A stretch of 58,459 bases of DNA from Verrucomicrobiota bacterium (GTDB taxonomy: Bacteria; Verrucomicrobiota; Verrucomicrobiia; Limisphaerales; J093): contig JAKLFY010000041.1 in NCBI GenBank assembly GCA_022710935.1, positions 1 through 58,459 of the forward strand, in the 5' to 3' direction. The translations under genes and the position numbers were made by a program. Positions 1-58,459 of this stretch are shown here, in pieces. The notes under the pieces were generated by a model. That model was not told where the DNA came from, searched no databases, and saw only the letters and a list, made by a program, of their open reading frames with translations. Numbering within the stretch: position 1 is the first letter of the stretch; each line of letters begins with the position of its first letter.

Positions 1-138
1 TATGTGAACGAGGTATTTCGGGAGTTCCGGGACCGGTTTGGGGTGAGGCGGCGGGATGGGGCGCGTCCGCTGCGTGGATTGGGCGCGCTGGGGGAGTTGG
101 CGACGATGCGGGATTTGCAGGTCAATGCCGTGGGGTAA
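1..138 (+). CDS. C-terminus of a probable REP-associated tyrosine transposase (RAYT-like), partial
   Basis: The window opens inside a reading frame of 45 codons that ends at TAA 136-138. The tail carries FRDRFGVRRRDGARPLRG and then ELATMRDLQV. This Arg-rich FGxRRxxGARxLRG...LRDLxV pattern resembles the C-terminus of Y1-transposase (IS200-like, RAYT) proteins as I recall them from Verrucomicrobia. The catalytic HUH and Tyr motifs lie outside the window, so the family call rests on the tail alone. RAYTs are thought to mobilise or maintain REP palindromes, and REP/BIME-like palindromes occur at 5999-6095, 10178-10272 and 12632-12689. The link is inference. Confidence 0.4.
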   Translation, partial: YVNEVFREFRDRFGVRRRDGARPLRGLGALGELATMRDLQVNAVG

Positions 139-333
139 TTGAGAAGGCTGAATCCTGGAAGGATGGGGAGAGAAAGAGAGCAAGGACATCACTCGATTGT
201 GCTCCGTTTGGGTTTTTGAGAGACCGTGAAACCGCGCTTGCCGGGACGGCACGCGATCGGCACCTTGAAATCTCGTGAACGCGAACAGATCGTCCTTTCC
301 ACCCGGTCCTATCTTTGTCCCGCCAGAGGAGCT

Positions 334-1227
334 ATGAGCAAGCATGTCATCGTTGGATGGATGCTGGCTCTGGTCACCGTAACAAGCGAGTCGACGGCAA
401 GGAAGTCGTCGTCGGACGAAAGTCCACCGAGATGACCTCGGCGGAGATCAAGTGGAATCTCGAGCAATAGCGCGCGTTCGAGGAGATGGTCGACGTGTTC
501 TCGGCTGGCAATGCCTGGCTGCGGACGGACATCAAGGTCATCGACGAACGAAGCGGGTACGTCGCCCTGCACGAGTGGCTCAACCAGCAATGCTCCGCCA
601 CCAGCAACATGATGCCCTATCCTGACGGCGAGACGCTGTGGAACAACTACGTGATCCACCTCATGGGCTATCGCGACGATACCGGGCTCAATCCATGGCC
701 CTGGATCAGCCACCGTCGCGACGTCATGACGCAGATCATCCGTCCCACAATGTGGCGACGATGGAGCGCGCTGGATCCGTACGCCTCCGTGCCCATTGGT
801 CGATGGCTGCTCTTCGCCGGGCGCGGGCCGGAGGCCGCCCGCGCGGTCACACAAGCTCCGGACGCCGAGGGCAAGCTCATCGAGCGCGACCTGGATCGCT
901 ACGGCAAGATCAACCTCACCGATCAAGACCGACGGCACGCCCTGGACCGCGCCCGACGGGACAGAATACAATCCACCAGCTCAACATCTCTTCCTTGACG
1001 TCTCGATCACGGCAGTCGCCTCGCCCTGGATCCGTGCGCCGCGGGAAAACAGCGCCGCGCTCAACAACCATCTCGATTTCAACTGGAAGTCGATGGCCTG
1101 GCTGCGGCTCGAGGATCGGGCTGATCCCAGAGGTTTGGTCCGGTGTGCGTTTCGACATCGCGGAGCCTTTGGTGCACCTGCTGGTGACCCGTGGCCGGCC
1201 GGCCCGTGAGAGCCTGGTGGGTTGGGT
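334..1227 (+). pseudogene. Frameshifted remnant of an exported protein of unknown family
   Basis: An ATG at 334 follows a good Shine-Dalgarno (AGAGGAGCT) and encodes a signal-peptide-like start (MSKHVIVGWMLALVTVTSES). Coding sense then jumps frame near 380 (NKRVDGKEVVVGRKSTEMTS), meets an in-frame TAG at 468-470, and continues in that frame to about 900 (GETLWNNYVIHLMGYRDD; PWPWISHRRDVMTQIIRP). It moves to another frame at about 905-1120 (GTPWTAPDGTEYNPPAQHLF; NSAALNNHLDFNWKSMAWL) and to a third after about 1115 (IGLIPEVWSGVRFDIAEPL). The composite reads like one decayed protein. I do not recognise the family. The insertion sequence immediately downstream may have truncated it. Confidence 0.45.
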
Positions 1228-1315
1228 CCTGGTGAACCACAAACTTGCCGACGTGAGCCTGGTGAGCCTGGACGTCGGCCGAGAGCCGCAGCGGGGCGCA
1301 CGACAGGATTCTGAG

Positions 1316-2629
1316 TCAAGCCGCTAAGGGGAGGTTATCGTTGCGGGCGGCCTGCTGGTTAAGCCTGTGCTTCCAGAAGTCACCGATGCGACGACTCGCG
1401 TGGATGCACCGGAAAGCGAGGATGTTCACGGCGCCGGGAACAGTCCAGAACATGCCCGACTGTTTGCAGCGAGCGCCGATCACCGTTTTGCAGCCGGCCT
1501 CAATCACCCCCGACCCACTGAAGAAGCCCTGCTGGCGGAAGGTGCCGTATTGCATGCGGGCGACATTGCTCACGAAGTATCCCAACTCCTCCTCCACCGC
1601 CTCCGCACGCCCCAACGTGCTCGCCTCTTGTCGGGCCTCGGCGATGAGCAACCGGACCTCGTCTTCCAGAAGCCGGTCGGCCCAGTCGTGCAACCGTTGC
1701 TGGTACTGGGGATGTTCCTTGTTCCCCAACAGCGCCCGGAGGACCTCGCCGGCGTGTTCCAGCGCGTGAAAGAAGTCCACGATTTGCACCGCGTCCTTGA
1801 AACAGAGCGTGCCCATGTTCGCCAACCCTTCGGCTCCGTCGATCAGGAGCACGACTTTCAGGGCCGTTCCCATGCCCCGGCGCAGCGCCTCGCGACGCAA
1901 CATCGGTCCGAACTGATCGATCGAGTTCAGACTGGAGACGTAGGTGGTGGACTGCCAGTCGCGCACCGGGTGGCCTTCCTCATCGAGTTCGTGTTGCGTG
2001 AAGACGCACCCCAGATACACCTGCCGCGTCTTGGCCTTGCCGTCGGCCTGTTTACCCCGGCGTCCCTCCAGCTCCTCCGGGCGCATCGGAGCACCGGTGC
2101 CGTCGGCACTCACGTAAAACACCGGCGCGTCGCTGCGCTGGCACTGCTCGGGCCGCACCTCGCGTTCCTGCCAGGCCTGGGCTGCGGCGCCGATCCGCTG
2201 CACCACCCGCTGAATCTGCCGCGCCGAGACGCTGATCCCGCCGGTCTCGGTCAAGTGCAATTCGGCCTTCTGGTAGCTGGTCTCGTCCGCACCTTCCAAA
2301 CACAGAATCCGCGCCAAAGCGGGCGTGTAGCCGACCTCTAGCCCCAGCGCCGCATCGGCTGGATAGTGGCCCTGTTTCTTCCCCGCGTGATAGTCGTAGT
2401 CGCGGACAAGCGCAAAGCGGCCAAAGAGCCCTCGCACTTCGCAAGCGACTCGCCCCTGGCGTACCTGCCCTGGCTTGGGTTGGTAGCCCGCGTCGATGCG
2501 ATCGGCGGCCGCTTGGAGCAGGTGGCCGACCAGGGCGTTGGCCGGCTCGAAGACCGCCGTGCGCACCAGGACCTCCAGTTCCTGGACCAACGTCCCGGTG
2601 GGTTCCTGCGCCGCAAACCGGGCCATCAA
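1316..2629 (-). CDS. ISKra4-family transposase, catalytic ORF
   Basis: 437 codons from a TTG at 2629; an ATG follows immediately at 2626. The protein has the layout of ISKra4-group DDE transposases: VSADGTGAPM with Asp176, LLIDGAEGL with Asp264, and GSGVIEAGCKTVIG with Glu377 followed by KQSGMFW. A DUF-like N-terminal half precedes the catalytic core. The frame stays open upstream of the TTG (AGTSPQLLLAQEEEIGQL) back to the A9 run at 2681-2689, so the functional enzyme is probably a fusion of about 554 residues made with the upstream ORF by -1 frameshifting. The TTG start would then be an artefact or produce an alternative short form. The family call is firm; the frameshift is inference. Confidence 0.85.
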   Translation of the reverse strand: MMARFAAQEPTGTLVQELEVLVRTAVFEPANALVGHLLQAAADRIDAGYQPKPGQVRQGRVACEVRGLFGRFALVRDYDYHAGKKQGHYPADAALGLEVGYTPALARILCLEGADETSYQKAELHLTETGGISVSARQIQRVVQRIGAAAQAWQEREVRPEQCQRSDAPVFYVSADGTGAPMRPEELEGRRGKQADGKAKTRQVYLGCVFTQHELDEEGHPVRDWQSTTYVSSLNSIDQFGPMLRREALRRGMGTALKVVLLIDGAEGLANMGTLCFKDAVQIVDFFHALEHAGEVLRALLGNKEHPQYQQRLHDWADRLLEDEVRLLIAEARQEASTLGRAEAVEEELGYFVSNVARMQYGTFRQQGFFSGSGVIEAGCKTVIGARCKQSGMFWTVPGAVNILAFRCIHASRRIGDFWKHRLNQQAARNDNLPLAA

Positions 2630-2979
2630 TTGCCCGATCTCTTCCTCCTGCGCCAGGAGGAGTTGAGGCGAGGTCCCGGCTTTTTTTTTACGCCCACACC
2701 CGCCAATTGCTGGCGTGTCTGCTCAATGACGAGCTGCGCGTATTGCTCAGTCAACTCGCGGAACTGGGCGTAGCCGGCCAGCGCCTCCTCCAGGAGGGGG
2801 ACTTGCTCGGGGCGCACATGGCGTGTGTGGTTCTGCCCTTGCTCCCAGCTTTGGAGCTTGTAGTACGGTCCGGCATCGGCCGGGCGGTCCCTGAGGCGGT
2901 AGGTGCAGAGCTTGCCCCGTTCCATGAGTGGGATGCGGGCGATTTGAGCCAGGATATCTGTGGGAGTAGGGGTGTTCAT
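2626..2979 (-). CDS. Upstream ORF of the ISKra4-like element (N-terminal part of the transposase)
   Basis: 117 codons from ATG 2979 (MNTPTPTDILAQIARI). Core motif YYKLQSWEQGQNHTRHV followed by a helical QFRELTEQYAQLVIEQTR. This resembles the small DUF6788-type domain that begins many ISKra4-like transposases. The frame remains open upstream to 3276, but that stretch crosses the palindrome and intergenic sequence, so the internal ATG was chosen. It ends with a lysine-rich VKKKPGPR encoded by GTA AAA AAA AAG, then runs 22 codons in what looks like the wrong frame to a TGA overlapping the next ORF. Confidence 0.65.
   Translation of the reverse strand: MNTPTPTDILAQIARIPLMERGKLCTYRLRDRPADAGPYYKLQSWEQGQNHTRHVRPEQVPLLEEALAGYAQFRELTEQYAQLVIEQTRQQLAGVGVKKKPGPRLNSSWRRRKRSGN
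2681..2689 (-). other. Putative -1 frameshift site (A9 slippery run)
   Basis: On the minus strand nine consecutive A residues follow GT. The upstream ORF reads GTA AAA AAA AAG CCG. A single -1 slip on A AAA AAA enters the frame AAA GCC GGG ACC, which continues without a stop into the catalytic ORF. Slippage on A-runs is an established way for IS families to make full-length transposase. No downstream pseudoknot was worked out. Confidence 0.55.
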
Positions 2980-2982
2980 ATA

Positions 2983-3004
2983 TGTACCTATTATTCTAGG
3001 TACA
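2983..3004. promoter_or_regulatory. 8-bp palindrome immediately upstream of the IS reading frame
   Basis: TGTACCTA (2983-2990), spacer TTATTC, TAGGTACA (2997-3004): a perfect inverted repeat starting 4 nt upstream of the minus-strand ATG at 2979, in a locally AT-rich patch within GC-rich DNA. It could be an operator or part of the promoter; TAGAAT on the minus strand would serve as a -10. It could also be a hairpin at the start of the transcript. Confidence 0.4.
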
Positions 3005-3088
3005 ACATGCACAATATTCAAGCCCTTTTCATCAAACCTCAGAATCTGGTCATGCACCCGCCGCAGCGCGCCGTCGATCTTTTGGCTC

Positions 3089-3157
3089 GACAGCCGGAAT
3101 AGGGACAGTTCAAACCATGCCGCAGCAGCTTGCTGCTGCAGACAGGGTTCCGGCTGT
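3089..3157. repeat. Nested inverted repeat
   Basis: Outer arms ACAGCCGGAA (3090-3099) and TTCCGGCTGT (3148-3157) enclose a perfect inner hairpin GCAGCAGC-TT-GCTGCTGC (3122-3139). It lies between the insertion sequence and the hydrolase gene. No T-tract follows, so it is not an obvious intrinsic terminator; it may mark an element end or a processed RNA. Confidence 0.5.
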
Positions 3158-3270
3158 GCGCTGACGGGAGCCAGGAAACATGCCCGGATTTCAGATGACT
3201 CCTTCAAGTGGCGAGAAATCCCCCAGAATGGCTTTGCAGCGCGGTTGTCAGCGCGGCATTGTTTCATTCG

Positions 3271-4698
3271 ATGCACATGCGACGCAGTCTTTTGACGCTT
3301 CTGACGGCAGCGCTCTTTTGCGGAGCGGCCTCACCCTCGATCGCCCAGGGTCCCGATCCCGCGCCGTTCCGTATCGAGACCTTCCGCCGCAATGCCTCGG
3401 GCGCGAGCCTGACCTGGTCCGATGCGGGGTCTGGCGCGGACTACAGCGTACAGGTGCGAGAGACAGTTCCCGATGGGATCTGGATCGTGCCGCGGGCTGA
3501 GATGCCGTGGCCCATCAGCAGTCGTGAGTGGCTCGGTGTGTACGACGCGGGTGGACCGACGTTTTTCTATCGGGTTGTGGCTGTCCCGCGCGCCGAGCGC
3601 GGCAAGCTGCTTGCCCACACCGAGATTCGATCCCTTGCCGCCTGGGCCATCAATCTCATGCTTGCTGCTTTGGACGTGCCGCTCACGGTTCAATACGACG
3701 TGCGTGTTTACAAGCTTTTGTACGAGACGGTGGATCCTCTGGGTGGGCGCACGGTCGCCTCCGGCGCGCTGGCCCTGCCGCAGAACCCCGGCCAGGCGCT
3801 CCCGCTTTGCAGTTATCAGCACGGGACCATCGCCAAGCGCAGCGAAGCGCCGTCGGCGGCCAATTCGAACGAGCAGCTCCTGGGCGTGGTGATGGCTGCC
3901 AGCGGTTACGCCACGGCTCTCCCTGACTACCTTGGGCTCGGCGATTCGCTCCTGACGCATCCGTACCATCACGCGGCCTCGGAAGCGACGGCATCGGTCG
4001 ACATGCTGCGGGCGGCCCGGGCTTTTTGTTCGAGCCGCGGCGTGGCGCTGAGCGGCCGGCTGTTTCTGATCGGATACTCGCACGGCGGTCATGCCACGAT
4101 GGCCCTCCATCGCGAACTCGAGGAATATCACGCGGACGAGTTCAGCATCACGGCGTCTGCTCCCATGGCGGGGGCCTACGACCTCTCCGGAGTCACGACC
4201 GACGATGTGCTGGCCGGGCGTCCGATGCCCAATCCTTATTATTTCGCGATGCTGCTATCCTCCTACCAGGCGGTCTACCGGCTTGCGGACTCGCTGGCGG
4301 ATCTCCTTGCTCCGCCGTACGACGCGACCCTGCCGCCACTGCTCGATGGTGAGCACTCAGGCGGCGAGATCAACGCCGCGATGCCGGACGACGTGACGAA
4401 GGCTCTCAAACCCGAATATGTCGCTGCCTTGCGTTCCCAGCCGGGCCACCCGCTTCGGCTCGCTTTGCGCGAGAACGATCTGTATCGTTGGACGCCTCGA
4501 AGCCCGATGCGGATGTACCATTGCCGTGGTGACGGCGATGTTCTCCATGCGAATTCGCAGGTGGCCTATGACAGCTTCCAGGCCCGGGGGGCCACACAGG
4601 TGCAGTTGGTTGACCCGGATCCTTCGGCAGGGCACGGCGACTGTTCGATTCCAAGTCTCATCCTGGCCAAGGAGTGGTTTGACACGCTCCGCCAGTAG
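3271..4698 (+). CDS. Secreted alpha/beta hydrolase (lipase/esterase-like) with an N-terminal beta-sandwich-like domain
   Basis: 475 residues from ATG 3271 (a second ATG at 3277 is equally possible). Residues 1-26 form a signal peptide (MRRSLLTLLTAALFCGAASP...IAQ). Residues about 27-115 look like a fibronectin-III-type domain (IETFRRNASGASLTWSDAGS, FFYRVVAV). The alpha/beta hydrolase core follows, with the nucleophile elbow GYSHGGHA (Ser about 270), a likely acid in HCRGDGDVLHANS and a likely His in PSAGHGDCS. YQHGTIAKR may contribute to the oxyanion hole. The arrangement resembles secretory-lipase/prolyl-oligopeptidase-like hydrolases. The frame is open upstream to 3208, but those codons give no signal peptide. 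Substrate unknown. Confidence 0.8.
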   Translation: MHMRRSLLTLLTAALFCGAASPSIAQGPDPAPFRIETFRRNASGASLTWSDAGSGADYSVQVRETVPDGIWIVPRAEMPWPISSREWLGVYDAGGPTFFYRVVAVPRAERGKLLAHTEIRSLAAWAINLMLAALDVPLTVQYDVRVYKLLYETVDPLGGRTVASGALALPQNPGQALPLCSYQHGTIAKRSEAPSAANSNEQLLGVVMAASGYATALPDYLGLGDSLLTHPYHHAASEATASVDMLRAARAFCSSRGVALSGRLFLIGYSHGGHATMALHRELEEYHADEFSITASAPMAGAYDLSGVTTDDVLAGRPMPNPYYFAMLLSSYQAVYRLADSLADLLAPPYDATLPPLLDGEHSGGEINAAMPDDVTKALKPEYVAALRSQPGHPLRLALRENDLYRWTPRSPMRMYHCRGDGDVLHANSQVAYDSFQARGATQVQLVDPDPSAGHGDCSIPSLILAKEWFDTLRQ

Positions 4699-4721
4699 GC
4701 GCCTCGCGTTCCGTGGGGCGT

Positions 4722-5903
4722 TCAACCGCGCAGTTCTTTGACGAATCGCGCCATTCTCTCCATAGCCACCTCGATGCGGTCCAGTGCCGTCGCGAAGCAG
4801 CACCGAAGATACCCCTCGCCGCTCGGGCCGAAGGCGCTGCCTGGCACACACGCCACCTTCTCGCGATCGAGCAGGCGCACGGCGAACTCCTTCGAACTCA
4901 AGCCGGTCGACCGGATCGAGGGAAACGCGTAGAACGACCCCCGCGGGAGATGGCACGTCAGCCCCATCGCGTTCAAGGCGCTCACGATCAGATTGCGCCG
5001 CACCCGGTATTGCTCCCGCATCTCGACTGTGTCCGCCTCTCCGAATCGGATCGCTTCGAGGGCCGCTTCCTGGCTGACGATGCTGGCGCACAACATCGAG
5101 TACTGGTGGATCTTCATCATGGCCTCGATCAACTCGACCGGTCCGCACGCATATCCAATCCGAAAACCGGTCATCGCGTACGCCTTGGAAAAGCCATGGA
5201 GGAAGATGGTCCGCTCCGCCATCCCGGGCAGGGCGGCAATGCTGACATGCTCTCCCTCGAAGGTGAGTTCCGAGTAGATCTCGTCCGTGATCACGAGGAG
5301 GTTGTGTCGGCGCGCGAGATCAGCAATCCCCTCGAGTTCAGCGCGCGTCATGGTTCCGCCCGTCGGATTCGTCGGGAAATTCAGCACCAGGACCTTGCTC
5401 CGCGAGGTGAGCGCGCGCTCGATCGCCGCCGCCTTCACGGCGAAGCCGTCCTCCGCGCGGCACGATACGGCGACCGGGATTCCGTAGGCCAGCGCGATGC
5501 TTGGCGAGTAGCTGACGTAGCAGGGTTCGTGGTAGACGATTTCGTCGCCTGGATTGATGAGCGCCCGGAGGGCGATGTCGAGCGCTTCGCTCACTCCCAC
5601 CGTGATCAGGATCTGTCGCCGCGGGTCGTACCGGACGCCAAATCGCGCATCGAGGCTGACCGCGATGGCGTCGCGCAGCCTTGGCAGGCCCAGATTGGAC
5701 GTGTAAGTGGTCCGGCCCCGTTCGAGGGCGTAAATGGCGGCCTCCCGGATGTGCCACGGCGTGACGAAATCCGGCTCTCCCACACCCAGGGAAACCACGT
5801 CTGGGAGCCCCTGGACGATGTCAAAGAACTCCCGGATGCCCGAGCGCGGGATTGCCCGGACATGGTCGGCCACAAACTCACTTGAACAGAACGGCGCGCT
5901 CAT
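4722..5903 (-). CDS. PLP-dependent class I/II aminotransferase (aspartate-aminotransferase type)
   Basis: 393 residues from ATG 5903 (MSAPFCSSEFVADHVRAIPR); an upstream ATG at 5933 would add ten hydrophobic residues that are not needed. Fold-type I motifs: VVSLGVGEPDF near the start, GVSEALDIALRA, NPGDEIVYHEPCY, VLNFPTNPTGG, the DEIYSELTF region, and the PLP-lysine motif LHGFSKAYAMTGFRIGYA (Lys about 240). RCCFATALDRIEVAMERM closes the domain. Such enzymes transfer amino groups between amino acids and 2-oxoacids in the cytoplasm; the exact substrate cannot be read here. It is convergent with the hydrolase upstream, with only 23 bp between their stop codons. Confidence 0.9.
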   Translation of the reverse strand: MSAPFCSSEFVADHVRAIPRSGIREFFDIVQGLPDVVSLGVGEPDFVTPWHIREAAIYALERGRTTYTSNLGLPRLRDAIAVSLDARFGVRYDPRRQILITVGVSEALDIALRALINPGDEIVYHEPCYVSYSPSIALAYGIPVAVSCRAEDGFAVKAAAIERALTSRSKVLVLNFPTNPTGGTMTRAELEGIADLARRHNLLVITDEIYSELTFEGEHVSIAALPGMAERTIFLHGFSKAYAMTGFRIGYACGPVELIEAMMKIHQYSMLCASIVSQEAALEAIRFGEADTVEMREQYRVRRNLIVSALNAMGLTCHLPRGSFYAFPSIRSTGLSSKEFAVRLLDREKVACVPGSAFGPSGEGYLRCCFATALDRIEVAMERMARFVKELRG

Positions 5904-5998
5904 GCAAAACGCACAAGCAACGAGAAAAGCCAATCACAGGAAAGCAAAATCTTTTTGCGCGAACGGCGCGCGGTGCATCGGGTTGTTATCAGGATTGC

Positions 5999-6095
5999 GT
6001 CGCCCGGTGAGGGCACCGGGCCTACACCGGATGCAGGTTCCTGCTGTAGGCCGCGTGCCCCCATGCGGCGCAAACTCGATTCCCGCCGACAACGT
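5999..6095. repeat. REP/BIME-like palindromic unit, copy 1
   Basis: Two hairpins of opposite orientation: GCCCGGT-GAGGGC-ACCGGGC (6002-6021) followed by CTACA, then TGTAGG leading into GCCGCGTGCCCCCATGCGGC (6050-6069). The unit continues with an oriented tail containing AAACTCGATTCCCGCCGACAAC. Its reverse complement matches 10178-10272 closely over about 95 bp. The structure is that of a bacterial interspersed mosaic element. The remaining 5904-6260 sequence shows no gene. Confidence 0.7.
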
Positions 6096-6187
6096 AAAGA
6101 CGCAGTGAACGGTGCGAACGAGATCGGCAGCACCCGCGCAACGCACGGGATGGCGCGACCCCGCGTCGTCGGTTCGTGGGGCGCCGA

Positions 6188-6264
6188 AGGCTCGCCCGCA
6201 TGGGCGCATGTCTTCGAGTTTCCGGCTTCGCCGTGGTGACAACTCCACGAAACATGCGGGCTAG
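6188..6264 (-). repeat. TAGCCCGCAT hairpin repeat, copy supplying the stop codon of the MgtC-like gene
   Basis: Read on the minus strand it starts TAGCCCGCATGTTTCGTGGA, passes through GTCACCACGGCGAAGCC, and ends near CCCATGCGGGCGAG. It matches the copies at 8770-8831 and 46953-47024 over about 65 bp. The first three bases TAG (6263-6261) are the stop codon of the MgtC-like CDS. Confidence 0.75.
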
Positions 6265-7505
6265 TTGACCGCCAGGAGCGCGGCCATCACACCGAGCGCG
6301 ATCCCAAACCGCACTGCAATGCGTCCAAACAAGCCGTGTCCGCCCAGCACTCCGACGACGCCCGCCTTGAACACCAGATTCGACATGGACGCGGCGAAGA
6401 TCAGACGCCATGCGGTCTCCGGAGGGATCTCTCCGGCATTGACCATTCGGGCAGTCGAAAGCGTGATCGCGTCCATGTCCGTCAACCCCGACAGTGCGGC
6501 CACGACGTAGAGCCCGCGGTCGCCGAACTGGTGCTTGCCGGCGGCGGTGGCCAGCAGGACCAGGGCGAAGAGGGCGCCGAACACCAGGGCGGACTTCAGT
6601 TCGGAGGGATTGCTGTGGGCCGGCATTTCGAGGGTGTGCGTGGGTGTTCGCAGCCAGAGCAATGCCGAGAGGCCGGTGCCCAGCACGATCATGATTGCCA
6701 GCGGCACAACCGCCGCCTTGAACAGGGTCTGACTGACCGCGGCGGCGACCGCCAGCACCCGCGCGAAAACAACGGTCGAGGCCAGCATGATCACCAAAGC
6801 CGCCGACCCCGTGTTGCCCGGCGTTGTTCCGCTCCGCCGCGCGTAACTGACTGTGGTGGCTGTGCTCGAGATCAATCCGCCCAAGACACCTGCCAGCACC
6901 AGCCCGACCCGGCTCCCGAACAGCTTGTAGAGCATGTAGCCGCCCAGGCTGATGGCCACGATCAACACCACCAGCCACCAGATGTGGCGCGGATTGAGAA
7001 CCTGGAACGGTCCGTAGGCCCGATCGGGCAGCACGGGGAGAATCACCATCGAGATCAACACGAATTGCATGATCGCCCGGAAGTCGTCCTCCCCAATCCG
7101 CCGCGCGAGGGCGTGCAGTTCCGATTTGAGGTGGAGAAGAATGGCCACCACGCCTCCGACGGCCACGGCGACCGAGCGATGTCCGCCGACCAGGTACGCT
7201 CCCACGCCGAACATGACCAGCAGGGCGGCCTCGGTCGTGAGCCCCGGATCTGCGTCGGGCGCGCTGAGTCGCACGTGGTTTGACGCGACGATGAGTCCGG
7301 CGAGAGCGAGCAGCCCGGCGGCGATCAGCCAGCCTCCGCGCGTCCGCCCCAACTCGGCGCAGAGCACGCCGAGAATCGTCACCAGCGGGAAGGTCCGAAA
7401 TCCGGCCAATCGCGAAGCCGCCCGTTCACGCTGCATGCCGACCAACAGACCGAGTCCCAACGCAATGCCAAGCGCTTCAAAGGTCGTTGTCAGATCCGCC
7501 ATCAT
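6261..7505 (-). CDS. MgtC/SapB-family membrane protein with DUF4010 domain
   Basis: 414 residues, highly hydrophobic with about 11-12 predicted membrane segments. The N-terminus ALGIALGLGLLVGMQRERAA is the MgtC-type signature (GLxIGLxRE). The C-terminal half carries DUF4010 landmarks: GGLISSTATTVSYARRSG, ALSGLTDMDAITLSTARMVN and FAASMSNLVFKAGVVGVLGG. Family members are linked to magnesium homeostasis or unknown transport; no specific function can be assigned here. Two adjacent ATGs (7505, 7502) are possible starts. The gene is divergent from purM with 151 bp between them. Its TAG stop is formed by a repeat element. Confidence 0.85.
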   Translation of the reverse strand: MMADLTTTFEALGIALGLGLLVGMQRERAASRLAGFRTFPLVTILGVLCAELGRTRGGWLIAAGLLALAGLIVASNHVRLSAPDADPGLTTEAALLVMFGVGAYLVGGHRSVAVAVGGVVAILLHLKSELHALARRIGEDDFRAIMQFVLISMVILPVLPDRAYGPFQVLNPRHIWWLVVLIVAISLGGYMLYKLFGSRVGLVLAGVLGGLISSTATTVSYARRSGTTPGNTGSAALVIMLASTVVFARVLAVAAAVSQTLFKAAVVPLAIMIVLGTGLSALLWLRTPTHTLEMPAHSNPSELKSALVFGALFALVLLATAAGKHQFGDRGLYVVAALSGLTDMDAITLSTARMVNAGEIPPETAWRLIFAASMSNLVFKAGVVGVLGGHGLFGRIAVRFGIALGVMAALLAVN

Positions 7506-7656
7506 AACACCCTGTCCACCGGCGCGAGTCGACTTGAGGATGGCATGTCTTGTCCGGCTTGGGAAGCGCAGGGGCGTTGCTTCAGATTCCTATCGCCTGC
7601 GGTCTTCCAAGGAGGCATCTTCTCCCCCGCATCGGCACGGATGCCCGATTCCTGAC

Positions 7657-8766
7657 ATGAAACAAAAAGCTTATGCTGCGGCCGGCGTCGACATTGACCT
7701 CGGCAATCGAGTCAAATCCAATCTTCCACAACTGCTCGCCGCCGCGCGGCGTCCGGGGCAACTCGGCAAAGTCGGTGGATTCGGCGGCCTCTTCGCACTC
7801 GACACCCGTCGATACCCAAACCCGGTGCTGGTTGCGAGCGTGGACGGCGTCGGCACCAAACTCAAGATTGCCTTCGCCCTGAACCGTCACGACACCATTG
7901 GCCAGGACCTCGTCAACCATTGCGTCAACGACATCGCGGTGCTGGGGGCCGAGCCGCTCTTCTTTCTCGATTACATCGGGACCGGGAAACTCGAACCCGA
8001 CGTCTTCACCCAGATTGTGAAGGGCTTCGCCTGCGCCTGCGCCGCGAACCGATGCGCTCTCATCGGCGGCGAGACGGCTCAGATGCCCGGTTTTTACCAG
8101 CCGGGTGAGTACGATGTCAGCGGGACCATCGTCGGCGTGGTTGACCGATCCGCGATGCTCGACGGCACGAAGACCGTTCGTGTGGGCGACGCGGTGATCG
8201 GCCTGGCATCGAGCGGGCTGCACACCAACGGCTATTCCCTCGCCCGCAGGATTTTCTTCGATCAACTCAAGCTGAAGCCCACCAGCCGGATCGCGGATTT
8301 CGAGGGGACGGTCGGCGATGAATTGCTCAAAGTTCACCTGAGTTATGGTCCGCTGGTCCGCGCGTTGCTTCAGGAATTCAATCGCGGGTCAAGGACGCCT
8401 GCGACGGCTGCCGGCCCTCGGGGCCGCAGCCGACGCGCCGCCCGGTCCGGAGGCCCGATCAAGGCCTTGGCGCACATCACGGGCGGCGGCTTTGTCGACA
8501 ACATCCCGCGCATTCTGCCAAAGACGTGTGACGTCGTCATTCGCAAGGGGACATGGGATGTGCTGCCGGTCTTCCGGGTGCTGGCGGACAAGGGGAAGAT
8601 CTCGGAGGCCGAGCTTTTCCAGGTCTTCAACATGGGCATTGGCATGGTGGCCGTGGTCGCCGCGGACCAGGCTGAAGCGGTCCTGCGCCGCTGCGGCCGG
8701 CACGGACACCGCGCCACATTGATCGGCGAAGTCGTGCGGGGCCGCGGAGAAACGCGGATCGAGTGA
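7657..8766 (+). CDS. purM: Phosphoribosylformylglycinamidine cyclo-ligase (AIR synthetase)
   Basis: 369 residues from ATG 7657 (MKQKAYAAAGVDIDLGNRVK). PurM uses ATP to close the imidazole ring of FGAM, giving AIR, in the cytoplasmic purine pathway. Hallmarks are GGFGGLF, ASVDGVGTKLKIA, HCVNDIAVLGAEPLFFLDY, ALIGGETAQMPGFY, GDAVIGLASSGLHTNGYSLAR, ALAHITGGGFVDNIPR and FNMGIGMVAVV. The frame extends upstream to 7069, but that part is antisense to the MgtC-like gene. Odd point: between LLQEFN (about residue 242) and IKALAHITGGG there are some 22 extra Arg/Ala/Pro-rich residues encoded by palindrome-containing DNA (8405-8431), absent from E. coli PurM as I know it. The frame is kept, so the protein may still be functional. 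Confidence 0.95.
   Translation: MKQKAYAAAGVDIDLGNRVKSNLPQLLAAARRPGQLGKVGGFGGLFALDTRRYPNPVLVASVDGVGTKLKIAFALNRHDTIGQDLVNHCVNDIAVLGAEPLFFLDYIGTGKLEPDVFTQIVKGFACACAANRCALIGGETAQMPGFYQPGEYDVSGTIVGVVDRSAMLDGTKTVRVGDAVIGLASSGLHTNGYSLARRIFFDQLKLKPTSRIADFEGTVGDELLKVHLSYGPLVRALLQEFNRGSRTPATAAGPRGRSRRAARSGGPIKALAHITGGGFVDNIPRILPKTCDVVIRKGTWDVLPVFRVLADKGKISEAELFQVFNMGIGMVAVVAADQAEAVLRRCGRHGHRATLIGEVVRGRGETRIE
8405..8431. repeat. Palindrome inside the purM insertion
   Basis: GGCTG-C-CGGCCC-TCG-GGGCCG-CAGCC forms a hairpin with one bulged base. It lies within the stretch (about 8384-8455) that encodes the extra residues in PurM, suggesting that a REP-like sequence entered the gene in frame. Confidence 0.5.
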
Positions 8767-8769
8767 TCG

Positions 8770-8831
8770 TGCGCGCATTTTGGAGATTTGGTTTTCGCGG
8801 CGGTCACGAGTCCATGAAACATACGGCTTAG
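8770..8831 (-). repeat. TAGCCCGCAT-type hairpin repeat between purM and a radical SAM gene
   Basis: The minus strand reads TAAGCCGTATGTTTCATGGA, then GTGACCGCCGCGAAAACC, ending AAATGCGCGCACG. It is the same family as 6188-6264 and 46953-47024. It fills most of the gap between the purM stop (8766) and the stop of the convergent radical SAM gene (8853). Confidence 0.7.
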
Positions 8832-8852
8832 AGCGAGCCGTGTCCGATCGGT

Positions 8853-10022
8853 TTAGACATCGCCGATCCAGGTGCGGTTTTCCCAGACGGCCTTGAGGGA
8901 TGTGAGATTGCGGGGATCGCAGATCCGCCTGGCCGCGGCGAGGCAGCGTCCGCGCCTGAGACTCCGCCAAACGTCGCATGCATTGACGGCGATGAACTGG
9001 AGCACGCTGGGATCGCGGTAACAGTCAATCATGCAGCGAGTGCAACCATCGCGGATGAGCTTGGACTGGTCAAACTCGCGGATCGGGCACATGGGCGTTT
9101 CCCAGTAATGGCACCGGTACAGGTCCAGGTTCCAATCCAGGTAGAAGTACTTGTGTCCGCCCAGGCAGCCGAATCGCTCCGTCTCGCCGCGCAGGTGCCG
9201 CTGCATTTCGGTGAGCGACTCGGACGGGTTGACGACGGCGAATCCGCTTTCGCGCTTCATCCGCTTGATCTGCTCGAACACCTCGATCAATTCGTCTTTG
9301 CGGTAGGCCACGAGGCTGGAGTCGCTGAAGCTCAGGTAAGTCGAGCCGAGCGTTGTCAGGGGATAACTGAAGGTGCAACTGGTGAAACCCAGGCCCCGCA
9401 GGAAGGCCGGGAGCTTCGAGTAATCCTCGATCAGCCGACTCACGGTCACACTGGCCGTGCTCTGCACCCCGAGCTTGGCGAACGCCGCATTGGCGCGGCT
9501 GATCTTCTCGCACACGCCGGGAAGGCCCCGGTTCTGCTCGTGCCGCCCGACATCGGGGGCGTCGATCGACATGATGACGCCGGCCAGGCCGTTGCGGGCC
9601 AATGCATGCATGTTGGCGTCCGTGAAGAGCGAGCCGTTGGTGCAAATCATCGGGCGCACACCCCGCTCCGCCGCGTAACGCACCATGGATCCCAAGTCCC
9701 GATGCACCATGGGCTCGCCCCCGACGAAGAGCAGGTAGCCGATGTGGTTGCGAACGCAGATGTCGATGACCTCCCGGGCCTCGCCGAGCGTCACGCTGCG
9801 TCGCTGCCGAGGATCGAATCGGTCCACGGCAAACCCGCAGAAGCCGCACTTGGCGTTGCAGAGGTTTGTGATGGCGAATTGCAGATACCCCGGCCCGCCG
9901 TGGTCCAGGACCTCGCTCACGAGTCTCAGAAGACCCTTGTGCGGCGGTGTGACCGGAGGCAGTCGGTCAATCCCGGCTTGAGGCGGCACCCGGGGCGACG
10001 AAGAGCTGGGCTCGAGGCTCAT
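8853..10022 (-). CDS. Radical SAM protein with a SPASM-like C-terminal cysteine cluster
   Basis: 389 residues from ATG 10022. The iron-sulfur motif CNAKCGFCGF (CX3CX2C) lies near residue 60, in the context FAITNLCNAKCGFCGF. LLFVGGEPMVHRD is the glycine-rich SAM-binding GGEP motif, and VIMSIDAPDVGRHEQNRG belongs to the barrel. C-terminal cysteines in FGCLGGHKYFY, YRCHYWETPMCPI and DGCTRCMIDCYRD suggest an auxiliary iron-sulfur cluster of the SPASM/twitch kind. This architecture is seen in peptide-modifying maturases and in hopanoid or nucleoside enzymes; the substrate cannot be read here. No small precursor peptide was recognised next to it. The frame stays open upstream to 10301 through repeat sequence, so the internal ATG is preferred. 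Confidence 0.85.
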   Translation of the reverse strand: MSLEPSSSSPRVPPQAGIDRLPPVTPPHKGLLRLVSEVLDHGGPGYLQFAITNLCNAKCGFCGFAVDRFDPRQRRSVTLGEAREVIDICVRNHIGYLLFVGGEPMVHRDLGSMVRYAAERGVRPMICTNGSLFTDANMHALARNGLAGVIMSIDAPDVGRHEQNRGLPGVCEKISRANAAFAKLGVQSTASVTVSRLIEDYSKLPAFLRGLGFTSCTFSYPLTTLGSTYLSFSDSSLVAYRKDELIEVFEQIKRMKRESGFAVVNPSESLTEMQRHLRGETERFGCLGGHKYFYLDWNLDLYRCHYWETPMCPIREFDQSKLIRDGCTRCMIDCYRDPSVLQFIAVNACDVWRSLRRGRCLAAARRICDPRNLTSLKAVWENRTWIGDV

Positions 10023-10100
10023 GCAATAAGGGCAAAAGAGTGCAGGTGAACGCCCGCCGGGGCAAATGTTTCTTCCCAATGTGGTCGCGGGCGACGAGGA

Positions 10101-10272
10101 CCTGCCTGCCGGCAGGCAGGCGTTGCCCCTCAGGCGCAGAGGTTGGTGCTGGCAGTGGCGCGGCGGTGCCTCCGCGGGTTGTCGGTGGGAATCGAGTTGG
10201 CGCCGCGTGGGGGCGCGCGGCCTGCAGCGGCAGTCTCCATCCGGTGCAGGCCCGGCGCCCTCACCGGGCGAC
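10101..10272. repeat. Perfect palindrome plus REP/BIME-like unit, copy 2
   Basis: 10101-10120 is the perfect 20-bp palindrome CCTGCCTGCCGGCAGGCAGG. From 10178 a BIME-like unit repeats 5999-6095 in inverted orientation: hairpins at 10202-10221 and 10250-10269 (GCCCGG...CCGGGC around CGCCCTCA). The rest of 10023-10367 contains no supported gene. Confidence 0.7.
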
Positions 10273-10367
10273 AGAACACCGACGACAGCCGGATGCAGCA
10301 CTCGCGCGGACGCAGCACAATCTCGGATCGACGAACTGTCGGTTCTTGGTTATTAGGAACCGCTGCC

Positions 10368-12557
10368 ATGAAAGAAATCCGTGTCATTTTTCTTGTTTGC
10401 GTCCTCTTCTCTTCGAGCACGCTCGATGTCCGGGCCGCCCTGCGGGCTGGGGCGGCGGTTGTGGATGCCACGCCGCGTCAATTGCCCGTTCTGGTCAACG
10501 GCGGGTTTTTCTCGCGCTTGGCCGACACGGTTCGAGCGCCGATTCAGTGCCGGGCGCTGGTGCTCGATGACGGGCGCGAGCGTATGGCGATCGTCATCGC
10601 GGACAGTTGCATGATGCCGCGTTCCCTCCTGGATGAGGCCAAACAACTGGCTGCGGCGCGCACAACGATCCGGACGAATCGCATGCTCATTGCGGCGACT
10701 CATTCGCATTCCGCCCCGTCGGTCTTCGCCTGTTTGGGCACCGAGGCCGATGCGACCTATGTGCCGTTCCTGCGCGAGCGGCTGGCCGAGGCCATTGTCG
10801 CCGCTGAAGCGGGCCTCGAGCCGGTCGAGGTTGGCTGGGCGGTTGCGGACGCAGCGGAGCACACCGCGACACGCCGTTGGATTCGACGTCCGGATCGGAT
10901 TGCCGATGACCCCTTCGGCAACCCGACCGTGCGCGCCAACATGCATGCAGCCTCGAACTGGGACGACGTCACCGGTCCCTCCGGCCCGGAGGATCCGGCG
11001 CTGTCGATGGTGGCGTTGCGCGCCCAGGACGGGCGGCCCGTGGCCGTTCTTGCCAACTTCTCGATGCACTACTTCTCCGATGAACCGCTGAGCGCCGATT
11101 ACTTCGGTCTGTTCTGCGAAGGATTCAAGAGGCGTGTGGCCGGCGGGGCGGGCGGGGGAGAGACCGCGTTTGTGGCGCTGATGTCGCACGGCTGCAGCGG
11201 GGACATCTGGCTGCGCGACTATGAGAAGCCTGCCGGCTCGCGGGGTGAGGGCTGGACCATCGCGAGTTACACCGAGGGGTTGCTGGACAAGGCCTGGACG
11301 GCTTATGCGGCCATCCGCTATCACGATGATGCCGACCTGGCCATGGCCGAGACCCGCCTGCCTCTGAGGTACCGCGTCCCGGACAAGCAGCGGCTCGAAT
11401 GGGCGCAGCGGATTGTCGCCGCCATGGGCGACCGTGCGCCCAAGGACACGGCCGAGGTGTATGCGCGTGAGCAAGTGTTGCTGCACCAATGGCAGTCAAC
11501 CGAGGTGGTCATTCAGGCCCTGCGCATCGGCGACATCGCCATCGCCACAACGCCTACCGAGACCTACGCCCTGACCGGATTGAAGATCAAGTCCCAGAGT
11601 CCGCTGCCGCGCACGATGGTCCTGGATCTGGCCAATGGCGGCGACGGCTACATTCCGCCCCCCGAGCAGCACGCGCTGGGCGGCTATAACACGTGGCCCG
11701 CGCGCTCGGCCGGACTCGAAATTGACGCTGAGCCAAAGATCGCGGAGGCGGCGCTGCAGCTTCTCGAGCGCGTTGCCGGGCGACCGCGCCGTCCGTTCAA
11801 ACAAACTTGTGGGCCGGCGGCCGAGGCGGTGCTCGAGGCCAGCCCGATCGCCTATTGGAGGCTCGACGAGTTTGCCGGGCCTCGGGCGGTCGACGCATCC
11901 GGCCATCATCGCGATGCCTTCTACGAATCGGGCGTCGTGTTCTTCCTCGATGGTCCGCGCGACGACGCCTTTTGCACCGGCGGCGAAATGAATCGTGCGG
12001 CTCACTTCGCGGGCGGGCGTCTGGAGGCACGGCTGGCGGGTCTGGGCGATCGATATTCCGTGTCCCTCTGGTTTTGGAATGGGATGCCGGCGGAGGCTCG
12101 AGCGATGGCGGGTTGGCTGATCTCGCGGGGGTCCGTTCATGGCCTCGGGCAGGGCGATCACCTTGGCATTGGCGGCACGGCGGCTGCTCCCGGGAGGCTG
12201 GTCTTCGCGCGCGGGGATCAGGCCGACGACGGTCCGATGCAGAGCGGCCGGACCGAAATCAAGCGATGGACCTGGAACCACGCGATTCTTGTCCGCGATG
12301 GCGCATCGGTGCGGGTCTACCTGAACGGGAACGCCCAGCCGGAGATCGAGATGACGGCCGAGGCCGGCTCATCTGGCGCGTCCGATCGGCTGTTCCTGGG
12401 CGGGCGTTGCGACAATCATCTCAACTGGGAAGGGCGCCTCGACGAGATCGCCGTGTTTGACCGCGCGCTGACGGCGGAAGAGATTGCGCCACTCGCCGAT
12501 CCGTGGACGCGCTCTCGAGTGGCTGGCGCGAGCGTGCACGGCAAGAGGACCATGTGA
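10368..12557 (+). CDS. Exported neutral/alkaline ceramidase-like protein with C-terminal LamG-like domain
   Basis: 729 residues from ATG 10368, with a signal peptide (MKEIRVIFLVCVLFSSSTLDVRA). The N-terminal domain starts LRAGAAVVDATPRQLPVLVN, the opening of the neutral/alkaline non-lysosomal ceramidase N-terminal family common in Planctomycetes and Verrucomicrobia. It contains AATHSHSAPSV (the zinc His motif of ceramidases), VLANFSMHYFSDEPLSADYFG and FVALMSHGCSGDI. Residues from about 490 form a concanavalin/LamG-like sandwich (YWRLDEFAGPRAVDASGHH; YSVSLWFWNGM; VYLNGNAQPEIEM; RLDEIAVFDRAL). Distant family members have been retained without proven ceramidase activity, so the substrate is uncertain. 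The frame extends upstream to 10143 through a repeat, so the signal-peptide ATG was chosen. Confidence 0.8.
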   Translation: MKEIRVIFLVCVLFSSSTLDVRAALRAGAAVVDATPRQLPVLVNGGFFSRLADTVRAPIQCRALVLDDGRERMAIVIADSCMMPRSLLDEAKQLAAARTTIRTNRMLIAATHSHSAPSVFACLGTEADATYVPFLRERLAEAIVAAEAGLEPVEVGWAVADAAEHTATRRWIRRPDRIADDPFGNPTVRANMHAASNWDDVTGPSGPEDPALSMVALRAQDGRPVAVLANFSMHYFSDEPLSADYFGLFCEGFKRRVAGGAGGGETAFVALMSHGCSGDIWLRDYEKPAGSRGEGWTIASYTEGLLDKAWTAYAAIRYHDDADLAMAETRLPLRYRVPDKQRLEWAQRIVAAMGDRAPKDTAEVYAREQVLLHQWQSTEVVIQALRIGDIAIATTPTETYALTGLKIKSQSPLPRTMVLDLANGGDGYIPPPEQHALGGYNTWPARSAGLEIDAEPKIAEAALQLLERVAGRPRRPFKQTCGPAAEAVLEASPIAYWRLDEFAGPRAVDASGHHRDAFYESGVVFFLDGPRDDAFCTGGEMNRAAHFAGGRLEARLAGLGDRYSVSLWFWNGMPAEARAMAGWLISRGSVHGLGQGDHLGIGGTAAAPGRLVFARGDQADDGPMQSGRTEIKRWTWNHAILVRDGASVRVYLNGNAQPEIEMTAEAGSSGASDRLFLGGRCDNHLNWEGRLDEIAVFDRALTAEEIAPLADPWTRSRVAGASVHGKRTM

Positions 12558-12631
12558 AAACGCGAAGCGGCGATCCGGTGAAGCCGTGAGGCCGAGTCCG
12601 AGGCCGCCTGCTCTGCACAACGTCGGAAGTA

Positions 12632-12689
12632 ACGCCGCGTGAGGGCACGCGGCCTACAACGCGCTTTTGGCCGGGTCCCCGGACCCGGC
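12632..12689. repeat. REP-like hairpins between convergent genes
   Basis: GCCGCGT-GAGGGC-ACGCGGC (12634-12653) followed by CTACA is the same hairpin and tail as in the units at 5999 and 10178. A second perfect hairpin GCCGGGTCC-CC-GGACCCGGC occupies 12670-12689. The pair sits between the stops of two convergent genes and could end transcription from both sides, although neither hairpin is followed by a T-run. Confidence 0.65.
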
Positions 12690-12734
12690 GTCGTTGACTT
12701 GTGATGCTCAGCACGAGGTCCGCAGTCGGCTCTT

Positions 12735-15605
12735 CTATTCGGACGCAGTCGTTCTCGCGAGGGCTCTGACTTCATCCGGTCCGAGTGCGCGCGGGAAGAA
12801 GGCGAAGTCGGCCAGGTCAACCGCCAGGAACTCGTTGCCGGTGTAGTGGGGGTTGCCGCCCAGGGCGGAGTCGGTGGCTTGTGTCGAGATCAACGCCGGC
12901 GCCGCGGCCGAGGTGACTTCCTTGCCGTCGAGGAAGAGGGTCAATCGGCTTTCGGCCTTGACGACGGCGGCGTGGTGCCAGCGACCGGGCTCGATCGGCA
13001 CGCCTTGGGTCGAGGTCAGGCCGCCCGCTTCGATCCGCGCAAACAACCGTCCGGCGTCGATGACAAGGCGCAGCGGGTCGTCCATGGGCGCGCGCCATGC
13101 GCTGAAGATCTGGCCGATTCGACCGGCAGGCAGGCTCCGGATGCTGAACCGGATGGACAGCGAGTAGTCGTCTTCAGGCCAGCCGCCCAGGGTGTAGATG
13201 AGGCGTTCGCTTTTGCCATCGAGGGCAACGGCTCCGTCGGTGGCTCCGTCGGGTCCGGGCGCGGGTTTCCAACCGGTCGAGGGTTGCCATTGCCCGAATT
13301 GCGGGGCTGGGTTGCCGCGGAGGGCGGCGCTCAGCGATTCGCCGCGGGGGCCGACGGGGCGCGGCGGATCAAGTGTCTCCTGCGCCGGCGGCAGAGTGGG
13401 GTCGATTCGGAATCGTGCGGGTGGGCCGGGGCTGGGCGTTTGGCCCGCGGCGTTCGCTGTGACGATCTCCCAGAAGTACCAGCGATCCGGTTCGAAACGG
13501 GCGTCGATGTCGACCAAGGTTTGGGCCTCGCGCAGGTCCGTCAGTTCAAGCGTCGGCGTCCTGAAGTCTTCGGTGGGGCTGATTCGCAGTGTTTGTGCGA
13601 TGACGGAATCATCGGCGCGCGCTGCGCGTGTCCAACGGAACGCGACCTTGCCGCCGGAAAGGCGCGCGCCATCGCGGGGCGTGCGCGTGACGACGGGCGG
13701 CGGCAAGGACGGCGAGGCGCGCAGCCAGGTGCGGTAGCGCGTGCCGGTCGCCCCCGCGCTGGCGAAATCGCAGAGGTGCAACGCGGGTCCAGTGCCTGAG
13801 GGGAGGCGGACCAACAAGCGGGGCTCGAGTTGCTTTCGCCAGGCAGGCGCAGCAGGTCCGCCCGCCGCCACAGCCCGGGCTTCGCGGAGGCGCGGCAGGT
13901 CGACGGCCGGAAGGCTGTGTTCATCGAATTCGTGGAGTCGCTGGTCCCAGGCGAGAAGGATGGGGCCGCGGTAGAGGGAGACGCATCCTCGAGCCTCGCG
14001 CGCCCCCGCGACGGCGCGCAGGTGCGGGTCGAGTCTCAGCGACACCCGATCGCCTTTCCGCCAAACGCGGTCGATGGTCAGGTAGGCGCCTGGTGCGGGC
14101 GGGGGCAGGGGTTCGTTGTTGCACGTCGCCGAGAAGGCCGTCGACCACGCGGGAACGCGGATGCGGAGGGCGAATGGCTGTTCGTGTTCGGGTTCGACGC
14201 CGATATCGGCCTCGAGTTGCCAAGGGTAATCGCCGGTGACTCGGAGAGTCAGAGGCGATTGGTCGGGCAGGGCCACTGTGGCCAGGAGCGGGCCGAGCCA
14301 ATTCAGGATGACGCCTTGTGTTGACGTCATGACGGCCCAGTCGGCGAGCATTCCCCAGCCGCGGGGTCCGTTGACCGAGCAACAATTCAATTCGGGCGTG
14401 CCGGCTCGGGATTGGAAGACGATCGTGTGGGCCGACGCTTCACGGATGCCGTCCATCGGCGTGTTGTACGTGCACCAGCGACCGCTGGGGTGTTGAGCGC
14501 CGGCCCAGGCGTTGAGCGTGGCGAGTTCGAGCGCATCGGCCACGCGCGGGTCGCCTGTGAGCGCGAGCATATCGACTGAGAGGGCCATCCAGGCAATGGT
14601 GCAACAGGTCTCGATGGGAGTGGGAGCGTAGGGGTTGCCGGTGGCCTGTTCACCGGACGAGAAGCCGCCCGTGTTGCGGGCGTCCCAGCGCGCGATGCTG
14701 CGCCAATGATGCTCGAAGGCCTCCCGGTAACGTGCATCGGCCGTGATCCGGTAGAGTTCGACCAACCCCTGAAGATCGTGCAGGCTTTCCCAGCGCGGAC
14801 GCGGCGACTGCCAGAACTCGAGTCCGTCGAGTCCCGCGCGCAGGTAATCGCCGGCGCGTTCCCAGTCCTTCTCGATCTCGGACATCAGGCGGCGGTAGCG
14901 GTCTTCGCCCGTGACGCGATGCAGCCAGCCGAGGCCGTGGAGTATCGCCAGGTTCATCTCGTCGGAGCCTGCGTCAAGAAGGCGGTGTCCGGTGTCGAGA
15001 TACGTTGCGCACACAAGATCCGCGGCGCGACGGGCGCAGGCGAGCGCGGCGGGATCGCCTGTGGCCTCATGCCACATCAGCAGCGCAAGCAAGGCGTGGT
15101 AATGCCCCCAGAGATCCCAGTGCCCGCGCAAACGCTCGGACCTGCGGAACGGTCCGAGATAGCCGTCGTCGGCCTGGGTGGCGATCAGTTGGGCGACGAC
15201 GTCCGACGCCAGGGCGCGCAGCTCCGGGCGGGCGCTCGATGGGAGCGTCTGGATGGCCGAAATGAGGTATTTGCCGATGAATTCGCCCGCCCAGGGCACG
15301 ATTTGAGGCGCGGGTTCGCGATCGCGCATGCGGAACATCTCGAGCATGCCGGGGTTTGCGCCAGGGGCGCGGAGCAGCCATTGATCAACCGTCGTCTCGA
15401 TCCGCTCGCCGACGAACCCGCCGAATTCCAGTCGTGTGGCGGCGCGAGGCTCGAAGGCCAGGCGCGGCACAGGCTGACCTCGCGTCCCTGCGGCCTGCAT
15501 AGGGATCGAGGCCGCGGGCAGGAGGAGAGCCGCGGCGCAAAAGGCAAGAGCCGACGACGCAAGGTGCATGGCGCGAGGGACTGGTTCGGCGATCAATCTC
15601 GACAT
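12735..15605 (-). CDS. Exported GH127-type glycoside hydrolase (beta-L-arabinofuranosidase-like) with C-terminal LamG-like domain
   Basis: 956 residues from ATG 15605; alternatives are ATG 15632 and ATG 15569, the last giving the neatest signal peptide (MHLASSALAFCAAALLLPAA). Residues about 110-370 form an (alpha/alpha)6 barrel (QADDGYLGPF, HWDLWGHYHALLALL, GLGWLHRVTG, GGFSSGEQATG). Glu331-x-Cys333 in ETCCTIAWM and the Cys409-Cys410 pair in NCCSVNG match the glutamate and zinc-binding cysteines of GH127 (HypBA1 Glu338, Cys340, Cys417, Cys418), with nearly identical spacing. A beta-sandwich region follows, then a Fn3-like stretch (about 660-740) and a LamG-like module (about 795-955: YSLSIRFSIRSL, LTLFLDGKEV). 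It would release L-arabinofuranose or related sugars outside the cytoplasm. Confidence 0.88.
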   Translation of the reverse strand: MSRLIAEPVPRAMHLASSALAFCAAALLLPAASIPMQAAGTRGQPVPRLAFEPRAATRLEFGGFVGERIETTVDQWLLRAPGANPGMLEMFRMRDREPAPQIVPWAGEFIGKYLISAIQTLPSSARPELRALASDVVAQLIATQADDGYLGPFRRSERLRGHWDLWGHYHALLALLMWHEATGDPAALACARRAADLVCATYLDTGHRLLDAGSDEMNLAILHGLGWLHRVTGEDRYRRLMSEIEKDWERAGDYLRAGLDGLEFWQSPRPRWESLHDLQGLVELYRITADARYREAFEHHWRSIARWDARNTGGFSSGEQATGNPYAPTPIETCCTIAWMALSVDMLALTGDPRVADALELATLNAWAGAQHPSGRWCTYNTPMDGIREASAHTIVFQSRAGTPELNCCSVNGPRGWGMLADWAVMTSTQGVILNWLGPLLATVALPDQSPLTLRVTGDYPWQLEADIGVEPEHEQPFALRIRVPAWSTAFSATCNNEPLPPPAPGAYLTIDRVWRKGDRVSLRLDPHLRAVAGAREARGCVSLYRGPILLAWDQRLHEFDEHSLPAVDLPRLREARAVAAGGPAAPAWRKQLEPRLLVRLPSGTGPALHLCDFASAGATGTRYRTWLRASPSLPPPVVTRTPRDGARLSGGKVAFRWTRAARADDSVIAQTLRISPTEDFRTPTLELTDLREAQTLVDIDARFEPDRWYFWEIVTANAAGQTPSPGPPARFRIDPTLPPAQETLDPPRPVGPRGESLSAALRGNPAPQFGQWQPSTGWKPAPGPDGATDGAVALDGKSERLIYTLGGWPEDDYSLSIRFSIRSLPAGRIGQIFSAWRAPMDDPLRLVIDAGRLFARIEAGGLTSTQGVPIEPGRWHHAAVVKAESRLTLFLDGKEVTSAAAPALISTQATDSALGGNPHYTGNEFLAVDLADFAFFPRALGPDEVRALARTTASE

Positions 15606-15670
15606 GGGATCACGGATGGCGGCCCGATTCAACCGCGGAGACAGCCTAATCCATTTCGCCGTTTCGCCGA

Positions 15671-15786
15671 CCTGCCTGTCCGCGGGCAGGTGCGGATGTT
15701 CTGGCAGACCCTAACCCGCATTTGAGGTGAAATGTGACGGTGACCGGTCAGATGACATCAAAAGTTGGTGAGAAATGCGGGCTGAG
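15671..15786. repeat. Palindrome plus TAACCCGCATTT hairpin repeat
   Basis: 15671-15690 is an imperfect palindrome (CCTGCC...GGGCAGG) related to 10101-10120. From 15711 CTAACCCGCATTT is matched by AAATGCGGGCT ending near 15784, enclosing about 50 nt that include GGTGAGAAATGCGGGCT, the family's right arm. It lies between the divergent GH127-type and beta-helix genes. Confidence 0.7.
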
Positions 15787-15873
15787 CACGAGACGTTCAG
15801 TAGTGCGCAGCAACCGATTGGTCACCGCGTCTCGTCTTGCGGCGGATTCCATCACGGGGCAGACTCGGCGGCA

Positions 15874-17097
15874 ATGCGTGCCTGGGCGAGTCAACTTGTC
15901 GTTTGGGTCTTCCTTGGATTTCAGGGGAGCATTCTGGCGTCCGAGTGGTACGCGGCCACGAACGGGACCGCCGCAGCCGAAGGCTCCCGTCGTTCCCCCT
16001 GGGACATCGAGTCGGCTCTGGCCGGCCGGCAGCCGATTGTCCCGGGCGACACGCTCTGGTTGCGCCGGGGCGTTTACAGACACCCGTTCGAGAACCTCGG
16101 CATGGGCTGGCCTGTCAAGTTGGCCGGGCGCGCCGGTGCCCCCGTCCACGTCCGGTCGATGCCCGGCGAGCAGGTGATCCTCGATGGGGGGCTCAACGTG
16201 CAGTCCCCCTCGAGTCATCTCTGGATTTGGGATCTGGAAATCCTGGTGTCCGAGCCGCGTCCGGCGGCGCCTGTTCCTCCGGACCCGACATACCGGAATC
16301 TGGAGCGGCCGTGGGGCGGGCTGAACGTGTACGGGGGGGGCGACTGCAAGTTCATCCACTTGATCATTCACGACAACTCACAGGGAGTGAGCTGGTGGGC
16401 GGGCTCGACCAACAGCGAGTTGCACGGGTGCATCATCTATGACAATGGCTGGGCGGGCACTCAACGCGGCCATGGTCACGCCATTTACACCCAAAACCGG
16501 CATGGCGTGAAGACGATTTCGAACAACATCCTCACCGGCGGGCTTGGCTACAGTCTGCACGCATACGGTTCCCGCCAGGCCTTCGTCGACCATTACCGTG
16601 TCGAGAACAACATGGCCTACGACGCCGGCACCTTCCTGATTGGAGGCGCCCAGCCGAGCCGGGGCATTCGCGTGCTGACGAACCTCTTTTACGGGATGTC
16701 GGTCCAGCTCGGTTACTCCGCGGTCACCAACCTCGATTGCGAGCTGCGCGGCAATCTCTTCGTCAATTCCCGGCTCACAATCAGCCGCTTCGCGCGCGTC
16801 CTCGAGCAGGACAACTGGCTTCTGGGCGCGCTGGAGACTCGCCCGTCCGGATCCCGCGTCGTCCTCCAGCCCAGCAAGTACGATCCCCAACGCGCCCACC
16901 TGGGAGTGCTCAACTGGGATCGCACGGCGTCCGTGGCGGCCGATGTCTCGATGTTCCTTCAACCCGGGGACCGGTTCCGCGTGCTCGATCCGACGGATTT
17001 CTTTGGCGACCCGGTGCTGAGCGGGATTGCCCACGGCGACCCTCTGGTGCTTCCGACCCCCACGGAATTCACTGCTTTCGTTCTCCTCAAACGCTGA
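15874..17097 (+). CDS. Exported right-handed parallel beta-helix protein (pectate-lyase-like)
   Basis: 407 residues from ATG 15874, with a signal peptide (MRAWASQLVVWVFLGFQGSILA). The mature start EWYAATNGTAAAEGSRRSPW with later PGDTLWLRRGVYRHPF is typical of chondroitinase-B/pectate-lyase-type beta-helix proteins (xxxGxxGxxPxxWxxAL...I.PGDT+.L..GxY). Coil-like repeats follow: VILDGGLNVQS, CIIYDNGW, ISNNILTGG, VENNMAYD, ELRGNLFVNS. No catalytic residues can be fixed with confidence. It probably binds or cleaves an acidic polysaccharide outside the cell. The frame extends upstream to 15775 over a repeat, so the signal-peptide ATG was preferred. Confidence 0.75.
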   Translation: MRAWASQLVVWVFLGFQGSILASEWYAATNGTAAAEGSRRSPWDIESALAGRQPIVPGDTLWLRRGVYRHPFENLGMGWPVKLAGRAGAPVHVRSMPGEQVILDGGLNVQSPSSHLWIWDLEILVSEPRPAAPVPPDPTYRNLERPWGGLNVYGGGDCKFIHLIIHDNSQGVSWWAGSTNSELHGCIIYDNGWAGTQRGHGHAIYTQNRHGVKTISNNILTGGLGYSLHAYGSRQAFVDHYRVENNMAYDAGTFLIGGAQPSRGIRVLTNLFYGMSVQLGYSAVTNLDCELRGNLFVNSRLTISRFARVLEQDNWLLGALETRPSGSRVVLQPSKYDPQRAHLGVLNWDRTASVAADVSMFLQPGDRFRVLDPTDFFGDPVLSGIAHGDPLVLPTPTEFTAFVLLKR

Positions 17098-17101
17098 TTC
17101 T

Positions 17102-17171
17102 GGCCCGCATATTTGGCACACCCCGTCGGTGCACATGGCGGTCAGACCTCGCGGGATGACTGCGATGCGGT
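17102..17171 (+). repeat. GCCCGCAT hairpin repeat, CACACCCCGTCGGTGC variant
   Basis: Starts 4 nt after the beta-helix stop codon: GCCCGCATATTTGGCACACC, then CCGTCGGTGCACATGGCGGT, ending CTGCGATGCGG. It is about 85% identical to 48416-48481, downstream of the GH28 gene. The outer arms CCCGCAT / ATGCGG can pair. Confidence 0.75.
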
Positions 17172-17554
17172 TCAAGGCGCCGCGGCCCGGCAGGCAGTCC
17201 TCACCCGGCGGCAAGACCATGCACCCACAGTGTGGTGCTCTGGAGAGATGCACGAGCCCAGTGCGTGGGCATTCTCTCGCCCTCCGGCGCTTCAGCCAAC
17301 CAGTCGATGCACACCTTGTATGTCGGCAAGATTGTGGTAGAGTCCTCTGTCTCGATACACAGGGTTCGAAGTGCCGTCGCGTGACCCGGCGGTGCATCGT
17401 TTATGTCGCTCTGGATAGATCACATCGAGGAAGCGACGTGGTGCTTGACGGTCTGCCTTTCGGGAAGGATTCGAGTAGACCCGATTTCAGGCAGCAGAAG
17501 GGGGATGCGCAGTGCTGGGGGCGGCGAGCTGGACCGTGGAAAACGAGGTGGCCT
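17172..17554 (+). promoter_or_regulatory. Non-coding leader of the V-ATPase operon, with a weak candidate promoter
   Basis: This 383-bp stretch has no ORF with coding character. A possible sigma-70-like promoter is TTGTAT (17316-17321), 16 nt, TAGAGT (17338-17343), which would give a leader of about 205 nt before the kinase start at 17555. A long leader leaves room for RNA-level control, but I found no known riboswitch. The promoter is a weak match. Confidence 0.25.
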
Positions 17555-18283
17555 ATGACGAGCTTTGAACGCTTAGCCGGGCGCCAGTTCGACCTGTGCG
17601 AACTCAAGCGGCGTCTCCACAGCCAGTACCCCCGGCCCCCTCCCGCGCGCGTAAGCGCCACGGGCTATGGCCCTTGCCTGCTGGTGTCTCGCGAATGCGC
17701 CAGCGGCGGCACCAGCCTGGCGCGCCTGATCGGCGAGCGTGTCGGATGGCATGTGTTCGATCGGGAGATCGTCGACGAAGTGGCTCACAGCGCGCATGTG
17801 CGCCGCCAGTTGATTGCGAGCGTGGACGAGCGGGTGCGGCACGGGTGGAGTGAATTCCGCCGCAAGCTCGCCGAAGGTGAAGGCGTTGGCCGCGAGACGT
17901 ATCGACACCATCTTCGGGAGGTGATTCTCTCCCTCGGCCATCATGGGGAGGTGATCATCCTGGGACGCGGCGCGAATTACATTCTGCCTGCCGAGTGCGC
18001 CGTCAGTGTGCGCCTGAGGGCATCTCTTGAAGTGCGGGTGCGCCGGTTTGCCGAACGCGAGCGCATTTCCATCGAGCGAGCCCGCCGGCAGGTCGAGCAG
18101 ACAGATGTCGAGCGCGCCGCCTTCATCCGTGAAGCGTTCGGCAGGGATGTCGACTCCGCGGAGGATTACGACCTCGTGCTGGACATGGATGAACTCGGCG
18201 TCGAAGCCGCGGCGGACGCCGTGCTGGCCAAGTTGCAGGAGAAACTGGGCGTGCAACCCGAGTCGGTGCCATGCGCGAGGTGA
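17555..18283 (+). CDS. Cytidylate-kinase-like P-loop protein at the head of the V-ATPase operon
   Basis: 242 residues from ATG 17555, preceded by GAGGTGG as ribosome binding site. LLVSRECASGGTSLARLIGE corresponds to the phosphate-binding loop of the Cytidylate_kin2 (PF13189-type) family, followed by RVGWHVFDREIVDEVA. Later landmarks are VIILGRGANYIL (the GRGA motif), VRLRASLEVRVRRFAERERI and DYDLVLDMDELG. Family members resemble CMP kinase but often lack a demonstrated substrate. Its last 13 bases overlap the ATG of the V-ATPase G/H subunit (18271), implying translational coupling. Its role beside the ATPase is unknown; nucleotide sensing or phosphorylation of a subunit is conjecture. Confidence 0.8.
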   Translation: MTSFERLAGRQFDLCELKRRLHSQYPRPPPARVSATGYGPCLLVSRECASGGTSLARLIGERVGWHVFDREIVDEVAHSAHVRRQLIASVDERVRHGWSEFRRKLAEGEGVGRETYRHHLREVILSLGHHGEVIILGRGANYILPAECAVSVRLRASLEVRVRRFAERERISIERARRQVEQTDVERAAFIREAFGRDVDSAEDYDLVLDMDELGVEAAADAVLAKLQEKLGVQPESVPCAR

Positions 18284-18585
18284 TCCAGAGCCTGATTCGG
18301 GTCGAAGGTGAAGCCCAAGCCATCGTCCGCGCGGCGCGAGAGGAGGCAGAGGGTGTTGTGGCCGAGGCTGAGAAGCGTGCCCAGGATGTGGTCACGCGCG
18401 CGCGCCGGGAAGCCCGTGCCGACGCGACGAATTTCATCGAAATGGCTGTCGAGGCGGCTCGAGTCGAGAAGGCGAAGCGGTTGCAGGCGGCGACCGCCGA
18501 CATCGAGAGCCAGGCACGCATCGACGACGCGCTGCAGGATCGCCTGGTGAAGGCGGTCGTTCGCTGCATCTGCAGCCCGAGGTAG
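18271..18585 (+). CDS. V-type ATPase subunit G/H (peripheral stalk)
   Basis: 104 residues, almost entirely a charged alpha-helical coiled coil (EGEAQAIVRAAREEAEGVVA; EAEKRAQDVVTRARREA). This is the pattern of V/A-type ATPase subunit H (G), which pairs with subunit E to form the peripheral stalk. It overlaps the upstream kinase gene by 13 nt and is followed by a hairpin repeat starting 4 nt after its stop codon. Assignment relies on position and coiled-coil character more than on conserved motifs. Confidence 0.75.
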   Translation: MREVIQSLIRVEGEAQAIVRAAREEAEGVVAEAEKRAQDVVTRARREARADATNFIEMAVEAARVEKAKRLQAATADIESQARIDDALQDRLVKAVVRCICSPR

Positions 18586-18589
18586 CGGC

Positions 18590-18640
18590 CGGCCCGGTTA
18601 CGGTTCCTCGCAAAGCGTGTGAAATAACCGCGCCAAATGC
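18590..18640 (+). repeat. GCCCGGTTA hairpin repeat inside the V-ATPase operon
   Basis: GGCCCGGTTACGGTTCCTCG, then AAAGCGTGTGAAATAACCGC, followed by ATGCGGGC. It is nearly identical to 48483-48528. GCCCGGTTA pairs with TAACCGCGC. It occupies most of the gap between the subunit H and C genes. Confidence 0.75.
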
Positions 18641-18684
18641 GGGCCCAATGCGGCCCAGGATCGCCGAACATCGCAATGCCAGGC

Positions 18685-19737
18685 ATGACGAACAATCTGG
18701 ACTTCCTCGCCGCCCGGCTTCATGGGCGGCGCGCCCGCATGGCGCTCGGCACAAGGCTGGACGCATTATGCCAGTTGCGCGATCTGCCACGTCTTTCCTC
18801 CGAGATCGTGACGGGGGCCGAGATCGATTCGGCCGCGGCGATTCAACGGCGGCTTGTGCAGGAATTGGCGCAGGACGTGGACCGCCTTGCCGGGGATCTG
18901 GCGCGCGCGGGGGCGGACCTGCTCCGCTGGATGGTTGCGCGTTTCCAGGTCGAGAACCTGAAGGTCCTGGTCCGCGGCGTTCTGGCCGGCGACCGCCAGC
19001 AGTCGCTGGCGTCTCATCTGCTGCCCATGCCGCGCGAGTTCGCTTTGGATACGGGGGCGTTGGCATCCGCCAAATCCATGGATGAGTTTCAGACCCTCAT
19101 GCCCCACGGGCCATTGCAAAAGAGGTTTGGACAAGCAGCCCGATCCCACCGCGATGAGAAACGGCCGTTCTTTTTCGAGGCGGCGTTGGACCAAGGCTAC
19201 TTCGAGGAGTTGTTGGCGCGAACCGACGCGCTCGGCGGCGAGGAGGGAGAGCTCGTGAAACCGCTTGTGCTGCAGGAAATCGATGCCTTCCACCTCATGC
19301 TGGTCGCGCGGGGCAGGTTCATCCACCGGTTGGACGCGACGGCGCTGGCTCCGCTCCACGTCCCCGGCACGGGCATTCCCCGCGGACGCTTCGCGGCGAT
19401 GCTTGCGGATGTCGATTTGCGCGCGGCGGCGAGCCGGGCGCTGGGACGCGCCGTGGATTCGCTGCCGAGTGTGCCGGAGGGCCAGAGCGAAACCGCGGGC
19501 GCAATGGCCCCGGCGGAGCTCGAGGCGCTGGCCTGGAGCCGCTTCGTGCGGCTGGCTCATGGCGCTTTTCGCCGGAGCCACATGGGCCTAGCCGCGGTGG
19601 TCGCCTGGGTCGCCCTGCGGCGGGTGGAAGTCGCGAACCTGATCACCCTCTCCGAAGGCGTCCGGACGAAGCTTCCGGCGCAGCGAATGCGTGCGCGGCT
19701 GATCCCGCGTTCGAAGCCGGAGGCGGCCCATGTTTAG
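18685..19737 (+). CDS. V-type ATPase subunit C (central stalk/rotor connector)
   Basis: 350 residues from ATG 18685 (MTNNLDFLAARLHGRRARMA); ATGs at 18676 and 18637 are alternatives. An all-helical protein matching the V-ATPase C/AC39 family: N-terminal LDFLAARLHGRR, QVENLKVLVRGVLAG, and C-terminal AWVALRRVEVANLITLSEGV with a final basic stretch. In the A/V-type enzyme this subunit links the central stalk to the membrane c-ring. It overlaps the subunit I gene by 8 nt. Confidence 0.85.
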   Translation: MTNNLDFLAARLHGRRARMALGTRLDALCQLRDLPRLSSEIVTGAEIDSAAAIQRRLVQELAQDVDRLAGDLARAGADLLRWMVARFQVENLKVLVRGVLAGDRQQSLASHLLPMPREFALDTGALASAKSMDEFQTLMPHGPLQKRFGQAARSHRDEKRPFFFEAALDQGYFEELLARTDALGGEEGELVKPLVLQEIDAFHLMLVARGRFIHRLDATALAPLHVPGTGIPRGRFAAMLADVDLRAAASRALGRAVDSLPSVPEGQSETAGAMAPAELEALAWSRFVRLAHGAFRRSHMGLAAVVAWVALRRVEVANLITLSEGVRTKLPAQRMRARLIPRSKPEAAHV

Positions 19738-21685
19738 GCCTGCGCCCATGATGCGGCTCAGCGTGGTCGTGCTGGAACGCGACGAGCGTTCCGTGCTGCG
19801 CGAGTTGGGCCGCCTGGGTGCAGTGCAACTGGTGTCGACTCCGTCCGGCCAGCAAACCGCTCCACGGCCGCCGCCGGATCGCTCGCGGGAAATCGCGGTC
19901 TGCGAGAGAATCCAGTCGCGCGTTGCCGAGCTTCGTCGCTCTCTCCAAGTCGTCGGCCTCGCCGGCGAATCAGCGGCGCCTGAGATGACCGCCGAGCGCG
20001 TCGAAGCCGAACTTGCCGAGTTGGAGTCGAAGGCGCACGCCCTGCTGCGGCGTCGAGACCATGGCCTGCGACGCCGCGGCGAGTTGGACGGTGTTGCCAC
20101 GCAGGTCGCGAACCTCTGCGGGCTGAACCTGCCGCTGGATGCCATCGGGCGGTCCGGGTTCCTGCACTTCGTCACCGGGAGTCTGCCGGAAGGCGCGTTG
20201 GCACGGCTCGATCTCGGGGGCCGCGCGGTTCTGCTGCCGCTCCCGCCGCGGGGAGGACGGGAGTCGCTGCTGGCCATGACGACCCGATCACGCGGCATCC
20301 CGTTGGACGACGCGCTGAAAAGCGCCGGGTTCCGCGCCGCGAGACTGCCTCCGGCGGAAGGGGCCACCGCGGATGAGCTGTTGGCAAGAATGCAGCAGGA
20401 GCGGGCACAGAGCCAATCGGAAGTCGATCGGTTGGAGGTTGAGATGCGGGCGTTGGCCGCGCAAGCGGCAGGACCGCTCGCCCTGTTTGAAGCGTGGGCT
20501 GAAGCCGAACGACGTCTGCTGGAAGCGGAACAATGCTCGCCCCGCACGGACGCCGCGGTGCTGATCGCCGGTTGGGTTCCGGACGCCGCCCTGCCAGGGA
20601 TTCGAGAGCGACTGCTCGAAACGACAGGTGGCCGCTGTGTCGTGGAAGCCGCATCGCCCCGCGATGTGCCGGAGGCAGAGATTCCGGTGTTGCTCCGGCA
20701 TTCGCGGCTGCTGCGACCCTTCGAGCTGCTGGTGTCGGCCTACGGCCTGCCCACCTACCGCGAACTGGCGCCCACGGCATTCGTCGCGGTCAGTTATGTG
20801 CTGATGTTCGGCATGATGTTCGGGGATGTCGGGCACGGCGGTGTGCTGGCGTTGGGCGGGCTGGTGCTGCTGCTGGCGAGCCGAGCGCCCCTGAACCGCG
20901 ACCTCGGCCTTCTCTTCCTCTTCAACGGTCTCTCGAGCGCCGCGTGCGGCGTGGTGTATGGGAGCTGCTTTGGCCTGCCGCGGCTCAAGGAACACGCCCT
21001 GTGGCGCGACCCGCTCGAGGGCGACCCGATGGCCCTGATGGCCCTGGCGATCGGCGCCGGCGTCGTGCTGATGAGCCTCGGTCTGCTGCTCAACATCGCC
21101 AACCGCTTGCGCCAGCGGCAGTGGCTGGACGGTCTGCTCGGCAAGTTCGGCGTCATGGGCGTCGTATTCTACTGGGGCGCGCTCGCCCTGGTGGCCAAAG
21201 CGGCCTCGATCCGGGCCCACGGTTGGTGGACCCCGGCGCTGGTGGTGTTTCTCGGGCTGCCCGTTGCCTGCTGGGGACTCAAGGAACCCCTGGAACTCCT
21301 GCTCCGCAAGCGCGCCGGCCACGCGTCCACAGGCGACGGCCTGGCCGCTGCCGTGACGGAGTCGTTGGTTGGCGCGTTCGAAGGTGTGTTGCTCTACCTG
21401 GCAAACACCGTCAGTTTCGTGCGTCTGGCCGCCTACGCCATGAGCCATGCGGCCCTGCTCATGGCCACCTTCACTCTGGCCGCGCAGGTCGAGCGCCTGT
21501 CGGCCGTCGGCCCGGCGCTCAGCGTCGCGGTGGTCATCGCCGGCAACCTGGTCGCGATGGTGCTCGAGGGCATCGTGGCGTCGGTGCAGGCGCTGCGCCT
21601 CGAGTACTACGAGTTCTTCGGGAAGTTCTTCTCCGGTGAAGGCCAGCCGTTCACTCCCTTCCGCCTGGCCGCTGAACCGACCTAA
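19730..21685 (+). CDS. V-type ATPase subunit I (membrane stator, a-subunit homologue)
   Basis: 651 residues. The first 340 or so are soluble and include coiled-coil stretches (AEVERVEAELAELESKAHAL-like; MQQERAQSQSEVDRLEVEM). The rest is a membrane domain with about seven segments, opening FVAVSYVLMFGMMFGDVGHG (the conserved MFGDxGHG motif) and including RLAAYAMSHAALLMATF with the key arginine in VSFVRLAAYA. EGIVASVQALRLEYYEFFGK(F) near the end is a strong family signature. It forms the ion half-channels facing the c-ring. Overlaps the upstream gene by 8 nt. Confidence 0.95.
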   Translation: MFRPAPMMRLSVVVLERDERSVLRELGRLGAVQLVSTPSGQQTAPRPPPDRSREIAVCERIQSRVAELRRSLQVVGLAGESAAPEMTAERVEAELAELESKAHALLRRRDHGLRRRGELDGVATQVANLCGLNLPLDAIGRSGFLHFVTGSLPEGALARLDLGGRAVLLPLPPRGGRESLLAMTTRSRGIPLDDALKSAGFRAARLPPAEGATADELLARMQQERAQSQSEVDRLEVEMRALAAQAAGPLALFEAWAEAERRLLEAEQCSPRTDAAVLIAGWVPDAALPGIRERLLETTGGRCVVEAASPRDVPEAEIPVLLRHSRLLRPFELLVSAYGLPTYRELAPTAFVAVSYVLMFGMMFGDVGHGGVLALGGLVLLLASRAPLNRDLGLLFLFNGLSSAACGVVYGSCFGLPRLKEHALWRDPLEGDPMALMALAIGAGVVLMSLGLLLNIANRLRQRQWLDGLLGKFGVMGVVFYWGALALVAKAASIRAHGWWTPALVVFLGLPVACWGLKEPLELLLRKRAGHASTGDGLAAAVTESLVGAFEGVLLYLANTVSFVRLAAYAMSHAALLMATFTLAAQVERLSAVGPALSVAVVIAGNLVAMVLEGIVASVQALRLEYYEFFGKFFSGEGQPFTPFRLAAEPT

Positions 21686-21736
21686 CAAACAACACACCCG
21701 GCGCTCGCCGCACTGTCGGCCGGGCGCAGCCGAACC

Positions 21737-22090
21737 ATGAAATCGAGACAAGGCATGAAGACAACACCTCGTTGGTTGCGCGGGACGCTCCTCGCCGACT
21801 CCCTGCTGCTGGTCTCGGCCGCGACGGCCGCCGAGACCGGAGCCGCGCGAGCGGCTGTCGAGAAAGGCGATGTTTATCAGACCGTCGGCCTTGGCGCGGC
21901 GGCGGCGTTTGCCGTGGGCGTCAGCATCATCGGAGCCGGCTACGCCGTCGCCAAGATCGGCTCCGCCGCGCTCGGGGCGGCCGTCGAGAAGCCGGAACTG
22001 CTCATCCGCAGCCTGCTGTTTGTGGCGCTGGCGGAAGGGCTGGCCGTGCTCGGATTCGCCATCGCCATGATGCTCATCCAGAAGATGTGA
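21737..22090 (+). CDS. V-type ATPase subunit K (c-ring proteolipid)
   Basis: 117 residues from ATG 21737; ATG 21755 (MKTTPRW) is also possible. The N-terminal 30 or so residues look like a signal peptide (WLRGTLLADSLLLVSAATAA), as in some V-ATPase c subunits. A single two-helix hairpin follows: VGLGAAAAFAVGVSIIGAGY, a polar loop KPELL, then LLFVALAEGLAVLGFAIAMM, with the ion-binding glutamate (Glu100) in LAEGL. The form is shorter than the four-helix NtpK of Enterococcus. Proton or sodium preference cannot be decided by eye. Confidence 0.9.
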   Translation: MKSRQGMKTTPRWLRGTLLADSLLLVSAATAAETGAARAAVEKGDVYQTVGLGAAAAFAVGVSIIGAGYAVAKIGSAALGAAVEKPELLIRSLLFVALAEGLAVLGFAIAMMLIQKM

Positions 22091-22105
22091 GCCGGGAGGC
22101 CGAGG

Positions 22106-22429
22106 GTGAAGTTCTACTGCATCGCGGACGAAGACACCGTGCGCGGTTTCCGTCTGGCCGGCGTCGAGGGACGCGTCGTCACCTCGGCGTCGGAGGCCGC
22201 GGAGGCCCTCGAGGCCACAGCCGCGGACCCGGAGCATGGGGTGGTGATCCTCACGCAACAGGTGGCGGCAGCGATGCGCAAGCTGGTGGACGCCTTTCGG
22301 CTCGAGCGCGATGGGCCGCTGCTCGTCGAGATTCCCGGTCGGGAAGGACCGCTGGCCGGACGCAAGACGCTGCGCCATCTCGTGCATGCGGCCGTCGGCG
22401 TCCGCCTGGATAAGAGGGAGGGAACCTGA
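22106..22429 (+). CDS. V-type ATPase subunit F (central stalk)
   Basis: 107 residues from a GTG at 22106 with a strong purine-rich site upstream (GGGAGGCCGAGG). MKFYCIADEDTVRGFRLAGV is the typical start of the F subunit (ADxxTVxGFRLAGV), and VVILTQQVAA is the second conserved block. Its final LLVEIPGREGP matches the end of the Rossmann-like core. The stop is immediately followed by the GTG of the subunit E gene. F binds the D-subunit rotor and modulates ATP hydrolysis. Confidence 0.92.
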   Translation: MKFYCIADEDTVRGFRLAGVEGRVVTSASEAAEALEATAADPEHGVVILTQQVAAAMRKLVDAFRLERDGPLLVEIPGREGPLAGRKTLRHLVHAAVGVRLDKREGT

Positions 22430-23071
22430 GTGCCAGCCCCTGACTCCAAGGCATCCGAGCTGCTGCGCCAGGAAATCCTCGAAGAGGCCCGGGGGCAGGC
22501 GGAGGCGATCCGGAACCACGCGCGGCAGAAAGCCGAGGTCATCCTCGCCGAGGCGGAGAAGGAGGCCGAACAATTGCGGGCGGACCGGATGGAAGCAGCG
22601 CGAGCCGAGGTCAGGCGGCGGACCGAGGCCATCCTCGCCACGGTCTGCGTCGAGGCCGGGCGCATGCGCTCGGCGCGCATCGAGGATGCGCTTCAGGCGA
22701 TCCACGATCGGGCCCGCGACGAACTCCGCGCCCGGAGCGGATTCGACTTTCCGAAAGTCATCGCGGGTTTGGCGACCGAGGCGCTCGGGCAAATGGCGGG
22801 CGACGCGTTTGAGCTCCGGCTTTCGCGAGCGGACCGCGATGCCCTGGGCCGGGAGTTGGTGGATGAAATCCGGAGCGGTTCCAGCCGCTCGAACCTGACG
22901 ATCCGACTGGTGGCGGACTCAAACCTGAACCGCGGCGGCCTCTGGCTCGAGGATGACACGGGCCGACAAGCCTGGAACCTCAGCCTCGAAGCGCGCCTCG
23001 ATCGGTGCTGGCCGGGGCTGCGCCGGCAGATCGCGGCGCGTGCGGGGATCGGGGAGCACGGCGGCGCATGA
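22430..23071 (+). CDS. V-type ATPase subunit E (peripheral stalk)
   Basis: 213 residues from a GTG placed directly after the F stop codon. A long charged N-terminal helix (LLRQEILEEARGQAEAIRNH; AEAEKEAEQLRADRMEAA) is followed by a small globular C-terminal domain ending LRRQIAARAGIGEHGGA. This is the E-subunit layout: the helix pairs with subunit H/G and the head clamps the A3B3 hexamer. Overlaps the start of the A-subunit gene by 4 nt. Confidence 0.88.
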   Translation: MPAPDSKASELLRQEILEEARGQAEAIRNHARQKAEVILAEAEKEAEQLRADRMEAARAEVRRRTEAILATVCVEAGRMRSARIEDALQAIHDRARDELRARSGFDFPKVIAGLATEALGQMAGDAFELRLSRADRDALGRELVDEIRSGSSRSNLTIRLVADSNLNRGGLWLEDDTGRQAWNLSLEARLDRCWPGLRRQIAARAGIGEHGGA

Positions 23072-24864
23072 ACACCTGCTCTGAGAGTGCCGAGCCGACC
23101 GTCGTCCGCATCAGCGGACCGGTGGTGACCGCCGTCGGCATGAGACGCGCCGCGATGTACGAAGTCGTGCATGTCGGCGAGCTGGGCCTGGTGGGGGAGG
23201 TGGTGCGGCTCGTCGGCGACCGGGCCACCATCCAGGTGTACGAGGACACGACGATGCTCAAGCCCGGCGCGCCCGTCCGCTGCACCGGCGCCCCGCTGTC
23301 GGTGTGGCTTGGGCCGGGACTCATCGGCAACATCTACGACGGCATCCAGCGTCCGCTGCCGGGCATCCAGCAGCGCAGCGGCGCGTGGATCCAGCGCGGC
23401 GAGAAGGTGGACCCCCTGGACCTCGATCGGCGCTGGCCTTTTGCCCCCACGGTGCGGCCCGGCGACACCGTCGTGGCGGGGCAGGTCTTCGGTGAAGTGC
23501 CCGAAACTGCGTTGGTGCGGCACCGCCTGCTGATTCCTCCCGAGGTCGCCGGCCGAGTGAAATCGGTGGTGGCACCGGGCGAGTGCAGCCTGCGCGATCC
23601 CGTGGCGGTCATCGAGACGCCCGGCGGCGACCGCACAATCAGCCTGATGCAGCGGTGGCCGGTTCGCCAGCCGCGCCCGATTCGCGAACGCTGGCGCGTC
23701 GGCCTGCCGCTCATCACCGGCCAGCGCGTCATCGACACGTTCTTCCCGATGGGCAAGGGCGGCGCGGGCGCGATTCCGGGCGGCTTTGGCACCGGCAAGA
23801 CGATCACCCAGCACCAGCTTGCCAAGTGGTCGGACGCGGAGATCATCGTGTTTATCGGCTGTGGCGAGCGCGGCAACGAGATGACCAGCGTGTTGCGTGA
23901 GTTCCCCGAGCTGAAGGACCCGCGCTCCGGCCGCCCGCTCATGGAGCGCACCATCCTGATCGCCAACACCTCGAACATGCCGGTGGCGGCACGCGAGGTC
24001 TCCATCTACACGGGCATCACCCTGGCCGAGTACTACCGCGACCAGGGCCTGAATGTCGCCGTGTTCGCCGACTCCACCAGTCGCTGGGCCGAGGCCCTCC
24101 GCGAATTGGCGGCGCGCCTCGAGGAAATGCCCGCCGAGGAAGGGTTCCCGGCCACGCTGGCGACGCGGCTGGCCCAGTTCTACGAGCGTGGCGGCGCCGT
24201 CACCACGCTGGCGGGAGAGCCCGCGTCGGTGACAATCGTCGGGGCCGTGAGTCCGCCGGGAGGCGACTTCTCCGAGCCGGTGACGCAGCACACGCGGCGG
24301 TTCATCCGCTGCTTCTGGGCGTTGGACACCGAGCTGGCCAACGCCCGCCACTATCCGGCGATCCATTGGCTGCAGTCCTATTCCGAATACGCCGAGAACG
24401 TCGCCGCGTGGTGGGAAAAGCGGGCGCCCGACTGGAGCGAGCTGCGCACGGAAGCCCTCACGCTGCTCCAGCGCGAGGAGCGGTTGCAGCAGGTGGTCCG
24501 CCTGGTCGGCCCGGATGTGCTTCCTGACTCGCAGCGCCTGATCCTGTTCATCGCGGAGATGCTGAAAGACGGTTTCCTGGCGCAGAGCGCCTACCACGAC
24601 AAGGACACGTTCTGCGCGCCGGAACGCCAGGTAGCCTTGCTGCGGCTCATCCTGACGCTTTACCGCGGGGGGCACGATCTGGTGGAGGCGGGCATTCCGT
24701 TGGCGCGGGTGCGGCAGTTGCCCTGCGTGCCCAAAGTGCTTCAGGCCAAGGAAACGTTCGGCAACGACGAATTGTCGCGTCTCGAAGAACTCGACCAACG
24801 CGTCCGCGACGAACTCGCGGCGCTGGCGAAGCGCCCCGCCCAGGAGGACCAGCAGGATGTCTGA
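23068..24864 (+). CDS. V-type ATPase catalytic subunit A
   Basis: 598 residues from ATG 23068, overlapping the E stop codon. The Walker A motif GGFGTGKTITQHQ lies at about residue 237. The barrel opens VVRISGPVVTAVGM, the A-subunit-specific bulge insertion is present (LIPPEVAGRVKSVVAPG), and VFADSTSRWAEALRE, EGFPATLATRLAQFYERGG and SPPGGDFSEPVTQHT are all conserved. This is the ATP-hydrolysing subunit of the cytoplasmic A3B3 head. Confidence 0.97.
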   Translation: MNTCSESAEPTVVRISGPVVTAVGMRRAAMYEVVHVGELGLVGEVVRLVGDRATIQVYEDTTMLKPGAPVRCTGAPLSVWLGPGLIGNIYDGIQRPLPGIQQRSGAWIQRGEKVDPLDLDRRWPFAPTVRPGDTVVAGQVFGEVPETALVRHRLLIPPEVAGRVKSVVAPGECSLRDPVAVIETPGGDRTISLMQRWPVRQPRPIRERWRVGLPLITGQRVIDTFFPMGKGGAGAIPGGFGTGKTITQHQLAKWSDAEIIVFIGCGERGNEMTSVLREFPELKDPRSGRPLMERTILIANTSNMPVAAREVSIYTGITLAEYYRDQGLNVAVFADSTSRWAEALRELAARLEEMPAEEGFPATLATRLAQFYERGGAVTTLAGEPASVTIVGAVSPPGGDFSEPVTQHTRRFIRCFWALDTELANARHYPAIHWLQSYSEYAENVAAWWEKRAPDWSELRTEALTLLQREERLQQVVRLVGPDVLPDSQRLILFIAEMLKDGFLAQSAYHDKDTFCAPERQVALLRLILTLYRGGHDLVEAGIPLARVRQLPCVPKVLQAKETFGNDELSRLEELDQRVRDELAALAKRPAQEDQQDV

Positions 24865-26281
24865 GCTGACCTTCACCGTCCAGGATCGCGGGCTCGAATA
24901 CCTCGGCGCGGCGCGCATCGACGGGCCGCTCGTGGTCATCGAGCGCGTTCGCGACGTGGGCTTCGACGAGGTGGTGGAAATCCTCGATCCGGAAGGCCAT
25001 CCGCGCGTCGGACGCGTGCTCGACATTTCCGGTGAACACGCCGTCATCCAGGTCCTCGAAGGCACCACCGGACTGTCCAACCAAAGCCTGCGCGCGCGTT
25101 TCCTCGGCGCGAGTTTTCTCCTGCCCGTGTCGCGGCACATGCTGGGACGCGTCTTCGACGGCCTGGGGCGCCCCGCGGACGACGGGCCGCCGCCGCTCTC
25201 GGCGGATTTGCGAGATGTCAACGGACGCCCGATCAACCCTTGCGCCCGGCGCTATCCGCGCGAGTTCATCCAGACCGGCCTGTCCGCCATCGACGGCATG
25301 AACGCGCTGGTGCGCGGACAGAAACTGCCGATGTTCTCCGGGAACGGCCTGCCGCACGACCGCGTCGCGGCGCAGATTGTGCGCCAGGCGTGCCTGCTGG
25401 AAGAGCAGACCGCGTTCTCGATTGTGTTTGCCGCCATGGGCGTGAAGCACGAAGTGGCGGACTTCTTCATCCGGAATTTCGAGGATTCCGGAGCGCTGGC
25501 CCGGGTGGCCATGTTCCTCTGCCTCGCCGACGCGCCCAGCGTCGAGCGTCTGTTGACGCCACGGGTCGCCCTCACGGTGGCCGAGCACCTCGCCTTCGAC
25601 TGCGGCCAGCACGTTCTGGTGCTGCTGACCGACATGACCAACTATTGCGAGAGCCTGCGGGAAGTCGGCACCGCGCGCGGCGAAATCCCGGGGCGCAAAG
25701 GCTACCCGGGCTACCTCTATTCCGACCTGGCGAGCCTATACGAGCGCGCGGGGCGGATCGAGGGCTCGCCCGGCTCGATCACGCAGGTCGCGATCCTCAC
25801 CATGCCCGCCGACGACATCAGCCATCCCGTGCCCGACCTCACGGGCTACATCACCGAGGGCCAGATCGTGCTGGACCGCGAGCTCTTCCAACGCGCGATC
25901 TATCCGCCGATCGCCGGGCTGCCAAGCCTCTCGCGCCTGATGAAGGACGGCGTGGGCCGGGGCTTCACGCGCGACGATCATCCGGCCCTCGCAAGCCAGT
26001 TGTTCGCCTGCTATGCTTATGTGAAGAAGGTCCGCGCGCTGGCCGACGTCATCGGCGAGGAGGAACTCAATGGCCTCGACAGGCAATACATGCGGTTCGG
26101 CGAGGCCTTCGAGCGACGCTTCCTCAACCAGGGCGAATACGAGAATCGCTCGATCCAGACCACACTCGAACTCGGTTGGGATGTGCTCTCGATGCTTCCG
26201 CGCGACGAACTCCACCGCGCGAGCGACGCGCTGGTGGAGTTGCATTACCGGAACCAGGCTGCGTCACCGGCAGGCCCTTAG
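24857..26281 (+). CDS. V-type ATPase subunit B (non-catalytic nucleotide-binding)
   Basis: 474 residues from ATG 24857, overlapping subunit A by 8 nt. The P-loop position reads PMFSGNGLPHDRVAAQI rather than a Walker A, as expected for subunit B. Other landmarks: SAIDGMNALVRGQKLP, FAAMGVKHEVADFFI, LLTDMTNYCESLREV, GRKGYPGYLYSDLASLYERA and TMPADDISHPVPDLTGYITE. Its TAG stop codon (26279-26281) is the first three bases of a hairpin repeat. Confidence 0.97.
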   Translation: MSELTFTVQDRGLEYLGAARIDGPLVVIERVRDVGFDEVVEILDPEGHPRVGRVLDISGEHAVIQVLEGTTGLSNQSLRARFLGASFLLPVSRHMLGRVFDGLGRPADDGPPPLSADLRDVNGRPINPCARRYPREFIQTGLSAIDGMNALVRGQKLPMFSGNGLPHDRVAAQIVRQACLLEEQTAFSIVFAAMGVKHEVADFFIRNFEDSGALARVAMFLCLADAPSVERLLTPRVALTVAEHLAFDCGQHVLVLLTDMTNYCESLREVGTARGEIPGRKGYPGYLYSDLASLYERAGRIEGSPGSITQVAILTMPADDISHPVPDLTGYITEGQIVLDRELFQRAIYPPIAGLPSLSRLMKDGVGRGFTRDDHPALASQLFACYAYVKKVRALADVIGEEELNGLDRQYMRFGEAFERRFLNQGEYENRSIQTTLELGWDVLSMLPRDELHRASDALVELHYRNQAASPAGP

Positions 26282-26334
26282 CCCGGAAATTTCATGCCAG
26301 GACAACGACACAGATTCCCCGGGCTATGAAATGA
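26279..26334 (+). repeat. TAGCCCGGAA hairpin repeat between V-ATPase B and D genes
   Basis: TAGCCCGGAAATTTCATGCC, then a 20-nt spacer, then ATTCCCCGGGCTATGAAATG. AGCCCGG and CCGGGCT pair. The first TAG is the stop codon of subunit B. It occupies most of the 93-bp gap before subunit D, the largest gap in the second half of the operon. Confidence 0.75.
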
Positions 26335-26374
26335 AGGGCAGGACTCGAAACCCGGAATCCGCTCTATCCTCATC

Positions 26375-27031
26375 ATGCCCAAGCTGAACGTCCCACCCAC
26401 CAAGTCGAGGCTCCTCGCCCTGAAGCGACAGCTTGCTTTCGCCGAGGAAGGCTACGATCTGCTCGACCAGAAGCGGCAAATCCTCATCTTCGAGCTGATG
26501 AGCCGCCTGGATCGGGCGCAGGAAGCCGAGGGCCGGATCGAGGAAGCCCTGCGCCGTGCCTATGACGCTCTGGGCGAAGCCGTGCTGGACATAGGCTCGG
26601 CGGCCCTCGACTGCGCCGCCCTCGGCGTGCGGTTGGACCACCGCGTGGTGCTCGATCACCAGCCGCTCATGGGCCTGCACGTGCCCCATGTGCAGGCGCT
26701 GGTGGATGCCCCCGGCGCGCAGTTCGGCGTCAGCAGCACGTCCGCAAACACCGACCTGGCCATGCAGCGCTTCGTCGAGGTCCTGCCTCTGTTGGCGGAA
26801 CTGGCCGAGTTGGAAAACGCGGTCATCCGCCTGGCCCGCGAGTTGCGCAAGACCCAGCGCCGCTGCAATGCCCTCTCGAAGCTCTTCATCCCGGCGCACC
26901 GGGAGACGATCGCCTATATCACCGGCTCGCTCGAAGAGCGCGAGCGCGAGTCCTTCGTCATCCTCAAGATGATCCGGGAACGATACGGCGGAGCGGGTCA
27001 TGACCCCCAGCCAGACCCTCGCAGGCGATAA
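26375..27031 (+). CDS. V-type ATPase subunit D (rotor shaft)
   Basis: 218 residues from ATG 26375. MPKLNVPPTKSRLLALKRQL is the typical start (xxPTKxxLxxLKxxL). Long N- and C-terminal helices form the antiparallel coiled-coil shaft; LRKTQRRCNALSKLFIPAHR with ITGSLEERERESFVILKMIR is the conserved C-terminal block. It turns inside the A3B3 head and binds subunit F. It follows a hairpin repeat and ends 5 nt before another. Confidence 0.93.
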   Translation: MPKLNVPPTKSRLLALKRQLAFAEEGYDLLDQKRQILIFELMSRLDRAQEAEGRIEEALRRAYDALGEAVLDIGSAALDCAALGVRLDHRVVLDHQPLMGLHVPHVQALVDAPGAQFGVSSTSANTDLAMQRFVEVLPLLAELAELENAVIRLARELRKTQRRCNALSKLFIPAHRETIAYITGSLEERERESFVILKMIRERYGGAGHDPQPDPRRR

Positions 27032-27035
27032 CACC

Positions 27036-27209
27036 TTAGCCCGGACATTTCACATCGCTGCGCGTGATCGGATGTCCGGGCTGTGGCAAAACCGCGCCCA
27101 GAAAGGAAACCAAGAGCCTCCTGTCGGTCCTGAAGGCGTTCTGCCATGGAGACAGTGTGTTGCATTCCTGCTGCTTCTGAGCCAGGGGCGGTTTTGCTTT
27201 TCTAACCCG
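27036..27209 (+). repeat. Composite repeat: AGCCCGGACAT hairpin plus inverted-repeat-bounded ~128-bp element
   Basis: AGCCCGGACAT (27038-27048) pairs with ATGTCCGGGCT (27072-27082). Directly after comes GGCAAAACCGCGCCC (27085-27099), answered by GGGGCGGTTTTGC (27185-27197), then TTTTCTAACCCGCG. The same combination in the same order occurs at 33493-33668. Interior sequences share GACA-GTG/CTC-TGTTGC but otherwise differ. No convincing ORF. Confidence 0.75.
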
Positions 27210-27294
27210 CGTCGCAGAGGCTCTGCGCGCAAGGCTCGACGAAGCCGCGCTGCCCCGTTAGACTCTGCGGCTGGACGAACAAGACTTAAGGCGC

Positions 27295-27891
27295 ATGAAT
27301 CTGCCGAACAAACTCACGGTGTCGCGTTTTGCGCTCACGGTGGTCTTTCTCTGGGCGGTGTTGTCGCGCTCGCCCGTGAACGACACGCTGGCCCTGGTGT
27401 TTTTCTGCGCCGCAGGCATCACGGACTATCTGGACGGACGGATTGCCCGTCGGCGCGGTCTGATCACCAACTTCGGCATCCTCATGGATCCGCTGGCCGA
27501 CAAGGTTCTGATCTGTACGGCGTTCATCATGCTGCTCGAACGCGGCCGGATGAATCCGTCGGCTCCGGTGACGGTCGAGGGGTGGATGGTGGTGCTGATT
27601 GTGGCGCGCGAGCTGGCGATCACCGGCCTGCGCCTGCTGGCGGCGTCCAAGAGCATCGTGCTGGCGGCGGAGGGCTACGGCAAACACAAGACCGTCTCGC
27701 AGATCGTGGCGATCATTTCGTTGCTCGTGCTGGACGCGCACGTCGAGTGGTGGTCCTGGCTTCGCGGCCTGCTCGGGTGGTGGGTGCCTCCCTTCACCCA
27801 ACTGGCCCTCTATGTGACTGTTGTGCTGACCGTGACCTCCGGCGCCCTCTATCTCTGGCGAAACCGGACGCTCTATCTCGATGACATGTGA
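27295..27891 (+). CDS. pgsA: CDP-diacylglycerol--glycerol-3-phosphate 3-phosphatidyltransferase
   Basis: 198 residues from ATG 27295. The CDP-alcohol phosphotransferase signature is intact: DYLDGRIARRRG, then FGILMDPLADK (DX2DGX2ARX8GX3DX3D). The protein starts MNLPNKLTVSRFALTVVFLW and has about five or six membrane segments. PgsA makes phosphatidylglycerophosphate from CDP-diacylglycerol at the inner membrane. It overlaps the next gene, which encodes the phosphatase for the following step, by 11 nt. Confidence 0.95.
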   Translation: MNLPNKLTVSRFALTVVFLWAVLSRSPVNDTLALVFFCAAGITDYLDGRIARRRGLITNFGILMDPLADKVLICTAFIMLLERGRMNPSAPVTVEGWMVVLIVARELAITGLRLLAASKSIVLAAEGYGKHKTVSQIVAIISLLVLDAHVEWWSWLRGLLGWWVPPFTQLALYVTVVLTVTSGALYLWRNRTLYLDDM

Positions 27892-28405
27892 GCGCAAGTG
27901 GGGGGACGCCCTCGTCCTGTGGATCGCTCGAGGCTTCGACGTCGGGCGCGCGCCGGTCGCCCCGGGCACGTTCGGATCGGTGGTCGGCCTGGCCTGGACG
28001 CTCGTGTTGGTCGCGACGCGGAGCGTCTGGTGGTACGGACTGGGCGTTGCGGCGGGGCTGACTTTGTCGGTCGTTGTGTGCGGGCTGGCTGAGCGGATTC
28101 TTCGGGAACGCGATCCCGGATCGGTCGTGCTTGATGAGATCACGGCGCTTCCCTTGTGTTTCGCCGGATGGATCGGTCATCATCTCTGGGTGACAGGCGC
28201 GATGCCGGCGCCGGAGGCCTTCGTGACAGGGCGCGGGTGGCTGGTCTTGGCGGCCGGTTTTGTTGCCTTCCGTCTGCTCGATGTCCTCAAGCCCTGGCCC
28301 ATCCGTCAGAGCCAGGCGTTACCAGGAGGGTGGGGTGTCACAATCGACGATGTCCTGGCCGGCCTGGCCTCGAATATCGTCTGGATCCCCTGCGCCTGGC
28401 TCTAG
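27881..28405 (+). CDS. pgpA: Phosphatidylglycerophosphatase A
   Basis: 174 residues from ATG 27881, overlapping pgsA by 11 nt. Family landmarks are GRAPVAPGTFGSVVG, DPGSVVLDEITALPL, FRLLDVLKPWPIRQSQ and GGWGVTIDDVLAGLASNI. PgpA removes the phosphate from phosphatidylglycerophosphate to give phosphatidylglycerol, so pgsA-pgpA form a two-step operon. The TAG stop (28403-28405) is the first triplet of a TAGCCCGCATTTC repeat arm. Confidence 0.93.
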   Translation: MTCERKWGDALVLWIARGFDVGRAPVAPGTFGSVVGLAWTLVLVATRSVWWYGLGVAAGLTLSVVVCGLAERILRERDPGSVVLDEITALPLCFAGWIGHHLWVTGAMPAPEAFVTGRGWLVLAAGFVAFRLLDVLKPWPIRQSQALPGGWGVTIDDVLAGLASNIVWIPCAWL

Positions 28406-28440
28406 CCCGCATTTCTCACCATCTTCTGAAGACTCGTCTG
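28403..28440 (+). repeat. TAGCCCGCATTTCTCACC repeat arm (partial copy)
   Basis: TAGCCCGCATTTCTCACCAT then CTTCTGAAGACTCG. It matches the left arm of the hairpin family; the right arm is missing or degenerate, though CTTCTGAAG is itself a small palindrome. It begins at the pgpA stop codon and lies between convergent genes. Confidence 0.6.
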
Positions 28441-28465
28441 CAACACGTTCCACCGGTCAAGGGTT

Positions 28466-29872
28466 CTAGACCGGCGCCGGCCAGTCGTCGCCCAATGCAC
28501 TCGGGGCCTGCTGGCGCCACGCGCCGCGGGTGAAGTCGGGGACCGCCACGGGCGCGCTGCCTCGAGCCACGGAGGCGATGCTCAGCGGCACAACGCTGCT
28601 CCAGGTGGCGGCGTCATAAACGGTCATGTCGAGCGGGAGCCCCCGGCGCAGGCATTGGATCAGGCGCCAGTTCATGACGTAATCCATGCCGCCATGTCCG
28701 CCGGATTGACGGGCCTGGACATTGAGGCTTTTCCAGAAGGGATGACCGTGCTTGTCGTGATACGGTTGCAGCTCGGTGGTCCAACCTTCGCCCTGACCAT
28801 CCAGATGCAGCCGGGGCGGATAGTCACAGAAGGTGCCGGTGGTGCCCGCGATGAGGTTGATGCGGCTGTAGGGGCGCGACTGAGCCAGCGAGTACTGAAT
28901 CATGAGGGTGCGCCCCAGGGCGGTCTTCACCAGCGTCGTGTTGATGTCGCCGCAGGCAAACGCCCTGCCGCGGCTTGTGGACGCGCCGGATCGGGCTTCG
29001 AGACGCCGGCTCAGCGCGAGTTCGAGCGAGCTCATCGACACCAGGTAATCGAACGTGTCGCCGGCGTGGATAGCCATGTACTCCGCGACGGGGCCGAGTC
29101 CGTGGGTCGGGTAGAGGTTGCCGTCGAGGGTGGCGACGAACCGCCGGCGCCAGTTGGCCGGGCTGTCCTCGCGCAGCAGCCAATCGCGCGCCTCGTGGAG
29201 ATAGCCGGCCTCGCCGTGCGTCAACTCGCCCAAGACGCCCTGGCGCACCATGCGCAGCACCATGAGTTCGATCTCGCCGTAGCAGCAGTTTTCGAGCATC
29301 AGGCAGTGGCGGCGCGTCTGCTCGGCTGTGTCCACCAAACGCCAGCAATCGTCGAGTGTCATGGCGGCCGGCACCTCGATTGCAGCATGCTTGCCGTGGC
29401 GCATGGCGCTGACGGCCATCGGGACGTGCCAGTCCCAGGGCGTGGCGATGTAGACCAGGTCGAGATCGTCGCGCTGGCAGAGGCGCTCGAAGTCCGTCTC
29501 GCCCCCCGAATAGCCGTCAGGCTCCGGCTGGTCCTTCGCCGCGACACGCCGCCGGGCGGCCTCGACCCGATCCGGCACGATATCGCAGATGGCCTTGATC
29601 TGGACTCCGCCCAGTTCGATCAGGTTACCCAGCAAACTCGAGCCGCGGCTCCCGACACCGATGAAGCCGATGCGGACCGTGTCGAGGGCCGGGTGGCGCA
29701 ATCCAAAAACCCGTTGCTGTCCCGGTTGGGGCGGCGGCGGAGGCGGGTCCGCCGAGGCGGCCACAGTCTTTGCGATCAGGGCGCCACCGGCGCCCGCGGC
29801 GCCCGCAACGGCGAGGAAATCACGGCGCGAGAGGGAAGCGCCGTGAGCGGATGTGGTCTTGTGCGGCATCAT
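28466..29872 (-). CDS. Tat-exported Gfo/Idh/MocA-family protein, GH109-like
   Basis: 468 residues; ATG 29869 is an equal alternative start. A Tat signal is clear (SLSRRDFLAVAGAAGAGGAL). The Rossmann domain starts VRIGFIGVGSRGSSLLGNL (GxGxxG-type), with VYIATPWDWHVPMAVSAMRH and HAAIEVPAAMTLDDCW. GNLYPTHGLGPVAEYM and FDYLVSMSS resemble GH109 enzymes, NAD-dependent alpha-N-acetylgalactosaminidases such as Elizabethkingia NagA. NAD would be bound in the cytoplasm before Tat export of the folded protein. The GH109 match is strong by recall; substrate is unproven. Confidence 0.82.
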   Translation of the reverse strand: MMPHKTTSAHGASLSRRDFLAVAGAAGAGGALIAKTVAASADPPPPPPQPGQQRVFGLRHPALDTVRIGFIGVGSRGSSLLGNLIELGGVQIKAICDIVPDRVEAARRRVAAKDQPEPDGYSGGETDFERLCQRDDLDLVYIATPWDWHVPMAVSAMRHGKHAAIEVPAAMTLDDCWRLVDTAEQTRRHCLMLENCCYGEIELMVLRMVRQGVLGELTHGEAGYLHEARDWLLREDSPANWRRRFVATLDGNLYPTHGLGPVAEYMAIHAGDTFDYLVSMSSLELALSRRLEARSGASTSRGRAFACGDINTTLVKTALGRTLMIQYSLAQSRPYSRINLIAGTTGTFCDYPPRLHLDGQGEGWTTELQPYHDKHGHPFWKSLNVQARQSGGHGGMDYVMNWRLIQCLRRGLPLDMTVYDAATWSSVVPLSIASVARGSAPVAVPDFTRGAWRQQAPSALGDDWPAPV

Positions 29873-29983
29873 AATGTCCTCTGAAATCGCTTCGAGTCGT
29901 CCGCGCCCTGTCCGGTCTTCTCACCCGCCAACCGCTCCCGCCAGGGGGGCGCGGACCGCCCGGCAGCCGGGGCCCGGCGCGTG

Positions 29984-31477
29984 TCAAGGCTCGCCGGTGC
30001 GGTCGATGGTCGTCGCAACGCGCCGGAAATGGTGGCCGATGATGGCCATCTCGATCGCCTGGCGAAACTGGTGTGGACGCAACAACAGGGTGGTCCAGAG
30101 AAGCCGCCAGTAGGCCCGCCGCCCGCGGTGAGCGACGCCGAGAACCCAGAACGACTTGAGAAAGGCGCGCACGTCGCTGGGCGAAAGACGGAGTGCGGGT
30201 CCGCGCCGCGGCTGGTGTTGGCGCAGGAAGTTGCGGATGCGCTGGTAGTAGGCGCGGGGTTCGTAGAGTCGATTCATCAGGTCGCGATAGCCGGAAAGGA
30301 GGAAATCGCGATTGAGTTTCGGACGGAAATTCAGCTCGGCTTGGGTGTTGTTGCCGCTGCTCTCGCGCTCGAGGCGCCCTTCGCGCTTGAGCCGCTCGTA
30401 GAGGCGGGTCCGCGGCAGCGCCGTCAGCAGACCCACCATCGCGGTCACCACCCCGGATCGCTGGATGAACTCGAACTGGCGTTTGAAAATGTCCGCCGGG
30501 TCGCTGTCGAATCCGACGATGAACCCGCCCATCACTTCGAGGCCGGCCTGCTGCATCGTCCGCACGGCCGACATCAGGTCGCGTCCGCGGTTCTGCATCT
30601 TGTGGCACTCGGCCAGCGACTCGGCGGAGGGCGTCTCGATTCCGACGAAGACCTTGGTGAAGCCGGCCTGGACCATCAACCGCAGCAGCTCCGGATCGTC
30701 GGCCAGGTTGACCGAGGCCTCGGTCAGGAAGCCCCCCGGCGCGCGCGTGCGGGTCCGCCACTCGATCAGCGCCCGGAGCAAGGCGCGGGCGCGCCGCTTG
30801 TCGCCGATGAAATTGTCATCGACCACGAACACCATGTCCTTCCAGCCCGCCCGGCGCAGCGTTTCGAGTTCCGCCACCAACTGCGCCGGCGTCTTGGTCC
30901 GCGGCACGCGGCCGTTCATGACGATGATGTCGCAGAATTCGCAGTCGAATGGGCAGCCGCGCGAGAACTGGACCGCCATCGTGACGTAATTGCGCAGGTC
31001 GATCAGATCCCAGCGCGGGATCGGCGTGCGCGTGACATCGGGGAATCCGCAAGCCCGGTACACGGTCTTGAGAGTGCCCTGTTCAAGATCCCGCACCAGC
31101 TCCGGCATGACGTCCTCAGCCTCGCCCAGGACGACATGCGGCACCTCGGGGAACTCCTCGTGGCCGGTGGTGAAGAGCGGGCCGCCCCCGATGAGCGGCT
31201 TGGCGGCCGCGGCGCAACGGGCCACCACATCGAGCACTGACGCCCGCTGGATGCGCATCGCGCTGAGCATGACGTAGTCGGCCCACCGCAGATGTTCATC
31301 CCGCAGGCGCTCGACGTTCAAATCCACCACCCGCAGCGACCAATCCGCCGGCAGCATGGCCGCGACGGTCAGCAGGCCCAAGGGGGGGAACGCCGCGCGT
31401 TTGGACACCATCCGGACGACATGACGAAAACTCCAAAAGGTATCTGGCGTCTGGGGACTGACTAACAGGATCTTCAT
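29984..31477 (-). CDS. B12-binding radical SAM protein (DUF4070-type C-terminus)
   Basis: 497 residues from ATG 31477 (MKILLVSPQTPDTFWSFRHV). N-terminal cobalamin-binding-like domain (residues 1-140; LSAMRIQRASVLDVVARCAA, IGGGPLFTTG). Radical SAM core with the cluster motif FSRGCPFDCEFCDIIVMNGR near residue 168, then VFVVDDNFIGDKRRA and VGIETPSAESLAECHKMQN. The C-terminus (LNFRPKLNRDFLLSGYRDL; LYEPRAYYQRIRNFL) fits DUF4070. Hopanoid C-2 methylase HpnP belongs to this architecture, but so do many uncharacterised proteins; no hopanoid genes are nearby. ATG 31513 would add twelve residues. Confidence 0.85.
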   Translation of the reverse strand: MKILLVSPQTPDTFWSFRHVVRMVSKRAAFPPLGLLTVAAMLPADWSLRVVDLNVERLRDEHLRWADYVMLSAMRIQRASVLDVVARCAAAAKPLIGGGPLFTTGHEEFPEVPHVVLGEAEDVMPELVRDLEQGTLKTVYRACGFPDVTRTPIPRWDLIDLRNYVTMAVQFSRGCPFDCEFCDIIVMNGRVPRTKTPAQLVAELETLRRAGWKDMVFVVDDNFIGDKRRARALLRALIEWRTRTRAPGGFLTEASVNLADDPELLRLMVQAGFTKVFVGIETPSAESLAECHKMQNRGRDLMSAVRTMQQAGLEVMGGFIVGFDSDPADIFKRQFEFIQRSGVVTAMVGLLTALPRTRLYERLKREGRLERESSGNNTQAELNFRPKLNRDFLLSGYRDLMNRLYEPRAYYQRIRNFLRQHQPRRGPALRLSPSDVRAFLKSFWVLGVAHRGRRAYWRLLWTTLLLRPHQFRQAIEMAIIGHHFRRVATTIDRTGEP

Positions 31478-31547
31478 GCAGTGTGTGCCGTCTCGAGGAC
31501 CGGCCGCGTTCATCGGCGGTCAGCCTCGCTGGCAGTGTGGCGGCCGT

Positions 31548-33371
31548 TCAATGGACAAGTTCAAGGAAACCGAACTTTGCCGGCGTGTGCGCGGTGGCCG
31601 CGGCGGTCGGGTTCCAGGCCAGAAAGGCCCGTTCCGTGGCGGCGTGTCGATAGAGGTTGAGGCGCCAGCGCGCGCCTGGCTCGGGCTTGGTCGGACTGAG
31701 AGCCGCAAGCGGAATCCGGAATTCGGTTGTCCAGACCTTGGTCTTGCGGTCCAGGCGGACGGCCGATTCGAACCCGCTGCTCCAGTCGAAGTCCTTGTCC
31801 CGTCCCCGGATGGCCAGGTCCAACTGCTCACCTGTCGGAGCCACCTCGAATTCCGTGTAGTGATCGGGCCGGGCCGGATCGGTTCCGATGAACGCCTCGA
31901 CAACGTCGCGTTCCCACAGCCCGAGGCGCTCCTTGTCTTTGAGGACAGGCGCGAATGTGGCGAGGGTCTCGTAAGGCGCCTCGAACCCGAAATAGAGATG
32001 CGAGTCGGACCAGAGGACACGGGCCGTTGTGGCCAAATCGGGCCGTGCGGCGCCATCTTTCAGAAGGTACTCCAGACGCACGGGCGATGCGGCCTGCCAG
32101 GCCGGCTCGTTCAGGCGCCCGTTCGGTTTGAAATCCCTGTCGATCTTCTTTGCCTGAAGCACCGGCAGAGGCAGCGATCGCACCAGCAATCGCCGGGCGT
32201 TGTCGAAGTAGACCTTCCGCAGCACGCTGGCCGGCAAGTCGATGGCGTCGATCTTCCAGTCCCCCTGAATGGGCGTCATGTGCTCGAATTGGCGGTCGGA
32301 GGTCTCGAGCCACCGCCAGTGCTTTTCGTAGAACTCGATGGCATCCTCGTCGGTCGGCGGCGAGCCGCTGCCGCCCGACCCGAGTGTGAGGTTTGCGTAC
32401 ACCATGAAATCCGTGCCGAACAGAATGCGGTCCTGGTGTTTGACAAAGAGCCGATGCACGCGCGCCGGATCGTGGCGTCCAATCTCCGGGATGCGCGCCG
32501 CGAGGTCGGCGTGCATGTTGGGGCGCTTGTCCAGGGCCTGCTCGACCCAGTCAATGTCCTCGGCGTTGTTGGCGAAATGCACGCAGACAAACGTGGTCTG
32601 CGGGTGGCGCTCGATCACGCGGTCCAGCGCTGCCAGAAGCTCGTGGAACGGCGGGTATTTCGCCGGGTCGCCAAACCACCATTGCGGGTGGTCCTTGAGC
32701 TCGCGCCAGCGTTCGTTGTCGGCATTGTAGGGCTTCCAGAACGCCTGCGGATCCGCCACGTGAATCGACACGGGCATCCCCAGCTCCCCGCAGCGCCGCC
32801 AGACCGGATCAAGCTTCGGATCGTCCACGCGGATCAGCCGGCCAGCCTTGTCTTTCAGATAAAGACCCAGGCGCTTGTATTCCTTGAAGCCCGCCGCCCC
32901 GAGCCGATACCCCTCCTCGATCTGTTGCACGGCACGCTCCGGGAAGTCGGGATCGTCCCATCCGGCGAAGTCCAGACTCATGTAATACAGGAAGCGGCCC
33001 GGGTAGAGGCGATCGGCCAGCTCCTTGTTCCGCTCGAATTCGGATTTCTCGCCCGGCTTGTGCGTGACGAAGCCTCCGCTCAGATTCACAACCAGCCCGA
33101 CCCCGACGGTGTCCATCAGGCGCATGTCCCTTCCCAGCGCCGCCTCGCTCGAATCGACGTGTTGATGGAGATCGATGAGCCGATGCTCGGCGCGCCACGC
33201 GGCGGTGGTCTGTCGGGTGGCTTCATCGGCCAGTCCGGTGATGGGAACAAGCAAGGCGGCCGCCAGGAGCCAGGGGCGGAGCGATCGCCGGGCGGGCGGG
33301 ATCGAGACGCAGGGGATCGTCAGACGGCGGTTCACAGCGGCAGCCAGAGGAAATGGAAAGCGAGTGCTCAT
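31548..33371 (-). CDS. Exported amidohydrolase-family protein with C-terminal CBM9-like domain
   Basis: 607 residues from ATG 33371, with a signal sequence after a long n-region (RRSLRPWLLAAALLVPITGLA). Residues about 60-420 form an amidohydrolase TIM barrel: HRLIDLHQHVDSS (metal-binding HxH on strand 1), MPVSIHVADPQAFW, FVCVHFANNAEDIDW and ILFGTDFMVYANL. Residues about 425-605 resemble carbohydrate-binding family 9 (FKPNGRLNEPAWQAAS, TARVLWSDSHLYFGFEA, TTEFRIPLAAL). The pairing suggests a secreted hydrolase acting near carbohydrate. Substrate unknown. Confidence 0.8.
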   Translation of the reverse strand: MSTRFPFPLAAAVNRRLTIPCVSIPPARRSLRPWLLAAALLVPITGLADEATRQTTAAWRAEHRLIDLHQHVDSSEAALGRDMRLMDTVGVGLVVNLSGGFVTHKPGEKSEFERNKELADRLYPGRFLYYMSLDFAGWDDPDFPERAVQQIEEGYRLGAAGFKEYKRLGLYLKDKAGRLIRVDDPKLDPVWRRCGELGMPVSIHVADPQAFWKPYNADNERWRELKDHPQWWFGDPAKYPPFHELLAALDRVIERHPQTTFVCVHFANNAEDIDWVEQALDKRPNMHADLAARIPEIGRHDPARVHRLFVKHQDRILFGTDFMVYANLTLGSGGSGSPPTDEDAIEFYEKHWRWLETSDRQFEHMTPIQGDWKIDAIDLPASVLRKVYFDNARRLLVRSLPLPVLQAKKIDRDFKPNGRLNEPAWQAASPVRLEYLLKDGAARPDLATTARVLWSDSHLYFGFEAPYETLATFAPVLKDKERLGLWERDVVEAFIGTDPARPDHYTEFEVAPTGEQLDLAIRGRDKDFDWSSGFESAVRLDRKTKVWTTEFRIPLAALSPTKPEPGARWRLNLYRHAATERAFLAWNPTAAATAHTPAKFGFLELVH

Positions 33372-33492
33372 TCGAAGACGCCGCGATTAAAGCCCTTCCG
33401 TGGTCCGTGCGCAACCAGTTTGCACTCGAGTCACTCCCCAGATGAAATCCGTGGCCAATGAGTCAAGTTTTCGCGCCGCGCAGCGGCGCCCC

Positions 33493-33732
33493 TTAGCCCG
33501 GATTCCTCACCACCGGGAAGATGACAACGAAATCCGGGCTGTGGCAAAACCGCGCCCGCACAGGGGAAAATGAGGTTCAGAGCGCTTCCGAATTCTCGCA
33601 GGTGCGGCGACACTCTGTTGCCCAGTTCCCTCCATCCGCTCGGGCGCGGTTTTGCTTTTCTAACCTGCATGCTTGCTTCTCTTGAGAACTCCGGCTTCGC
33701 GGTGGAACAAGTGGTGAGAAATGCAGGTTAGC
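33493..33732 (+). repeat. Composite repeat array: two hairpin repeats flanking a GGCAAAACCGCGCCC element
   Basis: Three parts in series. First AGCCCGGATT (33495-33504) pairs with AATCCGGGCT (33531-33540). Then GGCAAAACCGCGCCC (33543-33557) is answered by GGGCGCGGTTTTGC (33642-33655). Then CTAACCTGCAT (33660-33670) pairs with ATGCAGGTTAG (33721-33731). The first two parts repeat 27036-27209. The remaining 33372-33816 sequence shows no gene. A short ORF across it (LEKQNRARADGGNWATECRR) looks like a spurious translation of the repeat. Confidence 0.78.
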
Positions 33733-33816
33733 GAGGCGTCGACTGCCGGTTGCCATGGCCAAGATTCAGCGTGAACGAATTGGTGACATGCTCCCTTGGT
33801 CTGAGGCGAAGCCTCG

Positions 33817-34827
33817 CTAATCCTGGACGAGGCGGACGAAGAGGCGATCGCCGAGCGTCGCCTCGGGGACGATCAGCACGATCTGTGAGCTTGCCGGTGT
33901 GGTGGTCTGGAGGTCGGACCACGGGGCGTTGAGCGCTCCGGCGCCCTGGACGGTGAGGGGGTGATCGGCGGTGCAGGCCGCGGTCAGTTCGAGATCGCCG
34001 TTTTCGAGAACGCGATAGGCGGTGATGACTGCCGGGTCAGGGGCCGACCCGCCCGAGGTCGCCTTGAGGGGGAAGCTGTTGTAGGCGTCGAAGCCCGAGT
34101 AGGTCTCGGGCAGCGTCTGATAGGAGAGGTGCGTGTAGCGCGTGAACGAGATCCAGGCCCAATAGGTTGTGTCCGGCGTCAGCATCCCGGCCGGGATCTC
34201 GATGGCGGTCTCGGCGCCATCGATCGGTCCGGCATAGAACGCAAACTCGCCTGTCTCCGAATCCGTGATGTGGATCCAGATCTCGCGCTCGCCCTCGCCG
34301 GTGAAGGGCGCCCAGCGCAGCGTGAAGTCCTTGGTGGGATCGACCCTCTGGGCTGCATCGAAGTTGGTGCATCGAGGCGCCGGGGGGTAATCGTCCGAGG
34401 CCAGGGGCACGTCGTATCGGGTGTCTCCGGTGATGTAGCTCGAGAGGGTGAAACGGTAACTGCCGGACCCGTACTTCGAGCTCAACGCCTGTTGGCTCAC
34501 CGCCCCGTCGTAGTAATCGAAACCGCCCTCTTCGTAGTCGGTTCTCATGGCATGCGTCTGGCTGCTGGGCGTGCGAACGGTCATGCCCGAGATCCACAGA
34601 TCCCAGTCCGGGTCGCTCAGCGTCTCGTCCGTCAGATAAACATCGGCCGTGATGTCATAGGGTTCGTCCGCGCTCGGAATCAGCTCGGGATCGCCGGCGT
34701 TGTTCTGTTCGTACCAGACGGCCTTGAAGAGGAAGATTGCGCCAACGTCTTCCGCGCAGACCGCCGGCGCCAGGAGCATGGCAGAGCCCAACCACGTGCC
34801 AAGGAAGGAAGTGAAGGGGCGTTTCAT
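33817..34827 (-). CDS. Exported protein of unknown function with Fn3-like segments
   Basis: 336 residues from ATG 34827, with a signal peptide (MKRPFTSFLGTWLGSAMLLAPAVCAE). The mature part is acidic and rich in Tyr and Thr. It contains VGAIFLFKAVWYEQNN, an aromatic repeat-like region (YEEGGFDYYDGAVSQQ, YGSGSYRFTLSSYITGD), a possible Fn3-like segment (FTLRWAPFTGEGEREIWIHI; YWAWISFTRYTH), and a C-terminal sandwich-like tail (LTVQGAGALNAPWSDLQTTT) common at the ends of Verrucomicrobia exported proteins. I do not recognise the family. The frame extends upstream to 34941 without a better start. Confidence 0.65.
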   Translation of the reverse strand: MKRPFTSFLGTWLGSAMLLAPAVCAEDVGAIFLFKAVWYEQNNAGDPELIPSADEPYDITADVYLTDETLSDPDWDLWISGMTVRTPSSQTHAMRTDYEEGGFDYYDGAVSQQALSSKYGSGSYRFTLSSYITGDTRYDVPLASDDYPPAPRCTNFDAAQRVDPTKDFTLRWAPFTGEGEREIWIHITDSETGEFAFYAGPIDGAETAIEIPAGMLTPDTTYWAWISFTRYTHLSYQTLPETYSGFDAYNSFPLKATSGGSAPDPAVITAYRVLENGDLELTAACTADHPLTVQGAGALNAPWSDLQTTTPASSQIVLIVPEATLGDRLFVRLVQD

Positions 34828-34932
34828 GGCGGACCAAGAGAACGCCAGCCCGGCCCCGCAGTCAAGCCATTGCCGACAGCCCTTGCCGACAGTGTCGTTT
34901 TGACATGTTGACTGTCGCGCAGCTCGGGAGTG

Positions 34933-34960
34933 AATTGTCAACTATTTAGATGCGACCCCA
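34933..34960 (+). repeat. 28-bp motif ending TAGATGCGACCCCA, copy 1
   Basis: AATTGTCAACTATTTAGATG followed by CGACCCCA. A second copy in the same orientation lies at 50192-50218 (AATGTCAACAGTCTAGATG, CGACCCCA). The two differ at only a few positions. It resembles the terminal sequence of a mobile element, but no element joins the copies. Confidence 0.5.
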
Positions 34961-35036
34961 TTGCCCAGGCCGATTCTCGGGGCGCGTTCTTACGGCTTGA
35001 TTGTCGCGCCTGGACTGGGCGAGCCTCTCGGGAACA

Positions 35037-36086
35037 ATGAGTGGGAAACTGTGTACGCCGCTGTTGGACCTGGCCGCCTCCGCGATTCTGCTCACCGGAT
35101 GCGCCGTTGGACCCAAGACTCCGCTGGCCCGTCAGATGGGGGAATCGGTCGTGTTCGTTGGCGAGGAGCCGGCGGCCCTGGCCTATCTGCCGGTGCGCGG
35201 CGAGCCGCTCCTGGTCCGGAACACCTATCTGCCGGACTCGAACAGCGTCCACTCCATCGAGGGCCGCGATTTCATCGTGGATTACGCCGCGGGGACGCTG
35301 CGGCGGACGCCGGATTCGCATCTGCCGGATTTCCGCACGAACGTGTTGTACGGGCAGGAGACGTTCGATCACACGCGATTCCCCGGCTTCGGCAACAGCG
35401 GGTATTTCGCCTTTGTGGACTACACACATGCGGCGTCGGCGCCCTGGCCCGCACAGGGTTCTCAAAGGGCTTACCTGCGGTCGACTGAGGCGAAGCTGAA
35501 AGCGGGGGAGACGGTCAAGATCGTGGCCTACGGGGACAGCATCACGGCGGGGGGCGACGCCTCGAAGCCCGAGCTGATCTTTTGGCGGCGGTGGGCCGAA
35601 GCACTGCAGCGCAGGCACCCGGCCTCGCGCATCACCGCCGTGAACGGGGCGACCGGCGGCGATTCCACCGCGCAGGGCCTCGATCGGATCGAGACCAAGG
35701 TGCTCAGCGAAAAGCCCGATCTTGTCCTGCTCGGTTTCGGCATGAACGATCACAACGTGATGGGCGTGCCGATTCCGCAATTCGAGGCCAATCTCACCCG
35801 GATGATCGCCCGCATCCGGACCGAGGCGGGGGCGGAGGTCATCCTCTTCTCCGCATTCCCGCCCAATCCCAAGTGGAAATTCGGGACGCATCGGATGGAG
35901 GAATATGCCGCGGCCACGGGTCGAGTCGCGCGGGAGACGGCGTGCGCCTATGCGGATGTGTTTGGCAACTGGCAGGCGCTCGCGGGGCGCAAGAAGCCGG
36001 AGGACCTGCTCGGAAACAACATCAATCATCCGAACGATTTCGGCCACGGAATCTACTTCCAGGTGTTCGAAGCGCTCGGTCTGTGA
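35037..36086 (+). CDS. SGNH/GDSL-family hydrolase, predicted lipoprotein
   Basis: 349 residues from ATG 35037; ATG 35001 would spoil the signal. MSGKLCTPLLDLAASAILLTGC gives a lipobox (LTGC), so the protein is probably membrane-anchored. The SGNH blocks are present: VAYGDSITAGGDAS (nucleophile Ser about 166), NGATGGDSTAQGL (Gly), GFGMNDHNVMG (Asn, about 233) and NHPNDFGHGIY with the Asp/His pair at about 333-336. An N-terminal beta-rich region of about 145 residues precedes the catalytic domain. Such enzymes remove acetyl or other esters from glycans or lipids, which suits the neighbouring glycoside hydrolases. Confidence 0.85.
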   Translation: MSGKLCTPLLDLAASAILLTGCAVGPKTPLARQMGESVVFVGEEPAALAYLPVRGEPLLVRNTYLPDSNSVHSIEGRDFIVDYAAGTLRRTPDSHLPDFRTNVLYGQETFDHTRFPGFGNSGYFAFVDYTHAASAPWPAQGSQRAYLRSTEAKLKAGETVKIVAYGDSITAGGDASKPELIFWRRWAEALQRRHPASRITAVNGATGGDSTAQGLDRIETKVLSEKPDLVLLGFGMNDHNVMGVPIPQFEANLTRMIARIRTEAGAEVILFSAFPPNPKWKFGTHRMEEYAAATGRVARETACAYADVFGNWQALAGRKKPEDLLGNNINHPNDFGHGIYFQVFEALGL

Positions 36087-36169
36087 GCGACTGGCGGGGA
36101 CGGGGGTGTGCCACGGCGGCGCATCTGGCCTGTGATTTGCTGTGGAACGGCGTCAGATCGGTTCAGCAC

Positions 36170-39100
36170 ATGATCATGCGCACATACTCTGCCGCGGCGC
36201 TGGGGTTGATTCTGGCCCTGGGGCCCACATTCGTTCTTGGCCAAACGCCAGATTACGGCCTTTTGCGCGAGGTTTGGGAGGGCATCCCGAGCGAGGGCCT
36301 TTCCATGCTGACCGACTCGCCCGATTACCCGGATCGGCCCACCAGCACCAATTATGTGACCGACCTGTTCGAGGCGCCGACGGATGCCCTGGACAACTAT
36401 GGCCAGCGCATGCACGGGTATGTCGTCGCTCCGCAGACCGGGAATTACACCTTTTGGATCGCCAGCGACGATAATGGCGCTCTGTATCTGAGCACGGACG
36501 AGAATCCCGCCAGCGCGCGCGTGATTGCCACCGTCAACTCCTGGACCAGCGCGCGCGCCTGGGATTGGGAGGCGAACCAGATGTCGGAGCCCGTTGCACT
36601 TGTGGAGGGCAGGATCTACTACATCGCCGCCCTCATGAAGGAAGGGGGCGGGGGCGACAACCTGGCCGTGCGGTGGTTGATGCCCGACGGCACGGACCAG
36701 GCGCCGATGGTCGCCACCAACCTGCTGCCCTATGGGATCAGTTTCGCCGCGCCGGTGATTGCCGAGCATCCGGCTCCCGCGACCGCGATCGAGGGCGGCA
36801 CCGCGCTTTTTTCCGTCAAGACCGCGAGCTTTGGCGTCTATAGCTATCAATGGCTGCGAAACAGCTTGGCCCTGAGCGGAGCCACCGCGGCGGAGCTGGT
36901 TTACGGGCCTGTGGCACTGGCGGACCAGGGGGCTCGGTTCCGATGCGTGGTCAGCAACAAGCTCGGGACCGCCACCAGCAACGAAGGCATCCTGACTGTC
37001 AGCCCGGACACCACGCCCCCAGCACTGGTCCTCGCTCGGAACCTTGGTTTGACACAGGTCGAGGTGACGTTCAGTGAGCGCGTTTCCGCCCCGTCCGCAA
37101 CCACCGCCACCCATTACAGGATCGACGGTCTCAGTGTCGGCAGCGCGGCGTTCGGACCGAGTCCGAACGTGATCTACCTGACGACATCCGCCATGATCCT
37201 TGGGGCGACATACACGCTGACCGTCAACAATGTCCAGGACGCCGCAGCCGCGCCCAATCCCGTCTCGCCCAACGCAGCGATTCAGTTCGTCGCGACGGAT
37301 TTCACGACCCAGGACGTGGGCAACCCGCCGCTGAGCGGAGACGTCGAATACACCAGCGGCGGCGTCGAGGTGCGGGGCAGCGGCGACATCGGCGGGACGG
37401 CGGACGCGCTGCAATTCGCCTGGCAGAAACGCACGGGCGCCTTCGATGTGCGCGCTCGGGTGGCCCGATTCGACTCGACCGATCCGTTTGCCAAGGCGGG
37501 CTTGATGGTGCGCGAGGATTTGAGTGCCGGGAGCCGGTTCGCGGCGGCGCTGGCCACGCCGTCTGCGGTCGGCTGCGTTTTCATGGCCCGGAGCGTTCCG
37601 GGGGCTGCGGCAAGTCGATCGGGCTATTGTCCGGCGAACTATCCCGAGACCTGGCTCCGCCTGAAGCGATCGGCCAACCTCTTGACCGCCTATGCCGGTC
37701 ATGACGGCCAATCGTGGGTCGAGCTTGGCTCGGCGCAACTGGCGCTGCCCGAGACGGTCTACTTCGGGCTCGCCTCCGCCAGCCGCAACACGGCCGCGCT
37801 GGCAACCGCCAGTTTCCGCGACATCGGCGCCGTCTCGGGCGCGGCGTCGATCACATGGACGCCACGCGGGGAACGGCTCGGGTCAAGCAGCCGGCAGACG
37901 CCGCTCGTGTTCAGTGAGATCATGTACCGCCCGACGCAGCGTCCGGACGGCAGGACGGGCGAGTTCATCGAGTTGTTCAACGCCGATCTCATCCCCGCCG
38001 ATCTGACCGGACACCGTCTGGGCGGCAGCATCCAGTTCGCTTTTCCCGACGGGTTCGTGCTGGCCGCGGGCGGCTTCGCCGTCATCGCCCGGAATCCGGT
38101 CGAGTTCGCAGCGGTGTACGGGATTGCGGATGCGCTGGGGCCATTTGTCGGCGGCGATGGCTTGCCCAACGACGGCGGCACGCTGCGCCTCGAGAACCCG
38201 GAGGGCGCCACGCTGCTCGAAGTGAACTACGAGTCCGGTTATCCCTGGCCGGTGGCGGCGGGTGGCGGAGGGCATTCGCTGGTGCTGGCCCGGCCCTCGT
38301 ATGGCGAGGATGATCCGCGCGCATGGGCGGCCAGTGACTTGATCGGCGGTTCACCGGGACAAATGGAGGCCGTGCGGGCCAATCCGCTGGCCGACGTCTT
38401 GATCAACGAATTCCTCGCCCGACCCGATGATGGACAACGCGGGTTCATCGAATTGTACAACCACGGCAACAGCGGGGCGGATGTGGGCGGATGCATCCTG
38501 ACCGATGACGCGGAGACGCCTCGATTCCGCATTGCGGATGGAACCGTGATTCCGCCTCGCGGGTTTCATGCGTTCTACGAAGAGCAGATCGGGTTCGGAC
38601 TCGACGGAGCGGGCGGGCGGCTTTTTCTGGTCAACTCGAATGCCACTCGAGTGCTTGATGCTGTCCGGTACGGCGCCCAGGAGCGCGGCATGGCCGTGGG
38701 GCGGTTTCCGGACGGTGCGCCGGGTGTGCGCCGGCTCGTCGAGCCGTCGCCGGACAACGAGAACCGGCCGCGGGCCATCGATGCCGTTGCGATCAGTGAG
38801 ATCATGTACAACCCGATTTCGGGCGACGATGCCGATGAGTTCATCGAGCTGCACAATCGCGGGGGGCAGCCTGTGGAACTGGGCGGCTGGCGGTTCACGG
38901 ATGGCGTCGATTTCCAGTTCCCGGCGGGAGCGGTCATCGAGGGGGGAGGTTACGCGGTGGTTGCGAAGAGCAGGCCGCGTCTGCTGGCCGGCCATCCCGG
39001 GCTTGATCCTGCCCGGGTCTTCGGCGATTACGGCGGGGCGCTGGCCAACGGCGGCGAACGGCTTGCGTTGGCCAAGCCCGATCTGCTCGTCCTCACCAAC

Positions 39101-42100
39101 GCATTCGGTCTGCCTGAGACGAATCGCATCCTGATCGATGTCGATGAGGTCAGGTACGGCGTTGGGGGGCGGTGGGGGCAGTGGAGCGACGGTCTGGGGA
39201 GCAGCCTCGAGTTGATCGACGCCCACAGCGATCACTCGGCTGCGTCGAGCTGGGCGGACTCGGACGAAAGCGCGAAGGCGCCGTGGGGGACCATTGAATG
39301 GACTGGGGTGCTCGACAACGGCGATGGCGGCAGTGCCAGCCGTTTGCACATCATGATGCAAGGCCCCGGGGAATGCCTGGTCGACAACGTCGAGGTTGTG
39401 CCCAGCACGGGCGGGAATCGGATCACCAACCCGGGCTTCGAGTCGGGGCTCACCGGCTGGGTGATCCAGGGAAACCATCGGCGCAGCGAGGTGCAGGCCA
39501 GCGGCGGAATCGGCGACAGCCGATGTCTGCATGTGCGCGCGACGGGCCGGGGCGATACCGCGTGCAACCGCATCTACATTCCGATCTCGCCAGCCCTGAC
39601 ACAGAACACGACTGCCACCCTGCGCGCCCGAGTCCGATGGCTCAAGGGATGGCCTGAGTTCATGCTGCGCACGCGCGGCAGCTACCTCGAGGCCGCGGGG
39701 CGGATGGCGTTGCCCTCTGATTTGGGCACGCCGGGCGCCCGCAACAGCCGCTCGGTGGCGAATGCGGGGCCGTCGATTGTCGAGGTCGTTCACACCCCCG
39801 TCCTCCCCGCCGCCAACCAGGCCGTCGTCGTCACCGCCCGGCTGAGCGATCCGGATGGTCTGGGAACGGTCCGCGTGCGATACCGCATTGACCCGGGCGG
39901 CACGGCGACCGACCTGGTCATGAAGGACGACGGGACGGCGGGCGATGCGGTGGCCGGCGACGGCGTTTACTCGGCGCGGCTGAGCGGGAGGTCGTCAGGC
40001 ACGCTGGTGGCTTTCCATGTCGAGGCGGCCGACAACGCGCAGGCCTCGTCGACGGCGCGTTTTCCCGCGGACGCGCCCGATCGGGAGTGCCTTGTGCGCT
40101 GGGGCGAGACCCAGCCGGTGGGCAATCTGGGAGTCTATCGTCTATGGCAGCGGCGCGCGGATTACGACTGGTTGCGATCGCGCGAGCCGATGGCCAACGA
40201 CAACGTCGATTGCACGTTCGTCTATGACGACGGGCGGGTGGTCTACAACGTCGAGATGCGCGGCAAAGGCAGCCCGTGGCATGGCGGCAGCGTGGGCAGC
40301 GACTACATCTTCGCCTTTCCCGGAGACGACCGGTTCCTGGGGGCGCGGGATGTGGCCCTGGTGACGGTGGGCAACTTGGGCAACGACGACAGCGCCCAAC
40401 GCGAGCAGGCCGCGTTCTGGATCGGGCGCCAGATGGGCATTCCGACCCTTCACCGCCGGCACGTGCTCTTCTTCGAGAATGGCGCTCGCAAGCAGACTGT
40501 GTACGAGGACACCGAAGAACCGAACGGTCGTTATGTGGATCGTTGGTGGCCGGCGGGCGAGGACGGCGACCTCTACAAGGTCGAGGACTGGTTCGAGTTC
40601 AACGATACGGGCGACAGTTTCACCTTCAGCCGGGACGCGACGCTCGAGACGTTCACGACCACGGGCGGCGCGTACAAGCTGGCGCGCTACCGCTGGGCGT
40701 GGCGGAAGCGGGCGGTGGCCGATTCCGCCAACAACTACACCAACCTGTTCAACCTTGTCACAGCGGTGAACCTGACGGGATCGGCCCTGGTGCCGCAGGT
40801 CGAAAACCAGGTCGACGTCGAGAATTGGATGCGCGTCTTCGCTCTCCAGCACATTGTCGGGAACTGGGACGCCTACGGCTACAATCGCGGCAAGAATTGC
40901 TACGTCTACAAACCGCTCAACGGACGCTTCGGGATGATCCCCTGGGACATCGACATGGTGCTCGGCTCCGGGAGCGACGGCCCGACAACGGACATCTTTG
41001 GCGCGAACGATCCGATCGTCACCAGGCTTTGGAACACCCCGGCGTTCCGGCGCGCTTATTTGCGGGCCTATTCGGACGCCGTCGCCGGTCCGCTCCAGAA
41101 CGCCCGGTTCGATCCCATCGTGGACGGGCGGCATTCGGCGCTGCGGGCTAACGGCGTCACCGTGGCTGACCCGCGTCCGATCAAGAGCTGGGTGGCCCAA
41201 CGCCGCGCGTACCTGGCCAATCGCGTGGCCGGGATGGACGTCAAGGACTTCGCCATCACCAGCAACGGCGGCAATGACTGGAGCACGGGGCAGTTGCAGG
41301 TGACGCTCAGCGGAACGGCGCCCATCGCGATCAAGACGATCGAGCTCAACGGCGCCGTGATGCCGGTGACGTGGACCAGCGCGACCAGTTGGTCCGCCCT
41401 GGTCGCGTTGGGCGGACGCACCAACGTCCTGAGCCTTGTCGGCTATGATTCGCGGGGTGCGCCTGTGGCCGGCGCCTCCGACACGGTCCGCGTCATCTAC
41501 ACCGGCACTGACCTGCCCGCGGCCGCCGATCAAGTGGTGATCAACGAGATCATGTACCATCCCCTGGCGCCGAACGCCGCGTTCATCGAGCTCTGCAACA
41601 CCTCGGCCACCGCCCCGTTCGATCTCTCCGGCTGGCGGCTCGGCGGTGTCGGCTTCACCTTTCCGTCCGGCGTCGTGCTCGGTCCAGGCGGCTTCGCTGT
41701 CGTCGCCTCGAATCGGGACGGCTTCGCGGCGGCGTACGGGTTCGATGTGCTGCCGGTCGGGGAGTTTCCTGGCAACCTGCAGAACGACGGTGAACGTCTG
41801 CGCCTTCTCAGACCCGGGGCCACTCCGGAGGCCGATGAACTCGTCGATGAAGTCCGCTATGCGAACGAGCCGCCGTGGCCCGTTCAGGCGGACGGCTGGG
41901 GCCCCTCGCTGCAACTGATCGACCCGCGTCAGGACAACTGGCGTGTCGGCAACTGGGCCGCCGCGCATCCGGGCGATGCGGTCGTGGCCACGCCCGGCAA
42001 GCCCAATTCGGTTGTGAAGGCCCTTCCGCCGTTCCCGCCGCTGTTCGTGAACGAAGTGCAGCCCCAGAATGTCAGCGGCCCGGTTGATCGGTTCGGCGAC

Positions 42101-45100
42101 CGGGATCCGTGGATCGAGCTTCACAATCCGGGCACGAATCAGATCGACCTGAGCGGGTTTTTCCTGACCAGCGCATACACGAATCTCACGGAATGGGCGT
42201 TCCCAGTTGGCGCGCGCATTGGTCCCGGCGCGTTCCTGCTGGTTTGGGCTGACGGCGAGCCGGTCGAGTCCACGGAGGACGAGCTGCACACCCGGTTTCG
42301 CCTCGAGCCCGGCAGCGGCGCCGTTGCCCTGGTGCGACAGCAGCTCGGGGCGCCGGCGGTCATCGATTACATCAACTACCAATCCATCCCCGACGATCTG
42401 TCCACCGGCTCGTATCCGGACGGCCAGCCGCAAGCGAGGCAGTTGTTTCACCTGCCCACGCCGGGCCGGGCGAATGACCCCGGCACGCCGCCTGTCGAGG
42501 TCTTCATCAACGAATGGATGGCCAGCAACACGGGCGTTGCGCTCGATCCGGCTGATGGCGATCCGGACGATTGGTTCGAGCTGTACAACGCCGGGGCACG
42601 GGCGGTCGATCTCTCGGCGTACACGCTGACCGATGACCTGGCGGACCCGGACAAGTTCGTGATCCCGAACGGCACGGTGATTCCGGCGGGTGGCTTTCTG
42701 TTGGCGTGGGCCGATGAAGAGACGGAGCAATCGGGCCAGGGCCAGTTGCATGTCAACTTCAGGCTCTCGGCCACCGGCGAGTCGATCGGGCTCTTCACGC
42801 CCGACGGACGGGCGGTGGACACCATCGCGTTCGGCTCACAGACCAACAACATCAGTGAAGGCCGCTTCCCGGATGGAATGATCCCGCCGCCCTTTGTCTT
42901 CATGGGCCGCCCCACCCCAGGCGGGCCCAACGAGTTCCCGACGCTGAACGTGCCGCCCACGCTCGATCCGGTGGGCAGCCGAACGGTCGACGAAGGACAA
43001 ACGGCTGCCTTCACGGTGTCCGCAACGGATCCGGATGCCGGGCAAACGCTCGTTTTTGCGCTGTTCGGGGCGCCGCCGGGCGCCCGAATCGATTCCAAAA
43101 CAGGCGCGTTTTCCTGGACGACGACCGAGGGGGACGGGCCGGGCGAATACGCATTTACCGTGCGTGTCACCGATGACGGCACGCCGCCGCGCTGGGACGC
43201 CGAACAGGTCACAGTCACTGTCCGCGAGGTGAACCAATCGCCCACGCTCGATCCGATCGCCGACCAGTCGGTCGACGAGGGATCCCTGCTGAGCATCCAG
43301 GCCGTCGCGCGGGATATCGATCAACCGGCGCAGTCCCTTCGGTTCAGCCTGGTCGGTGTCGTCCCCGAAGGCGCGACCATCAACGCGTTGACCGGAGAGT
43401 TCTCGTGGACTCCCGCCGAGGACCAGGGAGCGGGGACACACGTGGTCACCGTTCAGGTCGTCGACGACAGCGTGCCGCCGGGATCGGCCACCCGCAGCTT
43501 TCAGGTGGTTGTCAATGAGGTGGACAACGCGCCGGTGTTCGAGCCGGTCAGCCTGCAAACAGTCGACGAGTTGAGCCCGTTCGTCCTGCGCGTCGTCGCA
43601 CGGGATCCGGACTCGCCACCGCGCGCGGTGAGCTACCGCCTCGAATCCGGTCCGCCGGGTCTGACACTCGATCCCGCCACCGGTCAGTCGAGCTGGACGC
43701 CAGTCGAGGCGCAGGGGCCCAACTCCTACAACGTCGTCATCCGCGCAACCGAGATCGGAGGGACAGAGGCGTCGACCCTCTCCTTCGCGATTGTTGTGAA
43801 CGAGGTGAATGAACCGCCGACGCTGGCGGCCATTGCGGATCGCACGCTGGCGGAGGGGACGGTTTTTTCGTTCATCAACAGTGCCACGGACGCCGATCTC
43901 CCCCGGCAGACCCTCCGGTTCAGTCTCGATCCGGACGTGCCGCCCGGAGCGAGTATCGATCCGCAGACTGGACTTTTCCAGTGGGCTATTGGCGAGGATG
44001 CGGGCCCGAGCACGAATCGGATCACTGTGCGCGTGACCGATGATGCCCTCGATGCCAGGTCCGCCGCCCGCACTTTCACGGTTGTTGTCGTGGCGCAGGC
44101 GCGCGTCGTGATCAACGAAATCATGTATCGTCCGCCGCCCGACGGCGCCGAGTTTGTGGAAATCCACAACACATCGACGAACACAAGCTGGCGGCTGGAT
44201 GGCTGGCGGCTGACCGGAACTGCGTTCACATTCCCGGCGGGGACCGTTCTGGCGCCGGGCGGATTCCTCGCTGTCGCCCGGGATGTCGGCGCTTTTCAGG
44301 CCGCGTACGGATCGAAGGCGCCCGTAGTCGGCAACTACCTGAACCAACTGAGCCCTGGCGGCGGGACCATCCGACTCGTGCGTCCCGTGGCCGGCGGCCT
44401 CGAAGAGACGCTCGATCATGTGACGTTCCTGACACGGGCGCCGTGGCCAACGACCGCGAATGGCGCCGGGCCGTCGCTGCAATTGATCGATGCGCGCCAG
44501 GACAATGCGCGCGTCGGCAACTGGAGTGCCGTGTCGGGCACCAGCACCAATGCCCCCGTCAACGTCGTGCCCATGACCGCGTCGTGGCGCTACTGGCAGG
44601 ACGCGTCCGCTCCTGCGTCCGGGTGGACCAATCAGGTGTATGACGACAGTCCGTGGCCGAATGGCGGCGCCCTTCTGTATGTCGAGAACGACGCCCTGCC
44701 GGCTCCCAAGACGACGCCGCTGACCATAGGCCAGATGAGCTACCTGTTCCGGACCCGCTTTCAATTCAACGGCAACCCGGACGGCGCATCGCTCGAGTTG
44801 CGGACCATCATCGATGACGGCCTGGTGCTCTACCTGAATGGGCGGGCCTTCTTTTGGCTAGGGATGGACGAGGGCGTGCTTCCCGCGCGCCCGGACGTTG
44901 CGAACCGAACCATTGGCAACGCCATCGAGGAGGGGCCCTTTGTGCGGCTTGTAGACAACCTCCGCATGGGTGAAAACGTCCTGGCCGCCGAGGTGCACCA
45001 GAACAGCCCCGGGAGCACGGACATCGCGTTTGGCGTGGCGGTCGATGTGATCGAAGTCCGGCGCGAGAGCGCGACGCCGGGTTATGCCAACTCGGTGCGC

Positions 45101-45805
45101 GCGACACTCGAGCCGTTCCCCGAAGTCCGGATCAACGAGGTTCTTGCGAACAACCAAACGGGGATCACCGACAGCCGCGGGGACCGCGATCCGTGGGTCG
45201 AGATTGTGAATCGGGAGTCCTGTCCGGCCGCCTTGGACGGGTGGTATCTTGCCAACAGCTACGGCAACCTCGGGGCGTGGGCCTTTCCGAAAGGGGCTGT
45301 CCTGGCGGGCGGCCAGTATCAACTCGTCTGGGCGGATGGCGAACCCGGCGAAGCCAGCGCCGGCGAATGGCACACCGACTTTCGGCTCGCGCCGCCCGCG
45401 GGCGTGGTTGTGTTAAGCCGGCTCCAGAACGGGCAGCTTGCGGTGGTCGATTTCCTCGAGTACGCGGGTCTGACCGCGGATCGCTCATTCGGGTACATCG
45501 AGCCGCGGCTCGAGGCGAGCGCGCCCGCCGTGCTTCCCCAGCCTTCGCCCGGCCAGCCCAACCTCGTCAACGAACCGCCTCGGCCTCGAATTCTCGGCAT
45601 CGCCGCGGGCGGCTCGGGCGAGGTGACGTTGGCGTGGGAAACGGCGCCCGGTTGGACCTATCGGATCGAGGGGAGGGCGTCGGTCGAGAGCGGTTGGTGG
45701 GAACTGCTGGGCCAGGTTCTTGCGACCTCCGCCACGGCGACATTCACCGATTTCCCTCCGACCGATCTCGATGCGTGTTACTATCGGGTCCTTGTGGTGC
45801 CTTGA
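36170..45805 (+). CDS. Giant secreted multidomain protein: PA14, eight lamin-tail domains, CotH kinase and cadherin-like repeats
   Basis: 3211 residues from ATG 36170 (ATG 36176 is equivalent) with a signal peptide. Domain order by residue: PA14 34-187; Ig-like 196-274; Ig/SbsA-like 277-378; concanavalin-like 378-554; lamin-tail domains at about 578-737, 743-864 and 871-1021 (ISEIMYNP...EFIELHN); CBM-like 1038-1177; beta-sandwich 1201-1301; CotH kinase 1314-1687 with GNWDAYGYNRGKNCYVYKP and MIPWDIDMVLG; lamin-tail domains at 1787-1941, 1956-2104 and 2111-2257; four cadherin/He-PIG-like repeats 2262-2641; lamin-tail 2646-2791; sandwich 2801-2964; lamin-tail 2982-3131; C-terminal Fn3-like module. 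CotH proteins are atypical protein kinases known from spore coats, so this may be a self-phosphorylating or cell-surface structural protein. No PEP-CTERM or other sorting tail was seen. Confidence 0.88.
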   Translation: MIMRTYSAAALGLILALGPTFVLGQTPDYGLLREVWEGIPSEGLSMLTDSPDYPDRPTSTNYVTDLFEAPTDALDNYGQRMHGYVVAPQTGNYTFWIASDDNGALYLSTDENPASARVIATVNSWTSARAWDWEANQMSEPVALVEGRIYYIAALMKEGGGGDNLAVRWLMPDGTDQAPMVATNLLPYGISFAAPVIAEHPAPATAIEGGTALFSVKTASFGVYSYQWLRNSLALSGATAAELVYGPVALADQGARFRCVVSNKLGTATSNEGILTVSPDTTPPALVLARNLGLTQVEVTFSERVSAPSATTATHYRIDGLSVGSAAFGPSPNVIYLTTSAMILGATYTLTVNNVQDAAAAPNPVSPNAAIQFVATDFTTQDVGNPPLSGDVEYTSGGVEVRGSGDIGGTADALQFAWQKRTGAFDVRARVARFDSTDPFAKAGLMVREDLSAGSRFAAALATPSAVGCVFMARSVPGAAASRSGYCPANYPETWLRLKRSANLLTAYAGHDGQSWVELGSAQLALPETVYFGLASASRNTAALATASFRDIGAVSGAASITWTPRGERLGSSSRQTPLVFSEIMYRPTQRPDGRTGEFIELFNADLIPADLTGHRLGGSIQFAFPDGFVLAAGGFAVIARNPVEFAAVYGIADALGPFVGGDGLPNDGGTLRLENPEGATLLEVNYESGYPWPVAAGGGGHSLVLARPSYGEDDPRAWAASDLIGGSPGQMEAVRANPLADVLINEFLARPDDGQRGFIELYNHGNSGADVGGCILTDDAETPRFRIADGTVIPPRGFHAFYEEQIGFGLDGAGGRLFLVNSNATRVLDAVRYGAQERGMAVGRFPDGAPGVRRLVEPSPDNENRPRAIDAVAISEIMYNPISGDDADEFIELHNRGGQPVELGGWRFTDGVDFQFPAGAVIEGGGYAVVAKSRPRLLAGHPGLDPARVFGDYGGALANGGERLALAKPDLLVLTNAFGLPETNRILIDVDEVRYGVGGRWGQWSDGLGSSLELIDAHSDHSAASSWADSDESAKAPWGTIEWTGVLDNGDGGSASRLHIMMQGPGECLVDNVEVVPSTGGNRITNPGFESGLTGWVIQGNHRRSEVQASGGIGDSRCLHVRATGRGDTACNRIYIPISPALTQNTTATLRARVRWLKGWPEFMLRTRGSYLEAAGRMALPSDLGTPGARNSRSVANAGPSIVEVVHTPVLPAANQAVVVTARLSDPDGLGTVRVRYRIDPGGTATDLVMKDDGTAGDAVAGDGVYSARLSGRSSGTLVAFHVEAADNAQASSTARFPADAPDRECLVRWGETQPVGNLGVYRLWQRRADYDWLRSREPMANDNVDCTFVYDDGRVVYNVEMRGKGSPWHGGSVGSDYIFAFPGDDRFLGARDVALVTVGNLGNDDSAQREQAAFWIGRQMGIPTLHRRHVLFFENGARKQTVYEDTEEPNGRYVDRWWPAGEDGDLYKVEDWFEFNDTGDSFTFSRDATLETFTTTGGAYKLARYRWAWRKRAVADSANNYTNLFNLVTAVNLTGSALVPQVENQVDVENWMRVFALQHIVGNWDAYGYNRGKNCYVYKPLNGRFGMIPWDIDMVLGSGSDGPTTDIFGANDPIVTRLWNTPAFRRAYLRAYSDAVAGPLQNARFDPIVDGRHSALRANGVTVADPRPIKSWVAQRRAYLANRVAGMDVKDFAITSNGGNDWSTGQLQVTLSGTAPIAIKTIELNGAVMPVTWTSATSWSALVALGGRTNVLSLVGYDSRGAPVAGASDTVRVIYTGTDLPAAADQVVINEIMYHPLAPNAAFIELCNTSATAPFDLSGWRLGGVGFTFPSGVVLGPGGFAVVASNRDGFAAAYGFDVLPVGEFPGNLQNDGERLRLLRPGATPEADELVDEVRYANEPPWPVQADGWGPSLQLIDPRQDNWRVGNWAAAHPGDAVVATPGKPNSVVKALPPFPPLFVNEVQPQNVSGPVDRFGDRDPWIELHNPGTNQIDLSGFFLTSAYTNLTEWAFPVGARIGPGAFLLVWADGEPVESTEDELHTRFRLEPGSGAVALVRQQLGAPAVIDYINYQSIPDDLSTGSYPDGQPQARQLFHLPTPGRANDPGTPPVEVFINEWMASNTGVALDPADGDPDDWFELYNAGARAVDLSAYTLTDDLADPDKFVIPNGTVIPAGGFLLAWADEETEQSGQGQLHVNFRLSATGESIGLFTPDGRAVDTIAFGSQTNNISEGRFPDGMIPPPFVFMGRPTPGGPNEFPTLNVPPTLDPVGSRTVDEGQTAAFTVSATDPDAGQTLVFALFGAPPGARIDSKTGAFSWTTTEGDGPGEYAFTVRVTDDGTPPRWDAEQVTVTVREVNQSPTLDPIADQSVDEGSLLSIQAVARDIDQPAQSLRFSLVGVVPEGATINALTGEFSWTPAEDQGAGTHVVTVQVVDDSVPPGSATRSFQVVVNEVDNAPVFEPVSLQTVDELSPFVLRVVARDPDSPPRAVSYRLESGPPGLTLDPATGQSSWTPVEAQGPNSYNVVIRATEIGGTEASTLSFAIVVNEVNEPPTLAAIADRTLAEGTVFSFINSATDADLPRQTLRFSLDPDVPPGASIDPQTGLFQWAIGEDAGPSTNRITVRVTDDALDARSAARTFTVVVVAQARVVINEIMYRPPPDGAEFVEIHNTSTNTSWRLDGWRLTGTAFTFPAGTVLAPGGFLAVARDVGAFQAAYGSKAPVVGNYLNQLSPGGGTIRLVRPVAGGLEETLDHVTFLTRAPWPTTANGAGPSLQLIDARQDNARVGNWSAVSGTSTNAPVNVVPMTASWRYWQDASAPASGWTNQVYDDSPWPNGGALLYVENDALPAPKTTPLTIGQMSYLFRTRFQFNGNPDGASLELRTIIDDGLVLYLNGRAFFWLGMDEGVLPARPDVANRTIGNAIEEGPFVRLVDNLRMGENVLAAEVHQNSPGSTDIAFGVAVDVIEVRRESATPGYANSVRATLEPFPEVRINEVLANNQTGITDSRGDRDPWVEIVNRESCPAALDGWYLANSYGNLGAWAFPKGAVLAGGQYQLVWADGEPGEASAGEWHTDFRLAPPAGVVVLSRLQNGQLAVVDFLEYAGLTADRSFGYIEPRLEASAPAVLPQPSPGQPNLVNEPPRPRILGIAAGGSGEVTLAWETAPGWTYRIEGRASVESGWWELLGQVLATSATATFTDFPPTDLDACYYRVLVVP

Positions 45806-45842
45806 TGCCGTCTGACATTTGACGCACCTTCCGATTCGAAAC

Positions 45843-46868
45843 ATGATTATCCAATGCAGCGCCCCCATTCGGATTTGCGATCTGGGCGGGTGGACCGACA
45901 CCTGGTTTGCGGGCTCGGGCAAAGTCCTCAATATTGCGGTCTTCCCGTCGGTCGAGGTGACGGTTGTGGCCGGCCGAAAGCGGGCGCGCGACCCGCAAAT
46001 CACCATCCATGCCGAGAACTACCGTGACACCTACGCGCTCAAACGGCGGGCGCGCACCTGGACCAAGCACCCGTTGATCGAGGCCGGCTTCCGCCTCTTC
46101 CGCTTGCCGTCGGGGCTGCATCTGGATGTGACGATATTCTCGGCGGCGCCGGCCGGGGCCTCGACCGGGACCTCGGCATCGGTGTCTGTTGCCGTGTTGG
46201 GGGCGCTCGATCTGCTGGGCCAGCGCTCGCTGACCAGCTACGAGCTGGCTGCCAAAGCCCATTACATCGAGTCCGCCCTGCTCAAGTTGCAGTCGGGCAT
46301 CCAGGACCAACTCTGCGCCGCCTATGGCGGAATCAACTTCATCGAGATGAGCCGTTATCCGGACGCCTCGGTTTCGCCTGTTGTCCTGCCCGAAGAGCTG
46401 ACCTGGGAGCTCGAATCCCGGCTGCTCCTGATCTATCTCGGGCGTCCGCACTCATCGTCCGCGGTCCACGAAACGGTGATCCGGCGGCTCGAAGAGTCTC
46501 CGCGGTTCAGACGCTATCTCGAGCCGTTGCGCGAGGCGGCGGCGGCGGGCAAAGCGTCTTTGTTGCGTTGTGATCTGGCCGCGTTTGGCGAGGCGATGGC
46601 CGCCAACACCCGGGCGCAACAGAAACTGCATCCGGAACTGGTTGGCGACCGCGCCCGCCAGGTGATCGCCCTGGCCCGTGAACACGGTGTCTCGGGATAC
46701 AAGGTCAACGGAGCCGGAGGCGCCGGAGGCTCGGTCACGCTCCTGCTCAAGCCGGGTGCGCGCGAGAAGCACGCGCTCATTGCAGCCATCGAGGCTGCAA
46801 ATCCCGATTTCCGCAACCTCCCCATCCGCCTGGCTCCCCAGGGCCTGCGCCGCTGGCGGACCGATTGA
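45843..46868 (+). CDS. GHMP-family sugar kinase (heptose-7-phosphate/fucose kinase-like)
   Basis: 341 residues from ATG 45843; the frame is open to a TTG at 45819. CSAPIRICDLGGWTDTWFA is the N-terminal GHMP motif with the GGWTDT variant seen in sugar kinases such as D-glycero-D-manno-heptose 7-phosphate kinase. AAPAGASTGTSASVSVAVLG is the ATP-binding motif 2, KLQSGIQDQLCAAYGGINFI follows, and GVSGYKVNGAGGAGGSVTLL is motif 3. It would phosphorylate a sugar in the cytoplasm using ATP. It starts 37 nt after the giant protein's stop, perhaps co-transcribed. Confidence 0.85.
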   Translation: MIIQCSAPIRICDLGGWTDTWFAGSGKVLNIAVFPSVEVTVVAGRKRARDPQITIHAENYRDTYALKRRARTWTKHPLIEAGFRLFRLPSGLHLDVTIFSAAPAGASTGTSASVSVAVLGALDLLGQRSLTSYELAAKAHYIESALLKLQSGIQDQLCAAYGGINFIEMSRYPDASVSPVVLPEELTWELESRLLLIYLGRPHSSSAVHETVIRRLEESPRFRRYLEPLREAAAAGKASLLRCDLAAFGEAMAANTRAQQKLHPELVGDRARQVIALAREHGVSGYKVNGAGGAGGSVTLLLKPGAREKHALIAAIEAANPDFRNLPIRLAPQGLRRWRTD

Positions 46869-46952
46869 CGCGATTTTCGATGCCAATGAGGTTTCGGGCC
46901 GGGGCGCGTCGAGGTTGTTTTGACTTTCCAAGCATCGTTGCGGATGCCTGAC

Positions 46953-47024
46953 TAGCCCGCATGTTTCATGAATTTGTGATCACCGCGAAGACGAAGCCTC
47001 GAAGATGTGCATCCATGCTGGCTG
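46953..47024 (+). repeat. TAGCCCGCAT hairpin repeat overlapping the start of the GH28 gene
   Basis: TAGCCCGCATGTTTCATGAA, then TTGTGATCACCGCGAAGACG, ending CATCCATGCTGGCTGG. The AGCCCGCAT arm pairs with ATGCTGGCT. The second arm contains the ATG (47015) of the GH28-type gene. Same subfamily as 6188-6264 and 8770-8831. Confidence 0.75.
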
Positions 47025-48415
47025 GAAAGCAAAACCAGGCCTTTGGGCTGGTCGCGCTGCTGGCTGTGCAGGCGACGTTGGCGGGCGTTGTCACGCATCC
47101 CGCTCCGGCGGAGGAGATCCTGTCGTCCGATTACACGGTTGTGGCCGACGGCCAAACCGTTCCGGTCTACACGGCTCGCACCCTGGATGCGCCCTTTGCG
47201 GGCAAGCAGTGGGACTTTGGCGGGCCCTATGCGTTCGCCAATTTCATTACCGACGGCCCGGTCAAGGTGCGCATTCGTTCGGATCGGTCGCTGGCGAACA
47301 CCGTCATTCGCCCGGCACGACCGGATGTCACGATGCGCGTGGAACCGGACGGCGCGTTGGTGGTGTCGCTTCCCGGGCCGCGCAAGCTGAGCATCGAGCC
47401 GGATGGCAAGAAGGGGCCGCTGCTCCTGTTCGCCAATCCACCCGAACAGAATCCGCCCCAGCCGGACGGCGCGGGCGTGATCTACTTCGGACCCGGCGTG
47501 CATCGACCGGGCCGGATTGACGTCGGCAGCAATCAGACGCTGTGTCTGGCCGGGGGCGCCGTGGTGAAGGGCGGGGTGTACGCCCAGGGCGAGAACATCC
47601 GCATCACCGGACAAGGGATCCTCGATGGCTCGGATTACGAATGGCGCAAAGGACCGACGCCGCATGTGATTTCGATCCGCGGGACGAACGTCGAGGTGAG
47701 CGGCATCACGATTCGAGGGGCGTCGCACTGGACGATTGTGCCGCGCGACAGCCGCCACGTGACGATTCGCGGCGTCAAACTGTGCGGTTCACGGGTGCAG
47801 AACGACGATGGCATCAACCCGTGCAATTCGCAGGACGTGCTGATTACGGACTGCTTCATTCGGACGGACGACGATTGTGTGGCGCTCAAGGGGCTCGAGC
47901 TCGAAGTCCCGAACAGCAATGTCGAGCGAGTGACTGTCGAGAACTGCATCCTGTGGTGCGATCGGGCGCGGATCTTTCTCCTGGGCCACGAGAGTCGCGC
48001 GCCCTTCATGCGCGCCATCACACTGCGGAACCTGGACATCATTCATTTCTCGATGACGCCGTTTCTGTTCGAGCCGGGCGAGGAGATGCGCCTCGAGGAT
48101 GTGACGGTCGAGAACGTCCGACTGCACGGGGAAAGGCAGGGGGAGTTGGCCCGGCTGAAGCCGGTGGTCAACCAGTACATGCGCAACAAGGTGCCCGGAC
48201 ACGTCCGAAACATCGTGTTCCGCAACGTGACTCTGACCGGGCAGGCCGGCGCCTACCGCGTGCAGCTCACCGGCGCCGATGCGGATCACGCCGTGCGGGA
48301 TGTCAGGTTCGAGAACGTGGAAATCCTGGGCGAGCGGCTCGCGGCAGGTTCGGATCGCCTCGAAGTGGGCGAACATGTCGAGGGGATCAGGTTCGCCCCG
48401 CCGAGCCCCCCCTAA
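47015..48415 (+). CDS. Exported GH28-type glycoside hydrolase (polygalacturonase-like beta-helix)
   Basis: 466 residues from ATG 47015, giving a signal-like N-terminus (MLAGKQNQAFGLVALLAVQA). A right-handed beta-helix with GH28 active-site motifs: VQNDDGINPCNSQDV (Asp at about 264-265) and CFIRTDDDCVALKG (Asp pair at about 284-286), typical of polygalacturonases and related exo-enzymes. FGPGVHRPGRIDV, ITGQGILDGSDYEWR and VSGITIRGASHWTIVP are also family-like. The start codon lies in the second arm of a hairpin repeat, and the TAA stop (48413-48415) is formed by the start of another. It probably acts on pectin-like or rhamnogalacturonan chains outside the cytoplasm. Confidence 0.85.
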   Translation: MLAGKQNQAFGLVALLAVQATLAGVVTHPAPAEEILSSDYTVVADGQTVPVYTARTLDAPFAGKQWDFGGPYAFANFITDGPVKVRIRSDRSLANTVIRPARPDVTMRVEPDGALVVSLPGPRKLSIEPDGKKGPLLLFANPPEQNPPQPDGAGVIYFGPGVHRPGRIDVGSNQTLCLAGGAVVKGGVYAQGENIRITGQGILDGSDYEWRKGPTPHVISIRGTNVEVSGITIRGASHWTIVPRDSRHVTIRGVKLCGSRVQNDDGINPCNSQDVLITDCFIRTDDDCVALKGLELEVPNSNVERVTVENCILWCDRARIFLLGHESRAPFMRAITLRNLDIIHFSMTPFLFEPGEEMRLEDVTVENVRLHGERQGELARLKPVVNQYMRNKVPGHVRNIVFRNVTLTGQAGAYRVQLTGADADHAVRDVRFENVEILGERLAAGSDRLEVGEHVEGIRFAPPSPP

Positions 48416-48528
48416 CCCGCATGTTTCACACCCCGTCGGTGCACATGGCGGTCAGACTTCGCGAGAGAACTGCGATGCGGGTCAGCCCGGTTACGGTTCC
48501 TCGCGGAGCGTGTGAAATAACCGGGCTA
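48413..48528 (+). repeat. Two adjacent hairpin repeats after the GH28 gene
   Basis: First: TAACCCGCATGTTTCACACC, then CCGTCGGTGCACATGGCGGT, ending CTGCGATGCGGG (48413-48481), matching 17102-17171. Second: AGCCCGGTTACGGTTCCTCG, then GGAGCGTGTGAAATAACCGG, GCTA (48484-48527), matching 18590-18640. The first TAA is the stop of the GH28 gene. Confidence 0.8.
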
Positions 48529-48538
48529 AAACACACGG

Positions 48539-48694
48539 GGCCGAACTTCCAAGTTCGGCCCACAACAACGAGAACTGCGATCAGGTTATGCGCAGACGGT
48601 TTTGGCGCCAGTCACCAATACTGGTGACACCAACCCACATTCTTCATGTGTGGTCAGCCAATGGCGCAAGCGCTTCTGCCAAGGGCGCTTGCGC
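48539..48694. repeat. Cluster of perfect palindromes upstream of the pseudopilin gene's 3' end
   Basis: Four hairpins in 156 bp: GGCCGAACTT-CC-AAGTTCGGCC (48539-48560); GTCACCA-ATAC-TGGTGAC (48611-48628), extended by TTGG/CCAA; CACAT-TCTTC-ATGTG (48636-48650); and GCGCAAGCGC-(11 nt)-GCGCTTGCGC (48664-48694). None is followed by a T-run. They could end both converging transcripts or form one structured RNA. Confidence 0.65.
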
Positions 48695-48728
48695 GACCTC
48701 GAAGAGCTTCCCCGGACGCTCGAAGCTG

Positions 48729-49499
48729 TTACGGATCGGTGTAGACAAACGTCCATTCGGTCCCGCGCTGGAAATCCGGCCGGTCATCGGTGCCCTCGTA
48801 ATACCCCACGTGCCCGTCGACAAAAGCGACATTGCCGAACCCGAGCCGGTGAGGGTCGTGCCAATACATCTTCTGAAAGACCTTCATCCGGACGAAATGC
48901 AGGTTGAACGAGAAATCGTTTGCCAGAATCGTGCGGGACGCGTTGCGGACCTGACTGGTCTTCTTGTTCACCAAGCCGAGGACATCGTCATTGTCGTTGG
49001 CGCTGCTGTTGTAAACGTAGCTGCTGCCAAAGGTGTCATAGACGGTGGGCCTGCGGTCATACGGCCAGCCGCCCTTGAGCGCCCCATTGTCGCCGGGACA
49101 GTTGAACACACGCTCCGCACCGTCCGAATTCGTCGAGACCTTGCCCGAGATCGCGACGAAGGGGTTCAGCAGCCGCAACTGACCGTTGTATTCGGTTTCC
49201 TGTTTGCCGCCGTAATTCCAATACGCATAGACGGAGGCGGAAAAACCTGCCGGCGGATTGCCCGAGGGAAACGTATCATCATACTCGCCCGCGTAGAGCG
49301 CAATGGCGATGGCCTGCTGCTTGAGATTGGAAACGCACTGGATCTTCTTCGCCTTGGCCTTGGCCCGCGCCAGCGCCGGCAGGAGCATTCCCGCCAGAAT
49401 GGCGATGATGGCGATGACCACCAGCAGTTCAATGAGCGTGAAGGCAAGCCGACACCCGAGTCGTGGCTGCCGGACCACTGCGTGCGATCGAGCTGTCAT
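48729..49499 (-). CDS. Type II secretion-like pseudopilin with H-X9-DG-type C-terminus
   Basis: 256 residues from ATG 49499; ATG 49544 adds fifteen. The prepilin motif is [20 protein letters not shown] followed by [20 protein letters not shown]. Processing would occur before FTLIELL, with Ala instead of the usual Gly at -1. The remainder has the Verrucomicrobia/Planctomycetes arrangement: [29 protein letters not shown], and [18 protein letters not shown], close to the H-X9-DG motif but with one extra residue between His and Asp-Gly. Such proteins are numerous in these genomes and may form pseudopili or surface proteins. Confidence 0.88.
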
Positions 49500-49548
49500 G
49501 AGGATCTCGACGGCACTGTCGCAGGATGCCGTCGCGTTCGTCAATGCG

Positions 49549-50167
49549 TCATCGCGTCAGCCGCCGGGCAGCCGGGCACACCCCACCCGATCCCGAGTTT
49601 CTAATCCGAGCACACCAGAGGCCCGGCCACAGGATCTCGACGATGAACAAGGCCGGCAAACCCAGTCCCCCCGCCACTGTCATCCAGGCGATCGGTGTGC
49701 GCCACGCATTCACCCAGGCTGCAAGAAGGGCCAACGGATCCAGCCAGAGAAACAGGGGATAGCCCAGGGCGGCGCCAGTCCACGTCGCAACGAGCAGCAA
49801 CGGGCCGATCTGTGGCGCCGTTTGGAGCAGGAACACCTTGTCCCCGCCGGACGATTGCCGGATCCGTTGTTGGGTCGCCTTTGCCCGCGGCATGATTCGT
49901 GGCCGCGTCGGGATACCGGGCAATGCGCTCCAGCAATTCATCTCCCACGCCGCGCACCACCTTGGTCCGCACGCCGTTCTCCGTCGCGTGCGTCGGGTAA
50001 ACCAGCAACACCAAACCGCCCGTCCAAAGGCCCCCGAGATAGCCGTATCGCTCGACCAGCGCGGTCTTCGATCCGGCCCGCGGGGCTGCTACGGCCGCCG
50101 CGAAGCCAGCAGGACCGCCGGACAACACGGCCGGATAGCGATCACGAGGCGTGACGGGCACCACCAT
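49549..50167 (-). pseudogene. Chimeric remnant: FAD-dependent oxidoreductase N-terminus joined to a ferredoxin-type membrane protein fragment
   Basis: From 50167 the frame reads GGPAGFAAAVAAPRAGSKTA, YGYLGGLWTGGLVLLVYPTH and VVRGVGDELLERIARYPDAA, the start of an FAD_oxidored-type flavoprotein (GxGxxG imperfect: SGGPAG). Around 49860 coding sense moves to another frame, reading LLLVATWTGAALGYPLFLWL and VEILWPGLWCARI, the membrane part of a NosR/NapH-like 4Fe-4S protein that would continue ICPLG. It breaks off after about 95 codons. Neither piece is complete, so both are remnants. Confidence 0.55.
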
Positions 50168-50191
50168 GTTCTCGGGCCTCTCCGGAACGAA

Positions 50192-50218
50192 ATGTCAACA
50201 GTCTAGATGCGACCCCAC
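50192..50218 (+). repeat. 28-bp motif ending TAGATGCGACCCCA, copy 2
   Basis: AATGTCAACAGTCTAGATG followed by CGACCCCA, nearly identical to 34933-34960 and in the same orientation. It ends 2 nt before the stop codon of the GH106-type gene and borders the chimeric remnant, suggesting an old recombination or insertion boundary. Confidence 0.5.
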
Positions 50219-50220
50219 CC

Positions 50221-53200
50221 TCAGGGCAAGGGCACGTGCCGCTCCACCTGCACCCGCACCGGGCCCAGCAGCCCGGACGGCTCCAGCTCTTCGTTCGGCC
50301 CCCACGCCTTGTGCGTCGTGAAGGTCTTGGGGGCGTCCCCGGTGAAGCCGCCCCGCCCGTCGGGGAATCCACCCGGGTATTTCGCATCACCCACAAGGCG
50401 GTTCCACCAGAGGTTGGTCACTTCGATCTCGAGTTCGTTCGCGCCGGGCCGCGCCGCGCCGGTGATGTCCACTGTGTACGGGGAACACCACAGCACCCCC
50501 AGCGCCTGCCCATTGACCTTGACCGCGGCGATCGTTGCCACCGCGCCCAGATCCAGCCACATGCGGTCGCCCTCGGCCCGGTAGTCCTCGGGGATGTCCA
50601 GCACGGCCCGGTACCGGGCCGTCCCGGAGAAATGACGCACCCCCTCGATCGGGGAATCGCGCCAATCCATCAGCTTCTCGAGCACGATGCGGTCCGGACA
50701 ATCCCAGCCGGGCGGAAAGCAGAGAGTCCAACTGCCCGCCACATCGAGCGGCGCGGGCACCGGCCCGGAATCGAGCGCTGCGCTGCGCCCGTCCGCCCTT
50801 CGGACCTGGCAGGCAATTCGGGCGCGGGTGGCAACAAACTCGCCTTTGTCGCTCGCGTAGCACACCGCGGCCTCGACCGCCGTTTCCCCACCGGACAGCC
50901 CTCGAGGCGTCGGAGACAAGTCGATGACCTGATCGCCGCGGCTGCATTCGCGAAACACCACAAACAGGGAGGCATGACCGCCCAGTGGCACCTGGACGTG
51001 GGTGGAGTCGCCCGCGGTTCTGAACCGGGCAATGCGCCGGACATCGCCGGTTACCGGACACCAGAACTCCGGAATCCTGGCGCCGACCCGGAAGGCGATT
51101 ATCGGTTCTCGCGCCTGGTCGGACTGGTTGGAAAGGAAATACACATCGAAGCCCTTCCCGCGCCTGTGTGTCCACAGAACGGTCGGATCGCCGCACACCA
51201 CGTCGGGGACGGCGCCCAACCGCGACAACACCTCCGCCAGCGGAACGCCATGAAAAACCGTGCCCTTGCCGTGGCGATGCTCGGTGGCCCGCACGCCATC
51301 GCACGGGCCCCAGATCTCGTCCGCCCTGCGCTTCACATCGGCGTCGGTCCCAGGGTACCCCGAGAGGCTGGGCGAGCGCCGGGGCGGCGCACCCACGACC
51401 ACGGCGCCAGCGCGCACCAGTTCGCCGATCTTCGCCAGCAGTTCCGGGCGCATCGTGTCCAGCGGCGGCAACACGAGGAGCCGGTAGGGCACGCCTTCCG
51501 GGAGAGTCAGCAGGCCATCCCTGACCGAGAGTCGCTTCTGGATGACCTCGGCGTTCACGAAATCGAAGTCGTACCCCCGCGGCGGCGGGGGATCGAGGAT
51601 GCCGGTCATCTTGGGCGTGTCCTCGCCGATGAAATAGAGCAGGTCCGCCGTCGGACCGCCCTGTTGCAGCAGGTAGTGGCAGCGGCGCAGGTAATCGATC
51701 CAGGAACGGCTCTGCTCGAACCAGGTGTTGTGCCGCTGGTAGCTCATGCCGAACCAGGCGGTCACTCCCGGCTTCCGGTCTTCCCAGGGCTGATGGATAG
51801 AGAGGTGCAGCACGAAATGGTTGATGCCCTGGGTGAAGGCCCAGTCGCCCCGGCTCTTCATCGCGGCCGGTGACTGCCGGAAGTTGAAGCCCGCCGTGAA
51901 AGCCTCGGCGGCCGTGATCGGCTTGCCGTACGTGTGCGACGCCGAGGCTGCTCCGCGCAATTCGATGCTGCCCAGGTCCCAGAGATGATTGCGGAACCAG
52001 AATTCGCCCGAGATGATATCGGCCTGGCCGCCATATTGCAGAAACTCCGCCGGGAAACCCCAGTGACCGTAATTCTCCATCCAGAGCTTCAGCCCCCCGC
52101 CATTCACCGCCTCCCGAAATGCCGCCAGGTAGTTCTGCGCGATCAGGTCGGCCACCAGGCGCCTGAGGTCCCAGAGAAACCGGCTCGACAGGCCGGCACT
52201 GCCCACGACCCGCCCGCTGAGCACCGGCAGCCATGGAACAGGATCGTAGCCCAAGCGCTCGACAAACACCCGTTCGAGCCCGGGCGTCCAGTTCTGCGAT
52301 CCCACCTCGTAGCTGTCGATCACCACGTGCTTGAGCGCGCGTCGACGCTCGGGCGGCACACGGTCGAGAAAGGCGCCGATGTAGGCGGCAAAATGATGGC
52401 GACTGCCCTCGCGGCTCATCTTGTCGACCTCATACCCTTTGGCTTCCGGGGGCACAGGCTCGTTGACCGCTCCCGTGGGCAAGGTGCCGCACCGCAGGAT
52501 CACCCACTCGCCCTCCGGCACATTCCAGCGCAATCGGCCCCCTGCCTCCATGTGGCTGCTAATGTCTTTGACGTCTCCCGGGGCCAGAGTCGATGTCGCT
52601 TCCGCCTGCGGCGGCCAGAGATACGCATCCCAGCCGGGCAGCGGCTCGGGATACATCTTCCCCAACTGTTTCTCGACGAGGTGATCGACGGTCGGGCTGC
52701 CGGTGAAGACGATCTCCCGAAAGCCCGCATCGCCCGGCGCTTCGAGTTCGCTGAACACCAGTCGGAAATGCCTGGCCGCCACGGCAGAACAGGCCAGCGT
52801 CAGGGGCGCCCAGGTCATGGGGCCGAGGTTCCACATGGCGCGACGGCGGTCGAAGTGGATGCGCCGCAGCGGTTCATAGTGCCGTCCGTCGGCGGACACC
52901 AGCAGTTCCACCTGCACCTGAAACGGATGCTCGACAGGGTGCAGGGAAACGCCCTGCACTGGACGGTCTCCCTCGAGCACGAGGTCCACCTGCCAACGCC
53001 TGGCAGTGCCCGTCGCCCGCGGAAACACGAACGCGGTGTTCGTGTCGCCGTCGAACATGCGCTCGACACCGGGGGAAGCGCCTGGCGTTCCAGGAAGCGG
53101 TTGCCGGACCTGGATGGGGGCCTCCTGTTCCGACGGCATCGGAAAGGCCAGCACGGCCAAGTCGCGATACTCGCCCTGCCGCGCGGGCAGGACCCCTTCG

Positions 53201-54000
53201 AACCGCGCCGGACCACGCACGCGCGTCTCGGTCTGCACCACGTAGCGCATGGCCTGGTCGGCACTGATCCACGGCCCGCCGGATTGACTCCACCCGGGGC
53301 TGTTGAAGAACCCAATGTCCACACCCAGGCGCTGCCCCTCGAACACCGCGTGCTCGACCATCTCCCACCAGCGATCGCTCAGCATGTGCACCGGCCCCCG
53401 CTCCCGGCCCGGCGAGACATGTCCGATCAGGGCCTCGCCGATGCCCACCCGGGCCATCGCCTCGAGGTCTCGGGTGATGCCTTCCCTTGAGATGTTCTCA
53501 TCGATCCAATACCAGTACACCCACGGACGCGTGCCCGCGTCCGGCCGGATGAAGCCCTCCGCCAGGCGATCCTCAGCCAGGGTTCCAGAGCCGGAAAAGA
53601 AAGGCAGCAGGGCCAGGAGCGCCAGGTTCCTGTTCAGAAGCGCCCGGCCATGCTTGGCGTGCCGCAAGGCCTGGGAATAGGATACCCCCAGCCCGAGAAA
53701 AGGACCCCGGCCGTCGGCCAACGAGCGCCCGCTCAGTCCAACACGGTTCGTTCCCCGCTCGCCCCCGCGGCTCCTGGTGGCGGTGCCCCCGGCGGTTGGT
53801 GGCGGCAGGCTTTCGCGGGCGCGCACCGACAGTCGGTCCCGGCTGCGAACGACCGCGGGGGCGCCCGGCTGCATGCCGACCTGTTCGGTTCTGACTTGCG
53901 GAAGGGGAAGGCGACCACTGGACTCGTCGTCCGATCGAGCGGCAAGCAGAAGTTGAGCGAGCCAGCAGAAGCGCAGGAGGGAGGAGTAGGGCAGTTTCAT
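50221..54000 (-). CDS. Exported GH106-type alpha-L-rhamnosidase-like glycoside hydrolase
   Basis: 1259 residues from ATG 54000. The catalytic part opens GFIRPDAGTRPWVYWYWIDE, then ISREGITRDLEAMARVGIGE, the N-terminal signature of GH106 (RPWVYWWWxxxxVTxEGIxxDLExMxxxGIGG). Further landmarks are GFFNSPGWSQSGGPW, a discoidin-like insert, VIDSYEVGSQNWTPGL, the GGQADIISGEFWFR region, and a C-terminal sandwich (YRAVLDIPEDYRAEGDRMWL; LGLLGPVRVQVE-like end). The N-terminus is odd: a signal-like stretch (LLRFCWLAQLLLAARS) is followed by about 90 Arg/Gly-rich residues and then a second signal-like stretch (NRNLALLALLPFFSGSGTLA). A TTG at 53667 would start just before the second and may be the true start. 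It would cleave L-rhamnose from pectin-type glycans. Confidence 0.82.
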   Translation of the reverse strand: MKLPYSSLLRFCWLAQLLLAARSDDESSGRLPLPQVRTEQVGMQPGAPAVVRSRDRLSVRARESLPPPTAGGTATRSRGGERGTNRVGLSGRSLADGRGPFLGLGVSYSQALRHAKHGRALLNRNLALLALLPFFSGSGTLAEDRLAEGFIRPDAGTRPWVYWYWIDENISREGITRDLEAMARVGIGEALIGHVSPGRERGPVHMLSDRWWEMVEHAVFEGQRLGVDIGFFNSPGWSQSGGPWISADQAMRYVVQTETRVRGPARFEGVLPARQGEYRDLAVLAFPMPSEQEAPIQVRQPLPGTPGASPGVERMFDGDTNTAFVFPRATGTARRWQVDLVLEGDRPVQGVSLHPVEHPFQVQVELLVSADGRHYEPLRRIHFDRRRAMWNLGPMTWAPLTLACSAVAARHFRLVFSELEAPGDAGFREIVFTGSPTVDHLVEKQLGKMYPEPLPGWDAYLWPPQAEATSTLAPGDVKDISSHMEAGGRLRWNVPEGEWVILRCGTLPTGAVNEPVPPEAKGYEVDKMSREGSRHHFAAYIGAFLDRVPPERRRALKHVVIDSYEVGSQNWTPGLERVFVERLGYDPVPWLPVLSGRVVGSAGLSSRFLWDLRRLVADLIAQNYLAAFREAVNGGGLKLWMENYGHWGFPAEFLQYGGQADIISGEFWFRNHLWDLGSIELRGAASASHTYGKPITAAEAFTAGFNFRQSPAAMKSRGDWAFTQGINHFVLHLSIHQPWEDRKPGVTAWFGMSYQRHNTWFEQSRSWIDYLRRCHYLLQQGGPTADLLYFIGEDTPKMTGILDPPPPRGYDFDFVNAEVIQKRLSVRDGLLTLPEGVPYRLLVLPPLDTMRPELLAKIGELVRAGAVVVGAPPRRSPSLSGYPGTDADVKRRADEIWGPCDGVRATEHRHGKGTVFHGVPLAEVLSRLGAVPDVVCGDPTVLWTHRRGKGFDVYFLSNQSDQAREPIIAFRVGARIPEFWCPVTGDVRRIARFRTAGDSTHVQVPLGGHASLFVVFRECSRGDQVIDLSPTPRGLSGGETAVEAAVCYASDKGEFVATRARIACQVRRADGRSAALDSGPVPAPLDVAGSWTLCFPPGWDCPDRIVLEKLMDWRDSPIEGVRHFSGTARYRAVLDIPEDYRAEGDRMWLDLGAVATIAAVKVNGQALGVLWCSPYTVDITGAARPGANELEIEVTNLWWNRLVGDAKYPGGFPDGRGGFTGDAPKTFTTHKAWGPNEELEPSGLLGPVRVQVERHVPLP

Positions 54001-54144
54001 GGCTCTGGATGTTCTCCAGCGTGTGCAGTCAGACTGACAGGTTCCGTGCGACTTGGGAAGCGGCGATCCCGACGCCCCAGCGACGAACACGAGGGGCCTC
54101 GATGGGAATGACCATGCCGGCTTGCGTTGCCGGTCGAAGCGAAC

Positions 54145-54176
54145 TTGACATTATTCGTTATTTCGCGAACTATATT
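54145..54176 (+). promoter_or_regulatory. Promoter/operator region of the former ars operon
   Basis: TTGACA (54145-54150) and TATATT (54171-54176) lie in an AT-rich patch with 20-nt spacing. Within it TTCG-TTATTT-CGCGAA is a partial palindrome of the kind ArsR repressors bind. ATG of the arsR remnant is at 54181, only 5 nt past TATATT, so either the message is nearly leaderless or the -10 lies further upstream. Confidence 0.35.
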
Positions 54177-54180
54177 GACA

Positions 54181-54626
54181 ATGCGTGAGTTCATGAGCAT
54201 CACCAAGGCGCTGGCGGACGCCAACCGGGTCCCCATGGGGCTGGTCTTGCGGAAGGGCGAGTTGTGCGCCTGCCAACTCACCGAGTTGTTCGGCCTGGCG
54301 CCCTGGCGCTGCTCAAGCCGCTGCCGCCGGCCGTGGCCGAAAGCGTGGAAGCGTTGATCGGCTGTGTGGCCGGAGCGGTGCTGATCTCGGAAACCGAGCG
54401 CATGGCCAGGGAGGCCGGATTCGCGGACATCGTGACCAAAGCGAAATCGGCCTACATCGACGGGATGCTGGACTGGCAGGACCCGCTCTATCAGAAGATC
54501 ATGGGCCATTTGCCGGCGGGGGTCAAACCAAGCGATTACGCCACGAGCTTGGACATGACGGGGCCTAAAGGTCGTGAGAGCCTACCAGTGAGTCGTTCGT
54601 CGCGAAGCGGTTGCTGCTGCGGTTAG
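54181..54626 (+). pseudogene. Fusion remnant: arsR N-terminus joined to arsM C-terminus
   Basis: ATG 54181 starts MREFMSITKALADANR and reaches GELCACQLTELFGLAP, the first 41 residues of an ArsR repressor (CxC metal site in ELCACQL). The frame then breaks. From about 54297 in another frame the sequence reads LKPLPPAVAESVEALIGCVA, then SETERMAREAGFADI, DWQDPLYQKIMGHLPAG and PSDYATSLDMTG, the C-terminal third of an arsenite methyltransferase. The HTH of ArsR and the SAM-binding core of ArsM are missing, so neither can work. A deletion of arsR-arsM sequence explains the structure. Confidence 0.7.
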
Positions 54627-54659
54627 GCGCCAAGACAACTCAACTCGAAGGCAACCTGG

Positions 54660-54884
54660 ATGAGTACTCACGCTGTTCCCGCGAATGAGGCGGCGGGGGC
54701 GGCGGCGCCCAAACGCCTGGGGTTTTTCGAGCGCTACCTGGCGGTGGCGGTGGCCATCACGTTGTTTGGCCCCGGATCGAGCACTGCTCTCGCCACGGTG
54801 GTCGGTGTGCTGGTCGAGGTGCCGGTAATGCTCTCGGTGTGCAGCGTCTGCAACCGGACGCGGCATTGGTTCGCCAAGGCGTGA
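54660..54884 (+). pseudogene. ACR3-type arsenite efflux permease reduced to its two ends by an internal deletion
   Basis: 74 codons from ATG 54660. Residues 1-29 ([12 protein letters not shown]) match the start of Acr3/ArsB permeases. Residues from about 30 ([20 protein letters not shown], then [11 protein letters not shown] and [10 protein letters not shown]) match the C-terminal helices. Some 285 residues in between appear deleted, yet the frame is kept. It would not transport arsenite. It stands where acr3 follows arsM in ars operons. Confidence 0.7.
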
Positions 54885-54905
54885 GATATCGGTTGTCGCA
54901 ATCAA

Positions 54906-55097
54906 ATGGCAAACACAAAAGCAGTGAGCCGAGAGAGACTGCCGGGCTTCCGGAGGGTGCATATCTTGCATCATGCCGGGGAAGGACCGTTCCATGGGCA
55001 GTGAATGTTGAACGAGTTGCGCCGTCATGGGTATGAAATCAACCCCGGCACGCTGGTTCTCCTGGTCGGCTTGGGATTGGTCATCGGCCTCTTGTGA
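54906..55097 (+). pseudogene. PadR-type regulator remnant with an internal stop
   Basis: ATG 54906 starts MANTKAVSRERLPGFRRVHI and reaches EGPFHGQ, then TGA at 55002 where PadR relatives have Trp (TGG). The frame continues MLNELRRHGYEINPGTLV, the winged-helix beta-wing of PadR, and then runs into LLVGLGLVIGLL, which looks like the last helix of a different membrane protein. The stop and the foreign tail indicate a broken fusion. Confidence 0.6.
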
Positions 55098-55170
55098 ACC
55101 ATGCACGCGAGACAAAGCCTTCGGCCCTCCGCAGCTCTCGTTTCCAATTGTCGTTCAACTCGCGCAACCG

Positions 55171-55404
55171 ATGCCAAGTGAATCCCCAAACATCTTCGAC
55201 ACGGAACCCGAGCGTTACGAGGTGTGGTTCGACTCGCCGGAAGGGGGCATGCTGTTTGAGAACGAATTGGCGGCTATTCGATGGCTCTGGCGCGACCATT
55301 TCCGGCCCGCGCTCGAAGTCGGCGTCGGCACGGGGCGCTCCGCGCAGACGTTCGACGTGGAATGGGGATTGAACCGGTCGCGGGCGAGTGTGGGGTGGCT
55401 GTGA
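55171..55404 (+). pseudogene. N-terminal fragment of a SAM-dependent methyltransferase
   Basis: 77 codons from ATG 55171: NIFDTEPERYEVWFDSPEGG, FENELAAIRWLW, then ALEVGVGTGRSAQTF, the glycine-rich SAM-binding motif I, and VEWGLNRS, after which the frame ends. The rest of the methyltransferase is absent. The sequence runs directly into a histidine-kinase fragment in another frame. Confidence 0.6.
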
Positions 55405-55590
55405 ACGCCGACCGGTTGCTTCTGCGTCATGCGGCTATGAACATCCTGCACAATGCCATTCGTTACAGCCTGGCGGGTTCAAAGGTGTCAGTTCGCTGTT
55501 TCCGCCGCGCCGCCGGGGCAGTCATCGAGATCGCCCACAAAGGCCCGGGCATTGCGCCGGAACATCAGCAGAAGATCTTCGAGCGGTTCA
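55375..55590 (+). pseudogene. Histidine-kinase ATPase-domain fragment
   Basis: About 70 codons in the frame NADRLLLRHAAMNILHNAIR, then YSLAGSKVSVRCF, and KGPGIAPEHQQKIFERF. These are the N and G1 boxes of a sensor kinase HATPase domain (MNxLxNAIRYSP...DxGPGIxxExxxxIFERF). No start, H-box or G2 box is present. It ends at about 55590, where it runs into the 3' end of the opposite-strand ORF. Confidence 0.6.
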
Positions 55591-55725
55591 TTTGCCGTAA
55601 GGGTGTGCCGGGGTCACTCGTGGGCGGCGAGGGAAGGCTTTTGCCAAACGAATCAATTGCGCCACTTTGCGGATCTTTTCCGCAAAGGGTTCGCGGGCGA
55701 GTTTCTGACGCATCTCCGGTTTCAT
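55588..55725 (-). CDS. Small 45-residue protein paired with the nucleotidyltransferase
   Basis: ATG at 55725 overlaps the nucleotidyltransferase stop (ATGA). The product starts MKPEMRQKLAREPFAEKIRK, continues VAQLIRLAKAFPRR, and ends at TGA 55590-55588 after HPYGK. It is basic and helical, with no recognised domain. The tight overlap suggests translational coupling and a paired function, such as the partner of an AbiEii-like toxin. I recall similar short ORFs beside such nucleotidyltransferases but cannot name a family. Confidence 0.5.
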   Translation of the reverse strand: MKPEMRQKLAREPFAEKIRKVAQLIRLAKAFPRRPRVTPAHPYGK

Positions 55726-56234
55726 AACGTCGGCAGTTTCAGCTTATGCCGGTGGACCACGTTTTCCAGAAAGGTTTTATCGAGGTCGGCCTGCTGGAGT
55801 AGTTGCTCGATGCGGGCCTTGTCCTTGGCTCGCCCCGCGCTGGCAGCGATGGCCACGATGTGTTCGGCGCGGAACACTTTGGCGGGCACGCCTTCGTAAT
55901 GAATCCGCTCGGCTTCACGAACTGCTTCCTCGGTCAATCCCTGAGCGGCGAGAAATCGCACGGGGAATCCGCGCACCAGCAGATGTTCGCGCTCAACCCG
56001 CCAGCCCTGCGACTGCAGATGCGCGTAGATGGCGGGGATGCCGGCGGTCAACCCCTTGTCCCTGGGAATGAAAAAAATATCCGCGTCGTAGGTGGCGAAC
56101 GGTTCGACGTAGTAGATGGCCGCGAGCGCGCCCCCGAGCGCCCAGTCCTCGATCAATTTCGCGGAGACCAGATCATTCGCCGCGCGCAGCCCCTCGGCCA
56201 GTGGCAGATTGTCGGATGGCGGGGTGACGGCCAT
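55722..56234 (-). CDS. AbiEii-like nucleotidyltransferase
   Basis: 170 residues from ATG 56234. WALGGALAAIYYVEPFATYD, ADIFFIP is the GGxxA...T.D.D nucleotidyltransferase core of the AbiEii/DUF6036 type. HIVAIAASAGRAKDKARIEQ, LLQQADLD is the usual C-terminal helical region. AbiEii-type enzymes act as toxins in type IV toxin-antitoxin pairs by transferring nucleotides to RNA; whether this one does is unknown. A 45-residue ORF overlaps its stop codon. The pair is intact within a region of broken genes. Confidence 0.75.
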   Translation of the reverse strand: MAVTPPSDNLPLAEGLRAANDLVSAKLIEDWALGGALAAIYYVEPFATYDADIFFIPRDKGLTAGIPAIYAHLQSQGWRVEREHLLVRGFPVRFLAAQGLTEEAVREAERIHYEGVPAKVFRAEHIVAIAASAGRAKDKARIEQLLQQADLDKTFLENVVHRHKLKLPTL

Positions 56235-56358
56235 GACGGATGACTACCAGATTCACGCCTTCGCGTAAACCTCCGACTCAACTGGCGGAGCACATCACCA
56301 CACTTGACCCAAATGCGACATGGCCTCGGTCAGGTGACATGTTATGCTCCCGACCAAT

Positions 56359-56640
56359 ATGAAACTGCTGGCCACATTCGCGTCGACCGAAGCGCCTCGC
56401 GCGGTCGTGCTCGTCCGCTTGCTGGTGGGGGCGGTGTTCCTCTCCGAAGGCATCCAGAAATTTCTGTTCCCCGCCGATGTGGGGGCGGGGCGGTTCGCTC
56501 AGATTGGCCTGCCGTCGCCGGAGATCCTCGGGCCGTTCGTCGGCAGCGTTGAAATCGTGTGCGGTGCGCTCGTCCTGTTGGGATTGTTCACGCGGTTGTC
56601 CATGGGGCGTCCCTGCTGTTGGCCTATGGCGTGGGGCAAC
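56359..56640 (+). pseudogene. Truncated DoxX-family membrane protein
   Basis: ATG 56359 starts MKLLATFASTEAPRAVVLVR, then LLVGAVFLSEGIQKFLFP, IGLPSPEILGPFVGSVEIVC and LVLLGLFTRLS, the first two helices of a DoxX protein. After about 56602 the frame becomes unrelated (MGRPCCWPMAWGN) and stops. A neighbouring frame reads GASLLLAYGVGQ, perhaps the rest of a helix after a deletion. It abuts the 3' end of the opposite-strand gene. Confidence 0.6.
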
Positions 56641-56647
56641 GCTCCGG

Positions 56648-58459
56648 CTATTGCAGCGCGTCCAGGCAGTCCACCGGCAGCATGGCCCCGCTGAGACCGG
56701 TCACCACCAGGGCATGGAAACCGTCGTCGATGCGTTCGCGCTCGAGGACAACCGCTGAGGCCGCCGCCGGACCAGCCAGGTCGATCTCGCCCAGAGGAAC
56801 GCCATCGAGCTTCACGCCGACACGCCCGAACTCCGGCCCCCTCGGCAGCCAGAGGCGAAAGCCGCTGCCGCGGAAGTTCCACTTCACCCGTTCGAGCGGG
56901 CTCTTGCAGAGCGCCCCGGCCCCAAAGCGCCACTGCGAGCCGCCGGTCGTCTCGTAAGCCCCCTCGGCCACGCCCGCGCCCGAGATCGCCTCGCTGAAAA
57001 CCCACGTATGCACGGCGGGCTGCGGCGCTCCCGTGACCGCCAGTTTGTCCACACTCAGGTGGGTTCCTGGCTCGAGCAGCAGCCCGAGCGATCCAGCCTC
57101 GGACACCATCGCCTCCGACCAGACCGGCTCGCCCGAGATGGCGACCGCAGTCCGGCCAGCCGCCGTCTCGATTCTCACTGCGCGCCGATCGGCAGGCGCA
57201 AGCGTGCCCTGAGCCACGACGGCGACATCGGGCGTTTCGCCCGCCTCGATGACGCGCCAACGGTCTCTGGTGAGCTCGAGGGCGCGATGGCGTGTCCAGC
57301 AGAGCCGGTGCGGACGCCCGTCGGCGCGTCCCTCGGCACCCAGGGGCATCCGGCACGCCCACGCCAGGCGCGCCGTGCCGGAGCGCAGGACGACCTCCGC
57401 TGCCAGATCGAATGTGCGGTACGCAGCGCGTGTGAGGCTGACGGTGCGCCCGCCGTGCGCCGTCATGGTGAAGCCGGACTTCCGCAGCGGCTGCGACCAC
57501 GGACGCGACGCGCTCCCGATGGTTCCGACGCCGCCCTCGACGTGACGGGACGGGTAGAGCACGCGCATCGTGCCGTCGGTGTCGATGCGCGCGGCCAGCG
57601 TTTGGCCCCAAATCCCGTAGGCCTCGTGAGGCACGTGCTCGGCGTGCCACACGGCCCCGTGCTGCCACAACTCCCAGGCCTCGCGATCGAGCGCCCGCTC
57701 GATGGGCGCGCGGAAGATGGCCTGAAAGTTCCGATTGAGCCCGACCGACGTGCGCGGGTCGTAGACATAACCGCCGTGGGCGAACGCCGGAAAGGCCTCG
57801 ATGGGCGAGGGGTAGTAGCGATCGCCTTCGAGGTCGGCGATCATCACCGGTTTGGACCAGGTGCCGAGCGGGTCCGTCGCCGTCAGGGCGATCTCGCCCC
57901 AGGCGTAGTGCGGGCCGGAGTCCAAGTCGGAAATCACGAGCCAGTCGTGGGCGCGGCGCACCAGCGAACTGGCATAGACCCGGCGATAGCGGGAGCCCGG
58001 TCCGGCCAGCTTCTGCCATTCCGATGTCCGGAGGATCGGGCGCGGGCTTCGGTGGAACGGGCCCTCGGGCTTCTCGGCCCACGCGTAGGCCATCCCGCTG
58101 TCGGCCCCACCGCTGGGAGCCGAGGCATTGGCCCAGGTGGTGTTGGAGGTGCACCAGTCATAGCACATGTGATATCGGCCCTCGTGAAACACAACGCACA
58201 CGTCCGGCGCGATCGACGCAGGGTGGGCGTCGCCTTCGAACCGAAAGCCGGGATCGGCAAAAACGGGTCCAACCGGTTCCCAGGTCTGCCCGCGATCGAC
58301 CGAGCGAAAGACCTTGCAGTGCGTCGGCTCACCCTCGAGCACGAGCGCGTAGCCTTCGTAGTAGAAGCCGACGTAGGCGTACCAGCGAGAAGACACCGGG
58401 TCGATAAGCAGCGAAACGTTGACGGGCCACTTGAACGGCGTGGCCCCCTTGACGATGGG
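56648..58459 (-). CDS. Beta-propeller glycoside-hydrolase-like protein, N-terminus beyond the window
   Basis: The frame is open from the window edge (58459) to TAG at 56648, about 603 codons. The edge reads FKWPVNVSLLIDPVSSRWYA; a GTG at 58396 is internal and is not the start. Residues in the first two thirds look like a five-bladed propeller (HCKVFRSVDRGQTWEPVGPV is BNR-like; YHMCYDWCTS; SLVRRAHDWLVISDLDSGPH; YYPSPIEAFPAFAHGGYVYD). The last 200 resemble a carbohydrate-binding sandwich (LAWACRMPLG; WNFRGSGFRLWLPRG). It could be a sialidase, GH43/GH117-type enzyme or polysaccharide-binding protein. No catalytic acid was fixed. Confidence 0.6.
   Translation of the reverse strand, partial: PIVKGATPFKWPVNVSLLIDPVSSRWYAYVGFYYEGYALVLEGEPTHCKVFRSVDRGQTWEPVGPVFADPGFRFEGDAHPASIAPDVCVVFHEGRYHMCYDWCTSNTTWANASAPSGGADSGMAYAWAEKPEGPFHRSPRPILRTSEWQKLAGPGSRYRRVYASSLVRRAHDWLVISDLDSGPHYAWGEIALTATDPLGTWSKPVMIADLEGDRYYPSPIEAFPAFAHGGYVYDPRTSVGLNRNFQAIFRAPIERALDREAWELWQHGAVWHAEHVPHEAYGIWGQTLAARIDTDGTMRVLYPSRHVEGGVGTIGSASRPWSQPLRKSGFTMTAHGGRTVSLTRAAYRTFDLAAEVVLRSGTARLAWACRMPLGAEGRADGRPHRLCWTRHRALELTRDRWRVIEAGETPDVAVVAQGTLAPADRRAVRIETAAGRTAVAISGEPVWSEAMVSEAGSLGLLLEPGTHLSVDKLAVTGAPQPAVHTWVFSEAISGAGVAEGAYETTGGSQWRFGAGALCKSPLERVKWNFRGSGFRLWLPRGPEFGRVGVKLDGVPLGEIDLAGPAAASAVVLERERIDDGFHALVVTGLSGAMLPVDCLDALQ

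Follow-up and report, generated by a model that had tools for sequence, protein, structure and literature searches.

Two copies of a three-part unit in the window

The window analysed here, a 58,459-nt stretch of a Verrucomicrobiota bacterium genome (contig JAKLFY010000041.1), contains two copies of a short element that a sequence-only reading had described as ~128 bp long, bounded by conserved arms and sharing an inner GACA..TGTTGC segment. Sequence inspection recovered both copies with these arms and the inner segment, and the exact arm-to-arm cores measured 114 nt each. As had also been noted, a AGCCCGGA hairpin precedes each core, and after the second core comes another hairpin, which is complete. 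At the first core, only ~10 nt of the right hairpin are left, and the alignment of this flank to the relative G057 starts again at 27218. The ~128-bp element is thus real, but the whole unit is bigger, the 114-nt core being the middle of a ~240-nt unit that consists of a left hairpin (L), the core and an inverted right hairpin (R). The parts of both units, followed by the other pieces of the repeat system in the window, are:

27036-27039, plus strand: TTAG, left end of unit 1 (insertion-site tetramer; sequence and end tetramer tabulation)
27038-27082, plus strand: L hairpin of unit 1 (AGCCCGGACAT...ATGTCCGGGCT; profile match of 41.7 bits, stem covariation)
27085-27198, plus strand: 114-nt core of unit 1 (interior family A), with its arms at 27085-27099 and 27184-27198
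27152-27160: ACAGTGTGT within the unit 1 core (sequence)
27202-27211, minus strand: R hairpin remnant of unit 1 (CTAACCCGCG), remainder lost (sequence and profile search)
33493-33496, plus strand: TTAG, left end of unit 2 (sequence and end tetramer table)
33495-33540, plus strand: L hairpin of unit 2 (AGCCCGGATT...AATCCGGGCT; sequence, profile match and folding)
33543-33656, plus strand: 114-nt core of unit 2 (interior family B), with its arms at 33543-33557 and 33642-33656
33610-33618: ACACTCTGT within the unit 2 core (sequence)
33660-33731, minus strand: R hairpin of unit 2 (CTAACCTGCAT...ATGCAGGTTAG), inverted relative to L (sequence, profile match and folding)
33728-33731, plus strand: TTAG, right end of unit 2, same as its left-end tetramer (sequence and tetramer table)
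48403-48530, minus strand: core-less L-R doublet with TTAG at both ends (profile search and junction list)
26274-26316, plus strand: solo L hairpin, its TTAG holding the stop codon of an ATP-synthase alpha/beta-family gene (profile search)
46942-47028, plus strand: R hairpin adjoining a truncated core arm, a unit remnant (profile search)
3182-3221, minus strand: solo L hairpin (profile search)
6194-6270, minus strand: solo R hairpin, its CTAG holding the stop codon of the neighbouring gene (profile search)
8773-8838, minus strand: solo R hairpin (profile search)
17100-17170, plus strand: solo R hairpin (profile search)
18591-18637, minus strand: solo L hairpin (profile search)

Many seemingly unrelated hairpins of the window are thereby joined into one repeat system.

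Copy number, order and composition of the unit

Additional genomic copies, whose absence had been proposed to speak against a mobile or RNA element, do exist. We counted 59 core loci in the element's own genome, 28 in a close relative and 11 in another genus. The same three-part architecture is kept in genus g4 (20 core loci), where the arms differ in sequence yet remain complementary. Searching the own genome with a two-arm pattern (gap of 72-102 nt) gave 36 matches versus 0 for a reversed-pattern control, and single arms (≤2 mismatches) matched 118 and 106 times, compared with 32 and 35 in the control. The L, R and core profiles had zero matches in a reversed control of 436 kb. Viral contigs held 0 matches to the element. 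We took a match in Oscillospiraceae and three single matches in other families (G045, G199 and G295), all with unrelated interiors, as chance.

Throughout 1.25 Mb from two genomes, 86 of 92 adjacent pairs were L-core-R or core-less L-R, in line with the earlier claim that the element always lies beside the hairpin repeats, and a core had an atypical neighbour in only two of the 92. In 19 places, L and R formed a core-less doublet, joined at the fused junction CCGGGCTAACCCGCAT or one close to it. L and R form an inverted doublet (L+...R- order) with compensatory stem changes, covariation being observed at positions 8-10 of L and positions 2 and 4 of R, and their outermost ~15 nt (approximately CCCGSATNTTTCWCA) form inverted repeats of one another. 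All three parts were mainly found outside called genes (core 18/20, L 26/31, R 36/39) in DNA that is 85% coding by the same gene calls.

The core itself combines 15-nt arms and a constant length with a variable interior. Compensatory changes in the arms, for which a check had been proposed, were hardly seen within this genus, the arms being conserved as sequence instead. The core also contains an ACA-N3-TGT dyad that is conserved and keeps a constant spacing to the right arm. Interiors share <50% identity between families; the arms, the total length and the distance from dyad to right arm are constant within the genus. In genus g4, both arms have been replaced together and the core length is reset to about 136. 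The core is an optional module, since core-less L-R doublets exist, and it is probably a protein-binding spacer with recognition-like arms that determines the geometry in which the unit folds or synapses.

That the unit is instead a conserved non-coding or regulatory RNA element, spread by duplication, appears very unlikely. The whole of unit 2 folded as DNA better than its shuffles (z -4.0) and the hairpin stems covary, as such an element might, but Rfam returned no match at the gathering or a relaxed threshold. Furthermore, folding with RNA parameters showed interiors that did not exceed their shuffles in stability in family A (mean z 0.32) and were only weakly structured in family B/C (mean z -1.40), and RNAalifold with shuffles gave no consistent interior fold of the core. 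The near absence of arm covariation and the lack of the whole unit at an orthologous site (see below) likewise argue against an RNA, and the small RNA suggested by the sequence-only reading found no backing. Even less probable is a decayed or in-frame protein-coding palindrome such as the Rickettsia-type palindromic element. In its favour, frame 0 is open in 23/26 family A and 22/22 family B/C cores, but several other frames are open almost as often, and the frame-0 position expected to vary most varies least. These frame and position tests revealed no convincing coding signal that would make the interiors a decayed gene; the location of 18 of the 20 cores outside called genes and the stops within the end tetramers point the same way.

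Insertion sites, end tetramers and stop codons

Clean empty sites were obtained for two insertions in all, one of them a whole unit. G057 lacks this unit, which lies in G000:C68 (L129, 8887-9129; L011 is the same site), and its flanks there are contiguous. A partial unit in L027 likewise has a clean empty site in G057. Reading the junctions of both filled/empty pairs revealed two related tetramers in the filled and one in the empty state. The flanks of both window units are altered in G057, so that no clean empty site is available there.

A YTAR tetramer is found at both ends of the unit. Among the 20 units whose ends are exact YTAR, the two tetramers agreed in 18 (13/15 in this genus, Fisher P=0.007 for the first base; 5/5 in g4, with CTAA and CTAG both occurring). 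Exceptions among intact ends were L004, L019 and L069, as well as the core-less unit in L125 (TTAG/CTAG). When all composites with both ends located were considered, only 11/31 had identical tetramers, most units having decayed ends. The matching tetramers suggest a 4-bp target duplication. Against it stands the left tetramer in this genus, which was TTAG 19 times and never CTAA; no such orientation bias would be expected from a symmetric target duplication. CTAG was the tetramer at 22, TTAG at 19 and GTAG at one of 75 L ends; the corresponding numbers for 88 R ends were 36, 14 and one.

Neighbouring genes had their stop codon inside the end tetramer at 15 of the 59 ends located, compared with a mean of 0.025 and a maximum of 1 in a shift control. 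Since the stop codons TAG and TAA occur in YTAG/CTAR, a unit can occupy a stop codon and leave the protein unchanged, which would explain why many neighbouring stops fall exactly in the end tetramer. Part of this overlap could also come from genes truncated by insertions.

We also considered that the core alone might be a small MITE with 14-bp inverted repeats, which inserted into pre-existing L-R doublets at CTA. This would fit the 19 core-less doublets with their fused junction, the arms conserved as sequence, and the cored units of one L type, which read CCGGGCTA-GTT-core-TTTT-CTAACCC as if CTA had been duplicated. Yet other L types have CTGT or CTCT before the core, without CTA, and a deletion between two CTAs would give the same fused junction. 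Given further that the empty site misses the whole unit rather than the core, and that cores so rarely have an atypical neighbour (2/92), we regard such an origin as quite improbable.

Candidate mobilising enzymes and related repeat systems

To move, a gene-less unit would depend on an enzyme encoded elsewhere. The own genome and two relatives contained 24 Y1_Tnp matches, and none of the Y1 transposases of these three genomes was flanked by L, R or core. The sole Y1 gene with a unit nearby, in L038, is separated from it by another gene. Several RAYT-like genes carry unrelated inverted repeats of their own, which are of the GGGGTCA type and similar to the GGGGWSAS ends of TIRYTs (PMC3733652), with no L, R or core beside these genes. 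No L...R pair surrounded a transposase gene in 1.25 Mb, as an autonomous copy would. Only two L...R pairs 300-3500 nt apart were present there, one enclosing a histidine-kinase-like gene (from reading its translation) and the other a cytidylate-kinase-like gene together with a gene without a Pfam match.

These observations bear on the possibility that the unit is a GTAG-type REPIN/BIME, that is, a REP doublet around a structured spacer whose mover would be a RAYT (HUH, Y1) acting on single-stranded DNA, with no target duplication and with the right tetramer as part of the element. The inverted REP-like hairpins with covarying stems, the high copy number, the intergenic position and the strict YTAG polarity in this genus would all agree with this. 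Likewise, the AG of the tetramer pairs with CT at the L foot in a manner that looks like guide pairing, a feature of IS200/IS605. REP dimers whose spacers have complementary ends, as here, are on record, and GTAG repeats are said to be abundant in the verrucomicrobium Opitutus terrae (PMC3733652). REPINs and GTAG REP dimers are, moreover, inverted hairpin doublets present in many copies between genes (PMC3733652, PMC3116915). However, the tag here is YTAR and not GTAG (1/75 L and 1/88 R ends), most intact units have identical end tetramers, and a variable base that matches at both ends is not expected without duplication. The 114-nt spacer also differs in its fixed length and sequence-conserved arms. 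With the Y1 genes unflanked by the unit and the one in L038 separated by a gene, we rejected a RAYT as the mover and consider a REPIN/BIME unlikely.

Our preferred reading, with a probability of roughly 0.7, is that the element forms the central part of a tripartite, non-autonomous mobile repeat, BOX/REPIN-like and moved in trans by a transposase encoded elsewhere. It draws on the copies and their order, the covarying end hairpins, the intergenic position, the whole-unit empty site, the matching tetramers and the stop-codon overlap, all of which were observed directly. From these we infer a mechanism in which the terminal hairpins L and R would serve as recognised ends and the transposase, whatever its class, would move the whole unit into a YTAR tetramer, mostly YTAG in this genus. 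Insertion would leave the target tetramer at both unit ends by duplication, and the core would set the geometry of the unit in its folded or synapsed state. The composite mobile module with hairpins as ends proposed by the sequence-only reading is borne out by the near-invariant order, the whole-unit empty site and the matching YTAR tetramers. Its alternative label, MITE, applies in broad terms: the unit is short (~240 nt), has inverted ends (L and R), an apparent target duplication and no convincing coding signal, but it is ~240 bp of mobile DNA rather than 128 bp, and no partner transposase was found among the L...R pairs of 1.25 Mb or the Y1 genes of three genomes.

IS5 is described as duplicating a four-base YTAR target (PMC10359306). 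The repeat described here may resemble IS5-group MITEs in this respect, the two end tetramers being identical in 18/20 units with exact ends, with the exceptions listed above. IS5 MITEs are not known to have terminal hairpins or a body of three palindromes, which sets our repeat apart. More speculatively, and with considerable doubt, the repeat could be a distinct Verrucomicrobiota miniature class with a three-palindrome body, in which an undescribed enzyme would read the two covarying end hairpins and the core would act as a molecular ruler; if so, targeting of stop codons by way of YTAR would make insertion nearly harmless. The repeat is a separate family of a kind already known, the bacterial miniature repeats, and we found no description of it in the titles and abstracts listed by our literature searches. 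For a non-model phylum, it provides a miniature mobile repeat whose limits are clear and for which an empty site, end rules and sub-families are described. Its fixed-length core with the conserved dyad makes the recognition of a gene-less element accessible to testing.

Going by its description, BOX of Streptococcus pneumoniae (boxA-boxB-boxC) is similar in having two end modules and an optional middle, middle-less forms, a short length, inverted ends and target duplications (PMC3049150). In contrast to BOX, no tandem arrays of the middle module were seen here, its length is fixed within a genus, and each end forms a covarying hairpin of its own. A resemblance to ISSpn2 is stated for the ends of BOX (PMC3049150), whereas no partner turned up here among the Y1 genes and L...R pairs covered. 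BOX provides the stop codon in 36 of its 58 overlaps with CDSs (PMC3049150); like pneumococcal BOX, the present family adds a case of repeats that lie exactly on stop codons.

Composite units, module order and distribution

The two related stretches that the sequence-only reading had placed at 27081-27209 and 33541-33668 are present in the sequence, and their limits could be drawn more exactly. Each contains a core of 114 nt with 15-nt arms, directly preceded by a left hairpin (L) of the AGCCCGG...CCGGGCT kind. The window makes up contig C196 in a draft genome of 7.5 Mb, and the modules lie as follows:

27085-27198: core of unit 1, whose right hairpin (R) has shrunk to ~10 nt
33543-33656: core of unit 2
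33660-33731: R of unit 2, a second, inverted hairpin after the core

The repeat is a miniature composite mobile repeat, a known kind of element, and represents a new, well-defined family, in which the middle module of fixed length is what is unusual. In a 436-kb sample of the own genome (G000), profiles matched L 31, R 39 and core 20 times, and the reversed sequence gave no match. The sample was partly picked for cores and Y1 transposase genes, so that these counts are not a density estimate. Among 92 adjacent pairs <25 nt apart in 1.25 Mb of G000 and its close relative G057, 81 followed the standard order, as L-core or as core-R, five were core-less L-R pairs and six had other arrangements. 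The core-less doublets (19 places) had the junction CCGGGCTAACCCGCAT, or one near it, in common. Compensatory changes were found in the stems of both hairpins: L positions 8-10 were paired in 47, 47 and 49 of 55 distinct stems (shuffle maxima 41, 43 and 36), and for R, 65 and 66 of 74 were paired at positions 2 and 4 (shuffle maxima 61 and 53). The core arms, unlike these stems, are nearly invariant in sequence.

When both arms were required exactly, a search of 320 genomes of the order gave 36 cores in the own genome (reversed-pattern control, 0), 10 in G057, three in G056, from another genus, and one in each of three distant genomes, which we took as chance matches. Of 14 genomes of the family, six had matches to a covariance model of the core. 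Counting one strand per locus and scores from about 44 bits upward, G000 had 59 loci, G057 28 and G056 11. A weak lone match in a further genome, G055, proved on reading to be without such arms or hairpins. In the further genus g4 (9 copies in G051, 11 in G052), a core with different arms, GGAAACCCGCGCC...GGCGCGGGTTTCC, occupies the same place, again with L-like and R-like hairpins on its two sides wherever these are intact. A scan of a viral collection returned no copy of the repeat.

A core of constant length

Core length was exactly 114 nt in 75 of 98 cores and 113-115 nt in 87, and 30 diverse cores, all of 114 nt, were aligned by MAFFT without any gap. The interiors nevertheless form families, about 70% alike within and 35-46% between. 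Of 60 cores in the first set, 34 had a dyad, ACA-N3-YGT, at 47 nt from the right end, and it occurred at no other position in this set. In g4, the matched stretch measured 132-135 nt in 20/20 cases, and 12 of 14 distinct units had the dyad (or GCA-N3-TGT) at 47-48 nt from the right end; it was off by one base in the other two, and two g4 units had a second, more distant match. No conserved folding was found in the core interior. From the constant length, the fixed position of the dyad and the lack of a conserved interior fold, we infer that the core is a spacer with putative protein-contact points. A reading as an RNA or as coding sequence is unlikely.

Insertion sites, end tetramers and candidate mover

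G057, the nearest relative among the genomes compared, matches window 22000-34873 at 92% identity across most of the span. A whole unit elsewhere in G000 (L129 8887-9129, the same site as L011) has an empty counterpart in G057 with contiguous flanks, and a partial unit in L027 is likewise filled versus empty. In both cases the filled form carries a pair of related tetramers (CAAG/CCAG; TTGG/TTAG) and the empty form a single one (CGAG; TCAG). In the first genus, YTAG predominates among the outer tetramers on both sides, with CTAG at 22 and TTAG at 19 of 75 L ends, and CTAG at 36 and TTAG at 14 of 88 R ends. Units with exact YTAR at both ends had identical tetramers in 13/15 cases in the first genus and 5/5 in g4; across all 31 composites in which both ends could be placed, including those that have decayed, this held for only 11. 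In L015 and L201, both of the exact-YTAR set, the tetramer agrees with the far end and not with its pairing partner inside R, and in L004 and L019 the opposite is the case.

YTAR is given as the duplication motif of IS5 (PMC10359306), which makes an IS5-type DDE enzyme a candidate mover. A transposase acting in trans would move the unit, with duplication of YTAR. The clear preference at the left end in the first genus (TTAG 19 versus CTAA 0) is not accounted for by symmetric duplication, which keeps a strand-specific mechanism alive. Y1 (HUH) transposase domains number 12 in G000, 7 in G057 and 5 in G056; none of these genes has flanking L, R or core except in L038, where another gene lies between the Y1 gene and the unit. 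On balance, we rank an IS5-like DDE enzyme slightly above an HUH enzyme as the putative mover.

Several RAYT-like genes lie between inverted repeats of 24-39 nt starting with GGGGTCA or similar, resembling TIRYTs (PMC3733652). The repeat bounding one of them, in L039, is matched by solitary 26-nt copies of TTGTCAACTATTTAGATGCGACCCCA at window 34935-34960 and 50192-50217 (the second with differences), a separate TIR family. In L219 (G056:C116), a Y1 transposase gene with an open frame of 157 aa and GTAGCCCGGGCC...GGCCCGGG palindromes nearby looks like a classical GTAG REPtron.

Neighbouring genes and repeats

Of the 70 L and R matches in the 436-kb sample, 59 had an outer end that could be placed, and in 15 of the 59 the tetramer contains the stop codon of an adjacent gene oriented toward the element (random-shift control: mean 0.025, maximum 1; genes called by a simple codon-score caller). 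The overlap may stem from insertion into stop codons or from truncation of the genes. For two of the 15 genes a close orthologue was found in the stretches compared, and in both the relative also carries the repeat or a remnant of it. BOX elements are similar in holding stop codons of neighbouring genes: they are reported to supply the stop codon in 36/58 overlaps, strong evidence of truncation being absent there (PMC3049150).

In the window, A/V-type ATP synthase genes (24857-27031; an alpha/beta-family subunit, then subunit D) have first a solo L hairpin and next unit 1 at or directly behind their stop codons. G057:C35 (L174) has ~3.1 kb of other sequence in place of unit 1, between the homologues of window 27035 and 27218. 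A palindrome at 33728-33820, TTAGCGAGGC...GCCTCGCTAA, abuts unit 2, the TTAG being common to both; since starts similar to YTAGCGAGGC also occur in L132 and G057, it is probably another YTAG-bounded repeat family. ACTCCCCAGATGAAATCCGTGGC adjoins units at window 33432-33455 and at about 9340-9370 of L132, once on the other strand, and may be another small repeat or a flank common to both places. L132:6043-6323 holds a repeat of ~280 nt, unrelated to the hairpins, with >20 matches in G057 at 82-96% identity.
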